Of a stretch of 64,000 bases of DNA, positions 1-64,000 are shown in pieces. This stretch comes from Dyella sp. BiH032 (lineage in GTDB: Bacteria; Pseudomonadota; Gammaproteobacteria; Xanthomonadales; Rhodanobacteraceae), in contig NZ_CP134867.1 in assembly GCF_031954525.1 (NCBI RefSeq), positions 3,286,001 through 3,350,000 of the forward strand, read 5' to 3'. The notes beneath the pieces are model-generated. The model had not been told where the DNA came from. It was given only the letters and a program-made list of their open reading frames with translations, and searched no databases. The first letter of the stretch is position 1, and the number at the start of each line of letters is the position of its first letter. The translations under genes and the position numbers were made by a program.

Positions 1-222
1 CGCGTGCAAGGCCAGGGCGTCGGCCAGCGCCTGCTGGACGAGGCCTTGCGCTTCTGCGACGCACATGGCTTCCGCGAAACCCGCCTGTGGACCGTGCAGG
101 GACTCGATGCCGCGCGGCATCTCTACGAGCGCGCGGGTTTCCGCCTGCAGTCGGAAACGCAAGGCACCCACTGGGGCAAGACGATGATCGAGCAGAACTT
201 CGCGCGCCCGCGGCCGGCGTGA
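1..222 (+). CDS. GNAT-family N-acetyltransferase, C-terminal part
   Basis: The reading frame is open from the first base, so the gene starts outside the window and only its last 73 residues are visible. The segment 'QGQGVGQRLLDEAL' is the acetyl-CoA pyrophosphate-binding loop (Q/R-x-x-G-x-G/A) followed by its helix. 'LWTVQGLDAARHLYERAGF' is the usual closing GNAT strand-helix. A GNAT enzyme transfers acetyl from acetyl-CoA to an amine; the substrate cannot be read from this fragment. MarR-GNAT fusions end in a similar way, so the missing N-terminus could hold another domain. It converges on the diguanylate cyclase gene that begins 5 bases further on. Confidence 0.85.
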   Translation, partial: RVQGQGVGQRLLDEALRFCDAHGFRETRLWTVQGLDAARHLYERAGFRLQSETQGTHWGKTMIEQNFARPRPA

Positions 223-226
223 TGCG

Positions 227-1345
227 CTATCCGCGTGCGCTTTCGCCCCAGCGCACGCGGTTGCGCCCGGCAGCCTTCGCCTCGTAGAGCGCCCGGTCCG
301 CTTCGCGCAGCCATTCCGTGGCGGACTGCGCCGACGGACGGACCACGGCGACGCCCTCGCTCACCGTCAGCGGACGATGTGGCCACGCGGCGCGCTGCAC
401 GGTGCGGCGGATGCGTTCGGCGATCACCAGCGCCGCTTCGCGCGGCGTGCCGGGCAGGATGACCGCGAACTCCTCGCCGCCGTAACGCGCGACGAAATCG
501 TAGTCGCGGCAGGACTCACGCAACAGCACGGCGAGCTGACGCAGCGCGGCGTCGCCGGCCGGATGGCCGAAGCGGTCGTTGTAGTCCTTGAAGCCATCGG
601 CATCGAGCAGGATCAGCGCCGCCGGCACATGCTCGCGCCGGGCGCGGGCGAATTCCTGCTCCAGGCGCGCGTCGAAGGCGCGGCGGTTGAGCAGGCCGGT
701 CAGCGCGTCGGTGACGCTGTGCACCTCCAGCTTCGCGCGCTCTTCTTCCATCAGCTTCTGATAGTGCTCCAGCCGTTCCACGTAGCGTCCCTGGTGCGCC
801 ACCGTCTGTTCCAGCAGGTGCAGGCCCCGTTGCAGTTCCAACTGCGCCATCACCTGCCGAGCCAGCGCGCGCAGCATGTCGAGCTGCTCGGCGGAGAGCT
901 GGCGCGGCCGGCGGTCGATCGCGCACAGCGTGCCCAGCGCTTCGCCATAGGGTGTCACCAGCGGCACGCCCACGTAGAAACGGATGTGCGGGTCGCCCGT
1001 CACCAGCGGGTTGTGCTCGAAACGCGCGTCCTTCCCCGCGTCCGGCACCACCATCACGTCGTCGGGCTGGAGGATCGCGTGGGCGCAGAACGCCTGTTCG
1101 CGCGGCGTCTGCGCGGCATCCAGCCCGACCCTGGCCTTGAACCATTGCCGGTCGCGGTCGACCAGCGAAATCAGCGAGACCGGCGTGCCGCAGATGAACG
1201 ACGCGAGCTTCACCACATCGTCGTAGGCCTGCTCCGGCAGCGTGTCGAGTACGGCGTACTCGTACAGCGCGCGCAACCGCTCCGCTTCGTTGGGCGGCAG
1301 CGCCGCGGGTGTGTAGCCGCCGGAAGTGGGTTCGTTCCGCTGCAT
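227..1345 (-). CDS. GAF-GGDEF diguanylate cyclase
   Basis: This 372-residue cytoplasmic protein should make cyclic di-GMP from two GTP. Residues about 25-175 form a GAF sensor domain ('FCAHAILQPDDVMVVPDA', 'FYVGVPLVTPYGEALGTLC'). A short coiled helix follows ('LEHYQKLMEEERAKLEVHS'), then a complete GGDEF domain with 'ALTGLLNRRAFD' and active-site GGEEF near residue 290. RDYD lies five residues before GGEEF, so the RxxD inhibitory site is intact and product inhibition is expected. No membrane segment is seen. I chose the ATG at 1345 because AGAGG lies just upstream; longer in-frame starts lack family similarity. It could supply c-di-GMP to the NfrB-type synthase at 19.4-21.7 kb, but that link is inference. 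Confidence 0.93.
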   Translation of the reverse strand: MQRNEPTSGGYTPAALPPNEAERLRALYEYAVLDTLPEQAYDDVVKLASFICGTPVSLISLVDRDRQWFKARVGLDAAQTPREQAFCAHAILQPDDVMVVPDAGKDARFEHNPLVTGDPHIRFYVGVPLVTPYGEALGTLCAIDRRPRQLSAEQLDMLRALARQVMAQLELQRGLHLLEQTVAHQGRYVERLEHYQKLMEEERAKLEVHSVTDALTGLLNRRAFDARLEQEFARARREHVPAALILLDADGFKDYNDRFGHPAGDAALRQLAVLLRESCRDYDFVARYGGEEFAVILPGTPREAALVIAERIRRTVQRAAWPHRPLTVSEGVAVVRPSAQSATEWLREADRALYEAKAAGRNRVRWGESARG

Positions 1346-1481
1346 GGCGAGCCTCTTCGTCCGGCCGGCAGCGGCCGGTGCCATCCGGCCCCGAGGCCGG
1401 TCGCGCACAAGCATAGGACGGTCGCCCGCAAGGCGGCGTCTACGTGCGCACGGTCCGCCCTCTTGATGGCCTGGGACGTGC

Positions 1482-1518
1482 GTCCTAGTGTTCGCCCTGC
1501 GTTAGGACAGCCGTCCTA
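1482..1518. promoter_or_regulatory. Probable TetR-type operator cluster
   Basis: GTCCTA (1482-1487), TAGGAC (1503-1508) and GTCCTA (1513-1518) form two overlapping inverted pairs just ahead of the TetR-like gene. A fourth half-site TAGGAC lies at 1414-1419. The tight pair is TAGGAC-4 bp-GTCCTA. Placement between the divergent cyclase gene and the TetR-like gene fits autoregulation. This is read from the sequence only; no binding data are known to me. Confidence 0.5.
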
Positions 1519-1536
1519 GCCGGACGGGAGACGAGC

Positions 1537-1842
1537 GTGCAGAAAAGGACGACCATCCGCGAGCAGATCGTCGCCGCGGCCGACCCGCTGTTCTATCGCC
1601 AGGGCTTCGAGTACACCTCGTTTGCCGACACGGCCGGCGCGGTGAATCTCTCTCGCGGCGGCTTCCATCAGCACGTCCGCGGCAAGGACGACGTCCTCGG
1701 CACCGTGCCCGAACGCCGCCTGCCCGACACGCGCGCAATGCCGTTCGTGGCCGGGGACGTGACCGGCGCCGAACTGGCGGAGCTCGCGCCGGGGATATCC
1801 GACGTCCGCCTCGCCTTCCTGCCCGGCGGAGCCGCGCCATGA
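1537..1842 (+). CDS. Short TetR-type regulator (DNA-binding half only)
   Basis: A 101-residue protein with a GTG start preceded by GGGAGACGAG. Residues 1-60 match the TetR N-terminal helix-turn-helix ('REQIVAAADPLFYRQGFEYT' then 'FADTAGAVNLSRGGFHQHV' and 'KDDVL'). Family members are about 190 residues; here the ligand-binding half is replaced by a short tail without recognisable fold. The recognition helix is also unusual (GGFHQHV where GNFYHHF is common). The stop overlaps the start of tag by four bases (ATGA), so the two are translationally coupled. It may be a decaying regulator or a minimal DNA-binding protein; operator-like half-sites upstream suggest binding is or was functional. Confidence 0.6.
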   Translation: MQKRTTIREQIVAAADPLFYRQGFEYTSFADTAGAVNLSRGGFHQHVRGKDDVLGTVPERRLPDTRAMPFVAGDVTGAELAELAPGISDVRLAFLPGGAAP

Positions 1843-2447
1843 GCGAGACGATCACCGGGCCCGACGGCAAGCCGCGCTGCCGCTGGAGCGGCGCGGCGCC
1901 GGACTTCATGCACTATCACGACACCGAATGGGGCTTTCCGGTGGCGGACGAGCGCCGGCTGTTCGAGAAGCTGAGCCTGGAAGGTTTCCAGTCCGGACTC
2001 AGCTGGCGCACGATTCTCGCCAAGCGGGAAAACTTCCGCGCGGCCTTCCACGATTTCGACTTCCACCGCATCGCGCGCTTCACCGAGCGCGACGTGCAGC
2101 GCCTGCTCGGCAACGAGGGGATCATCCGCCACCGCGGCAAGATCGAGGCGGTGATCAACAACGCCCGGCGCGCCGTCGACCTGATCGAGCGCGAGGGTTC
2201 GCTGGCGGCCTTCCTGTGGCGCTACGAGGCGCCGCCGCGCAAGGCGCCGACGCAGGCCATCGCCACCTCGGCCGAATCGGTCGCCTTGTCCAAGGCACTG
2301 AAGAAGGACGGCTGGAAGTTCGTTGGCCCCACCACGATGTACGCCTTCATGCAGGCGATGGGGCTGGTGGACGACCACGTGGAACATTGCGCGATCCGCG
2401 CGAAGGTGGAGAAGGCGCGCAAGGCGTTCAAGCGGCCGGGACGCTGA
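1839..2447 (+). CDS. tag: DNA-3-methyladenine glycosylase I
   Basis: Removes 3-methyladenine from alkylated DNA, the first step of base excision repair. The 202-residue length is near the family norm (E. coli Tag has 187). Visible marks are 'RCRWSG' with the N-terminal zinc cysteine, 'YHDTEWG', 'ERRLFEKLSLEGFQSGLSW', 'FVGPTTMYAFMQAMGLVDDH' and the closing zinc ligands in 'DHVEHC'. The zinc snap (Cys, His, His, Cys) therefore looks complete. The start overlaps the stop of the TetR-like gene, so expression probably depends on that reading frame. Confidence 0.95.
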   Translation: MSETITGPDGKPRCRWSGAAPDFMHYHDTEWGFPVADERRLFEKLSLEGFQSGLSWRTILAKRENFRAAFHDFDFHRIARFTERDVQRLLGNEGIIRHRGKIEAVINNARRAVDLIEREGSLAAFLWRYEAPPRKAPTQAIATSAESVALSKALKKDGWKFVGPTTMYAFMQAMGLVDDHVEHCAIRAKVEKARKAFKRPGR

Positions 2448-2570
2448 TCGGGTACAACCACGGCCGCTCCGCCCCCCGTCTTCCGGCGCATGCGCGGGCG
2501 GCCGTGCCAACCGTAAGTTGCTGCGGATGCTCGGACCTCCCCGCTCCGTGCCCCGTCCGAGGACCCCGCC

Positions 2571-3428
2571 ATGCGTCGCGCCTTCCTCTTCGCTTCCGCC
2601 CTGCTCGTCGCTCCGTTCGCCGCGATGGCGCTTGCCGCGAACGCGGCCGGCGACGCCGTCGCCAAGGCCGAACGCGCCATGTATGCCGGCGACTTCGCCA
2701 CTGCCCGGGCCGCGTTGCGGCAGGCGCTGAATGATCGGCCTTCGCCGCCCGCACAAGCGGAACTGCTGCTCCAGCAGGTACGCGTGCAGCAGGCCGCGCG
2801 CCTGTCCGGCCTGCCGGATGCGCAGGAAGACGCCACGCTGGCCGCACTCTCCGCCATCGCGGCGCAGGCCGATGCCAGCGCGGACCTGAAGGCGCGCATC
2901 CGCTTCGCGGCCACCGTCTCCGAGTACTTCAAGCGGCTCACTGGCGCTGCGCTGGGCGACCTCAAGCCGCTGCAGGCCGCATTCGACACCGCCGCGCCGC
3001 AGCTGGCCGATCCCTGCCGCCGCGCCGACGCGATGTTCTTCGCCGCCCTGATGTTCCAGATGCAGGACCGCGTCGCCGATTCCGCGCCGGGCCTGCGCCA
3101 GGCGCGGCAGCTCGCCGAAACCAACCATTGCGACCTGGAGCTCTCATACGACCTGCGCCACCTGGCCGAAGTCGCCGAACTGGATGGCGACCTTCCGGGC
3201 GCGCGCCGCTTCGCCGCAGACAGCCTGGCGCTGCGCCAGCGCATCGGCTTCCAGGTGTACGTGCCTTATTCCATGCTGCAGGTCGCCGAACTGGACCAGA
3301 AACTCGGCGATGCGAAGGCCGCCGAGCGGCAGCGCCGCGAAGCGCTGGCGCTGGCCGAGCGGCTGCATCTGCCCGCGCAGGCCAAGGCCGCGCGCGAAGC
3401 GCTCGCCGCAGGTGTTCAGAAGCGATAG
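2571..3428 (+). CDS. Secreted helical-repeat (TPR-like) protein of unknown function
   Basis: A 285-residue protein with a clear signal peptide ('MRRAFLFASALLVAPFAAMA' then LAANA). The rest is almost all amphipathic helix with alanine-rich repeats: 'AERAMYAGDFATARAALRQA' and 'AEVAELDGDLPGARRFAADS' have TPR spacing, and the C-terminal 'LGDAKAAERQRREALALAER' is another such unit. It is probably a periplasmic scaffold. I know no named family for it. The gene ends inside the 3' end of the convergent MipA-family gene (13-base overlap), an antisense overlap that may affect both messages. Confidence 0.75.
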   Translation: MRRAFLFASALLVAPFAAMALAANAAGDAVAKAERAMYAGDFATARAALRQALNDRPSPPAQAELLLQQVRVQQAARLSGLPDAQEDATLAALSAIAAQADASADLKARIRFAATVSEYFKRLTGAALGDLKPLQAAFDTAAPQLADPCRRADAMFFAALMFQMQDRVADSAPGLRQARQLAETNHCDLELSYDLRHLAEVAELDGDLPGARRFAADSLALRQRIGFQVYVPYSMLQVAELDQKLGDAKAAERQRREALALAERLHLPAQAKAAREALAAGVQKR

Positions 3429-4213
3429 GCCGCGTACGCCACGTAGGTGTTCTGCATGCGCTTCTCCACCAGCGGGCTGTCCGCCGCGTCGCCCTGCAGG
3501 CGGGCGGCGATGGCGCGTACGCCGGCGCTCCAGTGCGGGTTGAAGCGATAGTCGGCGCCCAGCGAGAAACGGATCGATTCGAGACCGGAACCCGGACGGT
3601 AGGCCGCATAGCCCGAACGCAGGCTCTGCAGCGCATCGACGCCGTAGAAGGTGCGGTTGTGCCGGCCATCGGCCCAGGCCACGCCCGGCCCGGCGACGAA
3701 ACTCAGCCGCTCGTTCCAGCGATAGCGGCCTTCCGCGTCGAGCGATGCCGTGGTGCCCTGGTCCTTGCCGCCAATGTCGGACGAAACGCTGCCGCGCACG
3801 GTCAACCAGTCGGCGGTATAGCTGCCGAACAAGGTGGCGCGCGCCGTGCGGTCGATATCGCCCATGCCGTGCAGCCGGCGCCGGTCGTCGGATTCCTTGC
3901 GCGGTTGCACGAAGTCGTAGGCGAACGAGATGCCCGCGCGCCACTGCGTGTCCTGATGGAAGTACATGCCCAGTCCCGCGGGCGAGCCCGAGCCCGGCAC
4001 GCCGCCGAGGAAAAAGCGCCCGTAGGAGGCATTCAGCACCGGCACGAGCCGGCTGCGGCGGTCCGCGCTGCCGGGATAGCGCGGCATGTCCAGTCCGCCC
4101 GCGCCCACCGTGACGTGCCAGCCGTCGTCGGCGGCGAAGACGGCGGTCGAGCCAAGCAGCAGGCAGGCAAACGAAGACACGCGAAGACCGCGTCGTGCAG
4201 GCAGGGAAAGCAT
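3416..4213 (-). CDS. MipA/OmpV-family outer-membrane protein
   Basis: A 265-residue beta-barrel precursor. The signal peptide ends near 'GSTAVFA|ADDG'. The mature start 'WHVTVGAGGLDMPRYPGS' is the MipA/OmpV opening strand with its P-x-Y-x-G-S turn, and the protein ends on aromatic 'YVAYAAYRF', a typical outer-membrane signature. MipA of E. coli scaffolds murein enzymes and relatives affect antibiotic sensitivity; the role here is unknown. The start has GGAG 8 bases upstream. Directly upstream in the same message lies a 15-bp tandem repeat. The [2Fe-2S] gene is 88 bases upstream on the same strand. Confidence 0.88.
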   Translation of the reverse strand: MLSLPARRGLRVSSFACLLLGSTAVFAADDGWHVTVGAGGLDMPRYPGSADRRSRLVPVLNASYGRFFLGGVPGSGSPAGLGMYFHQDTQWRAGISFAYDFVQPRKESDDRRRLHGMGDIDRTARATLFGSYTADWLTVRGSVSSDIGGKDQGTTASLDAEGRYRWNERLSFVAGPGVAWADGRHNRTFYGVDALQSLRSGYAAYRPGSGLESIRFSLGADYRFNPHWSAGVRAIAARLQGDAADSPLVEKRMQNTYVAYAAYRF

Positions 4214-4228
4214 GGTGGACTCCGTGGC

Positions 4229-4285
4229 GGGAAAGACGGGCGTGGGAAAGACGAGCTGGGGAAAGACGAACTGGGGAAGATGGGG
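4229..4285. repeat. 15-bp tandem repeat ahead of the MipA-family gene
   Basis: Three full units and one partial unit of GGGAAAGACGAGCTG-type sequence stand head to tail, with one or two differences between units. On the mRNA strand this is a pyrimidine-rich tract (CCCAGnTCGTCTTTC) that ends 15 bases before the MipA-family start codon. Copy-number change by slippage would alter the leader of an outer-membrane protein message without touching the reading frame. Confidence 0.85.
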
Positions 4286-4301
4286 TGCGCCGTACGCCGC
4301 G

Positions 4302-4844
4302 TCACCAGGAACGCAAGTGCTCGGCCAGGGAACGGATCGCGCGCAGCGCGTGGGGACGGACGCCGCAACCGCAGCCCAGGAAGACCGCTGCCTCGATCTC
4401 GGCCTCGCTCGGGTCCGGGTTGTCCATCAGCAGCGCGGTTGCGGCCATGATCATGCCGGCCTGGCAGGGGCACGGCGGCACGTTGCATTCGATCCAGGCG
4501 CGCTGCACCGCGTGCAGCTCGCCCGGCGGCAGGCCTTCGCGCGCGGCCAGCCCCTCGATCGTGACGATCTCCGCGCCCTGCACCACGTGGACGGGAATGC
4601 GGCAGGCGCGCGTCGGCCGGTCGTCCACATGCACGACGCAGGCGCTGCAGCGGCCGTTCGTACAGCCGTACGCGGCGCCGGTCAGGCCCAGGTCCTGGCG
4701 CAGGACGCGCAGCAGCGGCAGGTCGGGGTCCACGTTGATCGGGCAGGCGCGGCCGTTCACACTCAGGCACATCGCGCGGCGCGGCGAAGGCGCCTCGTCG
4801 AGCTCGGACACGGGGGCGGAGATGCTGCTGGGATGAGCGCTCAT
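4302..4844 (-). CDS. Orphan [2Fe-2S]-binding protein, xanthine-oxidase small-subunit type
   Basis: This 180-residue protein resembles the small iron-sulfur subunit of molybdenum hydroxylases (isoquinoline 1-oxidoreductase or aldehyde oxidase type). Residues 25-95 form a plant-ferredoxin-like fold with 'YGCTNGRCSACVVHVDD' (C-x4-C-x2-C) and a fourth cysteine in 'RACRIP'. The C-terminal helical cluster has 'PPCPCQAGM' and 'FLGCGCGVRP'. In the family the first of these is usually C-x2-C; here it is C-x-C, shifted by one residue. No molybdopterin-binding large subunit is encoded nearby, so partners must lie elsewhere or the protein acts alone. An N-terminal Ser/Pro-rich stretch of about 20 residues has no equivalent that I recall. 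Confidence 0.82.
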   Translation of the reverse strand: MSAHPSSISAPVSELDEAPSPRRAMCLSVNGRACPINVDPDLPLLRVLRQDLGLTGAAYGCTNGRCSACVVHVDDRPTRACRIPVHVVQGAEIVTIEGLAAREGLPPGELHAVQRAWIECNVPPCPCQAGMIMAATALLMDNPDPSEAEIEAAVFLGCGCGVRPHALRAIRSLAEHLRSW

Positions 4845-4920
4845 GGACTCGCCTCTTCGCGGGGAGACCGGCCTCGACGGAGCACGCCTGACCGGACATC
4901 CGGCAGTCTGGCCGTCCGGA

Positions 4921-4937
4921 TTTAAGAATTCTTTAAA
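4921..4937. promoter_or_regulatory. PmrA/QseB/ColR-like direct repeat
   Basis: TTTAAG, five bases, TTTAAA, in an otherwise GC-rich gap. This fits the YTTAAK-N5-YTTAAK box of PmrA/QseB/ColR-type OmpR regulators except for the last base. It sits between the divergent [2Fe-2S] gene and the response regulator that starts at 4993, so it is a good candidate for autoregulation and for control of the [2Fe-2S]/MipA message. Confidence 0.6.
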
Positions 4938-4992
4938 GCCGCGCCCCTAGCCTGCATGACTGACGACACGGCTGCCGAGCCACGAGGGGACC

Positions 4993-5658
4993 TTGCCGAA
5001 CATCCTGCTAGTCGAAGACGACCGCATGCTGGCCGACGCCATCGCCGCCGCACTGCGCCAGGACGGCTGGCGCGTGGACTGCGCGCATGACGCCGCCGCG
5101 GCGCGGATCGCCCTCACCGACCATGGCTATGCCGCCGCCCTGCTCGACCTCGGCCTGCCGCAGGGTTCCGGCCTGGATGTGCTGCGCGCGATGCGCGAGC
5201 GCTACGACACCACGCCGGCGCTGATCATCACTGCGCGCGACCAGCTCGGCGACCGCATCCGCGGGCTGGACGCCGGCGCGGACGACTATCTGGTCAAGCC
5301 TTTCCAGGTCGACGAACTGCTGGCGCGGCTGCGCGCGGTGATCCGGCGCAGCGAAGGCCGCGTCGCGCCGGTGCTGAGCTGGAAAGGCATCCTGCTCGAC
5401 CCTGCCCGCCGCACGGTCACCCGCGACGGCGCGCCGGTGCGTCTGGCCGCGCACGAATACCGCACCCTGCTGGCCCTAATGGAACGCCAGGGCCGCGCGG
5501 TGGCGCGCGACCTGCTGGAAGATCTGGTGTACGGCGGCCAGGGTTCGATCGAGAGCAACACCATCGCCGTCTACGTGCATCAGCTGCGCCGCAAGCTGGG
5601 CGAAGATGTGATCGCCACCGTGCACGGCTACGGCTACCGGCTGGGCGAGGAACGCTGA
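4993..5658 (+). CDS. OmpR/QseB-family response regulator
   Basis: A 221-residue transcription factor. Receiver domain: acidic pair in 'LLVEDDRML', phospho-acceptor Asp in 'AALLDLGLPQGSG', Thr in 'ALIITARDQ' and Lys in 'DDYLVKPFQ'. A winged-helix DNA-binding domain fills the C-terminal half ('LAAHEYRTLLALMERQGRAV', 'SNTIAVYVHQLRRKLG', 'TVHGYGYRLG'). The start is TTG, with GAGGGGA seven bases upstream; no ATG is available before the conserved first strand. It overlaps the kinase gene start by one base. The TTTAAG-N5-TTTAAA box upstream suggests a QseB/PmrA-like specificity and autoregulation. Confidence 0.94.
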   Translation: MPNILLVEDDRMLADAIAAALRQDGWRVDCAHDAAAARIALTDHGYAAALLDLGLPQGSGLDVLRAMRERYDTTPALIITARDQLGDRIRGLDAGADDYLVKPFQVDELLARLRAVIRRSEGRVAPVLSWKGILLDPARRTVTRDGAPVRLAAHEYRTLLALMERQGRAVARDLLEDLVYGGQGSIESNTIAVYVHQLRRKLGEDVIATVHGYGYRLGEER

Positions 5659-7088
5659 TGCGCTCGCTGCGCCTGCGCCTGTTCATCGTGCTGCTGGCCA
5701 CCTTCGCGGTGGCGTGGGGCGTGACCCTCACCATTCTCGGCCTGCAGTTCTCCCGCGAGCGCACCGGGCTGTGGGACCGCAACCTCGACGACATCGCCCG
5801 CGAGATCCTCGTCTCCATGCCGGCCGACGTCAGCCGCCTCGACGGCAATACCAACCTGCGCCTGCCGGACGAAGCGGCGCCGCCGCCCGGGCGCCACGGC
5901 AAGCTGGGCCGCCTGATCTTCCAGGTCTGGGCGAAGGGTCGCCGGCACCTCGTCGTGCATTCGCTCGATCCTTTCCGCGTTCCGCTGAGGCCCGACTTCG
6001 CGGATGGCTTCGTCACTCGCAGCATCGACGGCGAGGAGTGGCGCATCGTCGCCATCTCCGATGCGCGCGGCGAAGTACAGGTGCAGGTTGGCAAGCCCAC
6101 CGCGGACCTCGCCGCCGAGCTGCGCCGCGGCGTGCGCATCGGCCTGGTCACCACCGCGCTGCTCCTGCTGGTGCTGGCCGTGGCGATGAAGCTGGTGATC
6201 CATTGGACGCTGCGCCCGGTCACGCGCGTGCAAGAGGCCATCACCGCGCGCGACTCGCTGGACCTCAAGCCCCTGCCCGGCGAACGTCTGCCCGACGAGG
6301 TGCGCCCCTTGGTGGAATCCTTCAACCGCCTGCTCGGCCGCCTGGACCGGGCCATGCGCAAAGAACGCCAGTTCCTGGCCGAGGCCGCGCACGAACTGCG
6401 CACGCCGCTGGCCGCCCTGCTCGCCCACGCCCAGGTGGCGCAGCGCTCGCGCAGCCTGGAGGAAGCCAAGGCGCCGCTGGAACAGCTCGTGCGCGGGGTC
6501 CAGCGCAGCGCGCGCCTGTCGCAGCAATTGCTGGATTCGGCGCGCCTCGAAGCCGAGCGGCCGGTCGGCGAACGCAGCCAGGTGGAACTGGCCGACCTCG
6601 TCGCGGTGATCACGCGCGAGTTCGAGACCGTGGCCGCCACGAAGTGCCAGACCATCGCGCTGGATACCTGTCCCAGTCCGATCGAGGGCGACATCGACGA
6701 ACTGGGCATCCTCATCGGCAACCTCATCGACAACGCGCTGCGCTACACCCCGGCCGGCGGCCGCGTCGCCGTGCGCTGCCGGCATGACGGCCACGCGGTG
6801 CGGCTGGAAGTGCGCGACAACGGCCCGGGCGTGCCGCACGAAGAGCGCTCGCGCATCTTCGACCGCTTCTTCCGCGTCGCGGGCAGCATCGAACGCGGCA
6901 GCGGCATCGGGCTGTCGCTGGTGGCGCGCATCGCCGAATCGCACGGCGCCCTCATCGAGACCGGCGATGGCCTCGACGGCGGCGGCTTCGGCATCGAGGT
7001 GGTGTTCACGGCGGCGCGCGAGCAGGCAGCGATCGAGGAAACGGCCGCATCCCCCACGCCCGAGCGTGAACGCGCCTCTTCCGCATGA
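5658..7088 (+). CDS. Sensor histidine kinase, QseC/PmrB type
   Basis: A 476-residue inner-membrane kinase and partner of the preceding regulator. The N-terminal membrane helix ('LFIVLLATFAVAWGVTLTIL') is followed by a periplasmic part of about 130 residues, a second membrane helix ('LVTTALLLLVLAVAMKLVI'), a HAMP-like linker, the H-box 'FLAEAAHELRTPLAAL', N-box 'GNLIDNALRYTP', and ATP-lid boxes 'VRDNGPGVP' and 'GSGIGLSLV'. The C-terminal 30 residues are acidic and rich in Ala/Glu. The signal is not evident; QseC/PmrB relatives sense cations, low pH or catechols. The target genes are probably the [2Fe-2S] and MipA genes next door. Confidence 0.93.
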   Translation: MRSLRLRLFIVLLATFAVAWGVTLTILGLQFSRERTGLWDRNLDDIAREILVSMPADVSRLDGNTNLRLPDEAAPPPGRHGKLGRLIFQVWAKGRRHLVVHSLDPFRVPLRPDFADGFVTRSIDGEEWRIVAISDARGEVQVQVGKPTADLAAELRRGVRIGLVTTALLLLVLAVAMKLVIHWTLRPVTRVQEAITARDSLDLKPLPGERLPDEVRPLVESFNRLLGRLDRAMRKERQFLAEAAHELRTPLAALLAHAQVAQRSRSLEEAKAPLEQLVRGVQRSARLSQQLLDSARLEAERPVGERSQVELADLVAVITREFETVAATKCQTIALDTCPSPIEGDIDELGILIGNLIDNALRYTPAGGRVAVRCRHDGHAVRLEVRDNGPGVPHEERSRIFDRFFRVAGSIERGSGIGLSLVARIAESHGALIETGDGLDGGGFGIEVVFTAAREQAAIEETAASPTPERERASSA

Positions 7089-7218
7089 CCTATTGACTTG
7101 GCCGTCCGTTCGTCGGACATAGCGCACTGGGGAATCCATACGCACAGGTCAACGTATGGGGCCGGGCAAGCCGGCCGTGCAAGCTGACCGGTCGCATTCA
7201 GAGCAAGGAGAGACGGAT

Positions 7219-8376
7219 ATGCGAATCGCATATGTGTTCGGCTGTGCGTGTCTTGGGCTCGGAGCGATGTTCGGCGGAAAAGTGCATGCCGACGGCACGG
7301 TGATCGTGCCGCTCGTCAATGTCACGCCGACATGCATCGACGCCAGCAAGAAGACGGTGGACCTGTGGGTGCTATCGGCACGCGTGCCGTCCGACGCCAA
7401 CTGGTTGCGCCAGACCAAGGGCGTCGGCGCCCGCGTCGACGTGACGCTGCGCTCCAAGGACGGCCAGCGGGTCAGCTTTCCCGCCGCCGCGGCCATCGAC
7501 ACGCGCGATCTCGGCGGCAAAGTGGTGCGCGCGTCGCTGCAATTGCACGTACTGGCCGATCAGGATCTCTGGAACACCGCTGCCGACCAGCCGATCCGCA
7601 CGGCGGACGTGAGCGTGCCGCTGACCTTCATCCGGCGACAGGGCAAGTCCGACGCCGTGAAGGTGTTCCAGGCGCTATTGGCCTTCACCAAGTCGGCCTC
7701 GGGCGTGATCCCGGCCAACCCCTACGTCAAAGGCGCCGAGCTGGTGGGGCAATTGAGCGATTCGATCGGCAATGCCTTTGCTGCCGATCCCAACGACATC
7801 TTCGACCCGAACTTCTCGCTGGCTTTCAGCATCGCGCGCGGCTCGTCCACATGCAGCCCGCAGGACCTGCACGACAACGTCGGCGTCGCCATCGCGGATT
7901 TGAACGGCGGCAAGGAAAAGGACGGCTATGTCGCCACCGCCGACGTCGGCCGCTACTGCTTCTACAAAGCCGGCCACGACAAAGATCCGGACATCGTCTT
8001 TGCTGCCCGCAACAGTGGCGCCTGCCCGGCGTCGGCGCCAGCCACGGCCACTGTGCTGGCCAATCCCCAGTTCATCTGGATGGCCTACGGCCACTGCAAG
8101 GAAGGTGTCCGCTGCGCGGGCGATCGTCCGCCACCGCCACTGGCCCTTGCCGTGGGACGCGATGCGCTGCCGTCGGGCGACAAGGCGCTCGCGCTGGTGA
8201 GCCAGCGCCTCGATGCCAAGGACAGCAAGGCGCTGCTCAAAGCACTCGAGGCCAAGGCGAGCGAGCCCTTGCCGGATCGCCCGCGCGAACTGCTCGACGC
8301 CCTCGCGATGTGCCGCAGCGTCGGCATCGACGAAACGCACTGCCTGGACAAGTCCTTCTCGTCGAACGACGGCTAG
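7219..8376 (+). CDS. Secreted protein of unknown function
   Basis: A 385-residue protein starting at an ATG with AAGGAGA seven bases upstream. A signal peptide ('YVFGCACLGLGAMFGGKVHA') is followed by a soluble body with no family I recognise. It has scattered cysteines that could pair in the periplasm ('TPTCIDAS', 'SSTCSPQD', 'GRYCFYK', 'SGACPAS', 'GHCKEGVRC', 'MCRSVGIDETHCLD'). Repeated beta-type segments ('VDLWVLSARVP', 'RVDVTLRSKDGQ') come first and a helical Ala/Lys-rich C-terminus last. It lies downstream of the kinase gene, separated by 130 bases, and converges on the arabinofuranosidase gene with a 9-base gap. Confidence 0.75.
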   Translation: MRIAYVFGCACLGLGAMFGGKVHADGTVIVPLVNVTPTCIDASKKTVDLWVLSARVPSDANWLRQTKGVGARVDVTLRSKDGQRVSFPAAAAIDTRDLGGKVVRASLQLHVLADQDLWNTAADQPIRTADVSVPLTFIRRQGKSDAVKVFQALLAFTKSASGVIPANPYVKGAELVGQLSDSIGNAFAADPNDIFDPNFSLAFSIARGSSTCSPQDLHDNVGVAIADLNGGKEKDGYVATADVGRYCFYKAGHDKDPDIVFAARNSGACPASAPATATVLANPQFIWMAYGHCKEGVRCAGDRPPPPLALAVGRDALPSGDKALALVSQRLDAKDSKALLKALEAKASEPLPDRPRELLDALAMCRSVGIDETHCLDKSFSSNDG

Positions 8377-8385
8377 GCGGTTCGC

Positions 8386-9948
8386 CTAGCGCAGTTCGAG
8401 CACCACCACCGCTTTCGACGGCATGGCCACCGCGACGGCGCCATCGGCGCCGATCGCGGCGCCGGTGAAGGCGGCGGGTTTCACCGCGTCCGGCCGCTCG
8501 AACGTGTTGACCGTATCGATCGCCGGCGCGCTGAGCATGCGGCCGCGCACCGCCTTCGCCTTCAGGCCCGGCAGGGCGAGCGCCACGCGCACCGGCCTCG
8601 CCGGATCGGGATTCACCAGCGCGACGTGCACCGCGCCGTCCGTGCCGCGCGCGGCGGTGGCGTAAAGGCCGGGGATGCGCACGTCGCCGAACGCGTAGTC
8701 GCCGGCGCGCACGTCCACCGGCAGCGCGGTAGCGCCCTGGAACGGCTGGTACAGGTCGAACACGTAATAGGTCGGCGTCAGCACCATCCGTCCGTGGTCG
8801 GTCAGGATCATCGCCTGCAGCACGTTGACCATCTGCGCGATATTGGCCATCCGCACGCGGTCCGCATGCGCGTGGAAGATGCCCAGCGTGACCGCGGCGA
8901 CCATCGCATCGCGCAGGCTGTTCTGCTGGTACAGCGCCGTGGCGCCCGGCTCGTTGTCGTACCAGGTGCCCCACTCGTCCACCGCCAGGGTGATGCGCTT
9001 GGCGGGGTCGTACTTGTCCATGATGGCGCTATGGCGGGCGATCAGCTCGTCTATATGCAGCGCAGCTTTCAGCGTGGCGATCCACGCCTTCTCGTCGAAG
9101 CCGGTGGCGGCGCCCTTGTGCTTCCAGTCGCCGGTCGGGATCGTGTAGTAATGCACGCCGAAGGCGTCGATCTGCTTCGCGGCGCCGGCGATGACCGCTT
9201 CGGTCCAGGCATAGTCGTCCGCATTGGCGCCGCTGGCGACCTTGACCAGGGTCTGCCCGCCGAGCGCCCGCGCGAAGGTGGCGTACTGGCGATACTGGTC
9301 CGCGTAGTACGCGCCGCGCATCTCGCCGCCGCAGCCCCAGCTTTCGTTGCCGATGCCCAGGTAGGTCACCTTCCACGGCTTGTCGCGCCCGTTGGCGCGG
9401 CGCTCGCGCGCCAGGGTGGTCTGGCCGTCGCCGGTGAGGTATTCCAGCCAGTCGCTCATCTCGCGCGGCGAACCGGTGCCCATGTTCGCGGCCAGATAGG
9501 TCTCGGCGCCCACCAGCTCGGCGAAATCCATGAACTCGTGCGTGCCGAAGGCGTTGCGGTCTTCGCCACCCCAGGAATGGTTGGGCCGCACCGGCCGCTG
9601 GCCGCGCGGGCCAATGCCGTCGCGCCAGTGGTATTCGTCGGCATAACAGCCGCCGGGCCAGCGGATCACCGGCACGTGGATCGCCTTGAGCGCGTCGAGC
9701 ACGTCCTTGCGGAAGCCGTGCACATTGGGGATCGGCGAGTCCTCGCCCACCCAGATGCCCTCGTCGATGCCACGCCCCAGCTGCTCGGCGAACTGGCCGT
9801 AGACCTCGCGGTGGATCACCGGACCGGGCCGGTCCACATGCACCGTCACCTCGGCTGCGGCCGGTGCGGACGGCGCGGCGGCCGCGTGTCCCGTCAGGCC
9901 TAGCCACAGGGCCAGGCCCCAGATCGTCGTCCACGCGCGATAACTCAT
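8386..9948 (-). CDS. GH51 alpha-L-arabinofuranosidase, secreted
   Basis: Releases terminal L-arabinofuranose from arabinan, arabinoxylan or arabinogalactan. The 520-residue precursor has a signal peptide ('WGLALWLGLTGHAAAAPS'). The barrel opens with 'EVYGQFAEQLGRGI' and 'VIRWPGGCYADEYHWRDGIG', typical of GH51. The acid/base glutamate is in 'LGIGNESWGCGG' and the nucleophile in 'LAVDEWGTWY'. The last 110 residues form the C-terminal beta-sandwich of the family. It is exported, unlike many intracellular GH51 enzymes. It diverges from a phosphoketolase-family gene, and arabinose carbon enters metabolism as xylulose 5-phosphate, so the pair makes metabolic sense. Confidence 0.93.
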   Translation of the reverse strand: MSYRAWTTIWGLALWLGLTGHAAAAPSAPAAAEVTVHVDRPGPVIHREVYGQFAEQLGRGIDEGIWVGEDSPIPNVHGFRKDVLDALKAIHVPVIRWPGGCYADEYHWRDGIGPRGQRPVRPNHSWGGEDRNAFGTHEFMDFAELVGAETYLAANMGTGSPREMSDWLEYLTGDGQTTLARERRANGRDKPWKVTYLGIGNESWGCGGEMRGAYYADQYRQYATFARALGGQTLVKVASGANADDYAWTEAVIAGAAKQIDAFGVHYYTIPTGDWKHKGAATGFDEKAWIATLKAALHIDELIARHSAIMDKYDPAKRITLAVDEWGTWYDNEPGATALYQQNSLRDAMVAAVTLGIFHAHADRVRMANIAQMVNVLQAMILTDHGRMVLTPTYYVFDLYQPFQGATALPVDVRAGDYAFGDVRIPGLYATAARGTDGAVHVALVNPDPARPVRVALALPGLKAKAVRGRMLSAPAIDTVNTFERPDAVKPAAFTGAAIGADGAVAVAMPSKAVVVLELR

Positions 9949-10116
9949 GTGTTCTCCCCAAGGCGGCGGTACCCGCGATGGCGCGGGCCTGGTCCGCGAT
10001 CATCGGCAACCTGGCGTTGCGATTTCCAGCAGCGGCGCTTGCGTTTTTTCCGCGATGCGACGCAGGCACGCCACGCCCTTCACCCGCCTTGCACCGCACC
10101 ATGACGAGCTCTGTTC

Positions 10117-10130
10117 TTGGCCCAGATCAA
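10117..10130. promoter_or_regulatory. Possible FNR/Anr half-conserved box
   Basis: TTGGCCCAGATCAA keeps one perfect ATCAA half and TTG of the other half of the TTGAT-N4-ATCAA consensus. It lies 90 bases before the phosphoketolase start. Two much better matches exist in this window (46155 and 49322), which makes an FNR-type regulator plausible in this genome. On its own this site is weak. Confidence 0.3.
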
Positions 10131-10220
10131 GATCGCCCTCGACAGCCACCAGCAGAATCGAGCCATTCGAGATCGAACCGTTCGAGCCCGCGCCACCGCC
10201 CCGGCGCCCAAGGAGATCGC

Positions 10221-12662
10221 ATGAACATGTACGCCTCGGCCAGTGTGGCCAGCGAACTGGAGCCGCGCGAGCGGCACGTGGTGGAGATGCGGGCGCGGCG
10301 CCTGCGCGAGGCGCATGCGGAGTTCGCCGCCTGGGCCGAAGGCTATGGCGTGATCCAGCACGACCCGCTGACCCAGGTGCGCGTGCACGCCTGGGTGGAA
10401 GAACTGGCGGCGCGCGGTTGCGTGGTCGACGCCAGCGAAGCCTACCGCCGCTTGCGCGCGGCCGACCGCGTAGCCAGCGCCGGGATGTGGCTGGTCGCGC
10501 ACATGACCTATGCCCGCCGCGTGCGCGCCGACGGCGCGCCGTTGGGAGCGGAAGACTTCAAGGAGCATCCGGAAGGCCATACCGGTGGTTCCCTCAATAT
10601 GGTTCCGGCCTACGTGGGCTATCTCGTCATGAACGCGCTGGACGGCGTCACGCGCTCGTGGCTGATGGGCCAGGGCCATTGCGTGGCGGCGATCGATGCG
10701 GTCAACCTGCTGGTGGACAACATGCTGCCCGCGCACGCCCAGCGCTACGACCGTAGCGATGCCGGGCTCAGCCGCTTCGTCAACGACTTCTACGCTTACA
10801 CGATCAATCCCGATGGCACGCCGGCGTCCCCGCTCGGCTCGCACGTCAATGCGCACACCGCGGGCGGCATCATGGAAGGCGGCTATCTCGGCTTCGCGGA
10901 ACTGCAATACGTGCACGCGCCCCTGCCGGACGAACACCTGGTCGCCTTCCTCAGCGATGGTGCCTTCGAAGAACAGCGCGGCAGCGACTGGGCGCCGCGC
11001 TGGTGGCGTGCGGAAGATTGCGGCCTGGTCGCGCCGATCATCATCCTCAACGGCCGGCGCATCGAGCAGCGCAGCCAGATCGCCCAGCAAGGCGGCGAGC
11101 GCTGGCTGGAAAACCACCTGCGCCTCAACGGCTTCGATCCGCTGGGCCTGGACGGGCGCGACCCGGCGAGCATCGCCTGGGGCATCGCCTCGATGGAACT
11201 GCGCGCCAGCGCCAATGCGCAGGACGAAGAACTCGACGTGCGCCTGCCCTACGGCATCGCCGAGACCGTGAAGGGCTACGGCTTCCCCAACGCGGGCACG
11301 AACGCCGCGCACAACCTGCCCCTGCCCGGCTCGCCAGCCACGCATGGCGAGGCGCGTACGCTGTTCAACCAAGGCTGCGCCGCGCTGTATGTGCCGGAGC
11401 GCGAGCTGACTGAGGCCGTGGCCGCTCTCAACACGCACGATGCCCAGCGCCGCGTGCGCGAACGCGACCATGCGCTCGCCACCCGCGACGTCGCCCCGCC
11501 GATCGTGCCGCTGGTGCCTGACCGCCCGCCCGGCGGCGAAAGCTCGCCGATGGAAGCGCTGGACGAGCAGTTCGTCACCATCGTCGAGGCCAATCCGAAG
11601 CTGCGCGTGCGCGTGGGCAATCCCGACGAACTGCGCAGCAACAAGCTGGACCGCACCCTGGACTTCCTCAAGCATCGCGTGCAGGAGCCCGAGCACGGCG
11701 TGGCCGAATCGCGCACCGGCAAGGTCATCACCGCGTTGAACGAGGAGACGGTGGTATGCGCGGCGCTGGCCAACAAGGGCGGGCTGAATCTCGTCGTCAC
11801 CTACGAGGCGTTCGCGCCGAAGATGCTCGGCGCCATCCGCCAGGAACTCATCTTCGCGCGCCATCTCGGCCAGGCCGGACGTCCGCCGGGCTGGCTGGGC
11901 ATCCCGGTGGTGCTCACCTCGCACACCTGGGAGAACGGCAAGAACGAGCAGTCGCACCAGGATCCGACCTTGCCCGAAACGCTGCTGGGCGAGATGGCCG
12001 ACGTCTCGCGCGTGGTGTTTCCGCCGGATGCGCAGGGTGCCGCCGCTGCGCTCGCTCATGCGTATGCGCAGAAGGGTTGCATCACCGCGATGGTCGTGCC
12101 CAAGCGCAGCGTGCCGCACGTGCTGACGCGCGAACAGGCCGAGGCGCTGGCCAGCGACGGCGCCGTGTGGTTGCTGGGCGACGCCCTGGCTCCGCTGCAG
12201 CTGGTCGCCACCGGCGCCTATCAGTTGCAGGAAGCGATGCGCGCGCAGGCGCGGCTGGCCGAACGCGGCGTCGCCGCATCGCTCGTCTACCTGGGCGAGC
12301 CCGGCCGCTTCCGCAACGCGCGCGACGCGACCGAAGCCGCCTACGTGCACGGCGACGCCGCGGTCGCGCGCTTCTTCCCTGCCACGCCACGCGTCTTCCT
12401 GACGCATACGCGGCCCGAGCCCTACCTCGGCGCGCTGCGCCGCATCGACGAAGGCCCGGACCGGACCATCGCACTCGGCTACATCAACCGGGGCGGCACG
12501 CTGGATGCCGCGGGGCTACTGTTCGCCAACCGCTGTACGTGGGCACACGCCGTCGCCGCCGCAGCGCAGGTGATCGGGCATCCGCGCGAACACCTGTTGG
12601 GCGGGGACGAATGCGCCGCCATTGACGGCCTCGGCAATCCGCACGTTCTGTTCGCGCCCTAG
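10221..12662 (+). CDS. Phosphoketolase-family TPP enzyme (phosphoketolase or xylulose-5-P 3-epimerase)
   Basis: An 813-residue thiamine-diphosphate protein; the start has AGGAGA seven bases upstream. Residues about 115-180 hold 'EHPEGHTGGSLNMVPAYVGY' and 'SWLMGQGHCVAAIDAVNLL'. The TPP/Mg segment is 'FLSDGAFEEQRGSDWAPRWW', and the second domain has 'YEAFAPKMLGAIRQE' and 'SHTWENGKNEQSHQDPT'. Classical phosphoketolases carry a different active-site loop around H-N-G-F-S-H-Q-D-P-G. The loop here matches a branch that databases often label xylulose 5-phosphate 3-epimerase. The reaction is either cleavage of xylulose 5-phosphate to acetyl phosphate and glyceraldehyde 3-phosphate, or epimerisation of the sugar phosphate. 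Sequence alone does not decide. It is divergent from the GH51 gene. Confidence 0.85.
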   Translation: MNMYASASVASELEPRERHVVEMRARRLREAHAEFAAWAEGYGVIQHDPLTQVRVHAWVEELAARGCVVDASEAYRRLRAADRVASAGMWLVAHMTYARRVRADGAPLGAEDFKEHPEGHTGGSLNMVPAYVGYLVMNALDGVTRSWLMGQGHCVAAIDAVNLLVDNMLPAHAQRYDRSDAGLSRFVNDFYAYTINPDGTPASPLGSHVNAHTAGGIMEGGYLGFAELQYVHAPLPDEHLVAFLSDGAFEEQRGSDWAPRWWRAEDCGLVAPIIILNGRRIEQRSQIAQQGGERWLENHLRLNGFDPLGLDGRDPASIAWGIASMELRASANAQDEELDVRLPYGIAETVKGYGFPNAGTNAAHNLPLPGSPATHGEARTLFNQGCAALYVPERELTEAVAALNTHDAQRRVRERDHALATRDVAPPIVPLVPDRPPGGESSPMEALDEQFVTIVEANPKLRVRVGNPDELRSNKLDRTLDFLKHRVQEPEHGVAESRTGKVITALNEETVVCAALANKGGLNLVVTYEAFAPKMLGAIRQELIFARHLGQAGRPPGWLGIPVVLTSHTWENGKNEQSHQDPTLPETLLGEMADVSRVVFPPDAQGAAAALAHAYAQKGCITAMVVPKRSVPHVLTREQAEALASDGAVWLLGDALAPLQLVATGAYQLQEAMRAQARLAERGVAASLVYLGEPGRFRNARDATEAAYVHGDAAVARFFPATPRVFLTHTRPEPYLGALRRIDEGPDRTIALGYINRGGTLDAAGLLFANRCTWAHAVAAAAQVIGHPREHLLGGDECAAIDGLGNPHVLFAP

Positions 12663-13257
12663 CGGCGATCGACACACGCGTCGCGTGCGCACGGCGTGAA
12701 GCCGGCCGCGCGCGACGTAACATGAACGATTCGCGTGTCACATTGCTGTTACACCTGTTGTCTGCACGCACACGCAAGCTGCTGAAAAATCACGTGCGCC
12801 ACCCCGTGTCGTCAGGCTGACGACAGCCTCGTGCGCCGTTCGAGCGGTTTGCCACGATCCATCCTTCACGTCCTAACCAAATCTTCATCACTCGTGAAGT
12901 CGATTGACTAGACTCACCGGCGCCAGCGAAGCCCGGTGCGTTGTCTCCCGGGTGTTACGGTCCGGCCCGCTCCCCAGGACGGGCGGAGCCGCGCGGAACG
13001 ACCGAAAGTCTTTCGTCCCGCGCTGCGCTCCCGGTGGTTCCAACCGTTTTCGCCGGCTCCCAGCGGTGACCTCACGTTGCTCTCAAGCGCCTCGCTTGGG
13101 GAGGGGGTTCCGTTGTACGGAAGAACTGCACCTGTGCGCGGAAGCACGACCTAAGCCCGGCCGCGCCGATTTCGGGGGGCGGCCGCCGTATCGCTGCGGC
13201 CCTGTTTCGCCGCGGCTCACCGGGTAAGGGATCGCCCACGCAAGCGAATTGAACTCG
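12663..13257 (+). other. Long intergenic leader before the clan-A hydrolase
   Basis: 595 bases without a credible gene. It holds GTAACA...TGTTAC arms near 12717-12752, a perfect 8-bp inverted repeat GTCGTCAG-G-CTGACGAC at 12807-12823, and a TTGACT element at 12904 that could be a -35 box. After that come about 350 bases of GC-rich, hairpin-prone DNA leading to the start at 13258. If the TTGACT promoter is real, the mRNA leader is over 300 bases, long enough for regulation in the leader. I compared it with the c-di-GMP-I riboswitch core and saw no match. Confidence 0.5.
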
Positions 13258-14235
13258 ATGAATAAACTCGCCTACGCCGCTAAGACGTTCTTTGCTTCAC
13301 TACTCGCATCACTCGCGCTGTACGCCGGCTCCGCGCCGCTCACGCCAGCCGCCCACGCCCAGGCCGCCACGACCATCAAGGCACCGATCTACGGCGTGAC
13401 CCTGGACGACCTGTCCAAGCTCAACGGCATCCTCACCTCTCTCAGCAAGCTGCCGTACCGTCCGACGGTGCGCGTCGTGTTCGACCCGGACATGAGCGCG
13501 GCCGACTACTACCCCGCCCTGGTCAAGCTGCATTCGGTGGCTTACGTGATGGGCGAGATCATGGACTCGTACTACTTCCCCACCGACATCAACACCTACA
13601 CCGCACGCACCAAGGAACTGGTGTACGGGCTCAACGGCCTGGTCGACGTGTGGGAGATCGCCAACGAGATCAACGGCGAATGGCTGCGCGCGAATCCGAA
13701 CGGCAGCAACACGGTGGTCAATGCCCAGGAAACGCAGATCGGCCAGATGGTCGCCGCCGCCAGCTCGATCGTGAAGGGCGTGGGCGGCAAGACCGCCGTG
13801 ACGCTGTATTACAACGACGACAGCAAGGGCAACAACTGCTGGGAGAAGCCGGTCGATTACTGGAAGACGTGGCCGACCACGTTCCTGCCGCTGACCGTGC
13901 GCCAGAGCGTGGACTACGCCCTCTTCAGCTACTACCCCTACCAGGACTGCCCCGGCCTGTCCCCGTCGTGGTCGACCGACTTCGCCGCGCTCGAAAGCAT
14001 TTTCCCGAACGCGAAGGTGGGCTTCGGCGAGATCGGCACGTCGAGCATGAGCGCGCCGACTTCGGTGCAGACGAACATGATCAAGACGTACTACCCGATG
14101 GTGAATACGTTCAAGGATCCGCGCTTCATCGGCGGCTTCTTCTGGTGGTACTACGCCGAGCAGATGGTGCCGTACACGAATTCGTACTGGACGACGCTGT
14201 ATCAGACGATTGCGCCGTTGAAGGTGCCGCAGTAA
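13258..14235 (+). CDS. Secreted TIM-barrel protein, probable clan-A glycoside hydrolase
   Basis: A 325-residue exported protein (signal region 'FFASLLASLALYAGSAPL', cleavage near 'AHAQA'). The body reads as a (beta/alpha)8 barrel: 'PTVRVVFDPD' and 'SVAYVMGEIMDSYYF', then 'VDVWEIANEINGEW' with an N-E motif after strand 4 (acid/base position), and 'KVGFGEIGTSS' with a glutamate after strand 7 (nucleophile position). The end is 'FIGGFFWWYY'. This is the plan of clan GH-A, but I cannot assign a numbered family. ATG 13258 is chosen over TTG 13249; neither has a strong ribosome site. It may trim the exopolysaccharide made by the adjacent NfrAB-type locus (inference). Confidence 0.75.
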   Translation: MNKLAYAAKTFFASLLASLALYAGSAPLTPAAHAQAATTIKAPIYGVTLDDLSKLNGILTSLSKLPYRPTVRVVFDPDMSAADYYPALVKLHSVAYVMGEIMDSYYFPTDINTYTARTKELVYGLNGLVDVWEIANEINGEWLRANPNGSNTVVNAQETQIGQMVAAASSIVKGVGGKTAVTLYYNDDSKGNNCWEKPVDYWKTWPTTFLPLTVRQSVDYALFSYYPYQDCPGLSPSWSTDFAALESIFPNAKVGFGEIGTSSMSAPTSVQTNMIKTYYPMVNTFKDPRFIGGFFWWYYAEQMVPYTNSYWTTLYQTIAPLKVPQ

Positions 14236-14305
14236 GCGGGATGGTTTTCTCGCATGGGATGCGAGGTGGCTGATGGTTTTTGGCTGTTGGCCGTGTTGAT
14301 GAGAG

Positions 14306-14330
14306 ACGCCCCCGTTTGGGGGCGTTTTTT
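14306..14330 (+). terminator. Rho-independent terminator
   Basis: ACGCCCCC-GTTT-GGGGGCGT followed by a T run, 70 bases after the clan-A hydrolase stop codon. This is a strong, simple terminator for that gene and marks the boundary to the repeat block. Confidence 0.9.
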
Positions 14331-14393
14331 CTTTTTGGGGGTTTTGGCTCGGGAGTTCCGGTGGTGCTGAGGCTCGCCTCGCCCCACCTTTCG

Positions 14394-14915
14394 TCATTTC
14401 GGCGCAGGCCAGACGGAGCGCGTAGCGCGGAGAACGCCCGGAGGGCGGCGCCGAAGGGGCGAGCGCAGCGGAGTCATCCAGTGGCGACAGCGCCCGGTTG
14501 TCGCGTGTGTCGCCAGCCTTGTCTCGCCCTCGCGGGCGAGGGGTTTCGCTCTCCTGCCGGAGAGCGAGTTACTTCTTCTTTGCTTGCCCAAAGAAGAAGT
14601 AACCAAGAAGAAAAGGCACCCTGCGCGGCGCCCTCCGCAGCCTACGCTGCTCCGGGTGCGTTGAGGGCTGGCCGGGCTTTTCGATCGGGCATCCCTGCCC
14701 GAATCGAAAAGGCGGGGACGTCCTGTCCCCGCCCGCCTGCGGCGGCCTGATCGTCCAGCCCTCACCGCCGCGAAGGGAACCCGGGAGATCAAGAGCCACA
14801 CGGAGCGTCGCTTCGCTCGCTCTTGTTTTTGCTTTGCTTGCCCCGGTACCGCACTTCTCCTTCTCCCCGCCGGGGGAGAAGGCGGGATGAGGGGCGGGTG
14901 CTCGCGGGAGCGCGG
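14394..14915 (+). repeat. Multi-hairpin dispersed repeat, module A copy 1
   Basis: First of four copies in the window (others near 25284, 30405 and 50336; the last two inverted). The order of parts is constant: a hairpin CTCTCCTGCCGGAGAG; a long hairpin with arms TTACTTCTTCTTT and AAAGAAGAAGTAA around GCTTGCCC; a conserved core with 'GCGTTGAGGGCTGGCCGGG'; a hairpin with arms CTTTTCGAT / ATCGAAAAG; then GGGGACGTCCTGTCCCC; a conserved 'CCGCCGCGAAGGGAACC' block; and a closing GC hairpin of CTTCTCC/GGAGAAG type. No gene is carried. Arms vary in a paired way between copies, which points to a folded RNA or DNA form being kept. Limits are estimates by eye. Confidence 0.9.
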
Positions 14916-15480
14916 CTAGAGCGGACGTGACTTTAAAAGTCGAAGCAAAAATATGTACGCGCGGCTTGCTGCGAGAGGAAGTGCGAAGGGCTCTCTGAGC
15001 AGCGGACAGTAGGCACAAGGAACGACCATCCCCTCGCTCCGTAGGCCCCCTCACCCCGCCCTCTCCCCGGAGGGGAGAGGGAGAAGTGCGGTGCTATCGC
15101 CAGAACAAGACACGCTCACGCAACGCTCCGCGTCCTCTCCGCTTCGGCGCCTCGACGTCCCTTCCACGCACCTCAGTTCCTCTTCGAGTCGCGCGGTCCA
15201 GCAGCCGAGAAAACACCCCGTGCTCTGCTCACTCCCGCCGCGAGCCTTTGACCTCAGGCCATTTCTCTTTGGTTACTTTCTCTCGAGGCCCCCCTTGAGG
15301 GGGTTGGGTCAGCAAAGAAAAAGTAACTCGGGCGCCGGCAGGCGTCCGACATGCCCGCTGCATAAGCGGCCAGGTCGCGGATACGTAACCTTAGTGCAAA
15401 CGACGAAGAGCAGCCCCGCACACCGACGAGCCCCGACATGCCCGCTGCATAAGCGGCCAGATCACCGAGCGGTGGCTTAG
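14916..15480 (+). repeat. Dispersed repeat, module B copy 1 (joined to module A)
   Basis: Continues directly from module A and recurs, inverted and in the same order, at about 49.5-50.3 kb. Shared parts are GACTTTAAAAGTC near 14930, a run ending 'GGACAGTAGGCACAAGGAAC', the hairpin CCCTCTCCCC-GGA-GGGGAGAGGG near 15060, 'GACACGCTCACGCAACGCTC', and a hairpin pair TTACTTTCTCT/AGAAAAAGTAA around 'GGCCCCCCTTGAGGGGG'. Its end holds two diverged units (GACATGCCCGCTGCATAAGC, 87 bases apart) of the family tandemly repeated at 49.5-49.9 kb. Together A+B form a roughly 1.1-kb composite. Confidence 0.85.
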
Positions 15481-15653
15481 TGCAAACCACCAAGAACCAA
15501 CCCCACAACCAGCACACAACCAAAACACCTGCCACATAACCGACAACTCACCCAACCGCAACCGAGCACCAACAACAACCAACAACAACCACCAACCACC
15601 AACCACCACACACCACCACAATCGCAACGAACAACGACAACACCCCACCCCGC
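15481..15653. other. A/C-only low-complexity tract
   Basis: About 170 bases made almost entirely of A and C on the plus strand (runs such as ACCAACAACAACCAACAACA), so G/T-only on the other strand. It continues into the 3' end of the adjacent DUF4434 gene. No gene or promoter is seen. Strand-asymmetric tracts of the same sign, relative to transcription, occur at other gene ends next to the repeats. Confidence 0.9.
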
Positions 15654-16553
15654 TCAATCCCCCCTCAACACCCCCATCCCCTCCAAATACCGCAACTCAA
15701 AAAACAAACTATCCCCCCCGCACGGCGCCCGCTGCGCCAACGCCACACCCAACTCCCGCTCACCCAACGGCACCGCCTTGAACGCCGCATCACTGCCAAC
15801 CTGGCGAAACACCTCATAAACCACCCCCACCGCCCCCTGCCCATCGCAGGAAGCCGCCGCCGCAAGATAAACCGCACTCTCGCCGCGACTGAGGCGACCC
15901 GTGCCCGCACCATCCTGCACCCACGGCCGCACGCCGGCGCGACGCACATCGGCGAGCAACGCCGCATAGCCCGCAGGCGCCATATGTCCGGCGAAGAACG
16001 TGCTCACGTAGACCGGCCGGACCGCGACACGATCGAGCTGCCGCCGCTCCAGCGCGAGGTAATCGCGCAGCGCCTCGCGCGCTTCCGGCTCGCGCCAGCG
16101 GCGGTCGTCGATCTCCATCGGCAGGTACCAGCCGGCGATCGGGGCCTCGCCCAGATCCGCCAGCCAGCGTCGCGCCACTTCGGCATCCTGGCGGGCCAGC
16201 GTACGCAGGTAGTCATCCAGCGAGGAAACAGGCATTTCCTGGCGCTGGAAGAACGCCGGATCGCTGTGCAGCCCCAGCACGATGCGCAGCCCGGCGGCGT
16301 GCGCCTCGCGAACCCGCTGCAGCAGCCACGCATGCCCGGCTTCGTCGCCGAAGGCATCGCCGTACTGCGTCCACTGAACCACCAGGGTGTCGAAGCCGCG
16401 TCCGCGCACCTGCGCGAAGACCCCCGGCCATTGCGCGGCCGCCACGTCGCGGTCGCGCAGTTGCGGCTGATAGAACAGCGCCGTGGCGGCGTCGGCCAGC
16501 CACGAGGCTAGCAGCAACACCAGCGCCAACGGCCAGCGCAGGCGCGTCACCAT
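15654..16553 (-). CDS. Secreted DUF4434 protein (YbcH-like) of the NfrAB-type operon
   Basis: A 299-residue exported barrel-like protein. The signal peptide is 'LRWPLALVLLLASWLADA'. 'ALFYQPQLRDRDV', 'GFDTLVVQWTQYGD', 'GLRIVLGLHSDPAFF', 'IAGWYLPMEIDDRRW' and 'VYVSTFFAGHMAP' are DUF4434 hallmarks. E. coli YbcH, encoded beside nfrA and nfrB, belongs to the same family, which supports a periplasmic role in handling or hydrolysing the polymer. The start lies inside the end of the nfrA-like gene (7-base overlap), so the genes are coupled. The last 20 codons switch to G/T-rich codons (TTT, TTG, GGG, AGG), unlike the rest of the gene, next to the repeat block. Confidence 0.82.
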   Translation of the reverse strand: MVTRLRWPLALVLLLASWLADAATALFYQPQLRDRDVAAAQWPGVFAQVRGRGFDTLVVQWTQYGDAFGDEAGHAWLLQRVREAHAAGLRIVLGLHSDPAFFQRQEMPVSSLDDYLRTLARQDAEVARRWLADLGEAPIAGWYLPMEIDDRRWREPEAREALRDYLALERRQLDRVAVRPVYVSTFFAGHMAPAGYAALLADVRRAGVRPWVQDGAGTGRLSRGESAVYLAAAASCDGQGAVGVVYEVFRQVGSDAAFKAVPLGERELGVALAQRAPCGGDSLFFELRYLEGMGVLRGD

Positions 16554-19444
16554 GCCGTCCTCACGATCAGGAACAGCGCGTTCTTCTCGCGCAGGTAGCT
16601 GGTGAAGGCATGCTGCCCTTCGATCGCCACGCTGACGCGATGCGGATAGGCGTCGTAGCGCGTCTCCCCGTACCACAGGTTCCACTGCACCCCCAGGCCG
16701 ACGCGGCCGTCGCGCTGGAAGCTGCCGCGGTTACGGTCGATGCCGGTGTACTGCAACCGCGCGTACGGCTGAATCGACTGGCCATCGGCGAGCTTGTGAT
16801 GCCAGCCGAGCTGGTAGTCGGCGGTGAACACCGTCTGCTTCGCGCGCAGGTAGCGCGCCACGTCCACGTAGAAGTTCTGCGACCACCAGCCGCGCCCGCC
16901 GGGGTGCCAGTCGTCGTTGAGACGAGGGCTGAACGACCACGACCCGGCCGCGCGCAGCATGGTGTCGTTGCGGGTGAAGCGGCTGCCCGACACCGGCGTC
17001 TGCTGCTCGGCCGACAGCACGATGTTCTGGGTGAGGAAAGGCTTCCAGTGCAGGCCCACGCCCAGCATCCAGCCGTGGATCGGCCACACCGCGCCGCTGT
17101 CGCCGCTGCCGGCGAAGACGCGCGCGTAGGCCGCCAGCGTGTTGATGTCGCCGCCGGTCCAGCGCGGGTCGAAGCGGTACTGCCCTTCCATCTGGAAATA
17201 GCTGCGGTACGAGGTGCCGGGATTGGCGGCGTTGGCTGCCGACGAGACGGTGTCGCCCAGCGTCATGTCGGCGTTGAAGCGCCACTTGCGCCCCAGGTCT
17301 TCGTGCAGGCGGCGCAGGTCGTAGCGCTGCTGCCCCTCGTCCTGCGGCACCGTGCCGCCGTCGGTGCCCCCCATGCCGCCGGCATCGAGCTGGTCGATCG
17401 CCTGTGCGGCGTAGCTGCGCGCCTGCGCGTTGTCGCCCAGTTGCTGGTGTACGTAGAGCAATTGCCAAGTGAGCTTGGGATCGTCCGGATTGGCCTGGTG
17501 CGCGCGCTCGAACTGCGCCACCGCCAACTCGGGCGAGCCGTTCTGCAGATAGGCGTAGCCGAGCTGCGCGGCGAGCTTGTCGTCGTCGGGCGCCAGCACG
17601 GCCGCATGCTGCAGGGATGCCAGCGCGAGCTTCGAGTCGCCGGCCTGGGTCTGCAGGGCGGCCAGGCGCTGGTAGTAGCGGGCTTGCGGGTGCTGCGCGA
17701 TGGCATTTTCCAGATCGGTGCGCGCCAGTGCGGGATCCCGCGGCTCGTCGGCCTGCGCGCGCAACCACCAGTAGGCATGGTCCTGCCGCCCGCCCTGACC
17801 CGCGTAACTGTCGAGCCAGGCGCGCGCGACGGCCGGCTGGTCGGCGGAAAGCGCGGTGGTGGCGGCGGCCAGCAGGTCGTCGGTTTTCATGCGCTCGACC
17901 GGCACCGCGCGCCACGCCTGCAAGGCCGTGGCGTAGTCCTTCGCGCCGTAAGCCTGGTAAGCCAGCGCGCGCGTGGTGTCCGGATCGGGCTTGCGCTTGT
18001 TGGCTTCGGCGTAGGCGTATTCGGCCAGGCCCGGACGATCGCTGCCGTAGCAATCGCCCAGCTGGCGCCACAACTCGGCCGGGTAATCGGGGGACAGGTC
18101 GGACATGACCTGGCGGATGCCGTCGCAGTCGCGCAAGGCGGCCAGGATCGGCACCTGGGCGATGCGCAGCGGCACGCTCTCCAGCGGCCGCGCCAGACGG
18201 ACGCGATCGTCGGCGGAGAACGCCTGCGCCTGCTTGGCTGCGAGTACGGCCAGCCGCGCGAACAGCGTGCCGGCTTGCGGATGGCCGCCGAAGGGATAGG
18301 ACGCCAGCAGCAGCCGCTGTGCCTCGTCCGGCGCGCCGGCTTCCATCAGCCGGTAGCTCAGCGGATCGAGCAGGCGATGCCCGTCCGCCTGCGCCACCAT
18401 CGCCTCGGCCTGCTGTCGCGCTTCGGCGTAGCGCCCTTGCTCCAACGCCAGGGAAAAACGCTCCTCGCGATAGCTGTCCTTCGGCAGTCGCGCCAGCAGG
18501 CGCTGCACGGCCGCCTCGTCATGGCGCGCGGCTGCCAGCGGCAAGGCGGAACGCGCCTGCCAAGCGCTGTTGGCCGGGAAATGCGCGGGGTAGAGGTCGA
18601 GCAGCTCCGGCCGCTCCCGCCCCACCTGCGCGAGCAGGTTGATCCATTGCCGTTCGCTCTTCTCGTCGTCGAACGCCGGCTGGTGCAAGGCCAGGTAATC
18701 CGCCAGCGCCCGCCGTTCGTTCGCCGCGGACAAGGCCAGCGCCACGGCCAGCTCCTGCGCCGGGGCGCCCAGGCCGCCGCGCGCCTGCAGGTCGCGCGCC
18801 TCGATAGCCCTGCCCTGCATCAGCAGCAGGTTGAACCATTGCGCGCGCTCGTCGCCGCCGAGCTGGCCCAGCGCGTCCAGCGCCGCCAGCTGCGCGTCGG
18901 CGCGGGGGCGGTCGCCCAGATAGATCGCGCGCTGCACCAGCGCACGGCGCAAGGCGAGACCTTCCGGCGAGCGCGCGAAGTCCGCGGCGGCCAGTTCCGC
19001 CTGCGCCTGATCGAGATGGCCCGCCTGCAAGGCATCGAAACCCCGCTGCGCCCGGCATACCGGACGGTTGTCGACCTTGCAGTCCACCGCCGCCTGAGCC
19101 GGTGGCGGTGCGCGCAGGCGCGGATCGTCCGGCGTGTAGCGGCGCTGGTCGTCGAGCACCGCGCGCGCGCGGTCGGCGTGGCCGAAATGGCGGTACGCCT
19201 CGGCCAGGTCCAACGCGGTGTCGATGTTGCGCGGCGCCAGCTGGCGCGCGCGCTCGAACTCGGCCAGCGCAGTGCGCTCGTCGCCCGCGCGCAGCGCCGC
19301 GAAACCGGCCTGCCGGTGGGGATACAACAGGAATTGCTGATAGCGGCTGGCGCTGTCGGGCTGCTGGCCCGCCGCGCAAAGCGGCAAGGCCGGTGCCATC
19401 GCGAACAGCGCGGCCGCACAACGTGTCGGCCATGGGCGTTTCAT
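16547..19444 (-). CDS. nfrA: NfrA-like outer-membrane TPR/beta-barrel exopolysaccharide exporter (phage N4 receptor type)
   Basis: A 965-residue precursor. The signal peptide ends near 'LPLCAAGQQ'. TPR-like helical repeats run from about residue 30 to 660 ('GDERTALAEFERARQLAPRN', 'LQNGSPELAVAQFERAHQAN', 'DDPKLTWQLLYVHQQLGDNA'). The last 270 residues are beta strands typical of the NfrA C-terminal barrel and end on 'FLIVRTAW'. In E. coli, NfrA is the outer-membrane receptor of phage N4 and acts with NfrB in polymer export. Here it overlaps nfrB by four bases (ATGA) and the DUF4434 gene by seven, so one message is expected. The barrel loops are the likely phage-exposed part. Confidence 0.88.
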   Translation of the reverse strand: MKRPWPTRCAAALFAMAPALPLCAAGQQPDSASRYQQFLLYPHRQAGFAALRAGDERTALAEFERARQLAPRNIDTALDLAEAYRHFGHADRARAVLDDQRRYTPDDPRLRAPPPAQAAVDCKVDNRPVCRAQRGFDALQAGHLDQAQAELAAADFARSPEGLALRRALVQRAIYLGDRPRADAQLAALDALGQLGGDERAQWFNLLLMQGRAIEARDLQARGGLGAPAQELAVALALSAANERRALADYLALHQPAFDDEKSERQWINLLAQVGRERPELLDLYPAHFPANSAWQARSALPLAAARHDEAAVQRLLARLPKDSYREERFSLALEQGRYAEARQQAEAMVAQADGHRLLDPLSYRLMEAGAPDEAQRLLLASYPFGGHPQAGTLFARLAVLAAKQAQAFSADDRVRLARPLESVPLRIAQVPILAALRDCDGIRQVMSDLSPDYPAELWRQLGDCYGSDRPGLAEYAYAEANKRKPDPDTTRALAYQAYGAKDYATALQAWRAVPVERMKTDDLLAAATTALSADQPAVARAWLDSYAGQGGRQDHAYWWLRAQADEPRDPALARTDLENAIAQHPQARYYQRLAALQTQAGDSKLALASLQHAAVLAPDDDKLAAQLGYAYLQNGSPELAVAQFERAHQANPDDPKLTWQLLYVHQQLGDNAQARSYAAQAIDQLDAGGMGGTDGGTVPQDEGQQRYDLRRLHEDLGRKWRFNADMTLGDTVSSAANAANPGTSYRSYFQMEGQYRFDPRWTGGDINTLAAYARVFAGSGDSGAVWPIHGWMLGVGLHWKPFLTQNIVLSAEQQTPVSGSRFTRNDTMLRAAGSWSFSPRLNDDWHPGGRGWWSQNFYVDVARYLRAKQTVFTADYQLGWHHKLADGQSIQPYARLQYTGIDRNRGSFQRDGRVGLGVQWNLWYGETRYDAYPHRVSVAIEGQHAFTSYLREKNALFLIVRTAW

Positions 19445-21684
19445 GCCACGCGCTCCGTCCACTGCTTGACCAACTGCACCGGGGGCGCGGCCTCCTTGTC
19501 CAGGAGCGTCGCGATATCCGGCTGCAGCGTCGTTTGCAGGGCCAGCAGGCGGTCGAGCGTGTCCTGGCTGATGACACCTTGTTCCACCAGGAAAGCGCCC
19601 AGCGGCTTTCCGCTGCGCGCATGGCTCAACAGCAATGCCTTGAATGCCACCTCGTCCAGGTGCCCCTGCGCCACCAGGATCTCGCCCAGCATCACCTGCC
19701 GGGATACATAACTGTCCCACAGCGAATGCGCGCGCCCGGCATCGATGCGCCCGCTGCGCGTGGCCGCGTCCAGCAGGCTGCGCGGATCGCGTTCCTGCCC
19801 GGGCGGCGGCGCGTACCAGTGGCGCAGGCCGACGGTGACCTGCCCCTTGTGCGCGATGACGTAGCGCACCGGCCGGTCCAGCTTGCGCGCGATCGCCGCC
19901 AGCGATACCGGATCGACGTACGCCTCGCTCGCCAGCACCAGCGTGCCGCCCTCCACCCGCAGCGGCAGCACGGCGTAGTGCAGCGCCACCTTGGCGGGCA
20001 CCGCGTCGATCAGTTCGCGCGGCAACGCTTCCGGGTCCACCGGTTCGCAGGCCACGCCGATCTGCTCGGCGACCGGCCGCGCCAGCTGCGCCGGCGTGAT
20101 CACGCCTTCGTGGATCAGCGCGCTGCCCAGCTGCAGGCCTTCCACCGGATGCGCCTTGATCTCGCGCAGCCGCGCTTCCGACACCGTGCCTTCGGCCACC
20201 AGCATCTCGTCGAGCGAGCGCTTGGCGCGGTTCTCGCCGCCGATGCTGGGAAAATCGTGCGTGGTCTTGTCCCAGGCCACGCGGCGCGGGTCGCCCGTCT
20301 GCACGATCTGCTTGATCGCGCGCCAGTTGGCGAGGAAGTTGACCAGGTTGCTCCACAGCAGCCGCGGGATCGCGAGCAGTCCCTGCTTCACGCCGTAGTA
20401 GCCGGAGACGAACACGATGCGCTGCAGGATGCGGTTACACATCAGGCCGGCATTGGCTGCCAGCACCGCGCCGAACCAGGCCTGTCCCTCGAAGATCGAG
20501 ATGAACCGCGGCGCCGCCGGCCAGGCCTGCTGCAGCAGCCAGATCAGGCCGAGCTGGATCGCCACCAGCATCGCGCTGAAGCTGACGAAGTTGGCGATGG
20601 CGCCCTTGCGGTCGCGCCACAGGAAATAGTTCAGCACCAGGCCGTGCTTGCGCTTCCAGCCGTGCGTGCGATAGCCCTGGTAGACGATGCCGATGATCCA
20701 GCGCGATTTCTGCCGCACCGCGGTGGACAGGCGATCGGGGAAATACTCGCGCACGCAGATCACGTTCGATTCGCGCCGGCTCTGCCCGAACGGCTGCGGA
20801 CGCGCGTGCCGCCGGTAGCGCAGCACTGGGAAGCGCACGAAGATCTCCTGCATGCCGCGCGCCTTCAGGCGCAGGCCGATGTCGTAGTCCTCGGTCAGAC
20901 TCTGCACGTCGAAGGCGATGCCGTTGCCCTCTTCGATCAGCGCCAGCACCGCGCGGCGGCTGAAACAGGTGCCCACGCCGGCGCTGGGCACCTGCCCGGC
21001 CAGCGCCTCGCGTACCGGCACGTCCTTGCCGTGCAGCTCGGCGAACTCGTCCAGGTAATGCAGGCTGGTGAAGTTGTTCCACTGCCGCTCGAACGGGTAC
21101 ACCGGAATCTGGATCAGATCCTTGCGCCCCACCAGGAAGTTGAACAGGCGCAGCTCCAGCTGGCAGACCACGTCCTCGGCGTCGTGCAGAATGAAACCCT
21201 CGAAGCTGATCTTGGCGCGCCGCTCGAATTGCATGATCGCGTCGAGCACGTTGTTGAGGCAGTCCGCCTTGCTGGTCGGGCCTGGGCGCGCGCACACCAC
21301 TTTGTGGACGTTGGGGAAGCGCGCGCTCACTTCGTCCACGTCGCGCTGCGTGTCCGGATCGTTCGGATAGGTACCGACGAAGATGTGGTAGTTCTCGTAA
21401 TCCAGCGTGCTGGCCGCCAGCTCGGCCATGTGGCCGATCACGCCAGTCTCGTGCCAGGCCGGCACCATGATCGCCAGCGGCTTCTCCGCCGGGCGGTACA
21501 GCTCGTGGTAATAGGTGCGGTCATGCTTGCGGTAGACCACCAGCGCCTTCCACGCGCGGCGCGTCCAGTACACGCAGTCGATGAACAGGTCGTCCAGGCC
21601 GCTGATCAGCATCAGCACGGCAATGACCGACACGGCCACGCCCAGGCCGTAGAGATAGGTCGTGAAGATATCTAGCCACCACAT
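19441..21684 (-). CDS. nfrB: NfrB-like GT2 glycosyltransferase with MshEN c-di-GMP-binding repeats
   Basis: A 747-residue inner-membrane synthase. One membrane helix lies near residues 8-30. A family-2 glycosyltransferase domain follows, with 'LHDAED' (166-171), 'TEDYD' (264-268) and 'QKSRW' (325-329), which are the D-x-D, TED and Q-x-x-R-W motifs of processive synthases. Membrane helices lie near 365-385 and 400-420. The C-terminal part has MshEN-type segments ('LGSALIHEGVITPAQL' near 519, 'LGEILVAQGHLDEVAF' near 666, 'LGAFLVEQGVISQDTL' near 695), the family that binds cyclic di-GMP. In E. coli, NfrB polymerises a ManNAc-containing polymer when c-di-GMP is high. The start lies 24 bases after wecB. 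Confidence 0.92.
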   Translation of the reverse strand: MWWLDIFTTYLYGLGVAVSVIAVLMLISGLDDLFIDCVYWTRRAWKALVVYRKHDRTYYHELYRPAEKPLAIMVPAWHETGVIGHMAELAASTLDYENYHIFVGTYPNDPDTQRDVDEVSARFPNVHKVVCARPGPTSKADCLNNVLDAIMQFERRAKISFEGFILHDAEDVVCQLELRLFNFLVGRKDLIQIPVYPFERQWNNFTSLHYLDEFAELHGKDVPVREALAGQVPSAGVGTCFSRRAVLALIEEGNGIAFDVQSLTEDYDIGLRLKARGMQEIFVRFPVLRYRRHARPQPFGQSRRESNVICVREYFPDRLSTAVRQKSRWIIGIVYQGYRTHGWKRKHGLVLNYFLWRDRKGAIANFVSFSAMLVAIQLGLIWLLQQAWPAAPRFISIFEGQAWFGAVLAANAGLMCNRILQRIVFVSGYYGVKQGLLAIPRLLWSNLVNFLANWRAIKQIVQTGDPRRVAWDKTTHDFPSIGGENRAKRSLDEMLVAEGTVSEARLREIKAHPVEGLQLGSALIHEGVITPAQLARPVAEQIGVACEPVDPEALPRELIDAVPAKVALHYAVLPLRVEGGTLVLASEAYVDPVSLAAIARKLDRPVRYVIAHKGQVTVGLRHWYAPPPGQERDPRSLLDAATRSGRIDAGRAHSLWDSYVSRQVMLGEILVAQGHLDEVAFKALLLSHARSGKPLGAFLVEQGVISQDTLDRLLALQTTLQPDIATLLDKEAAPPVQLVKQWTERVA

Positions 21685-21708
21685 CCTGGTGTCCCCTGTT
21701 CCGCCCGG

Positions 21709-22821
21709 TCAGACGGCTTCGCGCCGCCGCTCGCTGCTTTCCAGCGCCCCCTGCAGCCGATCGACGATGCGCTCGCTGGCCCGGCCGTCGCCGAACGGGT
21801 TGCCCGCGTGCGCCATCGCCGCATAGGCAGCATGGTCCTCCCACAGTTGTTCGATCTGGCCCACGATCGACGCGCGGCGCGTGCCGGCCAGGCGCGCGCA
21901 GCCGGCTTCGATCGCTTCAGGCCGCTCGGTCTCGGTGCGCAACACCAGCAAGGGCACGCCGAAGGTCGGCGCTTCCTCCTGCAGGCCGCCGGAATCGGTC
22001 AGCACCAGCCAGGCATCGATCAGCGCCTGTTGCATGCGCAGGTAATCGAACGGCCCGCTCAGGTGCACATTGGCCAGCTCGCCGAGAATGGCGTGCACCG
22101 GCTTGCTCACCGTGGGATTCAGGTGCACCGGGAACAGCACGTCCAGCTCCGGGTGATGGCTGGCGACGTCGGCGATGGCATAGCAGATCTCGCGCAGGTC
22201 GCTGCCCCAGTTCTCGCGGCGATGCGCGGTGACCAGCAGGTGGCCGCGGCCCGTGGCATGGCGGCCCAGGCGGCGGTGGCGCGTGACCCAGTGCTGCGCG
22301 TCGATCACCGTGTTGCCAGTGACGGAGACGCCATCGTCCGCGATGCCTTCCGCCCGCAGCGCCTGCGCGGCGCGATGGGTCGGCGCGAAATGGAAGGTCG
22401 CGATGCGGCTGACCATCTGGCGCAGGCCTTCCTCCGGAAACGGCCGTCCGAGGTCGTACGTGCGCAGCCCGGCTTCCACGTGCGCCACCGGCACGCGGTG
22501 GTAGAAGCCGGCGAGCGCGCCGAGGAAGGTGCTTTCGGTATCGCCCTGCACCATCACCAGCGACCAGGGCTGGCTGGCCATGACGCCGTCCAGCAGGGTG
22601 CGGCAACGTGTGCTGAACTCGCCCAGGCTTTCGCCGCCGCGTTCCAGCTCGATGTCCGGCTCGATGTCGAAACAGGCCAGCATCTGCCGTGCCATGTCGC
22701 CGTGCTGGCCGGTGTGCAGCCAGCGGGGCCGGGCCCAGCCGGTGGCGCGCAGGGCGTGGTACACCGGCGCCAGCTTGATGATCTCCGGGCGTGTACCGCA
22801 GACGATCAGGATGTCTTGCAT
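21709..22821 (-). CDS. wecB: UDP-N-acetylglucosamine 2-epimerase
   Basis: Interconverts UDP-GlcNAc and UDP-ManNAc in the cytosol. The 370 residues agree with the family length. Visible motifs are 'VCGTRPEIIKLAPV', 'MVQGDTESTF', 'VAHVEAGLRT', 'VTAHRRENWG' and 'DSGGLQEEAP'; the residues known to bind UDP and carry out catalysis (the Glu of VEAG, the His/Arg of HRREN, the DSGG loop) are present. A strong ribosome site (GGGGGAAGGAAG) precedes the ATG. As first gene of the operon it supplies UDP-ManNAc to the NfrB-like synthase, as WecB does in the E. coli pathway, where wecB sits elsewhere in the genome. Confidence 0.95.
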   Translation of the reverse strand: MQDILIVCGTRPEIIKLAPVYHALRATGWARPRWLHTGQHGDMARQMLACFDIEPDIELERGGESLGEFSTRCRTLLDGVMASQPWSLVMVQGDTESTFLGALAGFYHRVPVAHVEAGLRTYDLGRPFPEEGLRQMVSRIATFHFAPTHRAAQALRAEGIADDGVSVTGNTVIDAQHWVTRHRRLGRHATGRGHLLVTAHRRENWGSDLREICYAIADVASHHPELDVLFPVHLNPTVSKPVHAILGELANVHLSGPFDYLRMQQALIDAWLVLTDSGGLQEEAPTFGVPLLVLRTETERPEAIEAGCARLAGTRRASIVGQIEQLWEDHAAYAAMAHAGNPFGDGRASERIVDRLQGALESSERRREAV

Positions 22822-23220
22822 ACGCTTCCTTCCCCCTCAGGATGATGCGCTGGCCCAGGTGAGACGACGGTCGTACCGGACGCCTCCCCCTCGGGGATGT
22901 CCGGTCGTCCGGGGCCCTGGCACCCGGAAAGACGATGTCGGCTGAAGGAGTCTGCGCGGGATGGCTGGACTGGATCAGGCGCTACGTTTTCGGCCCGCAT
23001 ATTGGCCGCGTGCCCGGCGTCTGGCGATTGACTGAAAGCCATACCTCCACAGGACAGTAAAAACGCGTCGCGCGGCCCCTTAAGCTGCATGCTCGGGGCG
23101 ATGCCGCTCCATCTCGGGAACAGGGACCTGGGTCATGGCATGCGATCGTCCAGCCACCGCGCGCACGTGCACGGCTCCCGTGCCGCGCGCCGTCTCCATC
23201 GCAGCATGTGAGGAACTCCC
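22822..23220. promoter_or_regulatory. Divergent control region between wecB operon and DUF2334 gene
   Basis: About 400 bases with no gene. It must hold the promoter of the wecB-nfrBA-DUF4434 operon and that of the DUF2334 gene. An imperfect hairpin CCGGAC...GTCCGG (22877-22905) lies in the wecB leader, 57 bases before its start. I found no clean sigma-54 (TGGCAC-N5-TTGC) element. Shared control of both sides is likely from the arrangement but not shown. Confidence 0.5.
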
Positions 23221-25026
23221 ATGACCAGGTCCCGTTTCAAGCCTCCCGTTCTGAGGTCGATCCTCGCCACTGCCGCCCTGGTATGGGCCGCAGGACTGGC
23301 CTCCCTCTCCCACGCGCAGACGGCCGAACACGCCGGCATGAGCACCTTGCCGGCACCACCCGCGCCGCCGTCGGCAACGCTTCCGGACAGCCAGATCCGG
23401 AAGACCACGTTGTCGTCGCTATCGACGCTTTCCACGTCGTCGACATCCACGAGTTCCGGCACGACGTTCCGCCTGTCGCTGTCCGCCAACCTCCTCGGCG
23501 GCGTACCGAACGCCTTCGCCGGCGCGCCCGGTGCCAACGCCAACCAGAACACCCTGGTGCTGTACGACAGCTCCGGCACCTGGGGCTGGCTGGGCGAGGC
23601 CTACGGTGTGATGGCGGGCCAACTCGTATCCCACGGCAGCAAGTTCACGCTGCATAGCGCTGCCAGCTACGTGGCCGGCGAACTGAACGGCTACACGGGT
23701 CTGGTCTACGTCGGCTCCACGTATGACGAGCCGTTGCCCACGGCGTTGCTGGACGACGTGCTAGCCACCACCAAACCGGTGCTGTGGATGAACCACAACA
23801 TCTGGCAGCTGGCCGCACGCTCGCCGAACTTCGGCGCGCAGTACGGCTTCACCCCGATGTTCTTCGACTTCAGCAATACGCTGACGATCAACTACAAGGG
23901 CGTGGCGCTCCAGCGCAACGCGCTGGCAGTGGCCTCGGGCCTGCTGCAGACGACGATCGTCGATCCGGCGAAGGCGCAGGCGCTTGCGGTGGCGTCCAAC
24001 GACGTGGGCGGCACGGTCAACTGGGCCACCAAGGGCGGCAATCTCACCTACATTGGCGAGATTCCCTTCAGCTACACCGGCCCCAACGACCGCTACCTGA
24101 TCGCCGCCGACCTGATCGGCAAGGTCTCCAATCCGGCCATGCCGGCGCGCAAGCGGGCACTGGTGCGCATCGAGGACGTCAACGCGGATACCGATCCGGC
24201 CGAACTGCGCGCGATCGCCGATTATCTCGCCAGCAAGAAGGTGCCGTTCTCCGTCGCGGTCATTCCCGTCTACAAGGACCCGAATGGCTTCTACAACAAC
24301 GGCGTGCCGCTGACGCGGCGGCTGTCCCAGGCGCGTGGCGTGGTCAATGCGCTCAAGTACATGCAGTCCAAGGGCGGCACCTTGATCATGCACGGCTACA
24401 CGCATCAGTACTCGAACGTGGCCAATCCCTACAGCGGCGTATCGGCCGATGACTTCGAGTTCTTCCGCGCGCATATCAGCGCCGACAACTACGTCGTCTA
24501 CGACACGCCCGTGGCGGAGGACTCGGCGCTGTGGACACAGATGCGCCTGACCAGCGGCCTGCTGGAATTCGCCGCCGCGGGTTTCCTGGCGCCGACCATC
24601 TTCGAACCGCCGCACTACGCGGCCTCGGCGGTCGACTACCAGGTGATCCACAACCAGTTCGGCGTGCGCTACGACCGCGGTCTTTACGCGGCCGGCTGGT
24701 GCCCGAACGGTGCCTGCGGCACGGGCACGCCGGATTACACGAGGATCTACGGCCAGTTCTTCCCGTACCTGGTGCGCGACATCTACGGCTCCACGGTGAT
24801 CGGCGAGCAGCTGGGCAACGTGGAGACGCAGGAGTTCAACCACAATCCGCCCCGCTTCCCTGCGGACATCCTCTACAGCGCTCAGCGCAACGTGGTGGTG
24901 CAGGACGCGGTGCAGAGCTTTTTCTTCCATCCCTACGTGAACATCAGCTACCTCAAGCAGATCGTCGAGGGGCTGCAGGCGATGGGGTACACGTTCGTTC
25001 CCGCCAATACGGTGAAGCAGGGGTGA
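23221..25026 (+). CDS. Secreted DUF2334 protein, polysaccharide-deacetylase-like
   Basis: A 601-residue exported protein. The signal peptide ends near 'SLSHAQ'. A Pro/Ser/Thr-rich linker covers residues 40-80. Residues 110-300 form an alpha/beta domain ('TLVLYDSSGTWGWLGEAYGV', 'GLVYVGSTYDEPLP'). Residues 310-600 form the DUF2334 domain, related to NodB deacetylases: 'ALVRIEDVNADTDP' (metal Asp position), 'IMHGYTHQYSN' (two His), 'IFEPPHYAAS', and 'SFFFHPYVN' near the end. Domain order recalls periplasmic de-N-acetylases of exopolysaccharide systems such as PelA. Its position, divergent from wecB-nfrBA, suggests de-N-acetylation of the polymer. The E. coli locus has no such gene next to it, as far as I know. 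Confidence 0.85.
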   Translation: MTRSRFKPPVLRSILATAALVWAAGLASLSHAQTAEHAGMSTLPAPPAPPSATLPDSQIRKTTLSSLSTLSTSSTSTSSGTTFRLSLSANLLGGVPNAFAGAPGANANQNTLVLYDSSGTWGWLGEAYGVMAGQLVSHGSKFTLHSAASYVAGELNGYTGLVYVGSTYDEPLPTALLDDVLATTKPVLWMNHNIWQLAARSPNFGAQYGFTPMFFDFSNTLTINYKGVALQRNALAVASGLLQTTIVDPAKAQALAVASNDVGGTVNWATKGGNLTYIGEIPFSYTGPNDRYLIAADLIGKVSNPAMPARKRALVRIEDVNADTDPAELRAIADYLASKKVPFSVAVIPVYKDPNGFYNNGVPLTRRLSQARGVVNALKYMQSKGGTLIMHGYTHQYSNVANPYSGVSADDFEFFRAHISADNYVVYDTPVAEDSALWTQMRLTSGLLEFAAAGFLAPTIFEPPHYAASAVDYQVIHNQFGVRYDRGLYAAGWCPNGACGTGTPDYTRIYGQFFPYLVRDIYGSTVIGEQLGNVETQEFNHNPPRFPADILYSAQRNVVVQDAVQSFFFHPYVNISYLKQIVEGLQAMGYTFVPANTVKQG

Positions 25027-25092
25027 CGGTTTTTGTCTGACGCCGTCCGGCGGGTTCTTCTCCCGAGGGGAGATGGAGCCGGCTGGCGGATG

Positions 25093-25147
25093 AGGGGCCC
25101 TGAGGGAGCGGTGAGTTTGTCCCGCTCCGGATGGGGCCCCTTTTTTT
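25093..25147 (+). terminator. Terminator of the DUF2334 gene
   Basis: A two-part stem: outer AGGGGCCC/GGGGCCCCT enclosing inner GGAGCGG/CCGCTCC, followed directly by seven T. It begins 67 bases after the DUF2334 stop codon. Confidence 0.8.
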
Positions 25148-25283
25148 GGCTAGGGTGTAAGTCGGGGTGGGTTTGTGGGGCTTGGCTGGTGTGGATGGGG
25201 GCTGGCTCGCCGGCTGAATCGGCGTAGGTTGGGGTGAGTTCGCGAACCCCAACGGACGCGAAGGGACGCCTCACGCTCACATC

Positions 25284-25750
25284 TTCGTCATTCCGACGTA
25301 GGCCGGAATCTAGTGACGACAGCGCTCGGTTGTGGCCTCGTGGCCAGCCATGTCTCGCCCCTCGCCGGGCGAGGGTTCGCTCTCCTGCCGGAGAGCGAGT
25401 TACTTCTTCTTGCTTGCCCAAGAAGAAGTAACCAAGAAGAAGGGCCCCCTGCGCGGCGCCCTCCGCAGCCTACGCTGCTCCGGGTGCGTTGAGGGCTGGC
25501 CGGGCTTTTCGATCGGGCATCCCTGCCCGAATCGAAAAGGCGGGGACGTCCTGTCCCCGCCCGCCTGCGGCGGCCTGATCGTCCAGCCCTCACCGCCGCG
25601 AAGGGAACCCGGGAGATCAAGAGCGCGACGGAGCATCGCTTCGCTCGCTCTTGCTTTGTTTGTTCTTGCAGCGGTACCGCACTTCTCCTTCTCCCCTCCG
25701 GGGAGAAGGCGGGATGAGGGGCGGGTGCTCGCGACAACGCGTCTAGAGCG
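25284..25750 (+). repeat. Multi-hairpin dispersed repeat, module A copy 2
   Basis: Same order of hairpins as copy 1. The long arms are one pair shorter on both sides (TTACTTCTTCTT / AAGAAGAAGTAA), so length is kept equal between arms. It is entered through an extra inverted repeat ATTCCGACGTAGGCCGGAAT (25291-25310), a common short repeat type in proteobacteria. It ends near the AC-rich DNA before the beta-helix gene. Copy 3 at 30405 is its inverted partner, so the two bracket the 25.8-30.4 kb island. Confidence 0.9.
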
Positions 25751-25842
25751 ACGTCACTTGAAAACCAATCCTCACCGCCAGCGCTGGCAAAAAAACACCT
25801 TCATCCTTCGCAACCGGCCAATCTCGAAACCAAGCAACTTTT

Positions 25843-27397
25843 TTACGGCTGCTGATAAGCCCCAATATCGATCACCCCCGTACTACTCAACCGCGGCAGC
25901 CCGTCATAGTCCACCGCACCCACCGTCGAAGCAGGCAGCACCAAGCCCGTACCACGCGCCGCGGACGAGCTGCTCACGTGCAAGTCGGGCACGGTAAGGC
26001 TGGCGAATTGCGGGTTGACGAGCCGCGTGAGCTTGTCCGCACCGCTGGCGGCGCGGTAGTTACTGATGCTGGTGTAGGTGCGGCCCAGCCATACCCAGTT
26101 GGCATTTCCTGCCCCACCGTCGGCGAAATACAGGTTGTGATCGATGGTGCCGGGGTTGGCGTAGCCGGTGTTGTTCGTGGTGCCGGGCCAGAAATTCACC
26201 AGCAGCCCGTCCGTGGTCGCATACAGCAGATTGTTTTCGAACACCGTGCCGCTGACGTGGAACTGGATCTGGAACTCGCCGCTACCCGTGGCCTGCGTGT
26301 CATTGCGGAACAAGGTGTTGTTGACGACGGTGGCGTTCTGCGTGCCGCCGTTGCCGGAGGCCGCGCCGCCCAGGGAAATGCCGGTGACGTTGGAATACAT
26401 CACCAGGTTGTTGCGCGCGATGACATCGCTGGTGAACTTGCCCTTGGTCTCGCAGGCCAGCTCAATGCCGAGGTCCGCCTTGTTGACTAGGTTCCGCTCG
26501 ATGACGATCCGCGTGCCGCCTTCCACGTAAATGCCATCGGCGGAGAAATCGCCGGCTGGATAAGCGGTATTGCCCAGCGAACTGATGTTGTACACCGAGT
26601 TGCCGCTGATCACGCCGTCGCGCGCCTGGCTCTGGAAAGTACCGCCGTTGCGGCCGGACATGGTCTCGAAACCAAGCGCGGCGATGCCGATATTATCGTT
26701 GTCGTGCACGACATTGCCGCTGATCGTCCACTGCTCCACGTTGCCGGTCAGCGAAAGCGATTCGCTGCAGCCGGTGCGCAGGTGATCCACTTCGTTGCCG
26801 CTGATGGTGAGCTGGTTGATCGAATTCGCCGCGTCGTTGGCATACACCTCGATGCCGAAGGCATTGCCGTTCGGACAGCTTTCGATCCAGTTGGCGATGT
26901 CGTGCACGCGGTTGTCGAGAACCTTCACCTGCGTGCCGCCACCGTTGACATAGATGCCCTACCGGCGTCGCGGTGGTGCTGGACGTGCTGTAGTAGCCGA
27001 TGTCAAAGCCCTGCACCGTCACGTAACTGACGTTATTGAGGTTCCAGAGGCCGCGCATGGCGCCGGCAGGCACCGTCAGTCCCGCACCGCTAACCGCAGC
27101 CTTCTCGCCCGGATAGCTGGCGAACACGATCGGCCCGGCCGCGGCGGAGCCGGACGTATTGATGTCGATCGTCTCGCCGTAGGTGCCGCCGCGCACGTAC
27201 ACGGTGTCACCCGGCGTCACGCTGCGGGCAGCGCGGCCGATGGTGCGCCACGGCGCATCCAGCGTGCCGGCCGCGCTGTCGCTGCCGCTGGTGGCGACGT
27301 AATAGACGTGACCTTCGGCGCGGGCCGGCGTCCAAGGCCCGGCGGCGAGCAGTGCACAGAAAACGGGGGCGAACTTCCATGCGGGGGAATGCGTCAT
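25843..27397 (-). pseudogene. Secreted right-handed beta-helix protein, interrupted by a one-base frameshift
   Basis: The intact product would have about 517 residues: a signal peptide ('PVFCALLAAGPWTPARA'), 'YVATSGSDSAAGTLDAPWR' and 'VYVRGGTYGETIDIN' as in DUF1565/beta-helix proteins, then many helix coils ('LTISGNEVDHLRTG', 'WTISGNVVHDNDN', 'NATVVNNTLFRN', 'TVFENNLLYAT') typical of polysaccharide lyases, epimerases or depolymerases. At the CCC run 26957-26959 (GGG on the coding strand) the frame breaks. Removing one G joins 'STTATPVG' to 'IYVNGGGTQV' smoothly. The break could be a sequencing error, a true inactivation, or slippage-based switching. Codons in the last 20 positions turn G/T-rich. 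The gene faces the DUF2334 gene across the repeat. Confidence 0.85.
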
Positions 27398-28003
27398 GCC
27401 GATCTCCAGTGGGTGCGATCCAAACGGCGGAATGGGGACGTCCGAACGGACGGGAACCGCATCCGCGCACCCGGACGAAAAAGCATCGGTGGGGACGCGG
27501 ACGGCGCAGTCTGCGCGTATGCCGCCGCGCAGTCCTTGACGGGCGTCGCAGGCGAGCGCCGACGCGTGTGCGCATCGCTCTTGCGCCGAGATGGATGCGA
27601 ACTATGGCTCGACCGTGGAAAGTGCCGCGGGCTTCAGGAGGCGTGCATTGCGGAAAGGCGACTTTCGTCAAGCTGACGCCAAGGAGCGGGCCACCCATCA
27701 GCCGCAACGAAGTGAAGAGCCTTCGTGCTTCCGATGGTGAGAAACGACAGGATCAGTCGAAGTGGCGACTAGCAGTAGGCCGAGCGCATTAGCGGCCCGG
27801 ATGAATTCATCGGTGCGTATCGCCACATCGCCGCAGAACGAAACGTCGCATGGCTGAAGAATGGGGCATGCGACCCGCGACGCGTCTGGCGCTGGAGAGC
27901 GTATGACCGATCGTCGATTGCCCCGTACGACAAAGATTCCAATGAAAGCCCGGGATTCGCGCGGTCAGGCCCGCCCGGCCATACGACCGGGCGGAACGGC
28001 CGA
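27398..28003. other. Intergenic region upstream of the beta-helix gene
   Basis: About 600 bases with no gene I can support on either strand. It should hold the promoter of the beta-helix gene on the left and the transcript end of the 156-residue protein gene on the right. The only clear structure is the GC hairpin at 27971-27994. Confidence 0.5.
27971..27994 (-). terminator. GC hairpin after the 156-residue protein gene
   Basis: CCGCCCGG/CCGGGCGG arms of eight bases around an 8-base loop, 10 bases beyond the stop codon of the minus-strand gene. There is no T run, so it may act as an mRNA 3' stabiliser or Rho-assisted end rather than a classic terminator. Confidence 0.5.
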
Positions 28004-28474
28004 TCAGGCGTAACGCCGCTGCGTCGATTTCTCGACGATCAGCTCCAACTCCTCCGCCAGCGCGAGGACGCGCGGCATGTCCTGGCGCTTGATTACCAGT
28101 GCCGCAAGCTCGTCGTTGAAGGAATCGGGCAGCATCATCACCGCGTACCCGCGCGCGGCGACGATCTCGTCCAGCCATTCGAAGTAGTCTTCGGACCAGA
28201 AGTTCTTCCGGTCGCTAGGAAACGGCGGGAGCGGCTCTTCGAACGATTCGCTAATGCGCTCGTGCAGTTCGTCGAGCTTGCCGCTGGTCAGCGCCACGTC
28301 CTGGAGCCGCAGCAGCAGAGCGGCCTGCCTGATGTGCTTTTCCTCGTCGCCGTGCATCCAGGCGAGTTCGGGATCGCGGACGGCGTCGCGCACTTGCTCA
28401 TAGCGGCGCGAGAGTTCGGTGCGCTCCAGCGCGCCACGGGTGAGCAGATCGATGAGGGTTTCGAGTTTATCCAT
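28004..28474 (-). CDS. Acidic cytoplasmic protein of unknown function
   Basis: A 156-residue protein with AAGGAGA before the ATG at 28474. It has no signal peptide or membrane helix. It is mostly helical, with 'LETLIDLLTRGALERTELSR', 'MHGDEEKHIRQAALLLRLQD' and an aromatic-acidic stretch 'FWSEDYFEWLDEIVAARGYA'. The acidic, small, single-gene character and the island setting resemble immunity or anti-toxin proteins, but no family is recognised and no toxin is adjacent, so this stays a guess. Confidence 0.7.
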   Translation of the reverse strand: MDKLETLIDLLTRGALERTELSRRYEQVRDAVRDPELAWMHGDEEKHIRQAALLLRLQDVALTSGKLDELHERISESFEEPLPPFPSDRKNFWSEDYFEWLDEIVAARGYAVMMLPDSFNDELAALVIKRQDMPRVLALAEELELIVEKSTQRRYA

Positions 28475-28992
28475 CGCTGGCCGGTTCTCCTTAAGGCGGT
28501 TTAGGGACGGAAGACAACGTACACATGGCGGCTCGGCATCCATGCAACGCATGTCGGGTGATGCGCATGCCAGCGCGTGCGGCGCGATGCGGACGTGACG
28601 GCGGTGTGATGCCGGCAACACATAGTGGGCGTTCCCGCACGACACACGGGCGCATCGTGTTTTTCCGCAATGCAGCGCACTAAACCACAGCAGGACGCGT
28701 GGCGGAAGTAGTTATTCGGCGAAGATTTTTACTTCCTCGCAAGTTAGGAAAAGTCGCGTTGAACCATCCCATTACCGTTCAACTAAGCGATGCTTCAACC
28801 AGCTCGGGACATCGATTAAGCACAGCAAGCGAGCATTCGCTGCATTCGCCTGCTGATGCCGTCGCCCGTTTCGCCGACAAAGGCGGCACGTCATTTGACG
28901 TGCCGCTTCTCTTCTCGCTCTTTGCCCCGGGCGATCCGAAGGCCGTCGAGGGTCAGGGTGATGGGCCGTACGTACACCGGCCCGCTGTCGGC
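28475..28992. other. Intergenic region with a perfect palindrome
   Basis: About 520 bases without a supported gene. A perfect 10-bp hairpin GCGGCACGTC-ATTT-GACGTGCCGC lies at 28883-28906, with TTCTCTTCTC following on the plus strand. It is about 90 bases beyond the stop of the minus-strand gene at 28993 and may serve as a transcript end. Confidence 0.55.
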
Positions 28993-29322
28993 CTACTCAC
29001 CCAACCGATAGCTGAGCGACTCTCCATACCGACTCAGGTAATGCACCGCCGCAAACACGCCTTCCACACACATCGGCGGCAACGGCCACTCCCCTTCCTG
29101 CTCCGGCACGCCACACGCCTGCCGATCACGAAACGCCTCGCTGTTCGCCAGCAGCCCGTTCAACACGTTGATCGCCATGCTGATGCCCGCCAGGTCGGCG
29201 CTCAGGTTCACCTGCGGAGGTGCGTCGTCATCCATGGGATAGAAAGAACGCCCGAGCGGGCTGGTACGCGGTTCCATCGGAACCTTCGGGCAAACGACTG
29301 CCGTATCATCGCTGATAGCCAT
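28993..29322 (-). CDS. Small hypothetical protein
   Basis: 109 residues, with GGAG seven bases before the ATG. There is no signal peptide. The N-terminal 35 residues look disordered ('PKVPMEPRTSPLGRSFYPMD'); then come helices 'ADLAGISMAINVLNGLLANS' and 'CVEGVFAAVHYLSRYGESLS'. It contains three cysteines. I know no family. It lies alone in the accessory island between inverted repeat copies. Confidence 0.6.
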   Translation of the reverse strand: MAISDDTAVVCPKVPMEPRTSPLGRSFYPMDDDAPPQVNLSADLAGISMAINVLNGLLANSEAFRDRQACGVPEQEGEWPLPPMCVEGVFAAVHYLSRYGESLSYRLGE

Positions 29323-29927
29323 GACTAACTCCTACGTAGTTGGTTGTGGTCAGCGGGTCGTGTGGGCGGCCGCCCATGCGATCCGCGCTTCTTTGCTTCA
29401 TTGCTGAAGGTCGCCGGTGTGGGTCCTGGGATATGGGACGCCGGCGACCTAGAGAGGCTACGGGGGAAGGTGGGGGAAGTCTTGACGGGTGAGGGAGTGG
29501 AGATCTGTAGGGGATCGCTGTTTTTCTGTAGCTGGTGAAGAAGAAACCACTCGCGCACCCTGGTTGACCCGCCTCCCTGAGCGAGCCTCACCGTCTACGA
29601 ATTTATGTTGCAGAAGCATTCGACATCATGTCTGCGCGAACTCATCGCCCCACAGACCAAACCTTGAAGCCGGATGCGCACCGTGGAGATAAGCGTTCGG
29701 ATGCGCGGATTCAGATGGGCCACCGGTGAAGCGACATCACCACCTTTGAAAGTGGTACGTGGCGAACAACCATCGACAGATTGATGGCCGCTTCGGTCCA
29801 GCAAGTAGATTCCGCGTACAGGCTGAGGAAATGCGCTTAGGCGAACAACGCAGCTCGATGGCAAGCTCCTCCTCATCGTGGCATCACGTGCCCGTTCTCA
29901 CACCCTCTTGCTTGGAAACAAAGTTAT
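29323..29927. other. Accessory DNA without a recognisable gene
   Basis: About 600 bases whose right half is lower in GC than the flanks. Short open frames exist on both strands, but none has a ribosome site, codon bias or similarity that I can defend. It is probably debris of transferred DNA next to the possible toxin-immunity remnant. Confidence 0.5.
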
Positions 29928-30188
29928 CTAGCTCTTCTTCGCATCATTCTTTTGAACCATCTCCTTAATGACTCTCCTCACTGAATCCAGCGCGTCCTTA
30001 CTTTCACCATATATATAAACATGCTGCTTGTTCTGAGGGCAGAACAGACCTAGCGGCAACGCCTTCCTCGGAAGACCCTCTGGAATTGCTGACAATACAG
30101 CTCTACAAACAGGACACTCGAGGTTTACCCCCTCTTGCCACAGACGGAAGACGGTACCGCCAGCCATACTTTTAGCATCGTAAATCAC
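29928..30188 (-). CDS. Small zinc-ribbon-like protein, possible immunity protein
   Basis: 86 residues from a GTG that directly follows the stop codon of an upstream fragment (TAA-GTG, no gap). A second start, ATG at 30167, would remove seven residues. 'LECPVCRAVLSAIPEG' supplies a C-x2-C pair and 'LGLFCPQNKQHVYIYG' a later Cys and His, as in a small zinc ribbon. A charged helix ends the protein ('VRRVIKEMVQKNDAKKS'). GC content and codon use are clearly below the surroundings, a sign of transfer. Immediate placement behind a protein C-terminus is how immunity genes follow polymorphic toxins, but no family was recognised. Confidence 0.6.
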   Translation of the reverse strand: MIYDAKSMAGGTVFRLWQEGVNLECPVCRAVLSAIPEGLPRKALPLGLFCPQNKQHVYIYGESKDALDSVRRVIKEMVQKNDAKKS

Positions 30189-30332
30189 TTAGCCATCCCA
30201 TGATTTAATCGGCAATTTCCCAAATGGAAGAGGCTTGTACTCTGGGGTTCGGCCTATCGCCTGCCAAATACTTTGACGCTCAACCAACGTAGGCCTACGC
30301 CCCAAGTTAAATACAGCAGAAAAGGGGCGGAT
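30189..30332 (-). pseudogene. C-terminal fragment of a lost gene, perhaps a polymorphic toxin tail
   Basis: A frame of 47 codons between a TGA (30333-30335) and the TAA at 30189, with no start. It encodes protein-like sequence including 'GRRPTLVERQSIWQAIGR' and 'YKPLPFGKLPIKSWDG'. The composition is lower in GC, as in the following gene. The module A repeat begins about 70 bases upstream, so the rest of the gene may have been removed by that insertion or by recombination. Coupling to the next gene (stop and GTG adjacent) suggests an old toxin-immunity pair. Confidence 0.45.
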
Positions 30333-30404
30333 TCACTTTTAAGCAGCGGGCGTCAACATAACGCCAACTTCCGTCATAAGCGACTTCAGCTTGCGCGATG
30401 TTTT

Positions 30405-30937
30405 CGCGAGCCCCCGCCCCTCATCCCGCCTTCTCCCCTGAGGGGAGAAGGAGAAGTGAAGTACTGAGGCAAGCAGCCAGACAACAACCTGCTCTCCGAG
30501 AGCGAGCGAAGCGACGCTCCGTGACGCTCTTGATCTCCCGGGTTCCCTTCGCGGCGGTGAGGGCTGGACGATCAGGCCGCCGCAGGCGGGCGGGGACATG
30601 GATGTCCCCGCCTTTTCGATCAGGGCAGGATGCCCTGTCGAAAAGCCCGGCCAGCCCTCAACGCACCCGCAGCAGCGTAGGCTGCGGAGGGCGCCGCGCA
30701 GGGGGCCCTTTCTTCTTGGTTACTTCTTCTTTGGGCAAGCAAAGAAGAAGTAACTCGCTCTCCGGCAGGAGAGCGAAACCCTCGCCCCGCGAGGGGCGAA
30801 CAAGGCTGGCGACACACGCGCGACAACCGAGCGATATCGCCACTGGATGACTCGCTACGCTCGCCCCTCCAGGGTCGTCCTGCGGGCGTTCTCCGCGCTT
30901 CGCGCTCCGTCGGGGCCTGCTCCGGAATGACGAGTTA
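30405..30937 (-). repeat. Multi-hairpin dispersed repeat, module A copy 3 (inverted)
   Basis: Runs opposite to copies 1 and 2. The long hairpin has the three-T/three-A form seen in copy 1 (TTACTTCTTCTTT and its complement). Two other hairpins have changed arms in step: GGGGACAT/ATGTCCCC and CTTTTCGA with inner CAGGGCA/TGCCCTG. The end beyond 30840 contains 'GGCGTTCTCCGCGCTTCGC', as in copy 1. With copy 2 it brackets the 25.8-30.4 kb island. Confidence 0.9.
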
Positions 30938-31082
30938 GGTGGAAGCGACGCGATCTTAGGCGCCCGGCGTTGGGGTTCGCGAGCTCCCCCCAACCTACAT
31001 TCCGGCTAACACCAGAGACATGGCACCAAGCAGTGCAGCGGAAAATAAAAGCAGCTGTCAGAGACACGCAGAGGCGCCAGCC

Positions 31083-32306
31083 TCACTCCCCATGCCACAA
31101 CTCATGCCCATCCACCCTCACCCTCAACACCGCCTCCCACGCCTGCGCCCGCGCCAACACCTCCGCTAACGCCCGCTCCCCCGCACTCCGCTCCGCCAGC
31201 AACAACTCCGCCATCCCCACCTCACCCAAGGCATAAGCCTTCCGCGTCCGCTCGGTACTGCGCACGGTCGCATCCCGCGCATCCCGCGCCGCCTGCCACT
31301 GCGCCACTGCCGCGCGCGCACGTTCCACTACGATCCGCGCATCGCGGCCGATGTCGCGGCGCACCGCGTCGAGCTGGCTGTAGGCGCCATCCGCTGCGGC
31401 TGCCTTCTCCTGTGCCTGCGCCGAGCGCAAAGCGCCGCCGATCGGTATTGTCAGCACGACGCCGATGCCGCGCTCCTCGCCGCCGCGTTCGTTGAATACG
31501 CGCAACCCCACGGTCGGGTCGGCCACGCGGTCCGCGCGGGCGCGGCGGGATTCGGCCTCCATCTGCTTGGCGGCTTCTTCCGCCGCGCCGATCTCGTGGC
31601 TGCGTTGCACGATCAGGTTCATGCCATCCTCGCCGGGCACGTCCGCCGGGCCCGGATCGGGCAGGATGGGCGGCTGCTCGGGTAGCGGAATGTCGGGAAA
31701 GCCAGCGCGCAACGCCAACCGCTGTTCGGCCGCATCCGCTTCCCGCGCGCGCGTGTCGGCCTGGGCCTGGGCCACTTCGGCGCCGATCAGCTCGACCTCC
31801 CGCAGCGAGGCATCGCCCAGCTGCTGACGCCGCACCACGGCATCGCGTTCGCGGGTCAACGAGCTTTCCCTGTCGCGCGCCTGCGCCAGCGCCGCCTCGG
31901 CCTGCAGCCAGCCCATCCATTCGCCAAGCAAGAGGCGCGCGGCCTGGTGTTCCGCATCGCCCTGACGCATCTGCGCCGCGGCGACGGCGTGGTCGCCGGT
32001 CTCGCGGTCCAGTGCCGCCTTGCCGGGCAGGCGGATGCCGCGGCTGGCGATCACGTCCCACTCACGGAAGGTCGGGCCGTTGCGGATGCGCCGCTCCTGG
32101 GGAATCACCTGCAACTGGGTTTCGTGCGGGCCGACGCGCAGGGCGCGCGCCTTCGCCTGCGCTTCCATCACGGCGCTGTCGGCCGCACGCACTTCCGCAT
32201 ACGCCGAGATAGCAGCTTTCACCCGATCTTCCGGCGGAAGAAAGGATTGCGCGCCGGCGAAGGATGGCAGCGCGAAGCAGGCGGCGAGCAAGGCGCGGTA
32301 TTTCAT
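31083..32306 (-). CDS. TolC/CzcC-type outer-membrane channel of an RND pump
   Basis: A 407-residue precursor. The signal peptide is 'MKYRALLAACFALPSFAGAQ'; there is no lipobox cysteine. It is helical throughout with the two outer-membrane efflux repeats ('WLQAEAALAQARDRESSLTR', 'REVELIGAEVAQAQADTRAR', 'VGLRVFNERGG', 'GMAELLLAERSAGERALAE'). It forms the outer-membrane exit for the pump encoded upstream. The start overlaps the DUF3240 stop by four bases. It is the last gene of the six-gene operon. The final 25 codons are unusually G/T-rich on the coding strand. Confidence 0.88.
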   Translation of the reverse strand: MKYRALLAACFALPSFAGAQSFLPPEDRVKAAISAYAEVRAADSAVMEAQAKARALRVGPHETQLQVIPQERRIRNGPTFREWDVIASRGIRLPGKAALDRETGDHAVAAAQMRQGDAEHQAARLLLGEWMGWLQAEAALAQARDRESSLTRERDAVVRRQQLGDASLREVELIGAEVAQAQADTRAREADAAEQRLALRAGFPDIPLPEQPPILPDPGPADVPGEDGMNLIVQRSHEIGAAEEAAKQMEAESRRARADRVADPTVGLRVFNERGGEERGIGVVLTIPIGGALRSAQAQEKAAAADGAYSQLDAVRRDIGRDARIVVERARAAVAQWQAARDARDATVRSTERTRKAYALGEVGMAELLLAERSAGERALAEVLARAQAWEAVLRVRVDGHELWHGE

Positions 32307-32611
32307 GCCAGCCTCCCGAACGCTTCCACCGGCTCGATCCACCACAACACAGCGGTCGAGCGCACCTTCGCGCGCAGGCTTTCCACCACGCGTTCGGCTT
32401 CGTCGCGGTCCAGCACCATCCACAGCACGCGGCGGTTGACACGGCCTTTCACGCGTTCGGCGATGGAAGCGTGCGCGAAGTCGCTGCTGTGTCCTTCGGC
32501 GTGCAGCAAGGTGAAGCCGGGCAGCGGCGGCTCGTGCTCGATCAGTGCGGTGGTCACCGCGTCTTCGTAGGCTGGAGCGAACACCAGGTTCAAACGGCAC
32601 AGACGGTTCAT
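32303..32611 (-). CDS. DUF3240 family protein of a heavy-metal efflux operon
   Basis: 102 residues without signal peptide. 'RLNLVFAPAYEDAVTTALIE', 'LPGFTLLHAEGHSSDFAHAS' and 'VKGRVNRRVLWMVLDRDEAE' mark DUF3240, a small PII-like (ferredoxin-fold) family found beside HME-type RND pumps. A regulatory role, sensing ions or nucleotides, is suspected for the family but not established. It overlaps both neighbours by four bases, so it is made together with pump and channel. Confidence 0.85.
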   Translation of the reverse strand: MNRLCRLNLVFAPAYEDAVTTALIEHEPPLPGFTLLHAEGHSSDFAHASIAERVKGRVNRRVLWMVLDRDEAERVVESLRAKVRSTAVLWWIEPVEAFGRLA

Positions 32612-35600
32612 GCGCGACTCTTTTCGGCGACGGTGCCGAAGCGGCGATACAGCAGAGGCAGCAACAACAGGGTGAGTGCGGTGGAGGTGACCAGGCCGCC
32701 GATCACCACGATGGCCAGCGGGCGCTGGATCTCCGAACCAGGTCCGGTGGCGAACAGCAGCGGGATCAGACCCAGCGCAGTGATGCTGGCGGTCATCAGC
32801 ACGGGGCGCAGGCGGCGGCGCGCGCCTTCGCGGACCACGTGCTCCATGTCGTGGCCTTGCGCGTAGAGCTGGTTGAAATAGGAGATCAGCACCAGGCCGT
32901 TGAGCACCGCGATGCCGAGCAGGGCGATGAAGCCGACCGACGCCGGCACGGACAGGTACTGCCCGCTGGCCCACAGTGCCAGCAGGCCGCCCACCATCGC
33001 GAACGGCACGTTGCCCAGGATCAGCAGCGCCTGCCGCACGGAACCGAAGGTGGAGAACAGCACCAGGAAGATCATGCCGATGGCGATCGGCACTACCAAC
33101 CCGAGGCGCGCGGCGGCGCGCTGCTGGTTTTCGAACTGGCCGCCCCACACCACGCGATAGCCGGCCGGCAGCGGCACTTGCTTCGCCACGGCGGCGCGCG
33201 CTTCATCGACGAAGCCGACCAGGTCGCGGCCGGTGACGTTGGCCTGCACCAGCGCGAAGCGCGAACCGTTCTCGCGATTGACCTTCACCGGCCCGGTGGT
33301 CGGGCGAAGCGTGGCCAGCGCGCTCAGCGGCAGCTCGCCGCCCTGCCCGTTCGCCAGTGTGAGGCGGGCGAACGCGTCAGGGTCTTTGCGCAGCCCGGCT
33401 TCGCCGCGCACCAGAATCGGAATGCGCCGGTCCGGCTGGATCACCTGGCCGGCAGAAAGACCTTCCAACTGCGCGCGCAGTTCGTCCTGCACCTGCGACA
33501 CGCTCAGGCCCGCGCGGCCGGCGGCTTGCGCATCCACGGCCACGCTGAGGTACTGCACGCCCTCGGTGGTCTGCGCCAGCACGTCCTGGCTGCCGCGCGT
33601 GCGTTCCAGCACGCCGGCGACACGCGTGCCCAGCTCGGTCAGCGTGGCGAGATCGGGGCCGAAGATCTTCACCGCCACGTCGCCGCGGCTGCCGGTGAGC
33701 ATTTCGGCGACGCGCATCTCGATCGGCTGGGTGAAGCCGATCTCCCAGCCGGGAAAGCGCTCGGCGACCTTGCGCAGTTCCTCGGCCAGCCAGGTCTTGT
33801 CGGATCGGCGCCACTGATCCTTGGGCTTGAGCTTGAGGAACTGGTCGGTCTCGTTGAGGCCCATGGGATCGAGGCCCAGCTCGTCGGAACCGAGGCGGCC
33901 GACCACGTGTTCGACTTCCGGTACCTCCGCCAGTACCGCCTTCTGCAAGGCGAGGTCGCCGTCGCGCGAACTCTCCAGACTGACCGACGGCAGCTTCATC
34001 ACCTGCAGCAGCAGGTCGCCCTCGTCCATGGTCGGCATGAAGGCCTTGCCGGTGAACAGATACGCGCCGACGCCCAGCAACAGCGCAGCGCCGGCCGCGG
34101 CCACCGAGCGGCGCGGATGCGCGAGCACGGCGTTCAGCAGCGGCATGTAGGCGCGATCCAGCTTGCGCATGAGCCAGGCCTCGTGATGCGGCCGTTCCTT
34201 CAACAGCCACGAGGACAGCACCGGCACCAGGGTGAGCGAAAGCAGCAGCGAACCGGCCAGCGCGAACACGATGGTCAAGGCCACCGGCGCGAACAGGCGT
34301 CCCTCCAGCCCCTGCAGGCTCAGCAACGGCAGGAACACCAGGCAGATGATCAGCACACCGGCCGCCACGGGCGCGATCACTTCGCGCACGGCGGCATAGA
34401 TGCGGTGCAGACGCGGCAGGCTGCCGCCGGGTACGGTGGGATCGAGCCGGCTCACGGTGTTCTCCACCACCACCACGGCGGCGTCGACCAGCAGGCCCAC
34501 TGCGATGGCCAAGCCGCCCAGGCTCATCAGGTTGGCGCTCATGCCCATCGCATGCATCAGCAGGAAGGTGAGCAGTGCAGCGAACGGCAGGATCAGCGCC
34601 ACCACCAGCGCGGCGCGCACCTCGCCCAGGAACACGAACAGCAGCAGCACCACCAGCAGCGAGGCTTCGATCAGCGCGCGCGTCACTGTGCCCACGGCGC
34701 GCTCGATCAGCGCGCTGCGGTCGTAGAACACATCGATCTTCACTCCGGCCGGTAGGCTGGGTTGCAGTTCGCCCAGGCGCGCGCGCACCGCTTTCACCAG
34801 CGCCCCGGCGTTGGCTCCCCGCAGCGCGACCACGATGCCCTCCACCGCTTCCCCCTGCCCGTCGCGCGTGACCGCGCCGTAGCGCGTGAGCGCGTCGAGT
34901 TTCACCTGGGCGACGTCGCGCAGGCGCACCGCGTTGCCGCCGCGCTCGGCCACGACGATGTCGCCCAGATCGTCCAGCGTGTGCACCGCGCCCTCGGCGC
35001 GCACGATCAAGGCCGCTTCGCCTTCGGTCAGCCGGCCGGCGCCGTCGTTGCGGTTGTTGCGTTCGACGGCATCGACCACGTCTTTGAAGGCGAGGCCCGC
35101 GGCAGCGAGCTTGGCGCGGTCCGGCAGCACGGCGAAGCTGGTCGCTTCGCCGCCGAGCACGTTGACGTCCGCCACGCCGGGAATCGTGCGCAGCGCGGGA
35201 CGCAGGGTCCAGTCCATCAGCGTGCGCCGCTCGGCCAGGCTCAGGCTGCCGCCTTCGATGGTGAACATCAGCATGTCCGACAGCGGCGTGGCGATCGGCG
35301 CGAGGCCGCCGGTCACGTCGCCGGGCAAGGACGGCGCGACGTTGCCGTAGCGCTCGGCCACCTGCTGGCGCGCCCAGTAGATGTCGGTGCCCTCGGCGAA
35401 ATCGAGCGTGATGTCGGCGACGGCGTACTTGGCGATGGAACGCAGGACCGTGGCCTTGGGCAGGCCGAGCAGTTCCATTTCCAGCGGCACGACGACGCGG
35501 GATTCCACTTCCTCCGGCGTCATGCCGGGCGCCTTGAGGATCAGCTTGACCTGGGTGGGCGCGATGTCCGGATAGGCATCGATGGGCAGCGCGCGGAACG

Positions 35601-35688
35601 CCCACAGGCCGCCGGCGGCCATACCCAGCACGGCGACCAGCACCAGCAGGCGCTGCGACAGCGAGAATGCGACGAGACGGCTCAGCAT
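32608..35688 (-). CDS. HME-type RND metal efflux pump (CzcA/CusA family)
   Basis: A 1026-residue inner-membrane proton antiporter subunit with the usual 12-helix, two-large-loop plan: first helix 'RLLVLVAVLGMAAGGLWAF', 'LPIDAYPDIAPTQVKLI', 'PLEMELLGLPKA', and last helices 'VIGGLVTSTALTLLLLPLLY'. The helix-4 signature reads 'AIAVGLLVDAAVVVVEN'. Zn/Co/Ni pumps such as CzcA carry D-F-G-x3-D-G-A there, while Cu/Ag pumps such as CusA carry A-x-G-x3-D-A-A. The form here is the latter type, so monovalent copper or silver is as likely as zinc. The stop overlaps the DUF3240 start by four bases. Confidence 0.93.
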   Translation of the reverse strand: MLSRLVAFSLSQRLLVLVAVLGMAAGGLWAFRALPIDAYPDIAPTQVKLILKAPGMTPEEVESRVVVPLEMELLGLPKATVLRSIAKYAVADITLDFAEGTDIYWARQQVAERYGNVAPSLPGDVTGGLAPIATPLSDMLMFTIEGGSLSLAERRTLMDWTLRPALRTIPGVADVNVLGGEATSFAVLPDRAKLAAAGLAFKDVVDAVERNNRNDGAGRLTEGEAALIVRAEGAVHTLDDLGDIVVAERGGNAVRLRDVAQVKLDALTRYGAVTRDGQGEAVEGIVVALRGANAGALVKAVRARLGELQPSLPAGVKIDVFYDRSALIERAVGTVTRALIEASLLVVLLLFVFLGEVRAALVVALILPFAALLTFLLMHAMGMSANLMSLGGLAIAVGLLVDAAVVVVENTVSRLDPTVPGGSLPRLHRIYAAVREVIAPVAAGVLIICLVFLPLLSLQGLEGRLFAPVALTIVFALAGSLLLSLTLVPVLSSWLLKERPHHEAWLMRKLDRAYMPLLNAVLAHPRRSVAAAGAALLLGVGAYLFTGKAFMPTMDEGDLLLQVMKLPSVSLESSRDGDLALQKAVLAEVPEVEHVVGRLGSDELGLDPMGLNETDQFLKLKPKDQWRRSDKTWLAEELRKVAERFPGWEIGFTQPIEMRVAEMLTGSRGDVAVKIFGPDLATLTELGTRVAGVLERTRGSQDVLAQTTEGVQYLSVAVDAQAAGRAGLSVSQVQDELRAQLEGLSAGQVIQPDRRIPILVRGEAGLRKDPDAFARLTLANGQGGELPLSALATLRPTTGPVKVNRENGSRFALVQANVTGRDLVGFVDEARAAVAKQVPLPAGYRVVWGGQFENQQRAAARLGLVVPIAIGMIFLVLFSTFGSVRQALLILGNVPFAMVGGLLALWASGQYLSVPASVGFIALLGIAVLNGLVLISYFNQLYAQGHDMEHVVREGARRRLRPVLMTASITALGLIPLLFATGPGSEIQRPLAIVVIGGLVTSTALTLLLLPLLYRRFGTVAEKSRA

Positions 35689-35695
35689 GGCAGCG

Positions 35696-36763
35696 TCACT
35701 CGCCCAGCAGCGGCTTGAGCGCGCTGGCGCCGCGCGTCACCACCGTGGCGCCGGCCGGCACTGCGCCGCGCACCACCGCGCGCTCGCCGTCGGCACCCAG
35801 GCGTTCGACACGCACAGCGGTGTAGCGGTCCCCCTGCACGGTGAGGAGCATGGCGTGCTCGCCGTCGGGCAGTACCGCGCTCGCCGGCACGGCCACCGCA
35901 TCGGCCGGCGCGGGTATGTCCAGTCTCAACGAAGTGCGCTGTCCGATCGCCCAAACCGCATCGGGCGCCAGCCGCGCGCGCAGGCGCAGGCTCTGGCTGC
36001 CGGCATCGGCCATGGCGGATACGGCGGTGACTTCGCCCCGCGTACCGTCTTCCATCGCCACGCCCAGGCCCGGCCGAAGCGCCGCGCGCAGTGTGGCCGG
36101 CACCTGGAACTGCACGTCCATGCCGCCGTCCCGCGCGATGACGAAGGCGCTGTCCAGCGCGTTGGCGCCCTGCCCGGGCGCGAGCATCCGGCGCAACACG
36201 CGACCGTCCTGTGGCGCGCGCAGCACGTACTCGCCCGGAGCGCCCTGAGCGGCCGCGGCGTCGCCCATGCTGTCGCGGAACTGCACCAAGCGCGCGCTGG
36301 CGTCGTCGGCGCGGGCGCGGCTCTCCTCGGCGCGAGTGCGCGCGATGATGCCTTCGGCCAGCAAGCTGGCGTCGCGCGCAGATTGGCGCTGGGCCAGGGA
36401 AGCGTCGATCTGCGCGCGGCGCAGTTCCGCCTGCGCGGCGAGGAAGTCGCGGCTCTGGAGGGAGGCCAGGACCTGCCCGGCCTTCACCGTGGCGCCGTCG
36501 TCGACGCGTACCGCCAGCACCGTACCGGCGAAGGGCACGCTGACGGTGCGCACGCCGTCCAGCGGCATGACGATTTCCGCGGGCAGCCGGCTCACCGGCA
36601 CGGTCGCGGCGCGTTCCGCGCGCGCCGTCGCGATGCCGAGCAGCTTGACCTGGTCGGCGCTCAACCGGGCGGAGGACGCGGCCGCAGGGAAAGCGAGCAG
36701 CAGGCACAGGCCAAACAGGGCGCCGCCGTGAAGGGAGGAAGGAAGGGACATGAGCGTGGGCAT
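35696..36763 (-). CDS. RND periplasmic adaptor (CzcB type)
   Basis: A membrane-fusion protein of about 355 residues that links pump and outer-membrane channel. The signal sequence 'GALFGLCLLLAFPAAASSA' comes first. A lipoyl half-motif 'VPFAGTVLAVRVDDGATVKA' precedes a coiled-coil hairpin (residues about 105-180), the second lipoyl half 'YVLRAPQDGRVLRRMLAPGQ' and beta-barrel domains. Three starts are possible (GTG 36790, ATG 36763, ATG 36751), none with a good ribosome site; 36763 is a compromise. No His-rich metal-binding N-terminus is present. Seven bases separate it from the pump gene. Confidence 0.88.
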   Translation of the reverse strand: MPTLMSLPSSLHGGALFGLCLLLAFPAAASSARLSADQVKLLGIATARAERAATVPVSRLPAEIVMPLDGVRTVSVPFAGTVLAVRVDDGATVKAGQVLASLQSRDFLAAQAELRRAQIDASLAQRQSARDASLLAEGIIARTRAEESRARADDASARLVQFRDSMGDAAAAQGAPGEYVLRAPQDGRVLRRMLAPGQGANALDSAFVIARDGGMDVQFQVPATLRAALRPGLGVAMEDGTRGEVTAVSAMADAGSQSLRLRARLAPDAVWAIGQRTSLRLDIPAPADAVAVPASAVLPDGEHAMLLTVQGDRYTAVRVERLGADGERAVVRGAVPAGATVVTRGASALKPLLGE

Positions 36764-36814
36764 CGAGAGGGACGCCGCAAGCTTGTCCACGCCAGCTTTG
36801 AGGAAGCTTTGACC

Positions 36815-38242
36815 TCAATCCATGGACAAGTCCGGCAACGGCCCCAGCCGCGCCGCCAGCCATCCGTCCCGCAATTCGAACGTCAGCGCCAGCCCCAGGC
36901 TGGCCGCCAGGGCGCGCGCCAGCGCCAGGCCAAGGCCGGCATGCGCGGCCGTGCCGCCGGCGGGTGCCTTGCGCCAGAAACGCTCGCCGAATTGGTCCAG
37001 GTCCGCCGCGTCCAGGCCGGGGGCCGGGTTGTCCACTCGCAGAAAGCAACCGCCGCCGGACGTCTCCGCGCCAAGCCGGATAGTGCTGCCCTCTGGCGCG
37101 TAGGCGATCGCATTGCGCAACAGGTTGGACAGGATGCGCTCCAGGCTGCCGACGTCCGAGCGTACCCACAGCGCGGAGGGCAGCGCGTCGTCGATGCGTA
37201 CGCGCCGCTCCGCCGCATCCGGCGCCAGCGATGCAAGCAGACGGCGTGCCAGCGCCGCGGCATCGAGCGGATCGGTGGCCGGGCGATCCTGCCCCGCTTC
37301 GTAGCGCGCGAGCTGCAGCAGCGTGTCGATGGCGCGCTGCATGCGTTCCACCGCGGCAATGGACGTGCCGTACGCCGCATCGCGCGCGGCGTCGTCGCCC
37401 GGGCGGCGCGACGACGCTTCGATCGACGCGCGGATTTCGGTCAGCGGCGTGCGCAACTCGTGCGCCACGTCGTGGGAGAAGCGGCGTTCGCGCTCGATGG
37501 TCGCGTACAGGCGGGCGAAGGCGTCGTCCAGCGCCGCGGCGAACGGCGCCAGTTCGCGCGGCAGCGCGGCATCCGCCATCGGCGCTGGAGATGGCGCTGG
37601 GATCGGGGAAGCGCCGCCGCGCGCCACGCGTTCGCCAAACCGCAGCACCGGCCTGAGCCCGCGCCGCACCGCAAGCAAGGCAATGCCCACCGCCAGCAGC
37701 AGCGCGAGCGCCACGCCGCCCATCAGGCTGTAGTGGATGCGACGCTCTAGCCGGTCCGCCTCGGTGCGCTCGGTGGCCACCGCCAGCGTCACTTCGGTGG
37801 GCTTGCCGCCGAGCCGCGCGAGCACCGGCATAGCCAGGCCGCGGCCGGCGTGACCATCGGGCAGGTCGAGATCGTAGTAACGCGGCCCCTGCCCGCCCAT
37901 GGGCGGATGCTGCAGCGGCCGGTCGGCGCTGGACGCGGAGCGGAACAGCGTGCTGCCGTCCGCGCCCCATACCTCGAAGAAGTCGGCGTGTCCGGGGAGT
38001 TCGTACTCGGGCATCAGCCGGCGCAGCACGCTCAGCTCGCCGGCGTCCGGCCCGTTTTCCAGGTAGACGGCGATCGCGCGCGCGTGGTCCTGCAGTGCAT
38101 GGTCCAGGCGGCCGTAGAGTTCGCGGTCGATCAGGCTGTCCAGCACCACGAACAGGCCGATCAGCAGCGCGCCGAGCGCGACGGCCAGTTCCAGCGCCAT
38201 GCGCCGCTGCAGCGAGGGCCGGCGCACCTCAGGGGATGACAT
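36815..38242 (-). CDS. Sensor histidine kinase of the RND operon
   Basis: A 475-residue inner-membrane kinase. The first helix is 'ALELAVALGALLIGLFVVLD' and a periplasmic sensor of about 120 residues follows ('LRRLMPEYELPGHADFFEVW'). The second helix is 'LMGGVALALLLAVGIALLAV', then come a HAMP linker, the H-box 'FSHDVAHELRTPLTEI', the N-box 'LSNLLRNAIAYAP' and 'GLGLALARALAASLG'. The G1 box is weak ('LRVDNPAPGLDAAD'). The periplasmic part has few His/Cys residues for metal binding. It overlaps the regulator by 14 bases and ends about 50 bases before the adaptor, so it is co-transcribed with the pump. Confidence 0.92.
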   Translation of the reverse strand: MSSPEVRRPSLQRRMALELAVALGALLIGLFVVLDSLIDRELYGRLDHALQDHARAIAVYLENGPDAGELSVLRRLMPEYELPGHADFFEVWGADGSTLFRSASSADRPLQHPPMGGQGPRYYDLDLPDGHAGRGLAMPVLARLGGKPTEVTLAVATERTEADRLERRIHYSLMGGVALALLLAVGIALLAVRRGLRPVLRFGERVARGGASPIPAPSPAPMADAALPRELAPFAAALDDAFARLYATIERERRFSHDVAHELRTPLTEIRASIEASSRRPGDDAARDAAYGTSIAAVERMQRAIDTLLQLARYEAGQDRPATDPLDAAALARRLLASLAPDAAERRVRIDDALPSALWVRSDVGSLERILSNLLRNAIAYAPEGSTIRLGAETSGGGCFLRVDNPAPGLDAADLDQFGERFWRKAPAGGTAAHAGLGLALARALAASLGLALTFELRDGWLAARLGPLPDLSMD

Positions 38243-38894
38243 AGCCGAAGCCGCGCCGCGTTTCGATCAGGTCGCCCGCACCCGCGCGCGTCAGCTTCGC
38301 GCGCAAGGTACTCATGATGACTTCGATCGCCTTGTCCGAGGTCTCGCTGGCGCCGGCGTAGAGGCGCTCGAAGATCTGGGCGCGAGAGAAGACCCGGCCG
38401 CGCTCGCGCAACAGCACCTCCAGCAGGCCGAATTCCTTGGGCGAGAGATCGAGGTCCGTGCCGTCGCGGCGCACCGTGCGCGAACGCGGATCCAGCTCCA
38501 GCGCGCCGATGCGCAGCACCGGCTCGGCCTGCTCCAGCGGCCGGCGGCGCAGCGCGCGCAGGCGCGCGAGCAGTTCGTCGAACACGAAGGGCTTGATGAG
38601 GTAGTCGTCCGCGCCGGCATCGAGTGCGGTAACACGGTCCACCACGTGGTCCCGCGCCGACAGCACCAGCACGCGCGTCGCCTCCTGCCGGCGGCGCAGC
38701 TGGCGCAGCACTTCCAGGCCGTCGATGCCGGGCAGCATCAGGTCCAGCACGATGAAGTCGTAGGCGAACTCGCGCAGGAAGGCCAGCGCCTGTTCGCCGG
38801 TCGCCGCCTCGTCGCAGGCATAGCCTTCCGCCGCGAGTCCGCGCACCAGGGCCTGTGACAAGGGTTCGGAGTCTTCGACGATGAGCACGCGCAT
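38229..38894 (-). CDS. OmpR-family response regulator of the RND operon
   Basis: 221 residues. Receiver: '[20 protein letters not shown]', phospho-Asp in '[13 protein letters not shown]', 'VLVLSARD' and '[10 protein letters not shown]'. Winged helix: '[20 protein letters not shown]', '[13 protein letters not shown]' and '[11 protein letters not shown]'. It is the first gene of the six-gene minus-strand operon and probably activates it from the 107-base gap shared with the divergent DUF1348 gene. CopR/CzcR-type regulators have the same plan. A direct repeat operator could not be singled out. Confidence 0.93.
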
Positions 38895-39001
38895 GGCCGG
38901 TAGTCTCGCCGCGCGGCGGCGCCGGGCGCAATGCGCGGCGGCTTGCCGCGAAGCGGACTACCATGAGCGGCCTGATGCAGCCCACGCCGCCGAGGTCGCC
39001 C

Positions 39002-39469
39002 ATGAACACCCGTCCGCCCCTCCCGCCCTTCACCCTGAAAACGGCCCGGCAGAAGGTGCGCCTGGCCGAGGATGCCTGGAACACGCGCGATCCCGAACGC
39101 GTCGCGCTGGTCTATACGGAGGACACGCACTGGCGCAACCGCGCCGAGTTCCTCGACGGCCGCGAGGCGGTGAAAGCCTTCCTGCGCCGCAAGTGGGACC
39201 GCGAGCTGGATTACCGCCTGATCAAGGAGCTGTGGGCCTTCGGCGACCACCGCATCGCCGTGCGCTTCGCCTACGAATGGCACGACGACGCGGGCCAGTG
39301 GTACCGCAGCTACGGCAACGAAAACTGGGAATTCAACGACGCCGGCCTGATGGTCTACCGCCACGCCAGCATCAACGACAAGCCGATCGCCGAGACCGAA
39401 CGCAAGTACCACTGGCCAATGGGACGGCGACCGGACGGGCATCCGGAATTGAGCGAGCTGGGGTTCTAG
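39002..39469 (+). CDS. DUF1348 (NTF2/SnoaL-like) protein
   Basis: 155 residues, a one-domain cone-shaped alpha+beta fold. '[20 protein letters not shown]', '[20 protein letters not shown]', '[20 protein letters not shown]' and '[14 protein letters not shown]' are close to the DUF1348 consensus. Function is unknown; the fold often serves as a small-molecule enzyme or binding protein. ATG 39002 fits the family start; an upstream ATG at 38963 would add 13 residues. It diverges from the RND operon. Confidence 0.9.
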
Positions 39470-39533
39470 CCCACCTGGCGTCGTGACCGGGGCGTTCGAG
39501 GCGCCTCTCGTCCTTCGCCTGCCGCGCCAGCAA

Positions 39534-39546
39534 GGGGTTTAACCCC
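39534..39546. promoter_or_regulatory. Palindrome ahead of the ECF sigma gene
   Basis: GGGGTTTAACCCC, followed by a direct repeat CGGCGAAT-C-CGGCGAAT (39551-39567). It lies 48 bases before the sigma factor start, within the expected promoter window, and may be part of an autoregulated promoter. Confidence 0.35.
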
Positions 39547-39593
39547 ATCCCGGCGAATCCGGCGAATACATCAGGGACGCCCATCGAGAACGG

Positions 39594-40292
39594 ATGCCCA
39601 TGACCGCTCATGCCTTGTCTCGCGACTGGACGGCCGACGGCGCCGGCGTGCTCGGCCTCCTGCACGCTCAATGGCCCTGGCTGGCCAAGGACGAGGCCAT
39701 CCTGCCGCCGCCGCTGCGGGTGGACGCGCTCACGGACGAGGATTGCATGGCGCGCTACCGCGACGGCGACGAGCGTTCCTTCCGCGTGCTCTACCTGCGC
39801 TACCGCGACAGGCTCTACCGCTACACGCTGCGCCTGGCGACGCATCCGCAGGAAGCCGAAGAAGTGTTCCAGGACGTCTGGCTGGCGGTGGTGCGCGGCA
39901 AGGCCGGTTATGTGCCGGGCGCGTCGTTCGCCGCCTGGCTGTTCTCCGTCGCGCACCGGCGCGCCGCCGACCGCTGGCGTGCGCTGGGCCGGCATGCGCC
40001 CGACGGCATCCATGCGGCAGGCGGCGAGGAAACGGAGGCCGTGTACGGCACCGTCCCTGCCGGCGCCCTCTCGCCCGAGGGACATGCGCACAATGACGCG
40101 CTCGGGGACGCGCTGCAGCGCGCCGTGCGCGCCTTGCCGCTGCCCCAGCGCGAAGCCTTCCTGATGAAGGCCGAAGGCGGCCTGGCGCTGGAAGACATCG
40201 CGCTCGCCACCGGCGTGCCGCGCGAAACCGTGAAGAGCCGCCTGCGCTATGCGCAGCAGCGGCTGCGCGAAGCCCTGGAGCCGTGGCTATGA
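39594..40292 (+). CDS. ECF-type RNA polymerase sigma factor
   Basis: 232 residues. A non-conserved N-terminal extension of about 50 residues precedes region 2 ('YRDGDERSFRVLYLRYRDRL', 'ATHPQEAEEVFQDVWLAVVR', 'FAAWLFSVAHRRAADRWRAL'). A 50-residue linker follows, then region 4 ('LPLPQREAFLMKAEGGLALE', 'ATGVPRETVKSRLRYAQQRL'). The extension and linker are longer than usual for ECF factors. The next gene overlaps by four bases (ATGA) and encodes a membrane protein placed where an anti-sigma factor is expected. A start at ATG 39600 is also possible. Confidence 0.93.
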   Translation: MPMTAHALSRDWTADGAGVLGLLHAQWPWLAKDEAILPPPLRVDALTDEDCMARYRDGDERSFRVLYLRYRDRLYRYTLRLATHPQEAEEVFQDVWLAVVRGKAGYVPGASFAAWLFSVAHRRAADRWRALGRHAPDGIHAAGGEETEAVYGTVPAGALSPEGHAHNDALGDALQRAVRALPLPQREAFLMKAEGGLALEDIALATGVPRETVKSRLRYAQQRLREALEPWL

Positions 40293-40651
40293 ATGACGAC
40301 AGCCTGGACGAACTGGTCGCCCTGTACCGGCAGAGTGCGAACGAAACCGCGCCGCGCCGCGTGGATGCGCGCGTGTTCCGCGCCGTCGAGACACAGGCCT
40401 CGCGGGGTCGCCTGCGCCGGGCCTGGCCCTGGCTGGGCCTGGCCATGGCGGCGAGCTTCGCCATGTGGCTGGGCGTTTATCACGCCACGCCCATGCGCGG
40501 CGCAGCGGCCCTGGGCGACGACCCGACCAGCCTTTACCTGCTCCACATGGACGTCACGCCGCCAGCTGCGCGGCGCGACGTCTACGCATCGCGCAGCGAC
40601 GGCCTCCGGCCCGCGATGACGGACAGCGACACTCTCAAGGAGATTCCATGA
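40289..40651 (+). CDS. Small membrane protein, probable anti-sigma factor
   Basis: 120 residues with one membrane helix ('PWLGLAMAASFAMWLGVYHA', residues about 46-65) and a cytoplasmic N-terminus 'MNDDSLDELVALYRQSANET'. No HxxxCxxC zinc anti-sigma motif is present, so assignment rests on position: the start overlaps the sigma gene stop, and the stop overlaps the next start (ATGA both times). The periplasmic tail of about 50 residues ('LLHMDVTPPAARRDVYASRS') has no known fold. Confidence 0.7.
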   Translation: MNDDSLDELVALYRQSANETAPRRVDARVFRAVETQASRGRLRRAWPWLGLAMAASFAMWLGVYHATPMRGAAALGDDPTSLYLLHMDVTPPAARRDVYASRSDGLRPAMTDSDTLKEIP

Positions 40652-41214
40652 TCCGACGCCCCGCCTTTTTCCTCGGTCTCGTGCTGCTGGCCGGCCATGC
40701 CCACGCGGGCGACCTGCCCAAGGGCTGGTTCCGCGCCGGCTCCACGCCGGCCGCCTACGACATGGGCGTGCAGGCCGGCGACCGGCATCCGGGCGACCGC
40801 AATGCCTACATCCGCTCGCTGCCGAAGGACGGCGGCTTCGGCACGCTGATGCAGACGATCGACGCCAGCGCCTATCGCGGCAAGCGCATGCGGCTGTCCG
40901 GCTATCTGCGTGCGCGCGACGCCACCAGCGCGGCCATGTGGATGCGCCTGGACGGTTCCGGCCAGCGCGTCGTCGGCTTCGACAACATGGGCGACCGCTC
41001 GCTGCATGGCACCACCGACTGGAAGCGCTGCGAGATCGTGCTCGACGTGCCGGACAGCGCCAGGACCATCGCGTTCGGTTTTCTGCTGGAAGGCAAAGGC
41101 GAAGTGCTGGCCGACGATTTCCGCCTGGAGGAAGTCGGCAAGGACGTCCCGGTGACCGGCAAGGGCGAGCCGGCCTTGCCCGTCGCGCCGGTAAACCTGG
41201 ACTTCGTGCAATGA
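40648..41214 (+). CDS. Secreted beta-sandwich protein of unknown function
   Basis: 188 residues. The signal peptide is 'PAFFLGLVLLAGHAHA'. The mature protein resembles carbohydrate-binding jelly-roll domains (CBM4/CBM9-like): 'GWFRAGSTPAAYDMGVQAGD', 'TLMQTIDASAYRGKRMRLSG', 'DWKRCEIVLDVPDSARTIAF' and 'LEGKGEVLADDFRLEEVG'. These phrases are common in proteins that bind sugars or envelope components. Coupling to the sigma and membrane protein genes by a four-base overlap suggests it belongs to the same regulon and may feed the signal. Confidence 0.75.
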   Translation: MIRRPAFFLGLVLLAGHAHAGDLPKGWFRAGSTPAAYDMGVQAGDRHPGDRNAYIRSLPKDGGFGTLMQTIDASAYRGKRMRLSGYLRARDATSAAMWMRLDGSGQRVVGFDNMGDRSLHGTTDWKRCEIVLDVPDSARTIAFGFLLEGKGEVLADDFRLEEVGKDVPVTGKGEPALPVAPVNLDFVQ

Positions 41215-41250
41215 AATAAGCCGCCGGATGCCGCCCCCCGAGGAAAGCCC

Positions 41251-41607
41251 ATGAGGACCTTGCGTTCGCTCATCCTGCCGCTGCTCCTGCTCGCCGCGTC
41301 CGCGGCCTGGGCGGGCAGCAGGGACCACGCTGCCGACCGCCATCGCGGCGAGCCGGCGTGGAAGCCCGCGGCGGCAGACATGTTCCGGCACGGGAACGAT
41401 CCGCTGTCGCCATGGGCCGGCTTCGCTGATGCGGCGGCCGGCCATCCTGCGGTGACCGATGCCGCCACGCGCACCGGGTGTGGGGAGAACGAGCTGGCGC
41501 GCGCCATTCGCCTGCCGGTCCGCCTGGTGGAGCACTACGCCGCGACGACGCTCGCCTTCCTCGCGAAGCTGTGCGCGCAGGCGATCTTCGGCCTGCGCGA
41601 GGACTAG
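41251..41607 (+). CDS. Small secreted protein of unknown function
   Basis: 118 residues. GAGGAAAG lies before the ATG. The signal peptide is 'SLILPLLLLAASAAWAGS'. The mature part is short, charged and then helical ('HPAVTDAATRTGCGENELAR', 'LVEHYAATTLAFLAKLCAQA'), with two cysteines that could pair. It follows the ECF gene set on the same strand after 36 bases and may be its last gene. No family is recognised. Confidence 0.65.
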   Translation: MRTLRSLILPLLLLAASAAWAGSRDHAADRHRGEPAWKPAAADMFRHGNDPLSPWAGFADAAAGHPAVTDAATRTGCGENELARAIRLPVRLVEHYAATTLAFLAKLCAQAIFGLRED

Positions 41608-41715
41608 CGCCGCGGTGCGTATTCAGGCGATGCGGCAACACGCATCGCCTGGCAGGAAAGGCTTCGCTCGATCGAACGCAAGGCTCATCGCAGTCGCATG
41701 CCACGGAGAGCAGTC

Positions 41716-43536
41716 ATGAAGCTGATGCGGATCTTGGCCCTGTTGTTGCCTCTCGCCACCACCGTCCATGCCGACACCGCCGATGCCGGCGGAGGCATGC
41801 GCGACGCCGAACAAGTCGCGGCCTTCGCCCGCCTGTACGGCGTGGTGCGCCACTTCCATCCCGGCGATGCGCTGCAGGAGATGGACTGGAACCGTTTCGC
41901 CGTCTATGGCGCGCAGCAGGCGCAGGCGGCGCAGGGAAGCCGTGCGCTGGGTCAGACGCTGCGCGAGCTGTTCGCGCCGATCGCCACGGGCGTGCAGATC
42001 CTGCCGGAGAGCCAGCCCTACCCGCCGGCGTCGCCGCCGATCCGTGACCCGTCGCGCATCCTCTGGCAGCACCGCGGCTACGCCGACGGCGTCAGCCCGT
42101 ATACGAACTACCAAGCCAAGCGCACGCATCGCCCAGGCGTGGCCGCATCGTACCCCACCACGCCCACACCGCCCGGCTCGGACTACGACGGCGCCGAAGC
42201 TCTGCTCTACCCCGTGCCCGATGCACTCGGCCGCGTGGTGGATTTCCCGCTCGGCGACGGCTGGAAGGCGCGCGTTCCGCTGGACCTGGCCGCCGTCGAT
42301 GCCACAGTGACGCCCGCCCAGCGCATCGCGCTGGATGTGCTCAAGGCACGCATGGATGCCTCGGTGCCACCTCCGGACGCCACGCCGCTGATACCCGCGC
42401 AGCGCGAAGCCGACGTGCTGGTGGCGTGGAACGTGTATCGCCACTTTTATCCATACTGGATGGACGTGGACGTCGACTGGGATGCACAGCTGCTGCCGCT
42501 GCTGCGCGAAGCCGACCGCCCCGCGGAACGCGCCGCGCATCGCGATCTGCTGCGCCATCTGGTGTCGCTGGTACAGGACGGCCATGGCCAGGTGATCGAC
42601 CGGCGCCAACCGCTGGCGAGCCTGCAGGTCCGCGTCGAGCCTGTGGAAGGACAACTGCTGATCACTGACAGCCGTGATCCGCAGGTGAAGGCCGGCGACC
42701 GCATCGTCGCCATCGCCGGCAAGCCGGCGCGTCTGTGGCTGGACCGCGAGGTGCGGCTCGCCTCGGGTTCGGCTCAGTGGCGCCCGTGGCGGGCCATGCT
42801 CGAACTGACCTCAGGCCCGAAAGGCAGCGCACTGCCGCTGCGCCTGGAGCGCGACGGACGCCGCTTCGACGCCACGCTACGTTATGAACGCACCTCCGTC
42901 TCCGACATGTCCAACGCCGTGCTGCCGGCCCCCGTGGCGGAGTTGAAGCCGCGCGTGTGGTATGTCGATCTGTCGCGCGTGGTACGCAACGACCTGCAGC
43001 CGTATATGGACCGGCTCGTCTACGCCGATGCCGTGCTGTTCGACATGCGCAGATATCCGAAGGACGTCGCCGCCACCTTCGATCTGCTGGGTCAGCTGAT
43101 CGATCACGAGGAACACGCGAAATGGGCGCACCTCGCCTTCGTCGATGGTCCCTTCCAGCAGGTTTCCGGCTACGACAGCCAGGGTTGGGACCTGCAACCG
43201 GCGATGCCGCGCTTTCGCGGCCGTATCGTCTTCCTCGCCGGCGGCAATACGGTGAGCTTCGGCGATTCCGTACTCAGCTACGTGGACGACGAGCATCTCG
43301 GCCTGATCGTGGGCTCGCGCACCGCCGGCACCAGCGGTGACATCCAGGGCTTCAACACGCCGTCCGGTTACTTCGTGCGATTCACCGGCCTTCGCGTCAC
43401 CCGGCATGACGGCCACACGCCCATCCACCTGGTGGGTACCGCGCCGGACGTGTGGGCCACGCAGACCGTCGCGGGCTTCCGCGCCGGGCGCGACGAGGTG
43501 ATCGAGCGGGCCTTGCAGGCCATCGGCAAGGACTGA
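41716..43536 (+). CDS. Secreted S41-type peptidase-like protein
   Basis: 606 residues. The signal peptide is 'LMRILALLLPLATTVHA'. A helical N-terminal domain ('VAAFARLYGVVRHFHPGDAL', a phrase repeated in changed form as 'WNVYRHFYPYWMDVDVDWDA') is followed by a PDZ-like part near residues 305-345 ('PQVKAGDRIVAIAGKPARLW') and the S41 core ('VWYVDLSRV', 'GGNTVSFGDSVLSYV', 'GSRTAGTSGDIQGF', 'YFVRFTGLRVTRHDG'). The serine region is recognisable, but the lysine expected in the G-x-x-T-x-G-K segment of Ctp enzymes is missing. It may use a tricorn-like mechanism or be inactive. Confidence 0.82.
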   Translation: MKLMRILALLLPLATTVHADTADAGGGMRDAEQVAAFARLYGVVRHFHPGDALQEMDWNRFAVYGAQQAQAAQGSRALGQTLRELFAPIATGVQILPESQPYPPASPPIRDPSRILWQHRGYADGVSPYTNYQAKRTHRPGVAASYPTTPTPPGSDYDGAEALLYPVPDALGRVVDFPLGDGWKARVPLDLAAVDATVTPAQRIALDVLKARMDASVPPPDATPLIPAQREADVLVAWNVYRHFYPYWMDVDVDWDAQLLPLLREADRPAERAAHRDLLRHLVSLVQDGHGQVIDRRQPLASLQVRVEPVEGQLLITDSRDPQVKAGDRIVAIAGKPARLWLDREVRLASGSAQWRPWRAMLELTSGPKGSALPLRLERDGRRFDATLRYERTSVSDMSNAVLPAPVAELKPRVWYVDLSRVVRNDLQPYMDRLVYADAVLFDMRRYPKDVAATFDLLGQLIDHEEHAKWAHLAFVDGPFQQVSGYDSQGWDLQPAMPRFRGRIVFLAGGNTVSFGDSVLSYVDDEHLGLIVGSRTAGTSGDIQGFNTPSGYFVRFTGLRVTRHDGHTPIHLVGTAPDVWATQTVAGFRAGRDEVIERALQAIGKD

Positions 43537-43607
43537 CGAACATCCGGCTGGCAGAACGCGGGCAAACGCCTGCGGCAGTGGCGCGGTTCGCCGTGGCTCA
43601 CTCCAAG

Positions 43608-43955
43608 CTACGGTTTGCAGTCGGGGCGTACCGGCATGTCGGCCGTGTTCACACAAGGCTTGAAGTCCATGGGCAAGCCGACGATCTCGCGGCTCTCGCC
43701 GCGGGCGAGGGCGAAGCGTTCCGGCGGCTTGTCGCACGTACTGGCCGGGGCTGCACAGGAAGGATCGAACAGCGAGAAGTGGCATTGCCCGCTGGAGCTC
43801 GCCAGGCATTCGAAGCGGGCGACGCCGGCGCGCTGCTCGATCCTGCCGTGCAGTACGTCGCCGCCATCGGCTTCGCTGCGAATCTCGGTCACGCGGCCGC
43901 CGGAACAACCGACCACGGCGAACAGGTAATACAGCATGGCCAGTACGTTGCGCAT
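43608..43955 (-). CDS. Small putative lipoprotein
   Basis: 115 residues. The N-terminal hydrophobic stretch 'MLYYLFAVVGCSGG' has a plausible lipobox (V-V-G-C). The mature part is beta-rich with six further cysteines ('RFECLASSSGQCHFSLFDPS', 'CAAPASTCDKPPERF', 'KPCVNTADMPVRPDCKP'), suggesting disulfides. It follows the LytTR regulator on the same strand after 31 bases and may be in its operon. No family is recognised. Confidence 0.65.
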   Translation of the reverse strand: MRNVLAMLYYLFAVVGCSGGRVTEIRSEADGGDVLHGRIEQRAGVARFECLASSSGQCHFSLFDPSCAAPASTCDKPPERFALARGESREIVGLPMDFKPCVNTADMPVRPDCKP

Positions 43956-43986
43956 CGTTGCATCCTCCGCGCGCTTGCCGCGCGCG

Positions 43987-44757
43987 TCACATGTGGCGGA
44001 ACAGGGTCATGAAGGGCTGGCTCACCAGCAGCGTTTCCGGGCGCTGCTTCAGGCGCAGCGTGCCCTTGCCGGTGTCGTCGCGGATCACCGCGGCCACCGC
44101 CTTGAGGTTGACGATGGTCGAGCGGTGGATCTGCTTGAACACCGACGGATCGAGTTCGGCGAGCAATTCGCGGATGGGCTTGCGCAGCAGCGCTTCGCCA
44201 TCGGTGGTCATCACGGTGGTGTATTTGTTGTCGGCGCGGAAATAGATCACGTCGTCGACCATGATCAGCCGCGTCTCGCGCCCCGCGCTGGCGGTGATCC
44301 AGGTCAGCGGCGTGCGCGCCGCGGCGGCGAGGCGCCCGGCATCGAATTCGCGCAACAGTGCGGCCAGCGCCTCGTTCGACGCGGCGCCGTCGGACAGGCG
44401 CGACTGGATGCGCCGCACCGTGGCCGCGAGGCGGTCGGGGGCGATCGGCTTGAGCAGGTAATCGACGGCACCGCGCTCGAAGGCATCCACGGCGTACTGG
44501 TCGTAGGCGGTGACGAACACTACCTGCGTCGCTGGACTCGCTTCCGCGGCGCCGGCTGCCACCTCCAGGCCGGTGAGGCCGGGCATGCGGATGTCCAGGA
44601 AGGCCACCTCGGGGCGATGCGCGGCGATGGCTTCCAGCGCCTCCGCGCCGTCCTCGCACTCGGCAGCGATCTCCAGCGCCGGCCAGGCCTTCTCCAATTG
44701 CTCGCGCAGCGACTGGCGCAGCAGCGCTTCGTCTTCGGCGATGACGCACTTAGCCAT
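43987..44757 (-). CDS. LytTR-family response regulator (AlgR/LytR type)
   Basis: 256 residues. Receiver: '[20 protein letters not shown]', phospho-Asp in 'VAFLDIRMPGLTG', 'VVFVTAYDQYAVDAFERGAV' and 'DYLLKPIAP'. C-terminal LytTR DNA-binding domain: 'VIYFRADNKYTTVMTTDGEA', 'FKQIHRSTIVNLKAVAAVIR'. AlgR-type regulators control alginate and surface functions; BtsR/YpdB types control transporters. The targets here are not evident. The start overlaps the kinase stop by eight bases; ATG 44757 fits the receiver start. Confidence 0.92.
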   Translation of the reverse strand: MAKCVIAEDEALLRQSLREQLEKAWPALEIAAECEDGAEALEAIAAHRPEVAFLDIRMPGLTGLEVAAGAAEASPATQVVFVTAYDQYAVDAFERGAVDYLLKPIAPDRLAATVRRIQSRLSDGAASNEALAALLREFDAGRLAAAARTPLTWITASAGRETRLIMVDDVIYFRADNKYTTVMTTDGEALLRKPIRELLAELDPSVFKQIHRSTIVNLKAVAAVIRDDTGKGTLRLKQRPETLLVSQPFMTLFRHM

Positions 44758-46003
44758 GGGTGGCCTCCGCGGCCAGCTTCGCCGGCACCGTGATCGTGGC
44801 GGCGACGCCGCTGGGGAAGTTGCCGACGATCGACAGCGAGGCCGCGCCGCCGTACACCAGGGCGAGGCGCTCGCGCACATTCTTCAGGCCGATGCCGGTG
44901 CCGCTGCCGGCTTCGGAGAAGCCCAGGCCGTCGTCGGCGACGGTGACGGAGACGGCGTCGTCCTTGGTCCGCCCGAGCAGCCAGACGGTGCCGCCGCCGG
45001 GCTTGGGCTCCAGGCCGTGCTTGATCGCGTTCTCCACCAGGGTCTGCAGCATCATCGGCGGCAGCGGCGTGGACAGCAGGTCCGGCGCCACGTCGACCTG
45101 CAGCTTGAGGCGCTCGCCCATGCGAATGCGCAGGATCTCCAGATAGGCCTTCGAGCGTTCCAGCTCGTCGCCCAGCGTGGACAGCGCTTCGTCCGTGCGC
45201 GGCAGCGAATGGCGCAGGTAGGTGATGAGGTGGCCCAGCATCTGGTCCGCGCGCGCCGGGTCGGTGCGCGTGAGGTACTGCGCGCTGGCCAGCGTGTTGT
45301 AGAGGAAGTGCGGCTCCACCTGCGCATGCAGCAGGTTCAGCCGCGCGACGGTGAGTTCCTTCTCGGTCGCCGTCTGCCGTGCCTCGGCCTGCTCGCCGCG
45401 GCGGCGCTCGGCCACGCGGCGGGTGATGGCGCGGGTGATCGCCTCGGCGTTCTCCAGGTTGGTGCCATCGTCCACGCGGAACCAGTCGCTCCACGCACCG
45501 CTGCACGGTTCGCAGATCAGCGTGACACTGCTGCTGCCGTCGCCGGGCGTCACCGTGGCGAGGATCTGGTTGTCGCGATGGGTGAACCAGCCCGGCAACG
45601 ACCAGCGGCGCGGCTGTTTGTTGCCGTAGGGGTCGAGGCGGCGCACCTTGGCGCGCACCTGCAGGCTGTCCGGCGCGCTCTCGATGGCTTCGGTGCGCGG
45701 CAGTTCGCGGATGGCCGCGTCCAGCACGCCGAAGGCCTCGCCGGCATCGAAGGGAATTTCCACCTGGCGGCGCTGGCGGCTGCTGAGCGTGGCGGCATCC
45801 ACGCGGCCGGCGATGAGCCGTACGCGGCGCACATGCGAGAAGCCGCCGGTGATCACCATGCCCAGCAGGATCCAGGCCGCGAGCACGAACGGCCAGCCCG
45901 GTCCGTGATACCCGTTGTTCGAGGCATTCCACACGATGACCGCGAACAGGTAGGCCAGCATCCAGGCCACGGCCAGGCGGATCACGAAGAAGAAACCGGT
46001 CAT
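44750..46003 (-). CDS. LytS/AlgZ-type sensor histidine kinase
   Basis: 417 residues. Two N-terminal membrane helices ('[20 protein letters not shown]', '[17 protein letters not shown]') are followed by a domain of about 150 residues and the His_kinase family core: '[20 protein letters not shown]' with phospho-His in 'EPHFLYNTL', then '[15 protein letters not shown]' and '[20 protein letters not shown]'. The start at 46003 has GGGGAAAG upstream; ATG 46039 with AGGGAG is an alternative. It pairs with the LytTR regulator and is divergent from azurin, with 226 bases between them. Confidence 0.9.
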
Positions 46004-46154
46004 CGGAGCTTTCCCCAAGAGCGTCAGTGGGCGGAGCATAGCCCGCTCCCTGCGCGCTTTCGCCGCAGCAGCGACGAAACCGGCCACAGGCCGACGAAAG
46101 CCCGCGATCAGGCGACGAATGGCGCGCCGCCGCGGCGATTCGCCCTTGCCGGCA

Positions 46155-46168
46155 TTGATCCAGATCAA
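46155..46168. promoter_or_regulatory. FNR/Anr-type box upstream of azurin
   Basis: TTGATCCAGATCAA is a perfect match to the TTGAT-N4-ATCAA consensus of FNR/Anr regulators. It is centred about 70 bases before the azurin start, which fits class II activation with a short leader. Oxygen-limited expression of azurin is well known in relatives such as Pseudomonas. Confidence 0.85.
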
Positions 46169-46229
46169 GGCGGCCGGCCCGCCGCGCACCGATGCTCGCG
46201 GCGCCTTCGTCCACCGAGGATCACCCAAC

Positions 46230-46679
46230 ATGTACCGCAAGCTCGCCGCCCTCGCCCTGCTGGGCCTGGCGGCCTCCCCCGCCTTCGCCGCCGATTGCGC
46301 GGCCACCGTCGAAGCCAACGACGCGATGCAGTTCAACCAGAAGAGCATCGAGGTGCCCAAGACCTGCAAGCAGTTCACGGTGACGCTCAAGCACACCGGC
46401 AAGCTGCCCAAGGCCGCCATGGGCCACAACTGGGTGCTGGCCGCCACGGCCGACGAAGCCGGCATCAACGCCGACGGCGCCAAGGCGGGCGTGGCCAGCG
46501 ACTACCTCAAGCCCGGCGATACGCGCGTGCTCGCGCATACCAAGCTGATCGGCGGCGGCGAGAGCGCCACGGCGACGGTGCCGGTGGCCAAGCTGAAAGC
46601 TGGCGAGACGTATGCGTTCTTCTGCTCCTTCCCCGGCCACGCGGCGCTCATGAAGGGCACGCTGTCGCTGGCCAAGTGA
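46230..46679 (+). CDS. azu: Azurin (blue copper protein)
   Basis: A 149-residue periplasmic electron carrier. The signal peptide is '[20 protein letters not shown]'. Copper ligands are all visible: His in 'MGHNWVLAA', and Cys, His and Met in '[12 protein letters not shown]'. The N-terminal disulfide cysteines of azurins (Cys3 and Cys26) correspond to '[10 protein letters not shown]' and '[10 protein letters not shown]'. It may donate electrons to nitrite reductase or peroxidase, or act in redox stress. A perfect FNR box stands upstream. The PLP-enzyme gene follows after 19 bases, perhaps in one message. Confidence 0.96.
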
Positions 46680-46698
46680 CGGGACGGGAGCGGCGCGC

Positions 46699-47829
46699 AT
46701 GAGCATGCCGATGCATCCGCACGCCGCTCCCGAAGTCCTGCCGCGTTTCGGCCGGGGCCGCCGCTGGGTGCACGAGGCGCTGGAACGCCTCGCGCAGGAA
46801 GCGGCGCGCTCGGCCGACACGCATCTGCTGAAACTGGCGCTTCCCGGTTTTCCGCAGATTCCGTTCTATTTCAAGGACGAGTCCTCTCATCCCAGCGGCA
46901 GCCTGAAGCACCGGCTGGCCCGTTCGCTGTTTCTCTATGCGCTGTGCAACGGCCGCCTGGCGGAAGGCCAGACCGTGGTCGATGCCTCTTCCGGCAGTAC
47001 CGCGATCGCCGAAGCCTGGTTCGCGCGCCTGCTCGGGCTGCCCTTCGTAGCCGTGATGCCGGCGAGTACCGCGCCGGGAAAGATCCGCGACGTGCAGGCG
47101 CTGGGCGGCCACTGCGATCTGGTCGACGATCCCGCACAGGTGCACGCGCGCGCCGCCTGGCATGCGGAACGCGGCGCCTGTCACCTCGACCAGTTCGGCC
47201 TGGCCGAACGCGCCACCGATTGGCGTGGCAACAACAACATCGCCGAATCCATCCTCGGCCAGCTGCGGCTGGAGCCCTCACCGGTGCCGTCCTGGATCGT
47301 CTGCGGCGCGGGCACCGGCGGCACCTCGGCCACCATCGGTCGCTACCTGCGCTATCGCCGGCTGGATACCTGGCTGTGCGTGGCCGAGCCGGCCGGCGCC
47401 GCCTTCGCCGGAGGCTGGCGCGCGCAGGATCGTGCCGCCTGCGCCACGCGGCCGACGCTCATCGAAGGCATCGGCCGTCCACGCGTCGAACCGGGCTTCC
47501 TGTTCGACGTGGTCGACCACGTGATCGAAGTGCCCGACACCGCATCGATCGCCGCCACGTTGTTCCTGGAGGAATGTCTCGGGCGCCGCTACGGCGGCTC
47601 CTCCGGCACCAACCTGATCGCCTGCATGCAGCTGGCTGCGGCCATGCGCGCCTGCGGCGAGGCAGGCGGCATCGTCACCCTGCTCTGCGATCGCGGCGAG
47701 CGCTACGAGCAGACGCTGTTCGATCCCACGTGGCGCGCGGAACATCGCATCGACCCGGAACGCTGGCTCGCAGCCCTGCGCGCCTGCGCGCACGACGGCG
47801 AATGGCGGGCGCCGCCGGAACGTCCCTGA
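46699..47829 (+). CDS. PLP-dependent cysteine synthase-family enzyme
   Basis: 376 residues of fold-type II PLP enzyme. The lysine that holds PLP is in 'HPSGSLKHRLARS'. The substrate loop 'VVDASSGSTAIAEAW' (S-S-G-S-T), the phosphate-binding loop 'VCGAGTGGTSATIGRYL' and 'YGGSSGTNLIACMQ' are present. Sequence features such as the GNNNIAES segment resemble the Cds1-like cysteine desulfhydrase branch more than CysK/CysM. Possible reactions are cysteine breakdown with H2S release or cysteine synthesis. It lies 19 bases after azurin, so oxygen-dependent co-expression is plausible. Confidence 0.85.
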   Translation: MSMPMHPHAAPEVLPRFGRGRRWVHEALERLAQEAARSADTHLLKLALPGFPQIPFYFKDESSHPSGSLKHRLARSLFLYALCNGRLAEGQTVVDASSGSTAIAEAWFARLLGLPFVAVMPASTAPGKIRDVQALGGHCDLVDDPAQVHARAAWHAERGACHLDQFGLAERATDWRGNNNIAESILGQLRLEPSPVPSWIVCGAGTGGTSATIGRYLRYRRLDTWLCVAEPAGAAFAGGWRAQDRAACATRPTLIEGIGRPRVEPGFLFDVVDHVIEVPDTASIAATLFLEECLGRRYGGSSGTNLIACMQLAAAMRACGEAGGIVTLLCDRGERYEQTLFDPTWRAEHRIDPERWLAALRACAHDGEWRAPPERP

Positions 47830-47884
47830 GGGCGGGGCGCTGCGGGCAGCCGGCCCGGCGGGAGGACCGCGTTCGTGGGATGGC

Positions 47885-49285
47885 TCAAATGGTGCGCGAA
47901 TAACGCGGCGCAGCCTGCGCCTCGCCCAGGTAGGCATCGAAGCACATGGCGATGATGCGCGAGAGCATGCGGCCGCGCGGGGTCACGCGGATCTCGCGCG
48001 CATCCATGCTCACCAGGCCATCCGCCTGCATCGGCGCGAGCCGTTCCAGCGCGTCGGCGAAGTACACCTCGAACAGCAGGCGGTGGCGTTCGCCGAAGCC
48101 CGCCTTGTCCAACCGGCCGTGACACATCAGCTGGTTGATCGCCTCGCGGCGGATCAGGTCGTCCTCGCTGAGCGCAATGCCGCGCGCCACTGGCAGGCGG
48201 CCGCCGTCCAGCGCCGCGTAGTAGCTGACGAGGTCGCGCGCGTTCTGGCTGTAGCTGTCGCCAATGCGGCTGATCGCGCTGACGCCCAGGCCCACGATGT
48301 CGCAGCCGCCGTGGGTCGAATAACCCTGAAAATTGCGCTGCAGGCTGCCGGCCTGTTGCGCACGCGCCAGTTCGTCGTCGGCACGGGCGAAGTGGTCCAT
48401 GCCGATGTAGATGTAGCCGGCGGCCGTCAGCATCTCCAGCGCGGCGCGCAGCAGCGCCAGGCGCGTGGCCGGATCGGGCAGCTCTGCCGCGTCGATCTGG
48501 TTCTGCGCCTTGAACAGCGTCGGCAGGTGCGCGTAGCCGTAGACCGCCACGCGGTCGGGATCGAGATCGACGACCTGCTGCAGCGTACGGCGGAAGCCAT
48601 CGACCGTCTGCCGCGGCAGGCCGTAGATCAGGTCCACGCTGGCCGAACCGAAACCAGCGTCGCGCGCGGCCTCGAGCACTTCGCGCGTCTGCGCCTCGGT
48701 CTGGATGCGATTGACCGCCTCCTGCACGACCGGATCGAAGTCCTGGATGCCCACCGAGACGCGGTTGAAGCCGAGCCGCCCTAAGGCGCGCACGTAGCCG
48801 GCATCGGCGAAGCGCGGATCCAGTTCGATGCCGTATTCGCGGTCGTCGCTGCGCAGGAAGCTGAAGTGCCGCGCCAGCGAATCCATCAGCTCGCCCATGC
48901 GGCGGATGTCGAGGAAATTCGGCGTGCCGCCGCCGAAATGCAACTGCCGCACCGGCCGGTCGCGGTCGAACATCGGTGCGGCCAGCTCGATCTCGCGATA
49001 GAGCTGTTCGAGGTAGCGGTCGGCCTTGGCGACGTCGCGCGTGATCACGCGATTGCAGCCGCAGTAGAAGCACGGACTGAAACAGAACGGCACGTGCACG
49101 TACAGCGACAGTGCCCGCGGAATGAGCTCGTCATTGGATGCCTCCGCCGCCGCGCGCAATGCCGCTTCATCGAAGCCGTTGTGGAACTGCGGTGCGGTCG
49201 GGTAGCTCGTATAGCGCGGGCCGGTGCCGTCGTAGCGGGCGATCAGGTTCGGATCGAATTCGAGGCTGTCGAGAATGGGGCTCAT
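47885..49285 (-). CDS. hemN: Oxygen-independent coproporphyrinogen III oxidase
   Basis: A 466-residue radical-SAM enzyme of heme synthesis that converts coproporphyrinogen III to protoporphyrinogen IX without oxygen. The cluster motif is 'CFSPCFYCGC' (C-x3-C-x2-C with a trailing Cys, as in true HemN). 'YTSYPTAPQFH', 'LHFGGGTPNFL', 'RVSVGIQDFDPVVQEAVNRI' and 'DLIYGLPRQT' complete the core, and the HemN C-terminal domain is present ('GMDHFA', 'NFQGYSTHGGCDIVGLG'). These separate it from the HemW family. A strong FNR box is upstream, as expected. Confidence 0.96.
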   Translation of the reverse strand: MSPILDSLEFDPNLIARYDGTGPRYTSYPTAPQFHNGFDEAALRAAAEASNDELIPRALSLYVHVPFCFSPCFYCGCNRVITRDVAKADRYLEQLYREIELAAPMFDRDRPVRQLHFGGGTPNFLDIRRMGELMDSLARHFSFLRSDDREYGIELDPRFADAGYVRALGRLGFNRVSVGIQDFDPVVQEAVNRIQTEAQTREVLEAARDAGFGSASVDLIYGLPRQTVDGFRRTLQQVVDLDPDRVAVYGYAHLPTLFKAQNQIDAAELPDPATRLALLRAALEMLTAAGYIYIGMDHFARADDELARAQQAGSLQRNFQGYSTHGGCDIVGLGVSAISRIGDSYSQNARDLVSYYAALDGGRLPVARGIALSEDDLIRREAINQLMCHGRLDKAGFGERHRLLFEVYFADALERLAPMQADGLVSMDAREIRVTPRGRMLSRIIAMCFDAYLGEAQAAPRYSRTI

Positions 49286-49321
49286 GGTCCGAGAGCTTGG
49301 GCACCGGTGCTTCCCGGTGCC

Positions 49322-49335
49322 TTGACCTGGATCAA
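49322..49335. promoter_or_regulatory. FNR/Anr-type box upstream of hemN
   Basis: TTGATCCAGGTCAA on the hemN strand, one mismatch from TTGAT-N4-ATCAA, about 37 bases before the hemN start. Oxygen-responsive control of hemN by FNR/Anr is established in several gammaproteobacteria. Confidence 0.8.
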
Positions 49336-49509
49336 CCGCGCGCGGTGGGGGCGCTGAGGGGGGCGCGGTCTGGTGACGCAGTGCGCCTTGGGTTGCCGCT
49401 TGCCGGTTGCCAGGTCGGCGAATGGTGCGCGATGGGGCATGGTGATTCGCTGGCGACGGTTGGGTGGAGGGCTGCCGATTTTGTGGGGTTGGGTTTTTCG
49501 TGTCGCGGG

Positions 49510-49884
49510 GCGGCGATCTGGCTGCTTTTGCAGCGGGTGGTTCGGACGTCTGCTGGCTTGCGAGGTTGGGGCTTGGTGGTTCGCACTAAGTCACTGTTCC
49601 GCGACTTGGCCGCTTATGCAGCGGGCACTTCGAATGCCTGTCGGGATGTGAGGTTGGTGATTTGCACTAAGCCACGGCTCGGTGATCTGGCCGCTTATGC
49701 AGCGGGCACTTCGAATACCTGTCGGGATGTGAGGTTGGTGGTTTGCACTAAGCCACGGCTCGGTGATCTGGCCGCTTATGCAGCGGGCACTTCGAATGCC
49801 TGTCGGGATGTGAGGTTGGTGATTTGCACTAAGCCACGGCTCGGTGATCTGGCCGCTTATGCAGCGGGCATGTCGGACGCCTGC
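49510..49884 (+). repeat. 81-bp direct tandem repeat array
   Basis: The GCGGGCA/GCGGGCAC element begins at 49621, 49702, 49783 and 49864, exactly 81 bases apart. A diverged unit precedes at 49533 (88 bases earlier). Each unit contains 'TTGCACTAAGCCACGGCTCG', 'GTGATCTGGCCGCTTATGCA' and 'TGTCGGGATGTGAGGTTGG'; inner units differ by only a few bases. There are no unique spacers, so it is not CRISPR. As 81 is a multiple of three, one plus-strand frame stays open through the array, but it has no ribosome site. Two diverged, inverted units of the same family close the repeat at 15345-15480. Confidence 0.93.
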
Positions 49885-50335
49885 CGGCGCCCGAGTTACT
49901 TTCTCTTTGCTGGCCCAACCCCCTCAAGGGGGGCCTCGAGAGAAAGTAACCAAAGAGAAATGGCCTGAGGTCAAAGGCTCGCGGCGGGGGTTAGGAGAGC
50001 ACGGTGTGTTTTCTTACTTTGCTGGCCCGCGCGACTCGAAGGGGGACTGAGGTGCGTGGAGGGGACGTCGAGGCGCCGGGGCGGAGAGGACGCGGAGCGT
50101 TGCGTGAGCGTGTCTTGTTCTGGCGATAGCACCGCACTTCTCCCTCTCCCCTCCGGGGAGAGGGCGGGGTGAGGAGGCCTACGGAGCGAGGGGATGGTCG
50201 TTCCTTGTGCCTACTGTCCGCTGCTCAGAGAGCCCAGCTTCTGCTGCTCCTTCGCACTTCCTCTCGCAGCAAGCGGCGCGTACCCATTTTTTTGCTTCGA
50301 CTTTAAAAGCCACGTCTGCTCTAGCGACGTTCCCG
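49885..50335 (-). repeat. Dispersed repeat, module B copy 2 (inverted)
   Basis: Inverted counterpart of 14916-15340. Shared parts in reverse order are the TTACTTTCTCTT / AGAGAAAGTAA hairpin around CCCCCTCAAGGGGGG (49900-49950), 'GGCCTGAGGTCAAAGGCTCG', 'GAGCGTGTCTTGTTCTGGCG', the CCCTCTCCCC-GGGGAGAGGG hairpin near 50150, 'TTCCTTGTGCCTACTGTCCG' and GACTTTAAAAGCC. It joins directly to module A copy 4. No gene is carried. Confidence 0.87.
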
Positions 50336-50770
50336 CAAGCACCCACCCCTCATCCCGCCTTCTCCCCGGAGGGGAGAAGGAGAAGTGCGGTACCACGGCA
50401 AGCAGCCAATAACCAAAACAAGAGCGAGCGAAGCGACGCTCCGTCGCGCTCTTGATCTGCCGGGTTCCCTTCGCGGCGGTGAGGGCTGGACGATCAGGCC
50501 GCCGCAGGCGGGCGGGGACAGGACGTCCCCGCCTTTTTGATCAGGGCATGGATGCCCTGTCAAAAAGCCCGGCCAGCCCTCAACGCACCCGCAGCAGCGT
50601 AGGCTGCGGAGGGCGCCGCGCAGGAGGCCCTTCTTCTTGGTTACTTCTTCTTGGGAAGCAAGAAGAAGTAACTCGCTCTCCGGCAGGAGAGCGAAACCCT
50701 CGCCCCGCGAGGGGCGAGACAAGGCTGGCGACGCACCCGCGACAACCGAGCGATATCACCACTGGCCACG
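50336..50770 (-). repeat. Multi-hairpin dispersed repeat, module A copy 4 (inverted)
   Basis: Ends within 20 bases of the Lrp gene stop. The long hairpin has the shorter arm pair, TTACTTCTTCTT with AAGAAGAAGTAA. Another hairpin reads CTTTTTGA/TCAAAAAG where copies 1-3 read CTTTTCGA/TCGAAAAG, a change matched on both arms. With module B copy 2 it forms the inverted partner of the composite at 14.4-15.5 kb. Confidence 0.9.
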
Positions 50771-50788
50771 CCAACCGGCGCCACCAAC

Positions 50789-51274
50789 TCACACCGGCAA
50801 CGCCGTCGTCCTCTTCACCGTTCGTAACGCCAACGTCGATTGCACCCTTACCACCCCAGGCAACTGCGTCAGGATGTCCGTATGGATCCGCTCGAAATCC
50901 GCGGAATCCGCATACACCACGCGCACCATGTAGTCCGCAGCGCCCGCCAGCAGGCAGCACTCCGTCACCTCCGGGTGGCGCTGGATCGCTGCCTCGAACG
51001 CGTCGAGCGCCGCGCGGCCCTGCTGGTCCAGCGTCACCAGCACGAAGGCTGTGCCGGCCAGGCCCGCGGCCTTTTCGTCCAGCAGCATCACGTAGCGTGA
51101 GATCAGGCCGCGCTCCTCCAGCAGCTTCACCCGGCGCAGGCAGGCCGAGGGGGAAAGGTTGATCCGGGTGGCCAGCTCCAGGTTGGTCAGGCGGCCGTCT
51201 TCCTGGAGGAGTTTCAGGATGGCGCGGTCGCGGTCGTCGAGGCCCGGATCGCGACTTGGATCGTGGCTTGGCAT
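50789..51274 (-). CDS. Lrp/AsnC-family regulator, probably of alanine dehydrogenase
   Basis: 161 residues. N-terminal helix-turn-helix: 'LDDRDRAILKLLQEDGRLTN' then 'LATRINLSPSACLRRVKLLE'. C-terminal RAM ligand-binding domain: 'TAFVLVTLDQQGRAALDAFE', 'VTECCLLAGAADYMVRVVYA', 'LPGVVRVQSTLALRTVK'. It is divergent from ald with a 166-base gap containing two palindromes. Lrp-type activators of ald (AldR, BkdR-like) respond to alanine in other bacteria, which fits. The last codons are G/T-rich next to the repeat. Confidence 0.92.
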   Translation of the reverse strand: MPSHDPSRDPGLDDRDRAILKLLQEDGRLTNLELATRINLSPSACLRRVKLLEERGLISRYVMLLDEKAAGLAGTAFVLVTLDQQGRAALDAFEAAIQRHPEVTECCLLAGAADYMVRVVYADSADFERIHTDILTQLPGVVRVQSTLALRTVKRTTALPV

Positions 51275-51299
51275 AACTTTCCAGTAATCAGCCGATCAA

Positions 51300-51357
51300 T
51301 CGAACAAAGTTCGACATTTTAGCGACAAACCTGCCCAAATGAGCGAGAAATTGCTCA
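51300..51357. promoter_or_regulatory. Two palindromes in the lrp-ald gap
   Basis: TCGAAC-AAA-GTTCGA at 51300-51314 and TGAGC-N8-GCTCA (51340-51357, centre GAGAAATT) fall between the divergent genes. Their axes are about 42 bases apart, four helical turns, as expected for an Lrp octamer wrapping DNA. They are likely binding sites for the adjacent regulator. Confidence 0.55.
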
Positions 51358-51440
51358 GTCCACCGATCATACTGCTGCGTCCCCGGCGCCCGCGTCGGGA
51401 CCAGCCGAAAACCTCACTTCTGATAGAGAGATTCCCAGCC

Positions 51441-52559
51441 ATGCGCATCGGTGTACCGAAAGAGATCAAGAACCACGAATACCGCGTCGGCCTCGTTCCG
51501 TCGTCGGTGCAGGAACTGGTACACCACGGGCATGAAGTGCTGATCGAGGCGGGCGCCGGCCTCGGCGCCGGGCTGGCGGATGCCGACTACGTCGCCGCGG
51601 GCGCGAAGATCGTCGAAGGTCCGGATGCGATCTTTGCCCAGGCCGACATGATCGTGAAGGTGAAGGAGCCGCTGGCCGTCGAGCGCAAGAAGCTGCGCAA
51701 GGGCCAGATCCTCTTCACCTACCTGCACCTGGCGCCCGATGCGGAGCAGACACAGGACCTGATCGCTTCCGGCGCGGTCTGCATCGCCTACGAGACGGTG
51801 ACCTCGCCGAACGGCTCGCTGCCGCTGCTGACCCCGATGTCCGAGGTCGCCGGCCGCCTCGCCCCGCAAGTGGGCGCGCATTCGCTGGAGAAGGCCCAGG
51901 GCGGCCGCGGCGTGCTGCTCGGCGGCGTGCCGGGCGTGCCGGCAGCGGAAGTGGTGATCCTGGGCGGCGGCGTGTCCGGCACCCACGCGGCGACGATCGC
52001 CGTGGGCATGGGCGCCAAGGTCACCGTGGTCGACCGCTCGGCCGAAGCGCTCAAGCGCCTGGCCACGCAGTTCGGCACCTCCATTTCCACCGTGTTCTCC
52101 ACCCGCTCGGCGATCGAGGAACTGGTGCGCCGCGCCGATCTGCTGATCGGCACCGTGCTGGTGCCGGGCGCCGCCGCGCCGAAGCTGGTGACGCACGACA
52201 TGGTGCGCACCATGAAGCCGGGCTCGGTGATCGTCGACGTGGCGATCGACCAGGGCGGCTGCGTGGAGACCTCGCATGCCACCACCCACTCCGACCCGAC
52301 CTACGTGGTGGACGGCGTGGTGCACTACTGCGTGGCCAACATGCCGGGCGCCGTGGCGCGCACTTCCACCTTCGCGCTGAACAACGTCACCCTGCCCTTC
52401 GCCCTGGCGCTGGCCAACAAGGGCTGGCAGAAGGCGCTGGCCGAAGACGTGCACCTGCGCAACGGCCTGAACGTGATCGACGGCAAGGTGGTCTGCGAGC
52501 CGGTCGCGCAGGCCCACGGCCTGCCGTACGTGAAGGCGGAAACCGTGCTGGGCCTGTAA
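51441..52559 (+). CDS. ald: Alanine dehydrogenase
   Basis: Reversible NAD-dependent deamination of L-alanine to pyruvate and ammonia, in the cytosol. The 372-residue length is standard. '[20 protein letters not shown]' carries the pyruvate-binding Arg, and '[20 protein letters not shown]' includes the substrate Lys. '[10 protein letters not shown]' has the catalytic His, '[20 protein letters not shown]' is the NAD-binding glycine motif, and '[20 protein letters not shown]' carries the catalytic Asp region. Genes upstream and downstream point to a single-gene unit with its own terminator. Confidence 0.97.
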
Positions 52560-52598
52560 GGACGGCGGGAGCGCACCATGCTCCCGAACGGATCGAAA

Positions 52599-52627
52599 GA
52601 CGGCGCCGCGAGGCGCCGTCTTTTTTT
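52599..52627 (+). terminator. Rho-independent terminator of ald
   Basis: GACGGCGCC-GCGA-GGCGCCGTC followed by seven T, 40 bases after the ald stop codon. Confidence 0.95.
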
Positions 52628-52848
52628 GCGCCTCACGCACGCCAACGCTCGCCTGGATGAACCGCTGCCATGCGCATGGCGCCGCCGGGGCGACAAACGC
52701 GGCCTTTCGACGCACGGCATCGCTGCTCGCGAACGCAAGCGCGGCGACAGCATGAAATCGCCCTGAATCTTCGCCGCCGCGGCGTCAGCGCCGATTCCAC
52801 CGCGCCGTTCTAAACCCACGCAACGTCGCCGTTGACGAGGAGTCCCTC

Positions 52849-54165
52849 ATGTCCTTTGCACCGACCCGCGTTTCGTTCCGCCAGCAGGCGCGTGTTTCGT
52901 TGTCGCGCGGATTGCTGGGATGGGCGCTGCTCGCCGGCGTCGCCCTCGCGCTGCCCCAGCCTGCCACAGCGGGCGTGTTCGTCTCGGTCAACATCGCCCC
53001 GCCGCCCCTGCCCGTCTACGTACAGCCGCCGATCCCCGCGCCGGGCTATCTCTGGGTGCCGGGATACTGGGCCTACGACGACGACGGCGGCTATTACTGG
53101 GTGCCCGGCACCTGGGTGCTGCCGCCGTTCTCCGGCGCGCTGTGGACACCCGCATGGTGGGGCTGGGACGACGGCGTATACGTCTTCCACTCCGGCTACT
53201 GGGGCCCGCACGTGGGCTTTTATGGCGGCATCAACTACGGCTTCGGCTATACCGGCGTGGGCTATGCGGGCGGCTACTGGGACCGCGACCGGTTCTATTA
53301 CAACCGCAGCGTCAACCACATCACCACCAACATCACCAACGTCTACAACAAGACGGTGATCAACAACGTCACCGTCAACCGCATCAGCTACAACGGCGGC
53401 CCCGGCGGCACCGCGGCGCGCGCCACGCCACAGGAACTGCAGGCCGAGCGGATGCAGCGCAGCGGCCCGATTGCTGCGCAACGGCAGCAGATGACGCAGG
53501 CCGCGCAGAACCACGACCTGCGCGCGCAGTTCAATCACGGCGCGCCAGCCATTGCGGCGACACCGCGTCCGGGCGCATTCGCCGAGCGCGGCATCACGGC
53601 CGCGCACGGTGCGCCCATCGCTCCGCGTGGCCCGGCGGCGGCGCCCAATATCGCATCGCCGCGCGCGCCGGAAGGTGCGGTGCCTTCGGCCTCGTTCGCT
53701 CCGCACGGCGGGCGCGGAGCGCCGATACCGCAACCGCGAACGGTGGATGCCGGCGCGCGCCCCATGAACGACGCCGCGCCGCGCGCAGGCGCTCTGCCCT
53801 CCGCATCGTTCGGGCCGCACGGTAACCATGGTGCGATGGCGCAGCCGCGCACACTCGAAACGGCACCGCCACGGCCGGAGAACGTCCAGCGCGGTGGCGG
53901 CGCCACACACATGAATGAACCTGCGCCGCGCATCAGTGAACACGCGCCACACATGAGCGAGCCGGCTCCGCGCATGTCGTACCCGCAGGGCAATGGCGCC
54001 GAACGCGCCGCGCCGCGCGCGATACCGGAGCGCAGCTATGCGCCGGCGCCGGCCTATCATCCGGCCATGCCAGCCAATCGTCCGACGCCGGCGCCGCATG
54101 CCGCGCCCGCGCAGCACGCGCCGGGGCAGCGCGGGCATGGCGAAGAGCCGCATGAGGGGCGTTGA
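52849..54165 (+). CDS. Secreted YXWGXW-repeat protein with disordered tail
   Basis: 438 residues. A signal segment ('GLLGWALLAGVALALPQPAT') precedes aromatic repeats of the YXWGXW family ('GYLWVPGYWAYDDDGGYYWV', 'GTWVLPPF', 'PAWWGWDDGVYVFHSGYWG'). Then comes an Asn/Thr-rich stretch ('VNHITTNITNVYNKTVINNV') and about 230 residues of low-complexity Ala/Pro/His/Arg sequence with degenerate repeats ('PSASFAPHGG' and 'PSASFGPHGN'; 'EHAPHMSEPAPRMS'). Such proteins are predicted cell-surface or periplasmic; their role is unknown. The tail may have grown by repeat expansion. The final codons turn G-rich. Confidence 0.88.
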   Translation: MSFAPTRVSFRQQARVSLSRGLLGWALLAGVALALPQPATAGVFVSVNIAPPPLPVYVQPPIPAPGYLWVPGYWAYDDDGGYYWVPGTWVLPPFSGALWTPAWWGWDDGVYVFHSGYWGPHVGFYGGINYGFGYTGVGYAGGYWDRDRFYYNRSVNHITTNITNVYNKTVINNVTVNRISYNGGPGGTAARATPQELQAERMQRSGPIAAQRQQMTQAAQNHDLRAQFNHGAPAIAATPRPGAFAERGITAAHGAPIAPRGPAAAPNIASPRAPEGAVPSASFAPHGGRGAPIPQPRTVDAGARPMNDAAPRAGALPSASFGPHGNHGAMAQPRTLETAPPRPENVQRGGGATHMNEPAPRISEHAPHMSEPAPRMSYPQGNGAERAAPRAIPERSYAPAPAYHPAMPANRPTPAPHAAPAQHAPGQRGHGEEPHEGR

Positions 54166-54232
54166 GGATTTTGGAGGAGTGGGAAGGGCTCGCGATAAGA
54201 GCTGTTGCGCTCCGTAGGGCCCCTCACCCCGG

Positions 54233-54255
54233 CCCTCTCCCCGGAGGGGAGAGGG
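54233..54255. terminator. GC hairpin between YXWGXW and GH92 genes
   Basis: CCCTCTCCCC-GGA-GGGGAGAGGG, then CGTTCTCTTT on the plus strand. It could end the YXWGXW transcript, and its reverse form could end the glycan operon that stops at 54286. The same hairpin is part of module B at about 15060 and 50150, so it belongs to the dispersed repeat family. Confidence 0.6.
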
Positions 54256-54285
54256 CGTTCTCTTTCCAGGCTCTCTAGCGAGCCA

Positions 54286-56724
54286 TCAGGCCTTCATCGG
54301 CGCGCCGAACGACGGCGGACGATCGGCCGGCGCAGCGCCAAACTGCTTGTTCGGCGTCTTGCCCATCTGGAACACCAGCGTGCCGCCGGCGGCGAGATCG
54401 GCGTGAGTGATCCAGCTCTTGCTCCAGGGCTGGCCATTCCAGGTGACGGACTGGATGTAGGGGCTGTCGGGGCCGTTGTCCTTCGCTTCCACCACCAGTC
54501 GCTTGCCGGCGACGTCGATTTCCGCGCGGTCGAGCACCGGGCTGCCGAACACGTAGTACGTGCTCACCGGATCGACCGGATACAGGCCCATCGCGCCGAG
54601 CACATACCACGCGCTCATCTGGCCGCAATCCTCATTGCCGGCGAGGCCGTCAGGATCGGCGCGGTACATCTCCGTCAGCAGCATGCGTACGCGCGACTGC
54701 GTCTTGTAGTGCGCGCCGGTGTAGGCATACAGGTAAGGCATGTGATGCCCCGGCTCGTTGCCGTGCGCGTACTGGCCGACCAGGCCGGCGATGTCCGGCG
54801 GCGCGTCCGCCGGCAGTTCGGAGCTGGTGGTGAACAGTTCGTCCAGCTTGTGCTCGAACGCCGGCTGCCCGCCGAACAGTTCCATGTAGCCGTACAGGTC
54901 GTGCTGGTTGAGAAAGGTAGCCTGCCAGGCGTTGGACTCGGTGAAGTCGCGCCACTTCTTGCTGTGGCCGATGCTGCGCGGATCGAACGGCTCGAGCCAC
55001 TGGCCGTTCTCGCCGCGCGGGCGCATGAACGCCACGCTCTTGTCGAACACGTTGCGATAGTTGCGCGAGCGCTGGCGCAACGCCTCGGCGTCGGCCTTCG
55101 CGCCGGCCGCGTCGGCCAGGTGCGACAGCGCCCAGTCGTCGTAGGCGTATTCCAGCGTCTTGCTGACGGCTTCCCACTCCTTGTCGGCGGGGATGTAGCC
55201 GAGCTTGCGGTAGTACGTGAGGCCGCGATAGTCGTCCTCCATCGCGCGCTTGCGGAACAGCGGCCAGGCCTGCTTCGCGTCGACGCCGGGGAAGCCTTTC
55301 GCCACCGCTTCGGCGACGACCACCGCGGAGTGGTAGCCGATCATGCAGCCGGTCTCCACGCCCTGCAGCGGCCATACCGGCGGGCCGTCCGGGCTTTCCG
55401 CGGCCATGCGCAGCAGGCCGTTGACCAGGTCGGGCACGCGCTCGGCCTGGTACAGCGTGTACAGCGGATGCGCCGCGCGATAGGTGTCCCACAGCGAATA
55501 GGTGCTGTAGTTGTGCGCGCCTTCCGGCAGCTGATGCACCTTCAGATCCATGCCGCGGTAGCGGCCGTCCACGTCGCTGAACAGCGTGGGCGCGAGCATG
55601 GTGTGGTACAGCGCGGAATAGAAGATGCGCTTGGTGTCCTCCGCGGCGGCATCGACACGGATGCGGCCCAGCTCCTTCTCCCACGCGGCGGCGGCGGCAT
55701 CGCGCGCGCCGTCGAAGTCCCAGCCAGGCACTTCGGCGTCGAGGTTGCGCAGCGCGCCTTCCACGTCCACGCCGGAGATGCCCACCTTCACCAGCAGCGG
55801 TGCCTTCGATGGGTTCTTGTAGTGCAGCGTGGCCTTGAGGTTGGTGCCCGCCGCCTCTTTCGCGCCGGCCAGCGGCGCGTCGGCGCTGTACAGCACGGCG
55901 CGATCGAACGGGTGCGAAACCTTCAGCGCGAAGTGGATGTAGCGGCCATTCGCCCACTGGTGCACGCGGCGGCTGCCCACCAGAGTGTCCTTGCCGACGA
56001 GGCGTAGCGAGGCGTCGCTGACCTTGGTCGGCGTCGCCGGGTCGTCGTGGAAGCCGTGCGCGAAGTCCACCAGCAAGTGGCCTTCGTCCTTGCCATGGAA
56101 GGTGTAGCGATGCAGGCCGGCGCGCAGCGTGGCGGTCAGCTCGGCGAGCACGTCGTAATCCTTCAGACGCACGCTGTAGTAACCGGGCCGCGCGTGCTCG
56201 TCGGCCGTGTCGTAGCGCGAACGATAGCCGCGCGTAGCTGGTTGGCCCTGCTGCGAGGGCGACGGCGTGTTGGTGGGCGGCACGCCGTCGTAGCGCGAAC
56301 GGTAATTGGTGCCGCGATACTCGCGATCGCCCGGCTGCAGACGCACGGGGCCGGTGCACGGCATCACCAGCACGTCGAGCATGTCGCTGGCGCCGGTGCC
56401 GCTCAGGTGGGTATGCGAGAAGCCCATGATCGAGCCGTCGCCCTGGTGGTAGCCGGACGAGGCATCCCACTGCGCGTCGTAGGTGTCCGGGCTGAGCTGC
56501 ACCATGCCGAACGGCAGCGACGGACCGGGATAGGTGTGGCCGTGGCCGCCGGTGCCGATGAAGACGTCGACATAGCGCGAGACGCCGGTCACCGCGCCCG
56601 CGCCGTCAACGGCGACCTTCGCGCCCGCCGCGCGCGCGTCGGCGATGCTGCCGAACGGATCGAGCCGGTTGCCGAGCAGGGCCGCGGCCACTGCGCCTTG
56701 CAGGAATCGCCTGCGTGTCACCAT
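54286..56724 (-). CDS. GH92 alpha-mannosidase, Tat-exported
   Basis: 812 residues. The N-terminal 'MVTRRRFLQGAVAAALLG' is a twin-arginine signal. Family GH92 marks: 'YVDVFIGTGGHGHTYPGPSL', 'FGMVQLSPDT', 'MGFSHTHLSGTGASDM', 'YSLWDTYRAAHPLYTL', 'GNEPGHHMPYLYAYTG' (metal and catalytic region), and 'GNEDCGQMSAWYVLGAMGLY'. These are calcium-dependent exo-mannosidases, most often alpha-1,2, acting on high-mannose N-glycans. It is the last gene of the operon, 46 bases after the GH125 gene, with GGAG before its start. Confidence 0.95.
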   Translation of the reverse strand: MVTRRRFLQGAVAAALLGNRLDPFGSIADARAAGAKVAVDGAGAVTGVSRYVDVFIGTGGHGHTYPGPSLPFGMVQLSPDTYDAQWDASSGYHQGDGSIMGFSHTHLSGTGASDMLDVLVMPCTGPVRLQPGDREYRGTNYRSRYDGVPPTNTPSPSQQGQPATRGYRSRYDTADEHARPGYYSVRLKDYDVLAELTATLRAGLHRYTFHGKDEGHLLVDFAHGFHDDPATPTKVSDASLRLVGKDTLVGSRRVHQWANGRYIHFALKVSHPFDRAVLYSADAPLAGAKEAAGTNLKATLHYKNPSKAPLLVKVGISGVDVEGALRNLDAEVPGWDFDGARDAAAAAWEKELGRIRVDAAAEDTKRIFYSALYHTMLAPTLFSDVDGRYRGMDLKVHQLPEGAHNYSTYSLWDTYRAAHPLYTLYQAERVPDLVNGLLRMAAESPDGPPVWPLQGVETGCMIGYHSAVVVAEAVAKGFPGVDAKQAWPLFRKRAMEDDYRGLTYYRKLGYIPADKEWEAVSKTLEYAYDDWALSHLADAAGAKADAEALRQRSRNYRNVFDKSVAFMRPRGENGQWLEPFDPRSIGHSKKWRDFTESNAWQATFLNQHDLYGYMELFGGQPAFEHKLDELFTTSSELPADAPPDIAGLVGQYAHGNEPGHHMPYLYAYTGAHYKTQSRVRMLLTEMYRADPDGLAGNEDCGQMSAWYVLGAMGLYPVDPVSTYYVFGSPVLDRAEIDVAGKRLVVEAKDNGPDSPYIQSVTWNGQPWSKSWITHADLAAGGTLVFQMGKTPNKQFGAAPADRPPSFGAPMKA

Positions 56725-56770
56725 GAGGGAAACTCCAGAGGGGGATGGAGGGGGAACGACACGGTTCGCC

Positions 56771-58213
56771 TCAGCCGCGCAACAGCGCGGGTCGCTTGTC
56801 CGCCAGCTCGACGATCAGCTCGCCGAACAGCGTATTCGCCCAGGCAAACCAGGGACGGGTGAAATGCGCGGGGTCGTCCTGGTCGAACGCCTCGTGCATG
56901 AAGCCGGTGCCGGCATGCGTGGTCTTCAGCCAGTGCAGGCACTGGCGGATTTCCGCGTCGTCGCGGCTGGTGAACGCGCGCATCATGATCGACATCGGCC
57001 AGATCATGCGCAGCCCTTCGTGCGGGCCGCCGACGCCTTCGGCCGCCTTGCCCTTGAAGAAGTACGGATTGCGCGTACTCCAGGCAAGTTCACGCGTGCG
57101 GCGGAAACGCGCATCGTCGAGCGGGCAGCAGCCGAGATAGGCCAGGCTCAGCAGGCCCGGCGCGTTGGCGTCATCCATGAAGAGCTGGTTGCCGTAGCCA
57201 TCCACTTCATAAGCCCAGAACTCGGCGCCCTGCTCATCGCGCATCACGCCGTACTTCTCGGCAGCGTGCTGCACTTCGTCCGCCAGGGCCTTGCATTCGT
57301 CGGCGAACGCGGTGTCGCCGAACAGCGCCTGCGTCATCGGCCCCAGCTCGCGCAACGCATAGACCGCGAAGAGGTTGGCGGGGATGAACAGCGGATACAG
57401 GCAGGCATCGTCGGAAGGACGGAACATCGAATGGATCAGCCCCACCGGCTTGGCCGGGCTGCCGTAGCCGCCGAGGAACAGGCTTTCGGTGGGAATGGGC
57501 GAGCGCCGCTGGAAGTGGTACGGGCCGTGGCCGTCCTTGCGCTGCTGCTCGCGGAAGGTCTTCACCACCAGCCGCATGGCGGCGCGCCAGTCGTCGTCGA
57601 ACGGCTCGCGGTCGCCGGTGGCTTTCCAGTACGCCGCGGCGAGCCGGATCGGATAGCACAGCGAATCGATCTCCCACTTGCGCTCGGCCACGCCGGGGCG
57701 CATGTCGGTGATGTCCTGCTGGGCCCAGTCCAGGTTGGTCTTGGCCGTGGGGTCGGGCAGGAAGGCGTTCGCATAGGGATCGATCGCGATGCACACCGCC
57801 TGGCGGCGGATCAGGCCACGGAACAGCCGGCGCAGATCGGCGTCTTCCTTCGCCAGCGACACGTAGGGCCAGACCTGGGCAGAGGAATCGCGCAGCCACA
57901 TCGCGTCGATGTCGCCGGTCACCACGAAGGTGTCCGGCTTGCCGCGCAGCGTGCCCAACTCCACTGTGGTGTCGAGCGTGTTGGGAAAGCAATTCTCGAA
58001 GATCCAGGCCAGCTCCGGATCGGCGATCTTCGCCTTGGTCCGCGCGATCAGCTGCTCCACCGACTTGCTGACGAACTTGCGTTTGCCCGGCACTGGGCGC
58101 TTGCTGGCGAAGGACGACGCAGACTTGGCGAGACTCAGGCCCGGCGCACCAAGGGTGGCGGCGCCGAGCGCGAAGGACATCATCTTGAGGGCATCGCGGC
58201 GGGACGTGTTCAC
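56771..58213 (-). CDS. GH125 exo-alpha-1,6-mannosidase, Tat-exported
   Basis: 480 residues from a GTG that overlaps the GH2 stop (GTGA), with AAGGGAGAG upstream. This start also supplies a twin-arginine motif ('NTSRRDALKMMSFALGAATL'). Family marks: 'GDIDAMWLRDSSAQVWPYV', 'RKWEIDSLCYPIRLAAAYWK', 'FRPSDDACLYPLFIPANLFA', 'FMDDANAPGLLSLAYLG' and 'GPHEGLRMIWPMSIMMRAFT'. GH125 enzymes are metal-independent inverting exo-alpha-1,6-mannosidases and often work beside GH92 on N-glycan cores. Confidence 0.95.
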   Translation of the reverse strand: MNTSRRDALKMMSFALGAATLGAPGLSLAKSASSFASKRPVPGKRKFVSKSVEQLIARTKAKIADPELAWIFENCFPNTLDTTVELGTLRGKPDTFVVTGDIDAMWLRDSSAQVWPYVSLAKEDADLRRLFRGLIRRQAVCIAIDPYANAFLPDPTAKTNLDWAQQDITDMRPGVAERKWEIDSLCYPIRLAAAYWKATGDREPFDDDWRAAMRLVVKTFREQQRKDGHGPYHFQRRSPIPTESLFLGGYGSPAKPVGLIHSMFRPSDDACLYPLFIPANLFAVYALRELGPMTQALFGDTAFADECKALADEVQHAAEKYGVMRDEQGAEFWAYEVDGYGNQLFMDDANAPGLLSLAYLGCCPLDDARFRRTRELAWSTRNPYFFKGKAAEGVGGPHEGLRMIWPMSIMMRAFTSRDDAEIRQCLHWLKTTHAGTGFMHEAFDQDDPAHFTRPWFAWANTLFGELIVELADKRPALLRG

Positions 58214-60861
58214 GGCTTGGTCTCTCCCTTGGTGGCCCCGGCCAGCGAACGCACGCGCAGCGCACCGCGCAGGGCGTCGATGCCGGCCTGGCTGTCGACA
58301 CGCAGCTCGCGCGTCTCGCCCGGCAGCAGATCGAAGGCATTGTCTTCCAGCGTGGCATCGAGCGCACCGAAGTTCACCCATACCTCGCGCGCCAGGCGCT
58401 TGGCGCTGACCACCAGCACGCCGCCCTGCCCGTTGTCGCGCAGCTCGGCCTTCAGGTCCGGATCGGGCAGCTTCAGGTCGATCGGCGGCTTCACGAACAG
58501 CAGATGGCGCGACAGGAGATCGCCCTTGTCGTCGAGCAGGTCGTACACCACGAAGCTGTCGGCGGGATCGGCCTTGCGCAGCAGTTCGGCGTCGGTGGGG
58601 CTGGCCACCTTGGCGCTGGCCAGCGGTTCGACCTTGAGCGGCTGCTTGCGCTCGCGCAGCACCTTGCCTTCCATCGTCATCACGCGGCTGCGCAAGGTGG
58701 CCTGGAACGGCGCGGTGCGGTCGGATACCACGAACACATCGCTCTTCCCGTCATTGTGGATCGCCACCACGCGCACTGGCGCGTAGAAGCGCCGCGCGTG
58801 GAACTGCAGCGCCTTCCAGCGGCCGAAGTAGTCCACGCTGGACCAGGACGCGCCCGGCCACACATCGTTCAACTGCCAGTACAGCGAGCCCATCGCCTGC
58901 GGACGCACGCTGCGCAGGTGCTCGGCGGCCAGCTCGATGCCCTCGGCCTGCATCACCTGGCTGAGGTAGACGAACGACTCGAAGTCCTTCGGCTCGCCGT
59001 AGTACTTGCGGATGTACAGCAGCAGGCGGTCGTTGCCGTCGCCGTTGGCGAACTTCTGGTGCGCGCGCATCACCGGCGAGTTCGGCTCCATGTCGCGGTC
59101 CTCGGCGAAGGCGCGCACGGTGGCCATCACCGGGAAGGACTGCAGGCCGTATTCGGACTGGAAGCGCGGCGTTTCGCTCAGGTACTGCTCGATCGGCTTG
59201 GAGCCGGACCAGACGCTCCAGGAATGGTAGTCGCCGTCGGTCAGCTGGTTGGCCGGGCCTTCGTAGTCGGTGCTGGGCGAGCTGGCCCAGTACGGCACTT
59301 CCGGCGTGTTTTCCTTCACCACGTTGCGCAGGGTGTCGTCGAACAGCGCCTTCATGCCGTTCTCGATGCGCGCGACTTCGTCGGGAGCCAGCGATTGCCG
59401 CAGCGCCTTGCGGTCAGGCCACGCTTCCCATCCAGTCTGCACTTCGTTGTTGCCGCACCACAGCACGATGCTGGGATGGTCGCGCAGACGGCGCACCTGT
59501 TCCACTGCTTCGACCCGGGTGTTTTCACGGAAGGCTTCGTCGTAGGGCGGGATGGCGCCGCCGAACATGAAGTCCTGCCAGATCATCAGGCCGAGCTTGT
59601 CCGCTTCCTCGTAGAAAGCCTCGCTCTGGTAATGGCCGCCGCCCCACATGCGCAGCATGTTCATGTTGGCGTCGCGTGCCGAGCGCAGGATCTGCGCCAT
59701 GCGCTCATTCGTGACGCGCGTGGGGAAGCTGTCGAACGGGATCAGGTTGGCGCCCTTGGCGAACACCGGCACGCCGTTGACCACGAAGGCGAAGCCGCGG
59801 CCCCACTGGTCCTTGTCTCGGCGCAGCTCCACGCTGCGCAGGCCGGTGGCGCGGCTGGCGGTGGCCAGCGTTTCGCCGTCGCGGCTGAGCGTGGCTTCGA
59901 AGCGGTACATGTCCTGCGCGCCATAGCCCACGGGCCACCAGCGGCGCGGATGCTCGATGCGGATGGGCAGGCTGAGCGCATTCTCGCCCTTGCGCAGCTC
60001 GACCTCCTGGCTGGTCTCCTGGCGGCTGCCGTCCGGCGCCGTCCAGCTCACGGACCACTTCGCCGTGCCGGCCTGATCGGCCTGCACAGCGGCCTCGGCG
60101 CGCAGCTCTGCGGCGTCGGCATCGACGTGCGGCTGCGCGACATGGAAATCGCTCATGCGCACGTCGTCCCAGCTTTCCAGCCGCACCGGCTGCCAGATGC
60201 CGAGGGTGACGTAGCGCGGACCCCAGTCCCAGCCGTACTGGTAGTTGGCCTTGCGGATGTAGTTGGCGGTCTGCTTGCCCTTGGGCTCGTCGCCGAAGGC
60301 GGAATCGAACTCGCCCGGCAACGCATACGGCTGCTTGAGCAGCCACGGCTGCAGGCGCGCGATGGGCGAATGCAGGTGCACTTCCAGCTTGTTCTCGCCG
60401 GCGCGCAGCGCGCCCTTCACCGGCACGCGCCAGCGCCGGAACATGTTGTCGGCGGCGAGCAGCTTGCGGCCGTTGAGGGTGACGTCGGCGAACGTGTCCA
60501 GGCCGTCGAAGACCAGTTCCACGTGGCCGCGCTTGAGCGTGGCCGGGTCGACCTTGAAGTTCAGGCGATAGTCCCAGTCGGCCAGCCCGATCCACTGCAG
60601 GCGGCCTTCGTTGTCGCGATAGAACGGGTCACCGACAACGCCTGCCGCGAGCAGGTCGGTCTGCACGCTGCCCGGCACGGCGGCGGTGCGCCATTCGGCG
60701 GCCTCCGGATGCGTCTTGGCTTCGGCGGACTTCGGTGCGATGTGGAATTGCCAGCCCTGTTCCAGGGGTTGCGTACTCAGCTGCGCGGCGGCGGCAGGGC
60801 CGGCGAGCGACAGTGACAGGGCCCATGCGGACCATGAAGGGAACGTGGCGCGTCTCTGCAT
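58210..60861 (-). CDS. GH2 beta-mannosidase, secreted
   Basis: 883 residues from ATG 60861, giving the signal peptide 'FPSWSAWALSLSLAGPAAAA'. GH2 domains in order: sugar-binding jelly roll ('QWIGLADWDYRLNFKVD', 'LVFDGLDTFADVTLNG'), immunoglobulin-like, TIM barrel ('MLRMWGGGHYQSEAFYEEAD'), then two C-terminal domains. The acid/base glutamate is in 'LWCGNNEVQTGW' and the nucleophile in 'RFQSEYGLQSFP'. 'NYQYGWDWGPRYVTLGIWQP' is characteristic of beta-mannosidases. It would cleave the single beta-linked mannose of the N-glycan core or mannan ends. Confidence 0.94.
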   Translation of the reverse strand: MQRRATFPSWSAWALSLSLAGPAAAAQLSTQPLEQGWQFHIAPKSAEAKTHPEAAEWRTAAVPGSVQTDLLAAGVVGDPFYRDNEGRLQWIGLADWDYRLNFKVDPATLKRGHVELVFDGLDTFADVTLNGRKLLAADNMFRRWRVPVKGALRAGENKLEVHLHSPIARLQPWLLKQPYALPGEFDSAFGDEPKGKQTANYIRKANYQYGWDWGPRYVTLGIWQPVRLESWDDVRMSDFHVAQPHVDADAAELRAEAAVQADQAGTAKWSVSWTAPDGSRQETSQEVELRKGENALSLPIRIEHPRRWWPVGYGAQDMYRFEATLSRDGETLATASRATGLRSVELRRDKDQWGRGFAFVVNGVPVFAKGANLIPFDSFPTRVTNERMAQILRSARDANMNMLRMWGGGHYQSEAFYEEADKLGLMIWQDFMFGGAIPPYDEAFRENTRVEAVEQVRRLRDHPSIVLWCGNNEVQTGWEAWPDRKALRQSLAPDEVARIENGMKALFDDTLRNVVKENTPEVPYWASSPSTDYEGPANQLTDGDYHSWSVWSGSKPIEQYLSETPRFQSEYGLQSFPVMATVRAFAEDRDMEPNSPVMRAHQKFANGDGNDRLLLYIRKYYGEPKDFESFVYLSQVMQAEGIELAAEHLRSVRPQAMGSLYWQLNDVWPGASWSSVDYFGRWKALQFHARRFYAPVRVVAIHNDGKSDVFVVSDRTAPFQATLRSRVMTMEGKVLRERKQPLKVEPLASAKVASPTDAELLRKADPADSFVVYDLLDDKGDLLSRHLLFVKPPIDLKLPDPDLKAELRDNGQGGVLVVSAKRLAREVWVNFGALDATLEDNAFDLLPGETRELRVDSQAGIDALRGALRVRSLAGATKGETKP

Positions 60862-61013
60862 GAAAGGTTCCGATGTAATCGTCAATTTCCAGTGGGGATC
60901 CTTCTCCCTGGGGAAGAAGGCGGCGGCAGCCGGATGAGGAACCGGGCGACGCGGCCATCACGCCGCCCGTGCCTTCACCCCGCCCCTCTCCCGGCGGGAG
61001 GGGGATCCTGGCG

Positions 61014-62369
61014 TCAATGCCCGCGCGCGTCGAACACCTGGAATTCGCGGATACGCGCGACTCCGGCGCTGGACAGGATATGCAACCGTACCTTCTGTGC
61101 CGTGACGGGTGCAAAGGTATCGATCTTCTTGTGGCCGATCGCCTCGGCCTGGGCCACGGCCTTCCAGGCGTGGCCGTCCCAGATCTCCACCGCGTAGCGG
61201 CGCACGGCCTGGCCTTCGTCCAGCCATTCCATCGCCAGCGTGCGGTCGAAGGTGACCGGCTTGCCGAAATCCACTTCCAGGGTGGCGCTGCGCGCATCCG
61301 CCGGCGCGGACCAGAAGGTGTCGCGGTTGCCGTCGAGCGCGCGCTCGGCGTTCTCGTCCGTCTTCGCGTGCTTGCGCGCGAGATTGGCGGCGTCGCCGTA
61401 GCGCGCCTCCACGGCCTTGCCGAACTCTTCCAGCCGCTTCACGTCGGCCTCGGGCAGCAGGCCGTGGTTGTCCGGTGCGATGCCCAGCATCAGCTGGCCG
61501 CCCCGCCCCACGCTGCTTTCCCAGATGTCCATCAGCTCGTCCACGCTCTTGAGCGTGGCCTCGTCGTTCGGGTGCCAGAACCAGTGCAGCTTGTGCAGAG
61601 GAGTGTCCACCTCCACCGGGCGCCAGCGCTGGTAGCCGTGGCGGTCGATCACGTTCCAGTTCTCGTAGCGGATGTGCCCGTCTTCCTGGCCGACCCAGCG
61701 GGCATCGCCGTACTCGAACAGCGCCATGTCGGCGAACACCATCGCGTTGGGCTGGTAGGTGCGCAGTTCCTCGATGTAGCGCTTGAAGTCGTAGACGTGT
61801 CCGGCGCTGCCGGCGCCGTCCAGCCACCATTCGACCAGCATGCCGTAGTGCTGCACCAGCTCGCCCAGCTGGGCCACGTAATAGTTGTCGTAGGCCTTGG
61901 AGTCGGCATAGCGGGGCTCGTGGCGGTCCCACGGCGACAGATAGATGCCGAACTCCAGTCCTTCCTTGGCCGCGGCATCGGAAGCCAGGCGCACCAGGTC
62001 GCCCTTGCCGCCCATCCACGGACTGCTCTTCACCGAATAGTTGCTCTGCTCGGTGGGCCACAGGGCAAAGCCGTCGTGGTGCTTGGCGACCATCACCATG
62101 TACTTCGCGCCAGCCGCGCGGCTGGCGCGCGCCCATTGCACGGGGTCGACCTTGTCCGGATTGAACACCTTGGGGTCGGCCTTGCCGTCGCCCCACTCGC
62201 GATCGAGGAAGGTATTGGTGCCGAAGTGCACGATCACGCCGAACTCCAGGTCCTGCCAGTGCGACTGTTGCGGCGAAGGCACCAGCGTCGGCGCGTTCTG
62301 CGCAGCGGCGGTGAAGGCCAGGCCCGCGCCGAGCGCCAGGCAGAGGAGACGTTGCGACCACTTCGACAT
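61014..62369 (-). CDS. GH29 alpha-L-fucosidase with C-terminal F5/8-type domain
   Basis: 451 residues. The signal peptide is 'QRLLCLALGAGLAFTAAAQ'. The barrel starts with 'FGVIVHFGTNTF', 'YMVMVAKHHDGFALWPT' and 'GLEFGIYLSPWDRHEPRY'. The nucleophile Asp is in 'MLVEWWLDGAGSAG'. The last 110 residues form a discoidin (F5/8 C) sandwich ('FWSAPADARSATLEVDFGKP'). GH29 enzymes with this layout often prefer alpha-1,3/1,4-linked fucose, as on plant N-glycan cores. AGGA precedes the ATG. The gap of 152 bases to GH2 contains REP-like GC stems. Confidence 0.93.
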   Translation of the reverse strand: MSKWSQRLLCLALGAGLAFTAAAQNAPTLVPSPQQSHWQDLEFGVIVHFGTNTFLDREWGDGKADPKVFNPDKVDPVQWARASRAAGAKYMVMVAKHHDGFALWPTEQSNYSVKSSPWMGGKGDLVRLASDAAAKEGLEFGIYLSPWDRHEPRYADSKAYDNYYVAQLGELVQHYGMLVEWWLDGAGSAGHVYDFKRYIEELRTYQPNAMVFADMALFEYGDARWVGQEDGHIRYENWNVIDRHGYQRWRPVEVDTPLHKLHWFWHPNDEATLKSVDELMDIWESSVGRGGQLMLGIAPDNHGLLPEADVKRLEEFGKAVEARYGDAANLARKHAKTDENAERALDGNRDTFWSAPADARSATLEVDFGKPVTFDRTLAMEWLDEGQAVRRYAVEIWDGHAWKAVAQAEAIGHKKIDTFAPVTAQKVRLHILSSAGVARIREFQVFDARGH

Positions 62370-62422
62370 GCTGTTGTTCCTGCGTTTGTTGTCATGAACC
62401 GGCCGGGGCAGCCGGACCTGCC

Positions 62423-62450
62423 GGCGGGACGCGCCGAAGCGCGCCCCGCC
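62423..62450 (-). promoter_or_regulatory. Intercistronic UUCG-loop hairpin between receptor and fucosidase genes
   Basis: On the mRNA strand GGCGGGGCGCGC-TTCG-GCGCGTCCCGCC: twelve paired positions (one G-U) closed by a very stable UUCG tetraloop, 8 bases after the receptor stop and without a T run. Such hairpins can protect the 3' end of the upstream message, so receptor mRNA may outlast enzyme mRNA. Confidence 0.65.
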
Positions 62451-62458
62451 GCCTTGCC

Positions 62459-64000
62459 TCAATCGAGCTTGTATTCCACCTGCAGCGAGATCTCCCGGCC
62501 GTTGTAGTTGGCACCCTGCAGCGTCGGGATGAACTCGAAGCCGCCCGCGTAGTACGGGATCTGACCCACCTTGTCGAAGATGTTCGACACGGTCAGGCCC
62601 ACCCGCAGCTTCTCGTCGAAGCGGTAGCCCACGGTGCTGCTGAAGGTGACCCACGGCTTGGTGTAGTCGTGGTAGACCACGCACGCCGGATCGTCCAGCG
62701 ACGGCGTGATGCCATTGGCCAGCACCTCGCAACCGCCGTAGCGCGGCGCGCGCACGCCGCCGGCGCGATCGCCGTACAGCGTCACGTCCCACGGACCGTA
62801 CAGCCAGTTCAGCGTGGCGCGGGTACGCGTGGCCACGCGGTCGTAGCGGGTGTTGAGCAGCGGATCGCTGGCGTACTTGCGCAGCTTGTAGGAGAGGTTG
62901 TCGGTCCAGTCCAGCGCGAAGTTGAACGAACCCCAGTCGCGCGTCTTCCAGCGATAGGTGATGCTGGCGTCCACGCCACTCACGTACAGCTTGTTCTGGT
63001 TGATCGGACCGGTGTACACGGCCGTGACGTTGCCCTGCGCATCGCGAATCACGTTGGCGACGATCTGCTTGCAATACTCCGAACCCTGCGAGTGCAGCGT
63101 GTACGGCGCGCCGCCCACCTGCAGGCCCGTGCGGCAGCCGGCTTCGTCCTGCAGCACAGTGTCTTCGCTGACGTTGTCGATGGCGTTGTCCACGCCCATG
63201 TGCCAGTAGTCGGCCGAGATCGCCAGGCCCTCGACCCAGTTGACGTCCCACACGAAGCCGTAGGTCCAGGCGTGGCCCTTCTCAGGCAGAAGGTTGTGGC
63301 CGCCCGCGGCATGCAGCGTGTAGTACGTGGTGTGCTGCACGGCGGGACAGACGGAGTCCTTCGCCTGGATACACTGGTAGTAGTCCTTGTAGATGCCGAC
63401 GGTCGACAGCGAATCCTGCTTGTACAGGTACTGCATGTCCGGCGCGTGGAAGTTGGTGCCGTAGGTGCCGCGCAGCAGCAGGCCGTTCAACGGGCGCCAC
63501 TCGATCGCCGTGCCCCAGGTGCGGGCGACGTCGGCGCTGCTGGCATCGCGGTACTTGTCCAGGCGGCCGGACAGGCTCCAGGTCAGCGTGTCGGCCAGCG
63601 GCACGCGGAACTCGGTGCCCGCGGACAGGCGCGTGCGGGTGCCGCCACCGGCGTTGTAGTCCTGGAAGGGGTCGCCGAAGGTGGTGGTGTTGCCACGCGG
63701 ATCCGGCGTCAGCTTGTAGCCCTGATGGTTGGCCTCCAGCACGCCGGCGAAACCGACTGGGCCGGCCCAGGTGCTGAACAGGTCGCCGGTGAGATTGAAC
63801 GAAGCCTGGTCCATCCACGACACCGCGGTGTTCTGGCCGCTGACGCCGAAGCTGCGGTAGTCGGCGGTGGAGATCGGGTTCCAGAAACGCTGCTGGTTGA
63901 TCGTATAGACCGGGTACTCCTCGCCGCCCACCGTGGTGGTGCCCTGCTGGGGGCCGAAGAAGTAGTCGAACATGCCCTGCTCGTTCAGGCCGGTATAGCT
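62459..64000 (-). CDS. TonB-dependent outer-membrane receptor, C-terminal part
   Basis: 514 residues are visible; the gene begins beyond the window edge. The sequence is a string of barrel strands and large loops ('FSTWAGPVGFAGVLEANHQG', 'ADTLTWSLSGRLDKYRDASS', 'LRGTYGTNFHAPDMQYLY', 'VEGLAISADYWHMGVDNAID', 'FEFIPTLQGANYNGREISLQ') and ends on 'VEYKLD'. 'GTNFHAPDM' is the conserved strand motif of large carbohydrate-type receptors of xanthomonads. As first gene seen in the GH29-GH2-GH125-GH92 operon it should import the glycan fragments across the outer membrane with TonB energy. Confidence 0.93.
   Translation of the reverse strand, partial: SYTGLNEQGMFDYFFGPQQGTTTVGGEEYPVYTINQQRFWNPISTADYRSFGVSGQNTAVSWMDQASFNLTGDLFSTWAGPVGFAGVLEANHQGYKLTPDPRGNTTTFGDPFQDYNAGGGTRTRLSAGTEFRVPLADTLTWSLSGRLDKYRDASSADVARTWGTAIEWRPLNGLLLRGTYGTNFHAPDMQYLYKQDSLSTVGIYKDYYQCIQAKDSVCPAVQHTTYYTLHAAGGHNLLPEKGHAWTYGFVWDVNWVEGLAISADYWHMGVDNAIDNVSEDTVLQDEAGCRTGLQVGGAPYTLHSQGSEYCKQIVANVIRDAQGNVTAVYTGPINQNKLYVSGVDASITYRWKTRDWGSFNFALDWTDNLSYKLRKYASDPLLNTRYDRVATRTRATLNWLYGPWDVTLYGDRAGGVRAPRYGGCEVLANGITPSLDDPACVVYHDYTKPWVTFSSTVGYRFDEKLRVGLTVSNIFDKVGQIPYYAGGFEFIPTLQGANYNGREISLQVEYKLD

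Follow-up and report, generated by a model that had tools for sequence, protein, structure and literature searches.

Gene organization of the locus

The window, a 64,000-nucleotide stretch of the 5.25-Mb genome of Dyella sp. BiH032 (contig NZ_CP134867.1), carries a minus-strand operon of four genes and, divergent from its first gene, a fifth gene on the plus strand:

15654..16553, minus strand: DUF4434 (ybcH), predicted periplasmic TIM barrel, glycosidase-like (PF14488, 102.2 bits)
16547..19444, minus strand: nfrA, TPR and outer-membrane barrel export protein (NfrA_C PF13283, 137.8 bits; TPR_19)
19441..21684, minus strand: nfrB, inner-membrane GT2 synthase with two MshEN motif modules (PF13632, PF05157)
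21709..22821, minus strand: wecB, non-hydrolysing UDP-GlcNAc 2-epimerase, the UDP-ManNAc maker (PF02350, 335 bits; TIGR00236)
22822..23220, no strand: divergent intergenic region between wecB and DUF2334 (399 bases)
23221..25026, plus strand: DUF2334 (YdaL-like), transcribed away from wecB, predicted to be a secreted CE4-like polysaccharide deacetylase

The original prediction of a wecB-nfrB-nfrA-DUF4434 operon at 15654–22821 holds in its coordinates and junctions, with a 24-base gap between wecB and nfrB, a 4-base overlap between nfrB and nfrA (nfrA running from the ATG at 19444 to 16547), and a 7-base overlap between nfrA and DUF4434 (from the ATG at 16553 to 15654). The identities proposed for the four products were likewise upheld by profile scores and by comparison with E. 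coli K-12, where NfrB, NfrA, and YbcH were 63%, 37%, and 44% identical to their homologues and WecB was 44% identical to the WecB of the enterobacterial common antigen (ECA) pathway. NfrB showed a GT2 domain (Pfam, 120.6 bits), the processive glycosyltransferase motifs LHDAED, TED (264), and QKSRW (325), and a Pfam MshEN match of 41.9 bits at residues 551–627. Against the NCBIfam equivalog models, NfrB fell narrowly under the cut-off (1143.5; cut-off 1170), and NfrA (590.5; 1223) and YbcH (290.5; 344) fell clearly under theirs. The NfrB rows of three relatives were identical to records of Dyella subtropica, Dyella nitratireducens, and Oleiagrimonas soli. The locus is an Nfr-type exopolysaccharide system of the E. 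coli kind, in a soil bacterium. The divergent DUF2334 gene and the differing state of the two MshEN modules had been overlooked in the original prediction.

The intergenic region presumably holds the promoters of both units. Alignment of this gap revealed only short, moderately conserved blocks, no Clp/CRP-type palindrome was found in the 15 gap sequences searched with the consensus, and there were no Rfam riboswitch matches across 12500–31000.

WecB and its linkage to NfrB

The WecB of the window scored 394.9 with the wecB model TIGR00236 (cut-off 210) and retains all residues matching D95, E117, E131, and H213, the catalytic positions of E. coli WecB. A genome-wide search revealed that the operon gene encodes the only full-length epimerase of this genome and its only PF02350 match over the cut-off. 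One candidate for a second WecB was rejected: it gave a sub-cut-off PF02350 match of 29.7 bits restricted to profile positions 198–346, with no NCBIfam match in its frame, and is probably another GT-B protein; a sub-cut-off match of about 25–40 bits recurs in many genomes of the family. The genome showed no match to the WecG-family transferase. Four dehydrogenases exceeded the Pfam cut-off, three of which were classified as one Ugd-like and two TviB-like proteins; none of these three was over a WecC cut-off, the fourth and strongest match (L127) lying outside the classification. Family membership, catalytic residues, the sole full-length copy, and the lack of a WecG match support the predicted role of WecB as the likely supplier of UDP-ManNAc.

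To evaluate the linkage between wecB and nfrB, we used 147 genomes sampled from the family; NfrA_C is carried by 15 of them, the genome of the window included. In 14 of these 15, an epimerase match starts 5.2–5.7 kb from NfrA_C on the same contig; in the fifteenth (G015), the contig ends inside nfrA, and both pieces carry the expected genes. Gene order in related genomes, by which the original prediction was to be checked, is therefore consistent. An epimerase of at least 100 bits was present in all 15 NfrA-positive genomes versus 41 of the 132 NfrA-negative ones (p 1.4e-7). Ten of the 15 have no further epimerase of at least 100 bits, and five (G012, G013, G067, G068, and G104) have an additional copy yet retain the linked one.

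Beyond the family, wecB was found in 54 of 80 named nfrB loci, directly upstream of nfrB in 49. It was present in 25/25 Pseudomonadales loci and absent, within the flanks covered, from 12/14 Enterobacterales loci. With linkage scored as unknown near contig ends, it accounted for eight changes on the NfrB tree, which is of the "quick" kind and carries long-branch warnings. The tree was drawn from 96 NfrB rows, leaving out six: L047, L049, and L051, identical to others; L056 and L099, short frames; and L117, on a 3.8-kb contig.

Much of this arrangement is in print. In the text of Junkermeier & Hengge 2021 (PMC8669469), NfrB homologues are described from 406 species beyond E. coli, every nfrB organism that lacks a WecB in another pathway is stated to have wecB directly linked to nfrB, and the linkage is already argued as evidence for UDP-ManNAc. 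The same text covers the MshEN domain and the nfrBA-ybcH operon and reports that most pseudomonads have associated GGDEF genes. Sellner et al. 2021 (PMC8669472) describe phage N4 as requiring WecB but no other ECA component. Since the nfrB-wecB linkage is given in PMC8669469, the main claim of the original prediction describes a further member of a published arrangement, and we rejected novelty of the wecB linkage, the four-gene order and the ManNAc argument both having appeared there.

The polymer might instead not be ManNAc-based, NfrB using UDP-GlcNAc or both sugars while WecB serves another glycan. In the literature examined, the product of E. coli NfrB is a proposal rather than the outcome of polymer analysis, and the PgaD match and two TviB-type dehydrogenases of the genome suggest that other amino-sugar polymers may exist. 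Against this, wecB lies inside the operon as the only full-length copy, it is linked to nfrB in the majority of named loci counted above, and N4 infection of E. coli needs wecB, unlike wecC (PMC8669469, PMC8669472). We regard a product other than a ManNAc polymer as improbable.

The two MshEN modules of NfrB

The C-terminal part of NfrB contains two MshEN modules:

20062..20217, minus strand: MshEN module 1 (NfrB residues about 490–541), motif A Gly replaced by Asp492
19534..19692, minus strand: MshEN module 2 (NfrB residues about 665–717), both Leu-Gly pairs intact

MshEN binds c-di-GMP via two 24-residue motifs with Arg-Leu-Gly, Leu, Leu, and Gln contacts, and a change of Gly11 in MshE abrogates binding (PMC5013675). 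In E. coli NfrB, the G491L change at the matching glycine abolished N4 killing in one study and caused the strongest loss in the other (PMC8669469, PMC8669472). In the window, module 1 lacks this glycine and has Lys510 in place of the guanine-contact Leu, its motif B keeping L519 and G520. Module 2 retains both Leu-Gly pairs (L666 G667 and L695 G696), lacks the Arg at both motif starts (M665, P694), and has Phe and His in place of one Leu and one Gln. The absence of the MshEN ligand residues was named beforehand as grounds for abandoning the original prediction; such absence applies to module 1, the module tested in E. coli, while module 2 keeps most of them.

NCBIfam's c-di-GMP motif model (NF053729) gave 61.5 bits on this NfrB, with two stretches, the best at 666–717. 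Module 2 was the best stretch in the window and in 4/4 relatives, whereas module 1 was the best in E. coli; the second stretch also passes the model in the window, the relatives, and E. coli. Among 17 distinct Rhodanobacteraceae sequences, the key glycine of module 1 is Asp in 13, Glu in three, and Gly in one, and its guanine-contact leucine is polar or charged in 15, with Ala and Val in the remaining two. Outside the family, this glycine is retained in 74/74 rows with letters. The motif A glycine of module 2 is kept in 17/17 Rhodanobacteraceae, all of which keep both Leu-Gly pairs, and in 25/25 Pseudomonas sequences, whereas the position is Ala in 13/13 Enterobacterales with letters; elsewhere (n = 35), it is Gly in 25, Ala in seven, Pro in two, and Thr in one. 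The Enterobacterales are thus a mirror image of the Rhodanobacteraceae, with the module 1 glycine present and that of module 2 absent. The NfrB tree gave two changes for the module 1 glycine and five for that of module 2, counts in which gain and loss are indistinguishable.

These patterns suggest that Rhodanobacteraceae NfrB probably binds c-di-GMP through its second, C-terminal module and not through the first, and an ancestral pair of modules with reciprocal decay would be the simplest reading. A different possibility is that NfrB of this family is free of c-di-GMP control, module 1 being dead, module 2 a structural relic, and regulation transcriptional. This would agree with the family sequences, 16/17 of which carry Asp or Glu at the position where substitution of the glycine abolishes N4 infection (E. 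coli NfrB) and c-di-GMP binding (MshE) (PMC8669469, PMC8669472, PMC5013675), with the missing motif Arg of module 2, and with the zero c-di-GMP motif matches of a distant NfrB (L043, 511 aa). However, module 2 is conserved and shows no decay, because its Leu-Gly pairs persist throughout the family sequences and the best stretch is over the NCBIfam cut-off in the window and all four relatives, and we give the loss of c-di-GMP control little credence. The reciprocal module states amount to a natural experiment on the site of c-di-GMP action. We found no report of a second MshEN module of NfrB in the open-access text, figures and supplements aside.

A diguanylate cyclase gene (GAF-GGDEF, 227–1414) lies 14.2 kb from the operon, confirming the presence and approximate distance (14 kb) given in the original prediction. 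Its membership of the Nfr system was rejected because the genome has 20 GGDEF matches, and the chance of at least one such gene lying this near is about 0.13 (p) under random placement.

The divergent DUF2334 gene

A divergent DUF2334 homologue adjoins wecB in 15/15 NfrA-positive family genomes, with two tandem copies in G040. Genome-wide, DUF2334 matches of at least 172 bits occurred in 15/15 NfrA-positive and 0/132 NfrA-negative family genomes, the best score in any of the latter being 105.8 bits, from a match to only a portion of the domain. Since shared descent weakens this count, we examined a wider class sample of 369 genomes, in which matches of at least 124 bits occurred in 5/7 NfrA-positive versus 3/362 NfrA-negative genomes (p 2e-8; p 7e-7 excluding the genome of the window). 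Both lines for a "strong" match were set with the score gaps already in view: 172 in the family sample, where the next score was 105.8, and 124 in the class sample, where it was 98.9.

Of the five class-sample NfrA-positive genomes with DUF2334, four have it linked, and in G182 it lies on another contig. At five Burkholderiales loci (L072, with three copies, L075, L077, L079, and L081), DUF2334 occupies the 3' position usual for DUF4434, which was not found at these loci; in L043 and L046, it lies on the same strand beside wecB/nfrB and DUF4434, respectively. The NfrA-negative genome G298 carries BcsB-WecB-TPR-GT2/MshEN genes beside a strong DUF2334 (L134). The other two NfrA-negative genomes with a strong match gave no support for an Nfr link: in G451, DUF2334 lies in a capsule-like cluster, and in G260, it neighbours proline dehydrogenase where a contig ends.

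The AlphaFold model of the DUF2334 protein (mean pLDDT 81.6, residues 1–94 disordered) showed a NodB-like fold, with CE4 polysaccharide deacetylases as the best matches, a same-fold allantoinase close behind, and the PgaB N-terminal domain (3vus) at rank 47. An alignment of 34 sequences keeps the motifs RIEDV (D319), HGYTH (H391, H395), and FFFHP (H570), with D319, H395, and H465 invariant and H391 and H570 conserved in at least 90%. Placed by position against the NodB motif pattern, these residues are candidates for the Asp-His-His metal triad and the acid/base residues of CE4 enzymes, with Glu318 at the base position. Sequence comparison with solved structures gave no convincing homology for DUF2334 and no significant match for DUF4434, and the fold claims for both proteins therefore rest on the models. 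DUF2334 is predicted to be a secreted CE4-like polysaccharide deacetylase.

Alternatively, the locus would be an ordinary NfrBA-YbcH system like those of E. coli and the pseudomonads, with DUF2334 a separate gene that is a neighbour by inheritance only. DUF2334 was not found in 69/80 named loci within the flanks covered, the E. coli nfr locus lacks it, it lies on the opposite strand in the window, and G078 has a second copy elsewhere. However, distant groups carry DUF2334 in the 3' place of DUF4434 or on the same strand (the seven loci listed above), and the class-sample association argues against inheritance alone. We therefore consider a merely neighbouring DUF2334 unlikely and favour its involvement in the Nfr system. 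In the open-access text, we found no report of DUF2334 at an nfr locus, figures (e.g., Fig. 7B of PMC8669469) and supplements aside; this fifth gene and the probably different switch site would be the new features here, the four-gene order having been published.

DUF4434/YbcH as a putative glycosidase

In the DUF4434 model (mean pLDDT 93.3), eight strands form a TIM barrel, with E147 close to where beta4 ends and E247 at the end of beta7. Both residues are invariant across an alignment of 35 sequences that reaches from E. coli to Thalassospira. Clan GH-A glycosidases are TIM barrels with catalytic Glu residues at the ends of beta4 and beta7. The VIA best rows were mainly glycosidases, including 4h41 (annotated as a putative fucosidase), beta-galactosidases, a GH164 beta-mannosidase, and GH5 mannanases; beta-amylases, which to our knowledge lie outside clan GH-A, were also among them. 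The Foldseek list was mixed, comprising sugar epimerases and others with low TM-scores. The computed fold and residues thus make DUF4434/YbcH a putative periplasmic glycosidase, and no report of YbcH as a glycosidase was found in the open-access text, figures and supplements aside. Such an activity would fit the finding that ybcH is dispensable for N4 infection and partly matters for motility in E. coli (PMC8669469).

Proposed mechanism and comparison with known systems

In the mechanism we propose, WecB would convert UDP-GlcNAc to UDP-ManNAc, NfrB would polymerise ManNAc across the inner membrane, and NfrA would export the chain through the outer membrane, the latter two roles following E. 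coli homology. To judge from the residues, c-di-GMP would switch NfrB, probably at module 2 rather than module 1. The secreted DUF2334 protein may take acetyl groups off part of the ManNAc units, and DUF4434, as a periplasmic TIM-barrel glycosidase, may trim the chain. This joint reading, comprising the WecB/NfrB/NfrA ManNAc polymer, the module 2 switch, the DUF2334 deacetylase, and the DUF4434 glycosidase, is the one we favour with moderate confidence.

The E. coli Pga system, which makes poly-GlcNAc, has the same roles: a GT2 synthase, a TPR/barrel exporter, and a periplasmic deacetylase and glycosidase. PgaB consists of a periplasmic deacetylase half and a glycosidase half, and DUF2334 and DUF4434 together may play the role of these two halves. 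The systems differ in the sugar, in the enzyme roles lying on separate proteins in Dyella, and in the c-di-GMP sensor, which would be MshEN in Dyella and is PgaC/PgaD in E. coli Pga.

The E. coli NfrBA-YbcH (NGR) system with WecB (NfrC) shares with the Dyella locus the three genes, their order, the glycosyltransferase-MshEN architecture, and the proposed sugar donor. In Dyella, however, wecB heads the operon, DUF2334 diverges from it, and the better-kept c-di-GMP module is the second, whereas in E. coli it is the first. Pseudomonas loci of the P. soli type, ordered wecB-nfrB-nfrA-ybcH (PMC8669469 Fig. 7), also have wecB directly linked to nfrB; they differ in that both MshEN modules keep their glycines (25/25) and DUF2334 was not found there. 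An associated GGDEF gene is described for most pseudomonads (PMC8669469), whereas in Dyella none lies nearer than 14 kb.

The Gram-positive systems Listeria pssA-E and Bacillus ydaJKLMN similarly have a c-di-GMP-controlled GT2 polymer, with a degenerate GGDEF protein rather than MshEN as the c-di-GMP sensor and, in Listeria, a BcsB orthologue (PssD) in place of NfrA. Listeria Pss is described as a beta-1,4-ManNAc chain with alpha-1,6-galactose (PMC10172500, PMC5422440), made by a GT2 enzyme under c-di-GMP control with a BcsB orthologue present (PMC4125290), and the CE4 protein PssB is needed for the surface-bound polymer (PMC4817252, PMC6307706). The Yda polymer, called unknown in PMC9800504, is attributed there to the catalytic proteins YdaL, YdaM, and YdaN. 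A 2026 paper describes alpha-galactose and/or GalNAc residues in this polymer (PMC13274460), a result that speaks neither for nor against ManNAc.

Sources give the name YdaL to some DUF2334 relatives, and B. subtilis gives a DUF2334 match, although this match was not identified as YdaL. We infer that Listeria PssB belongs to DUF2334; if so, one deacetylase family would accompany ManNAc polymers in each of two phyla, and L134, with its BcsB, WecB, GT2/MshEN, and DUF2334 genes, looks like a mixed form. As the beta-1,4-ManNAc polymer of Listeria likewise depends on a CE4 protein, we favour a ManNAc polymer with partial de-N-acetylation as the best model of the Dyella product. A broader scheme, which we offer tentatively as possible but doubtful, would make Nfr, Listeria Pss, and Bacillus Yda branches of one c-di-GMP-switched ManNAc-polymer machine. 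In it, DUF2334 would be the de-N-acetylase across phyla, the Rhodanobacteraceae product a cationic, partly deacetylated poly-mannosamine, DUF4434/YbcH its glycosidase, and the c-di-GMP site moved to module 2 by reciprocal decay. A locus that combines a dedicated wecB, an nfrB, and a member of an enzyme family linked through the YdaL name to a c-di-GMP polymer operon of Gram-positive bacteria would permit a direct chemical test of the polymer.

With regard to N4-type phages, for which the original prediction proposed the system as a receptor, N4 gp65 matched 118 phage records with names from Escherichia, Achromobacter, Pseudomonas, Acinetobacter, Campylobacter, Delftia, Serratia, and others. 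None of the matches listed (60 of 118) was named after a Rhodanobacteraceae host, and two were named only "Bacteriophage". The spikes of some phages are described as glycan deacetylases (PMC8669472), and we speculate that deacetylation of the polymer by the host could matter for phages with such spikes.

DUF2334 copies and distribution

Actinobacterial DUF2334 proteins (P0095–P0120, named from Kutzneria, Lentzea, and others) were approximately 55–65% identical to the predicted polysaccharide deacetylase encoded divergently from wecB in the window, hinting, from sequence comparison, at movement of this gene between phyla by transfer. DUF2334 genes also occurred in tandem, with three copies in a Burkholderiales locus (L072, 15459–20822) and two in a Dyella locus (L027, 4177–7864).

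Variant wecB and nfrB loci

In a genome of the class sample negative for NfrA (G298), a mixed locus (L134, 265–10770) encoded BcsB, WecB, a TPR protein, and a GT2/MshEN synthase together with DUF2334, and also carried a divergent phosphomannomutase-like gene. Another locus (L043 of genome G349, 13977–19097) showed the gene order DUF2334-wecB-nfrB, all on one strand. A c-di-GMP motif search of its 511-aa NfrB returned no match, and this protein is therefore possibly an unswitched form. Rheinheimera faecalis carried two nfrB-nfrA copies within one locus (L102).

Short nfrB frames were found in Hafnia alvei (L056, 122 aa), Rheinheimera sp. D18 (L099, 44 aa), and an E. coli strain (L067, 550 aa), yet the gene was covered by tblastn in each case; these frames represent broken genes, sequencing errors, or the choice of frame in our analysis.

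Genes beyond the operon

A further ORF lies in the window:

13249–14235, + strand: 328-aa ORF, convergent with the wecB-nfrB-nfrA-DUF4434 operon

It was present in 10 of 15 loci drawn from 14 related genomes, and searches of Pfam, NCBIfam, and solved structures gave no match.

Elsewhere in the window's own genome, a PgaD match (G000:C1:4611898-4612284) indicates that a poly-GlcNAc type system may coexist with the Nfr locus. Two near-identical TviB-type dehydrogenase genes (L129 and L130) in that genome suggest a duplicated polysaccharide locus.
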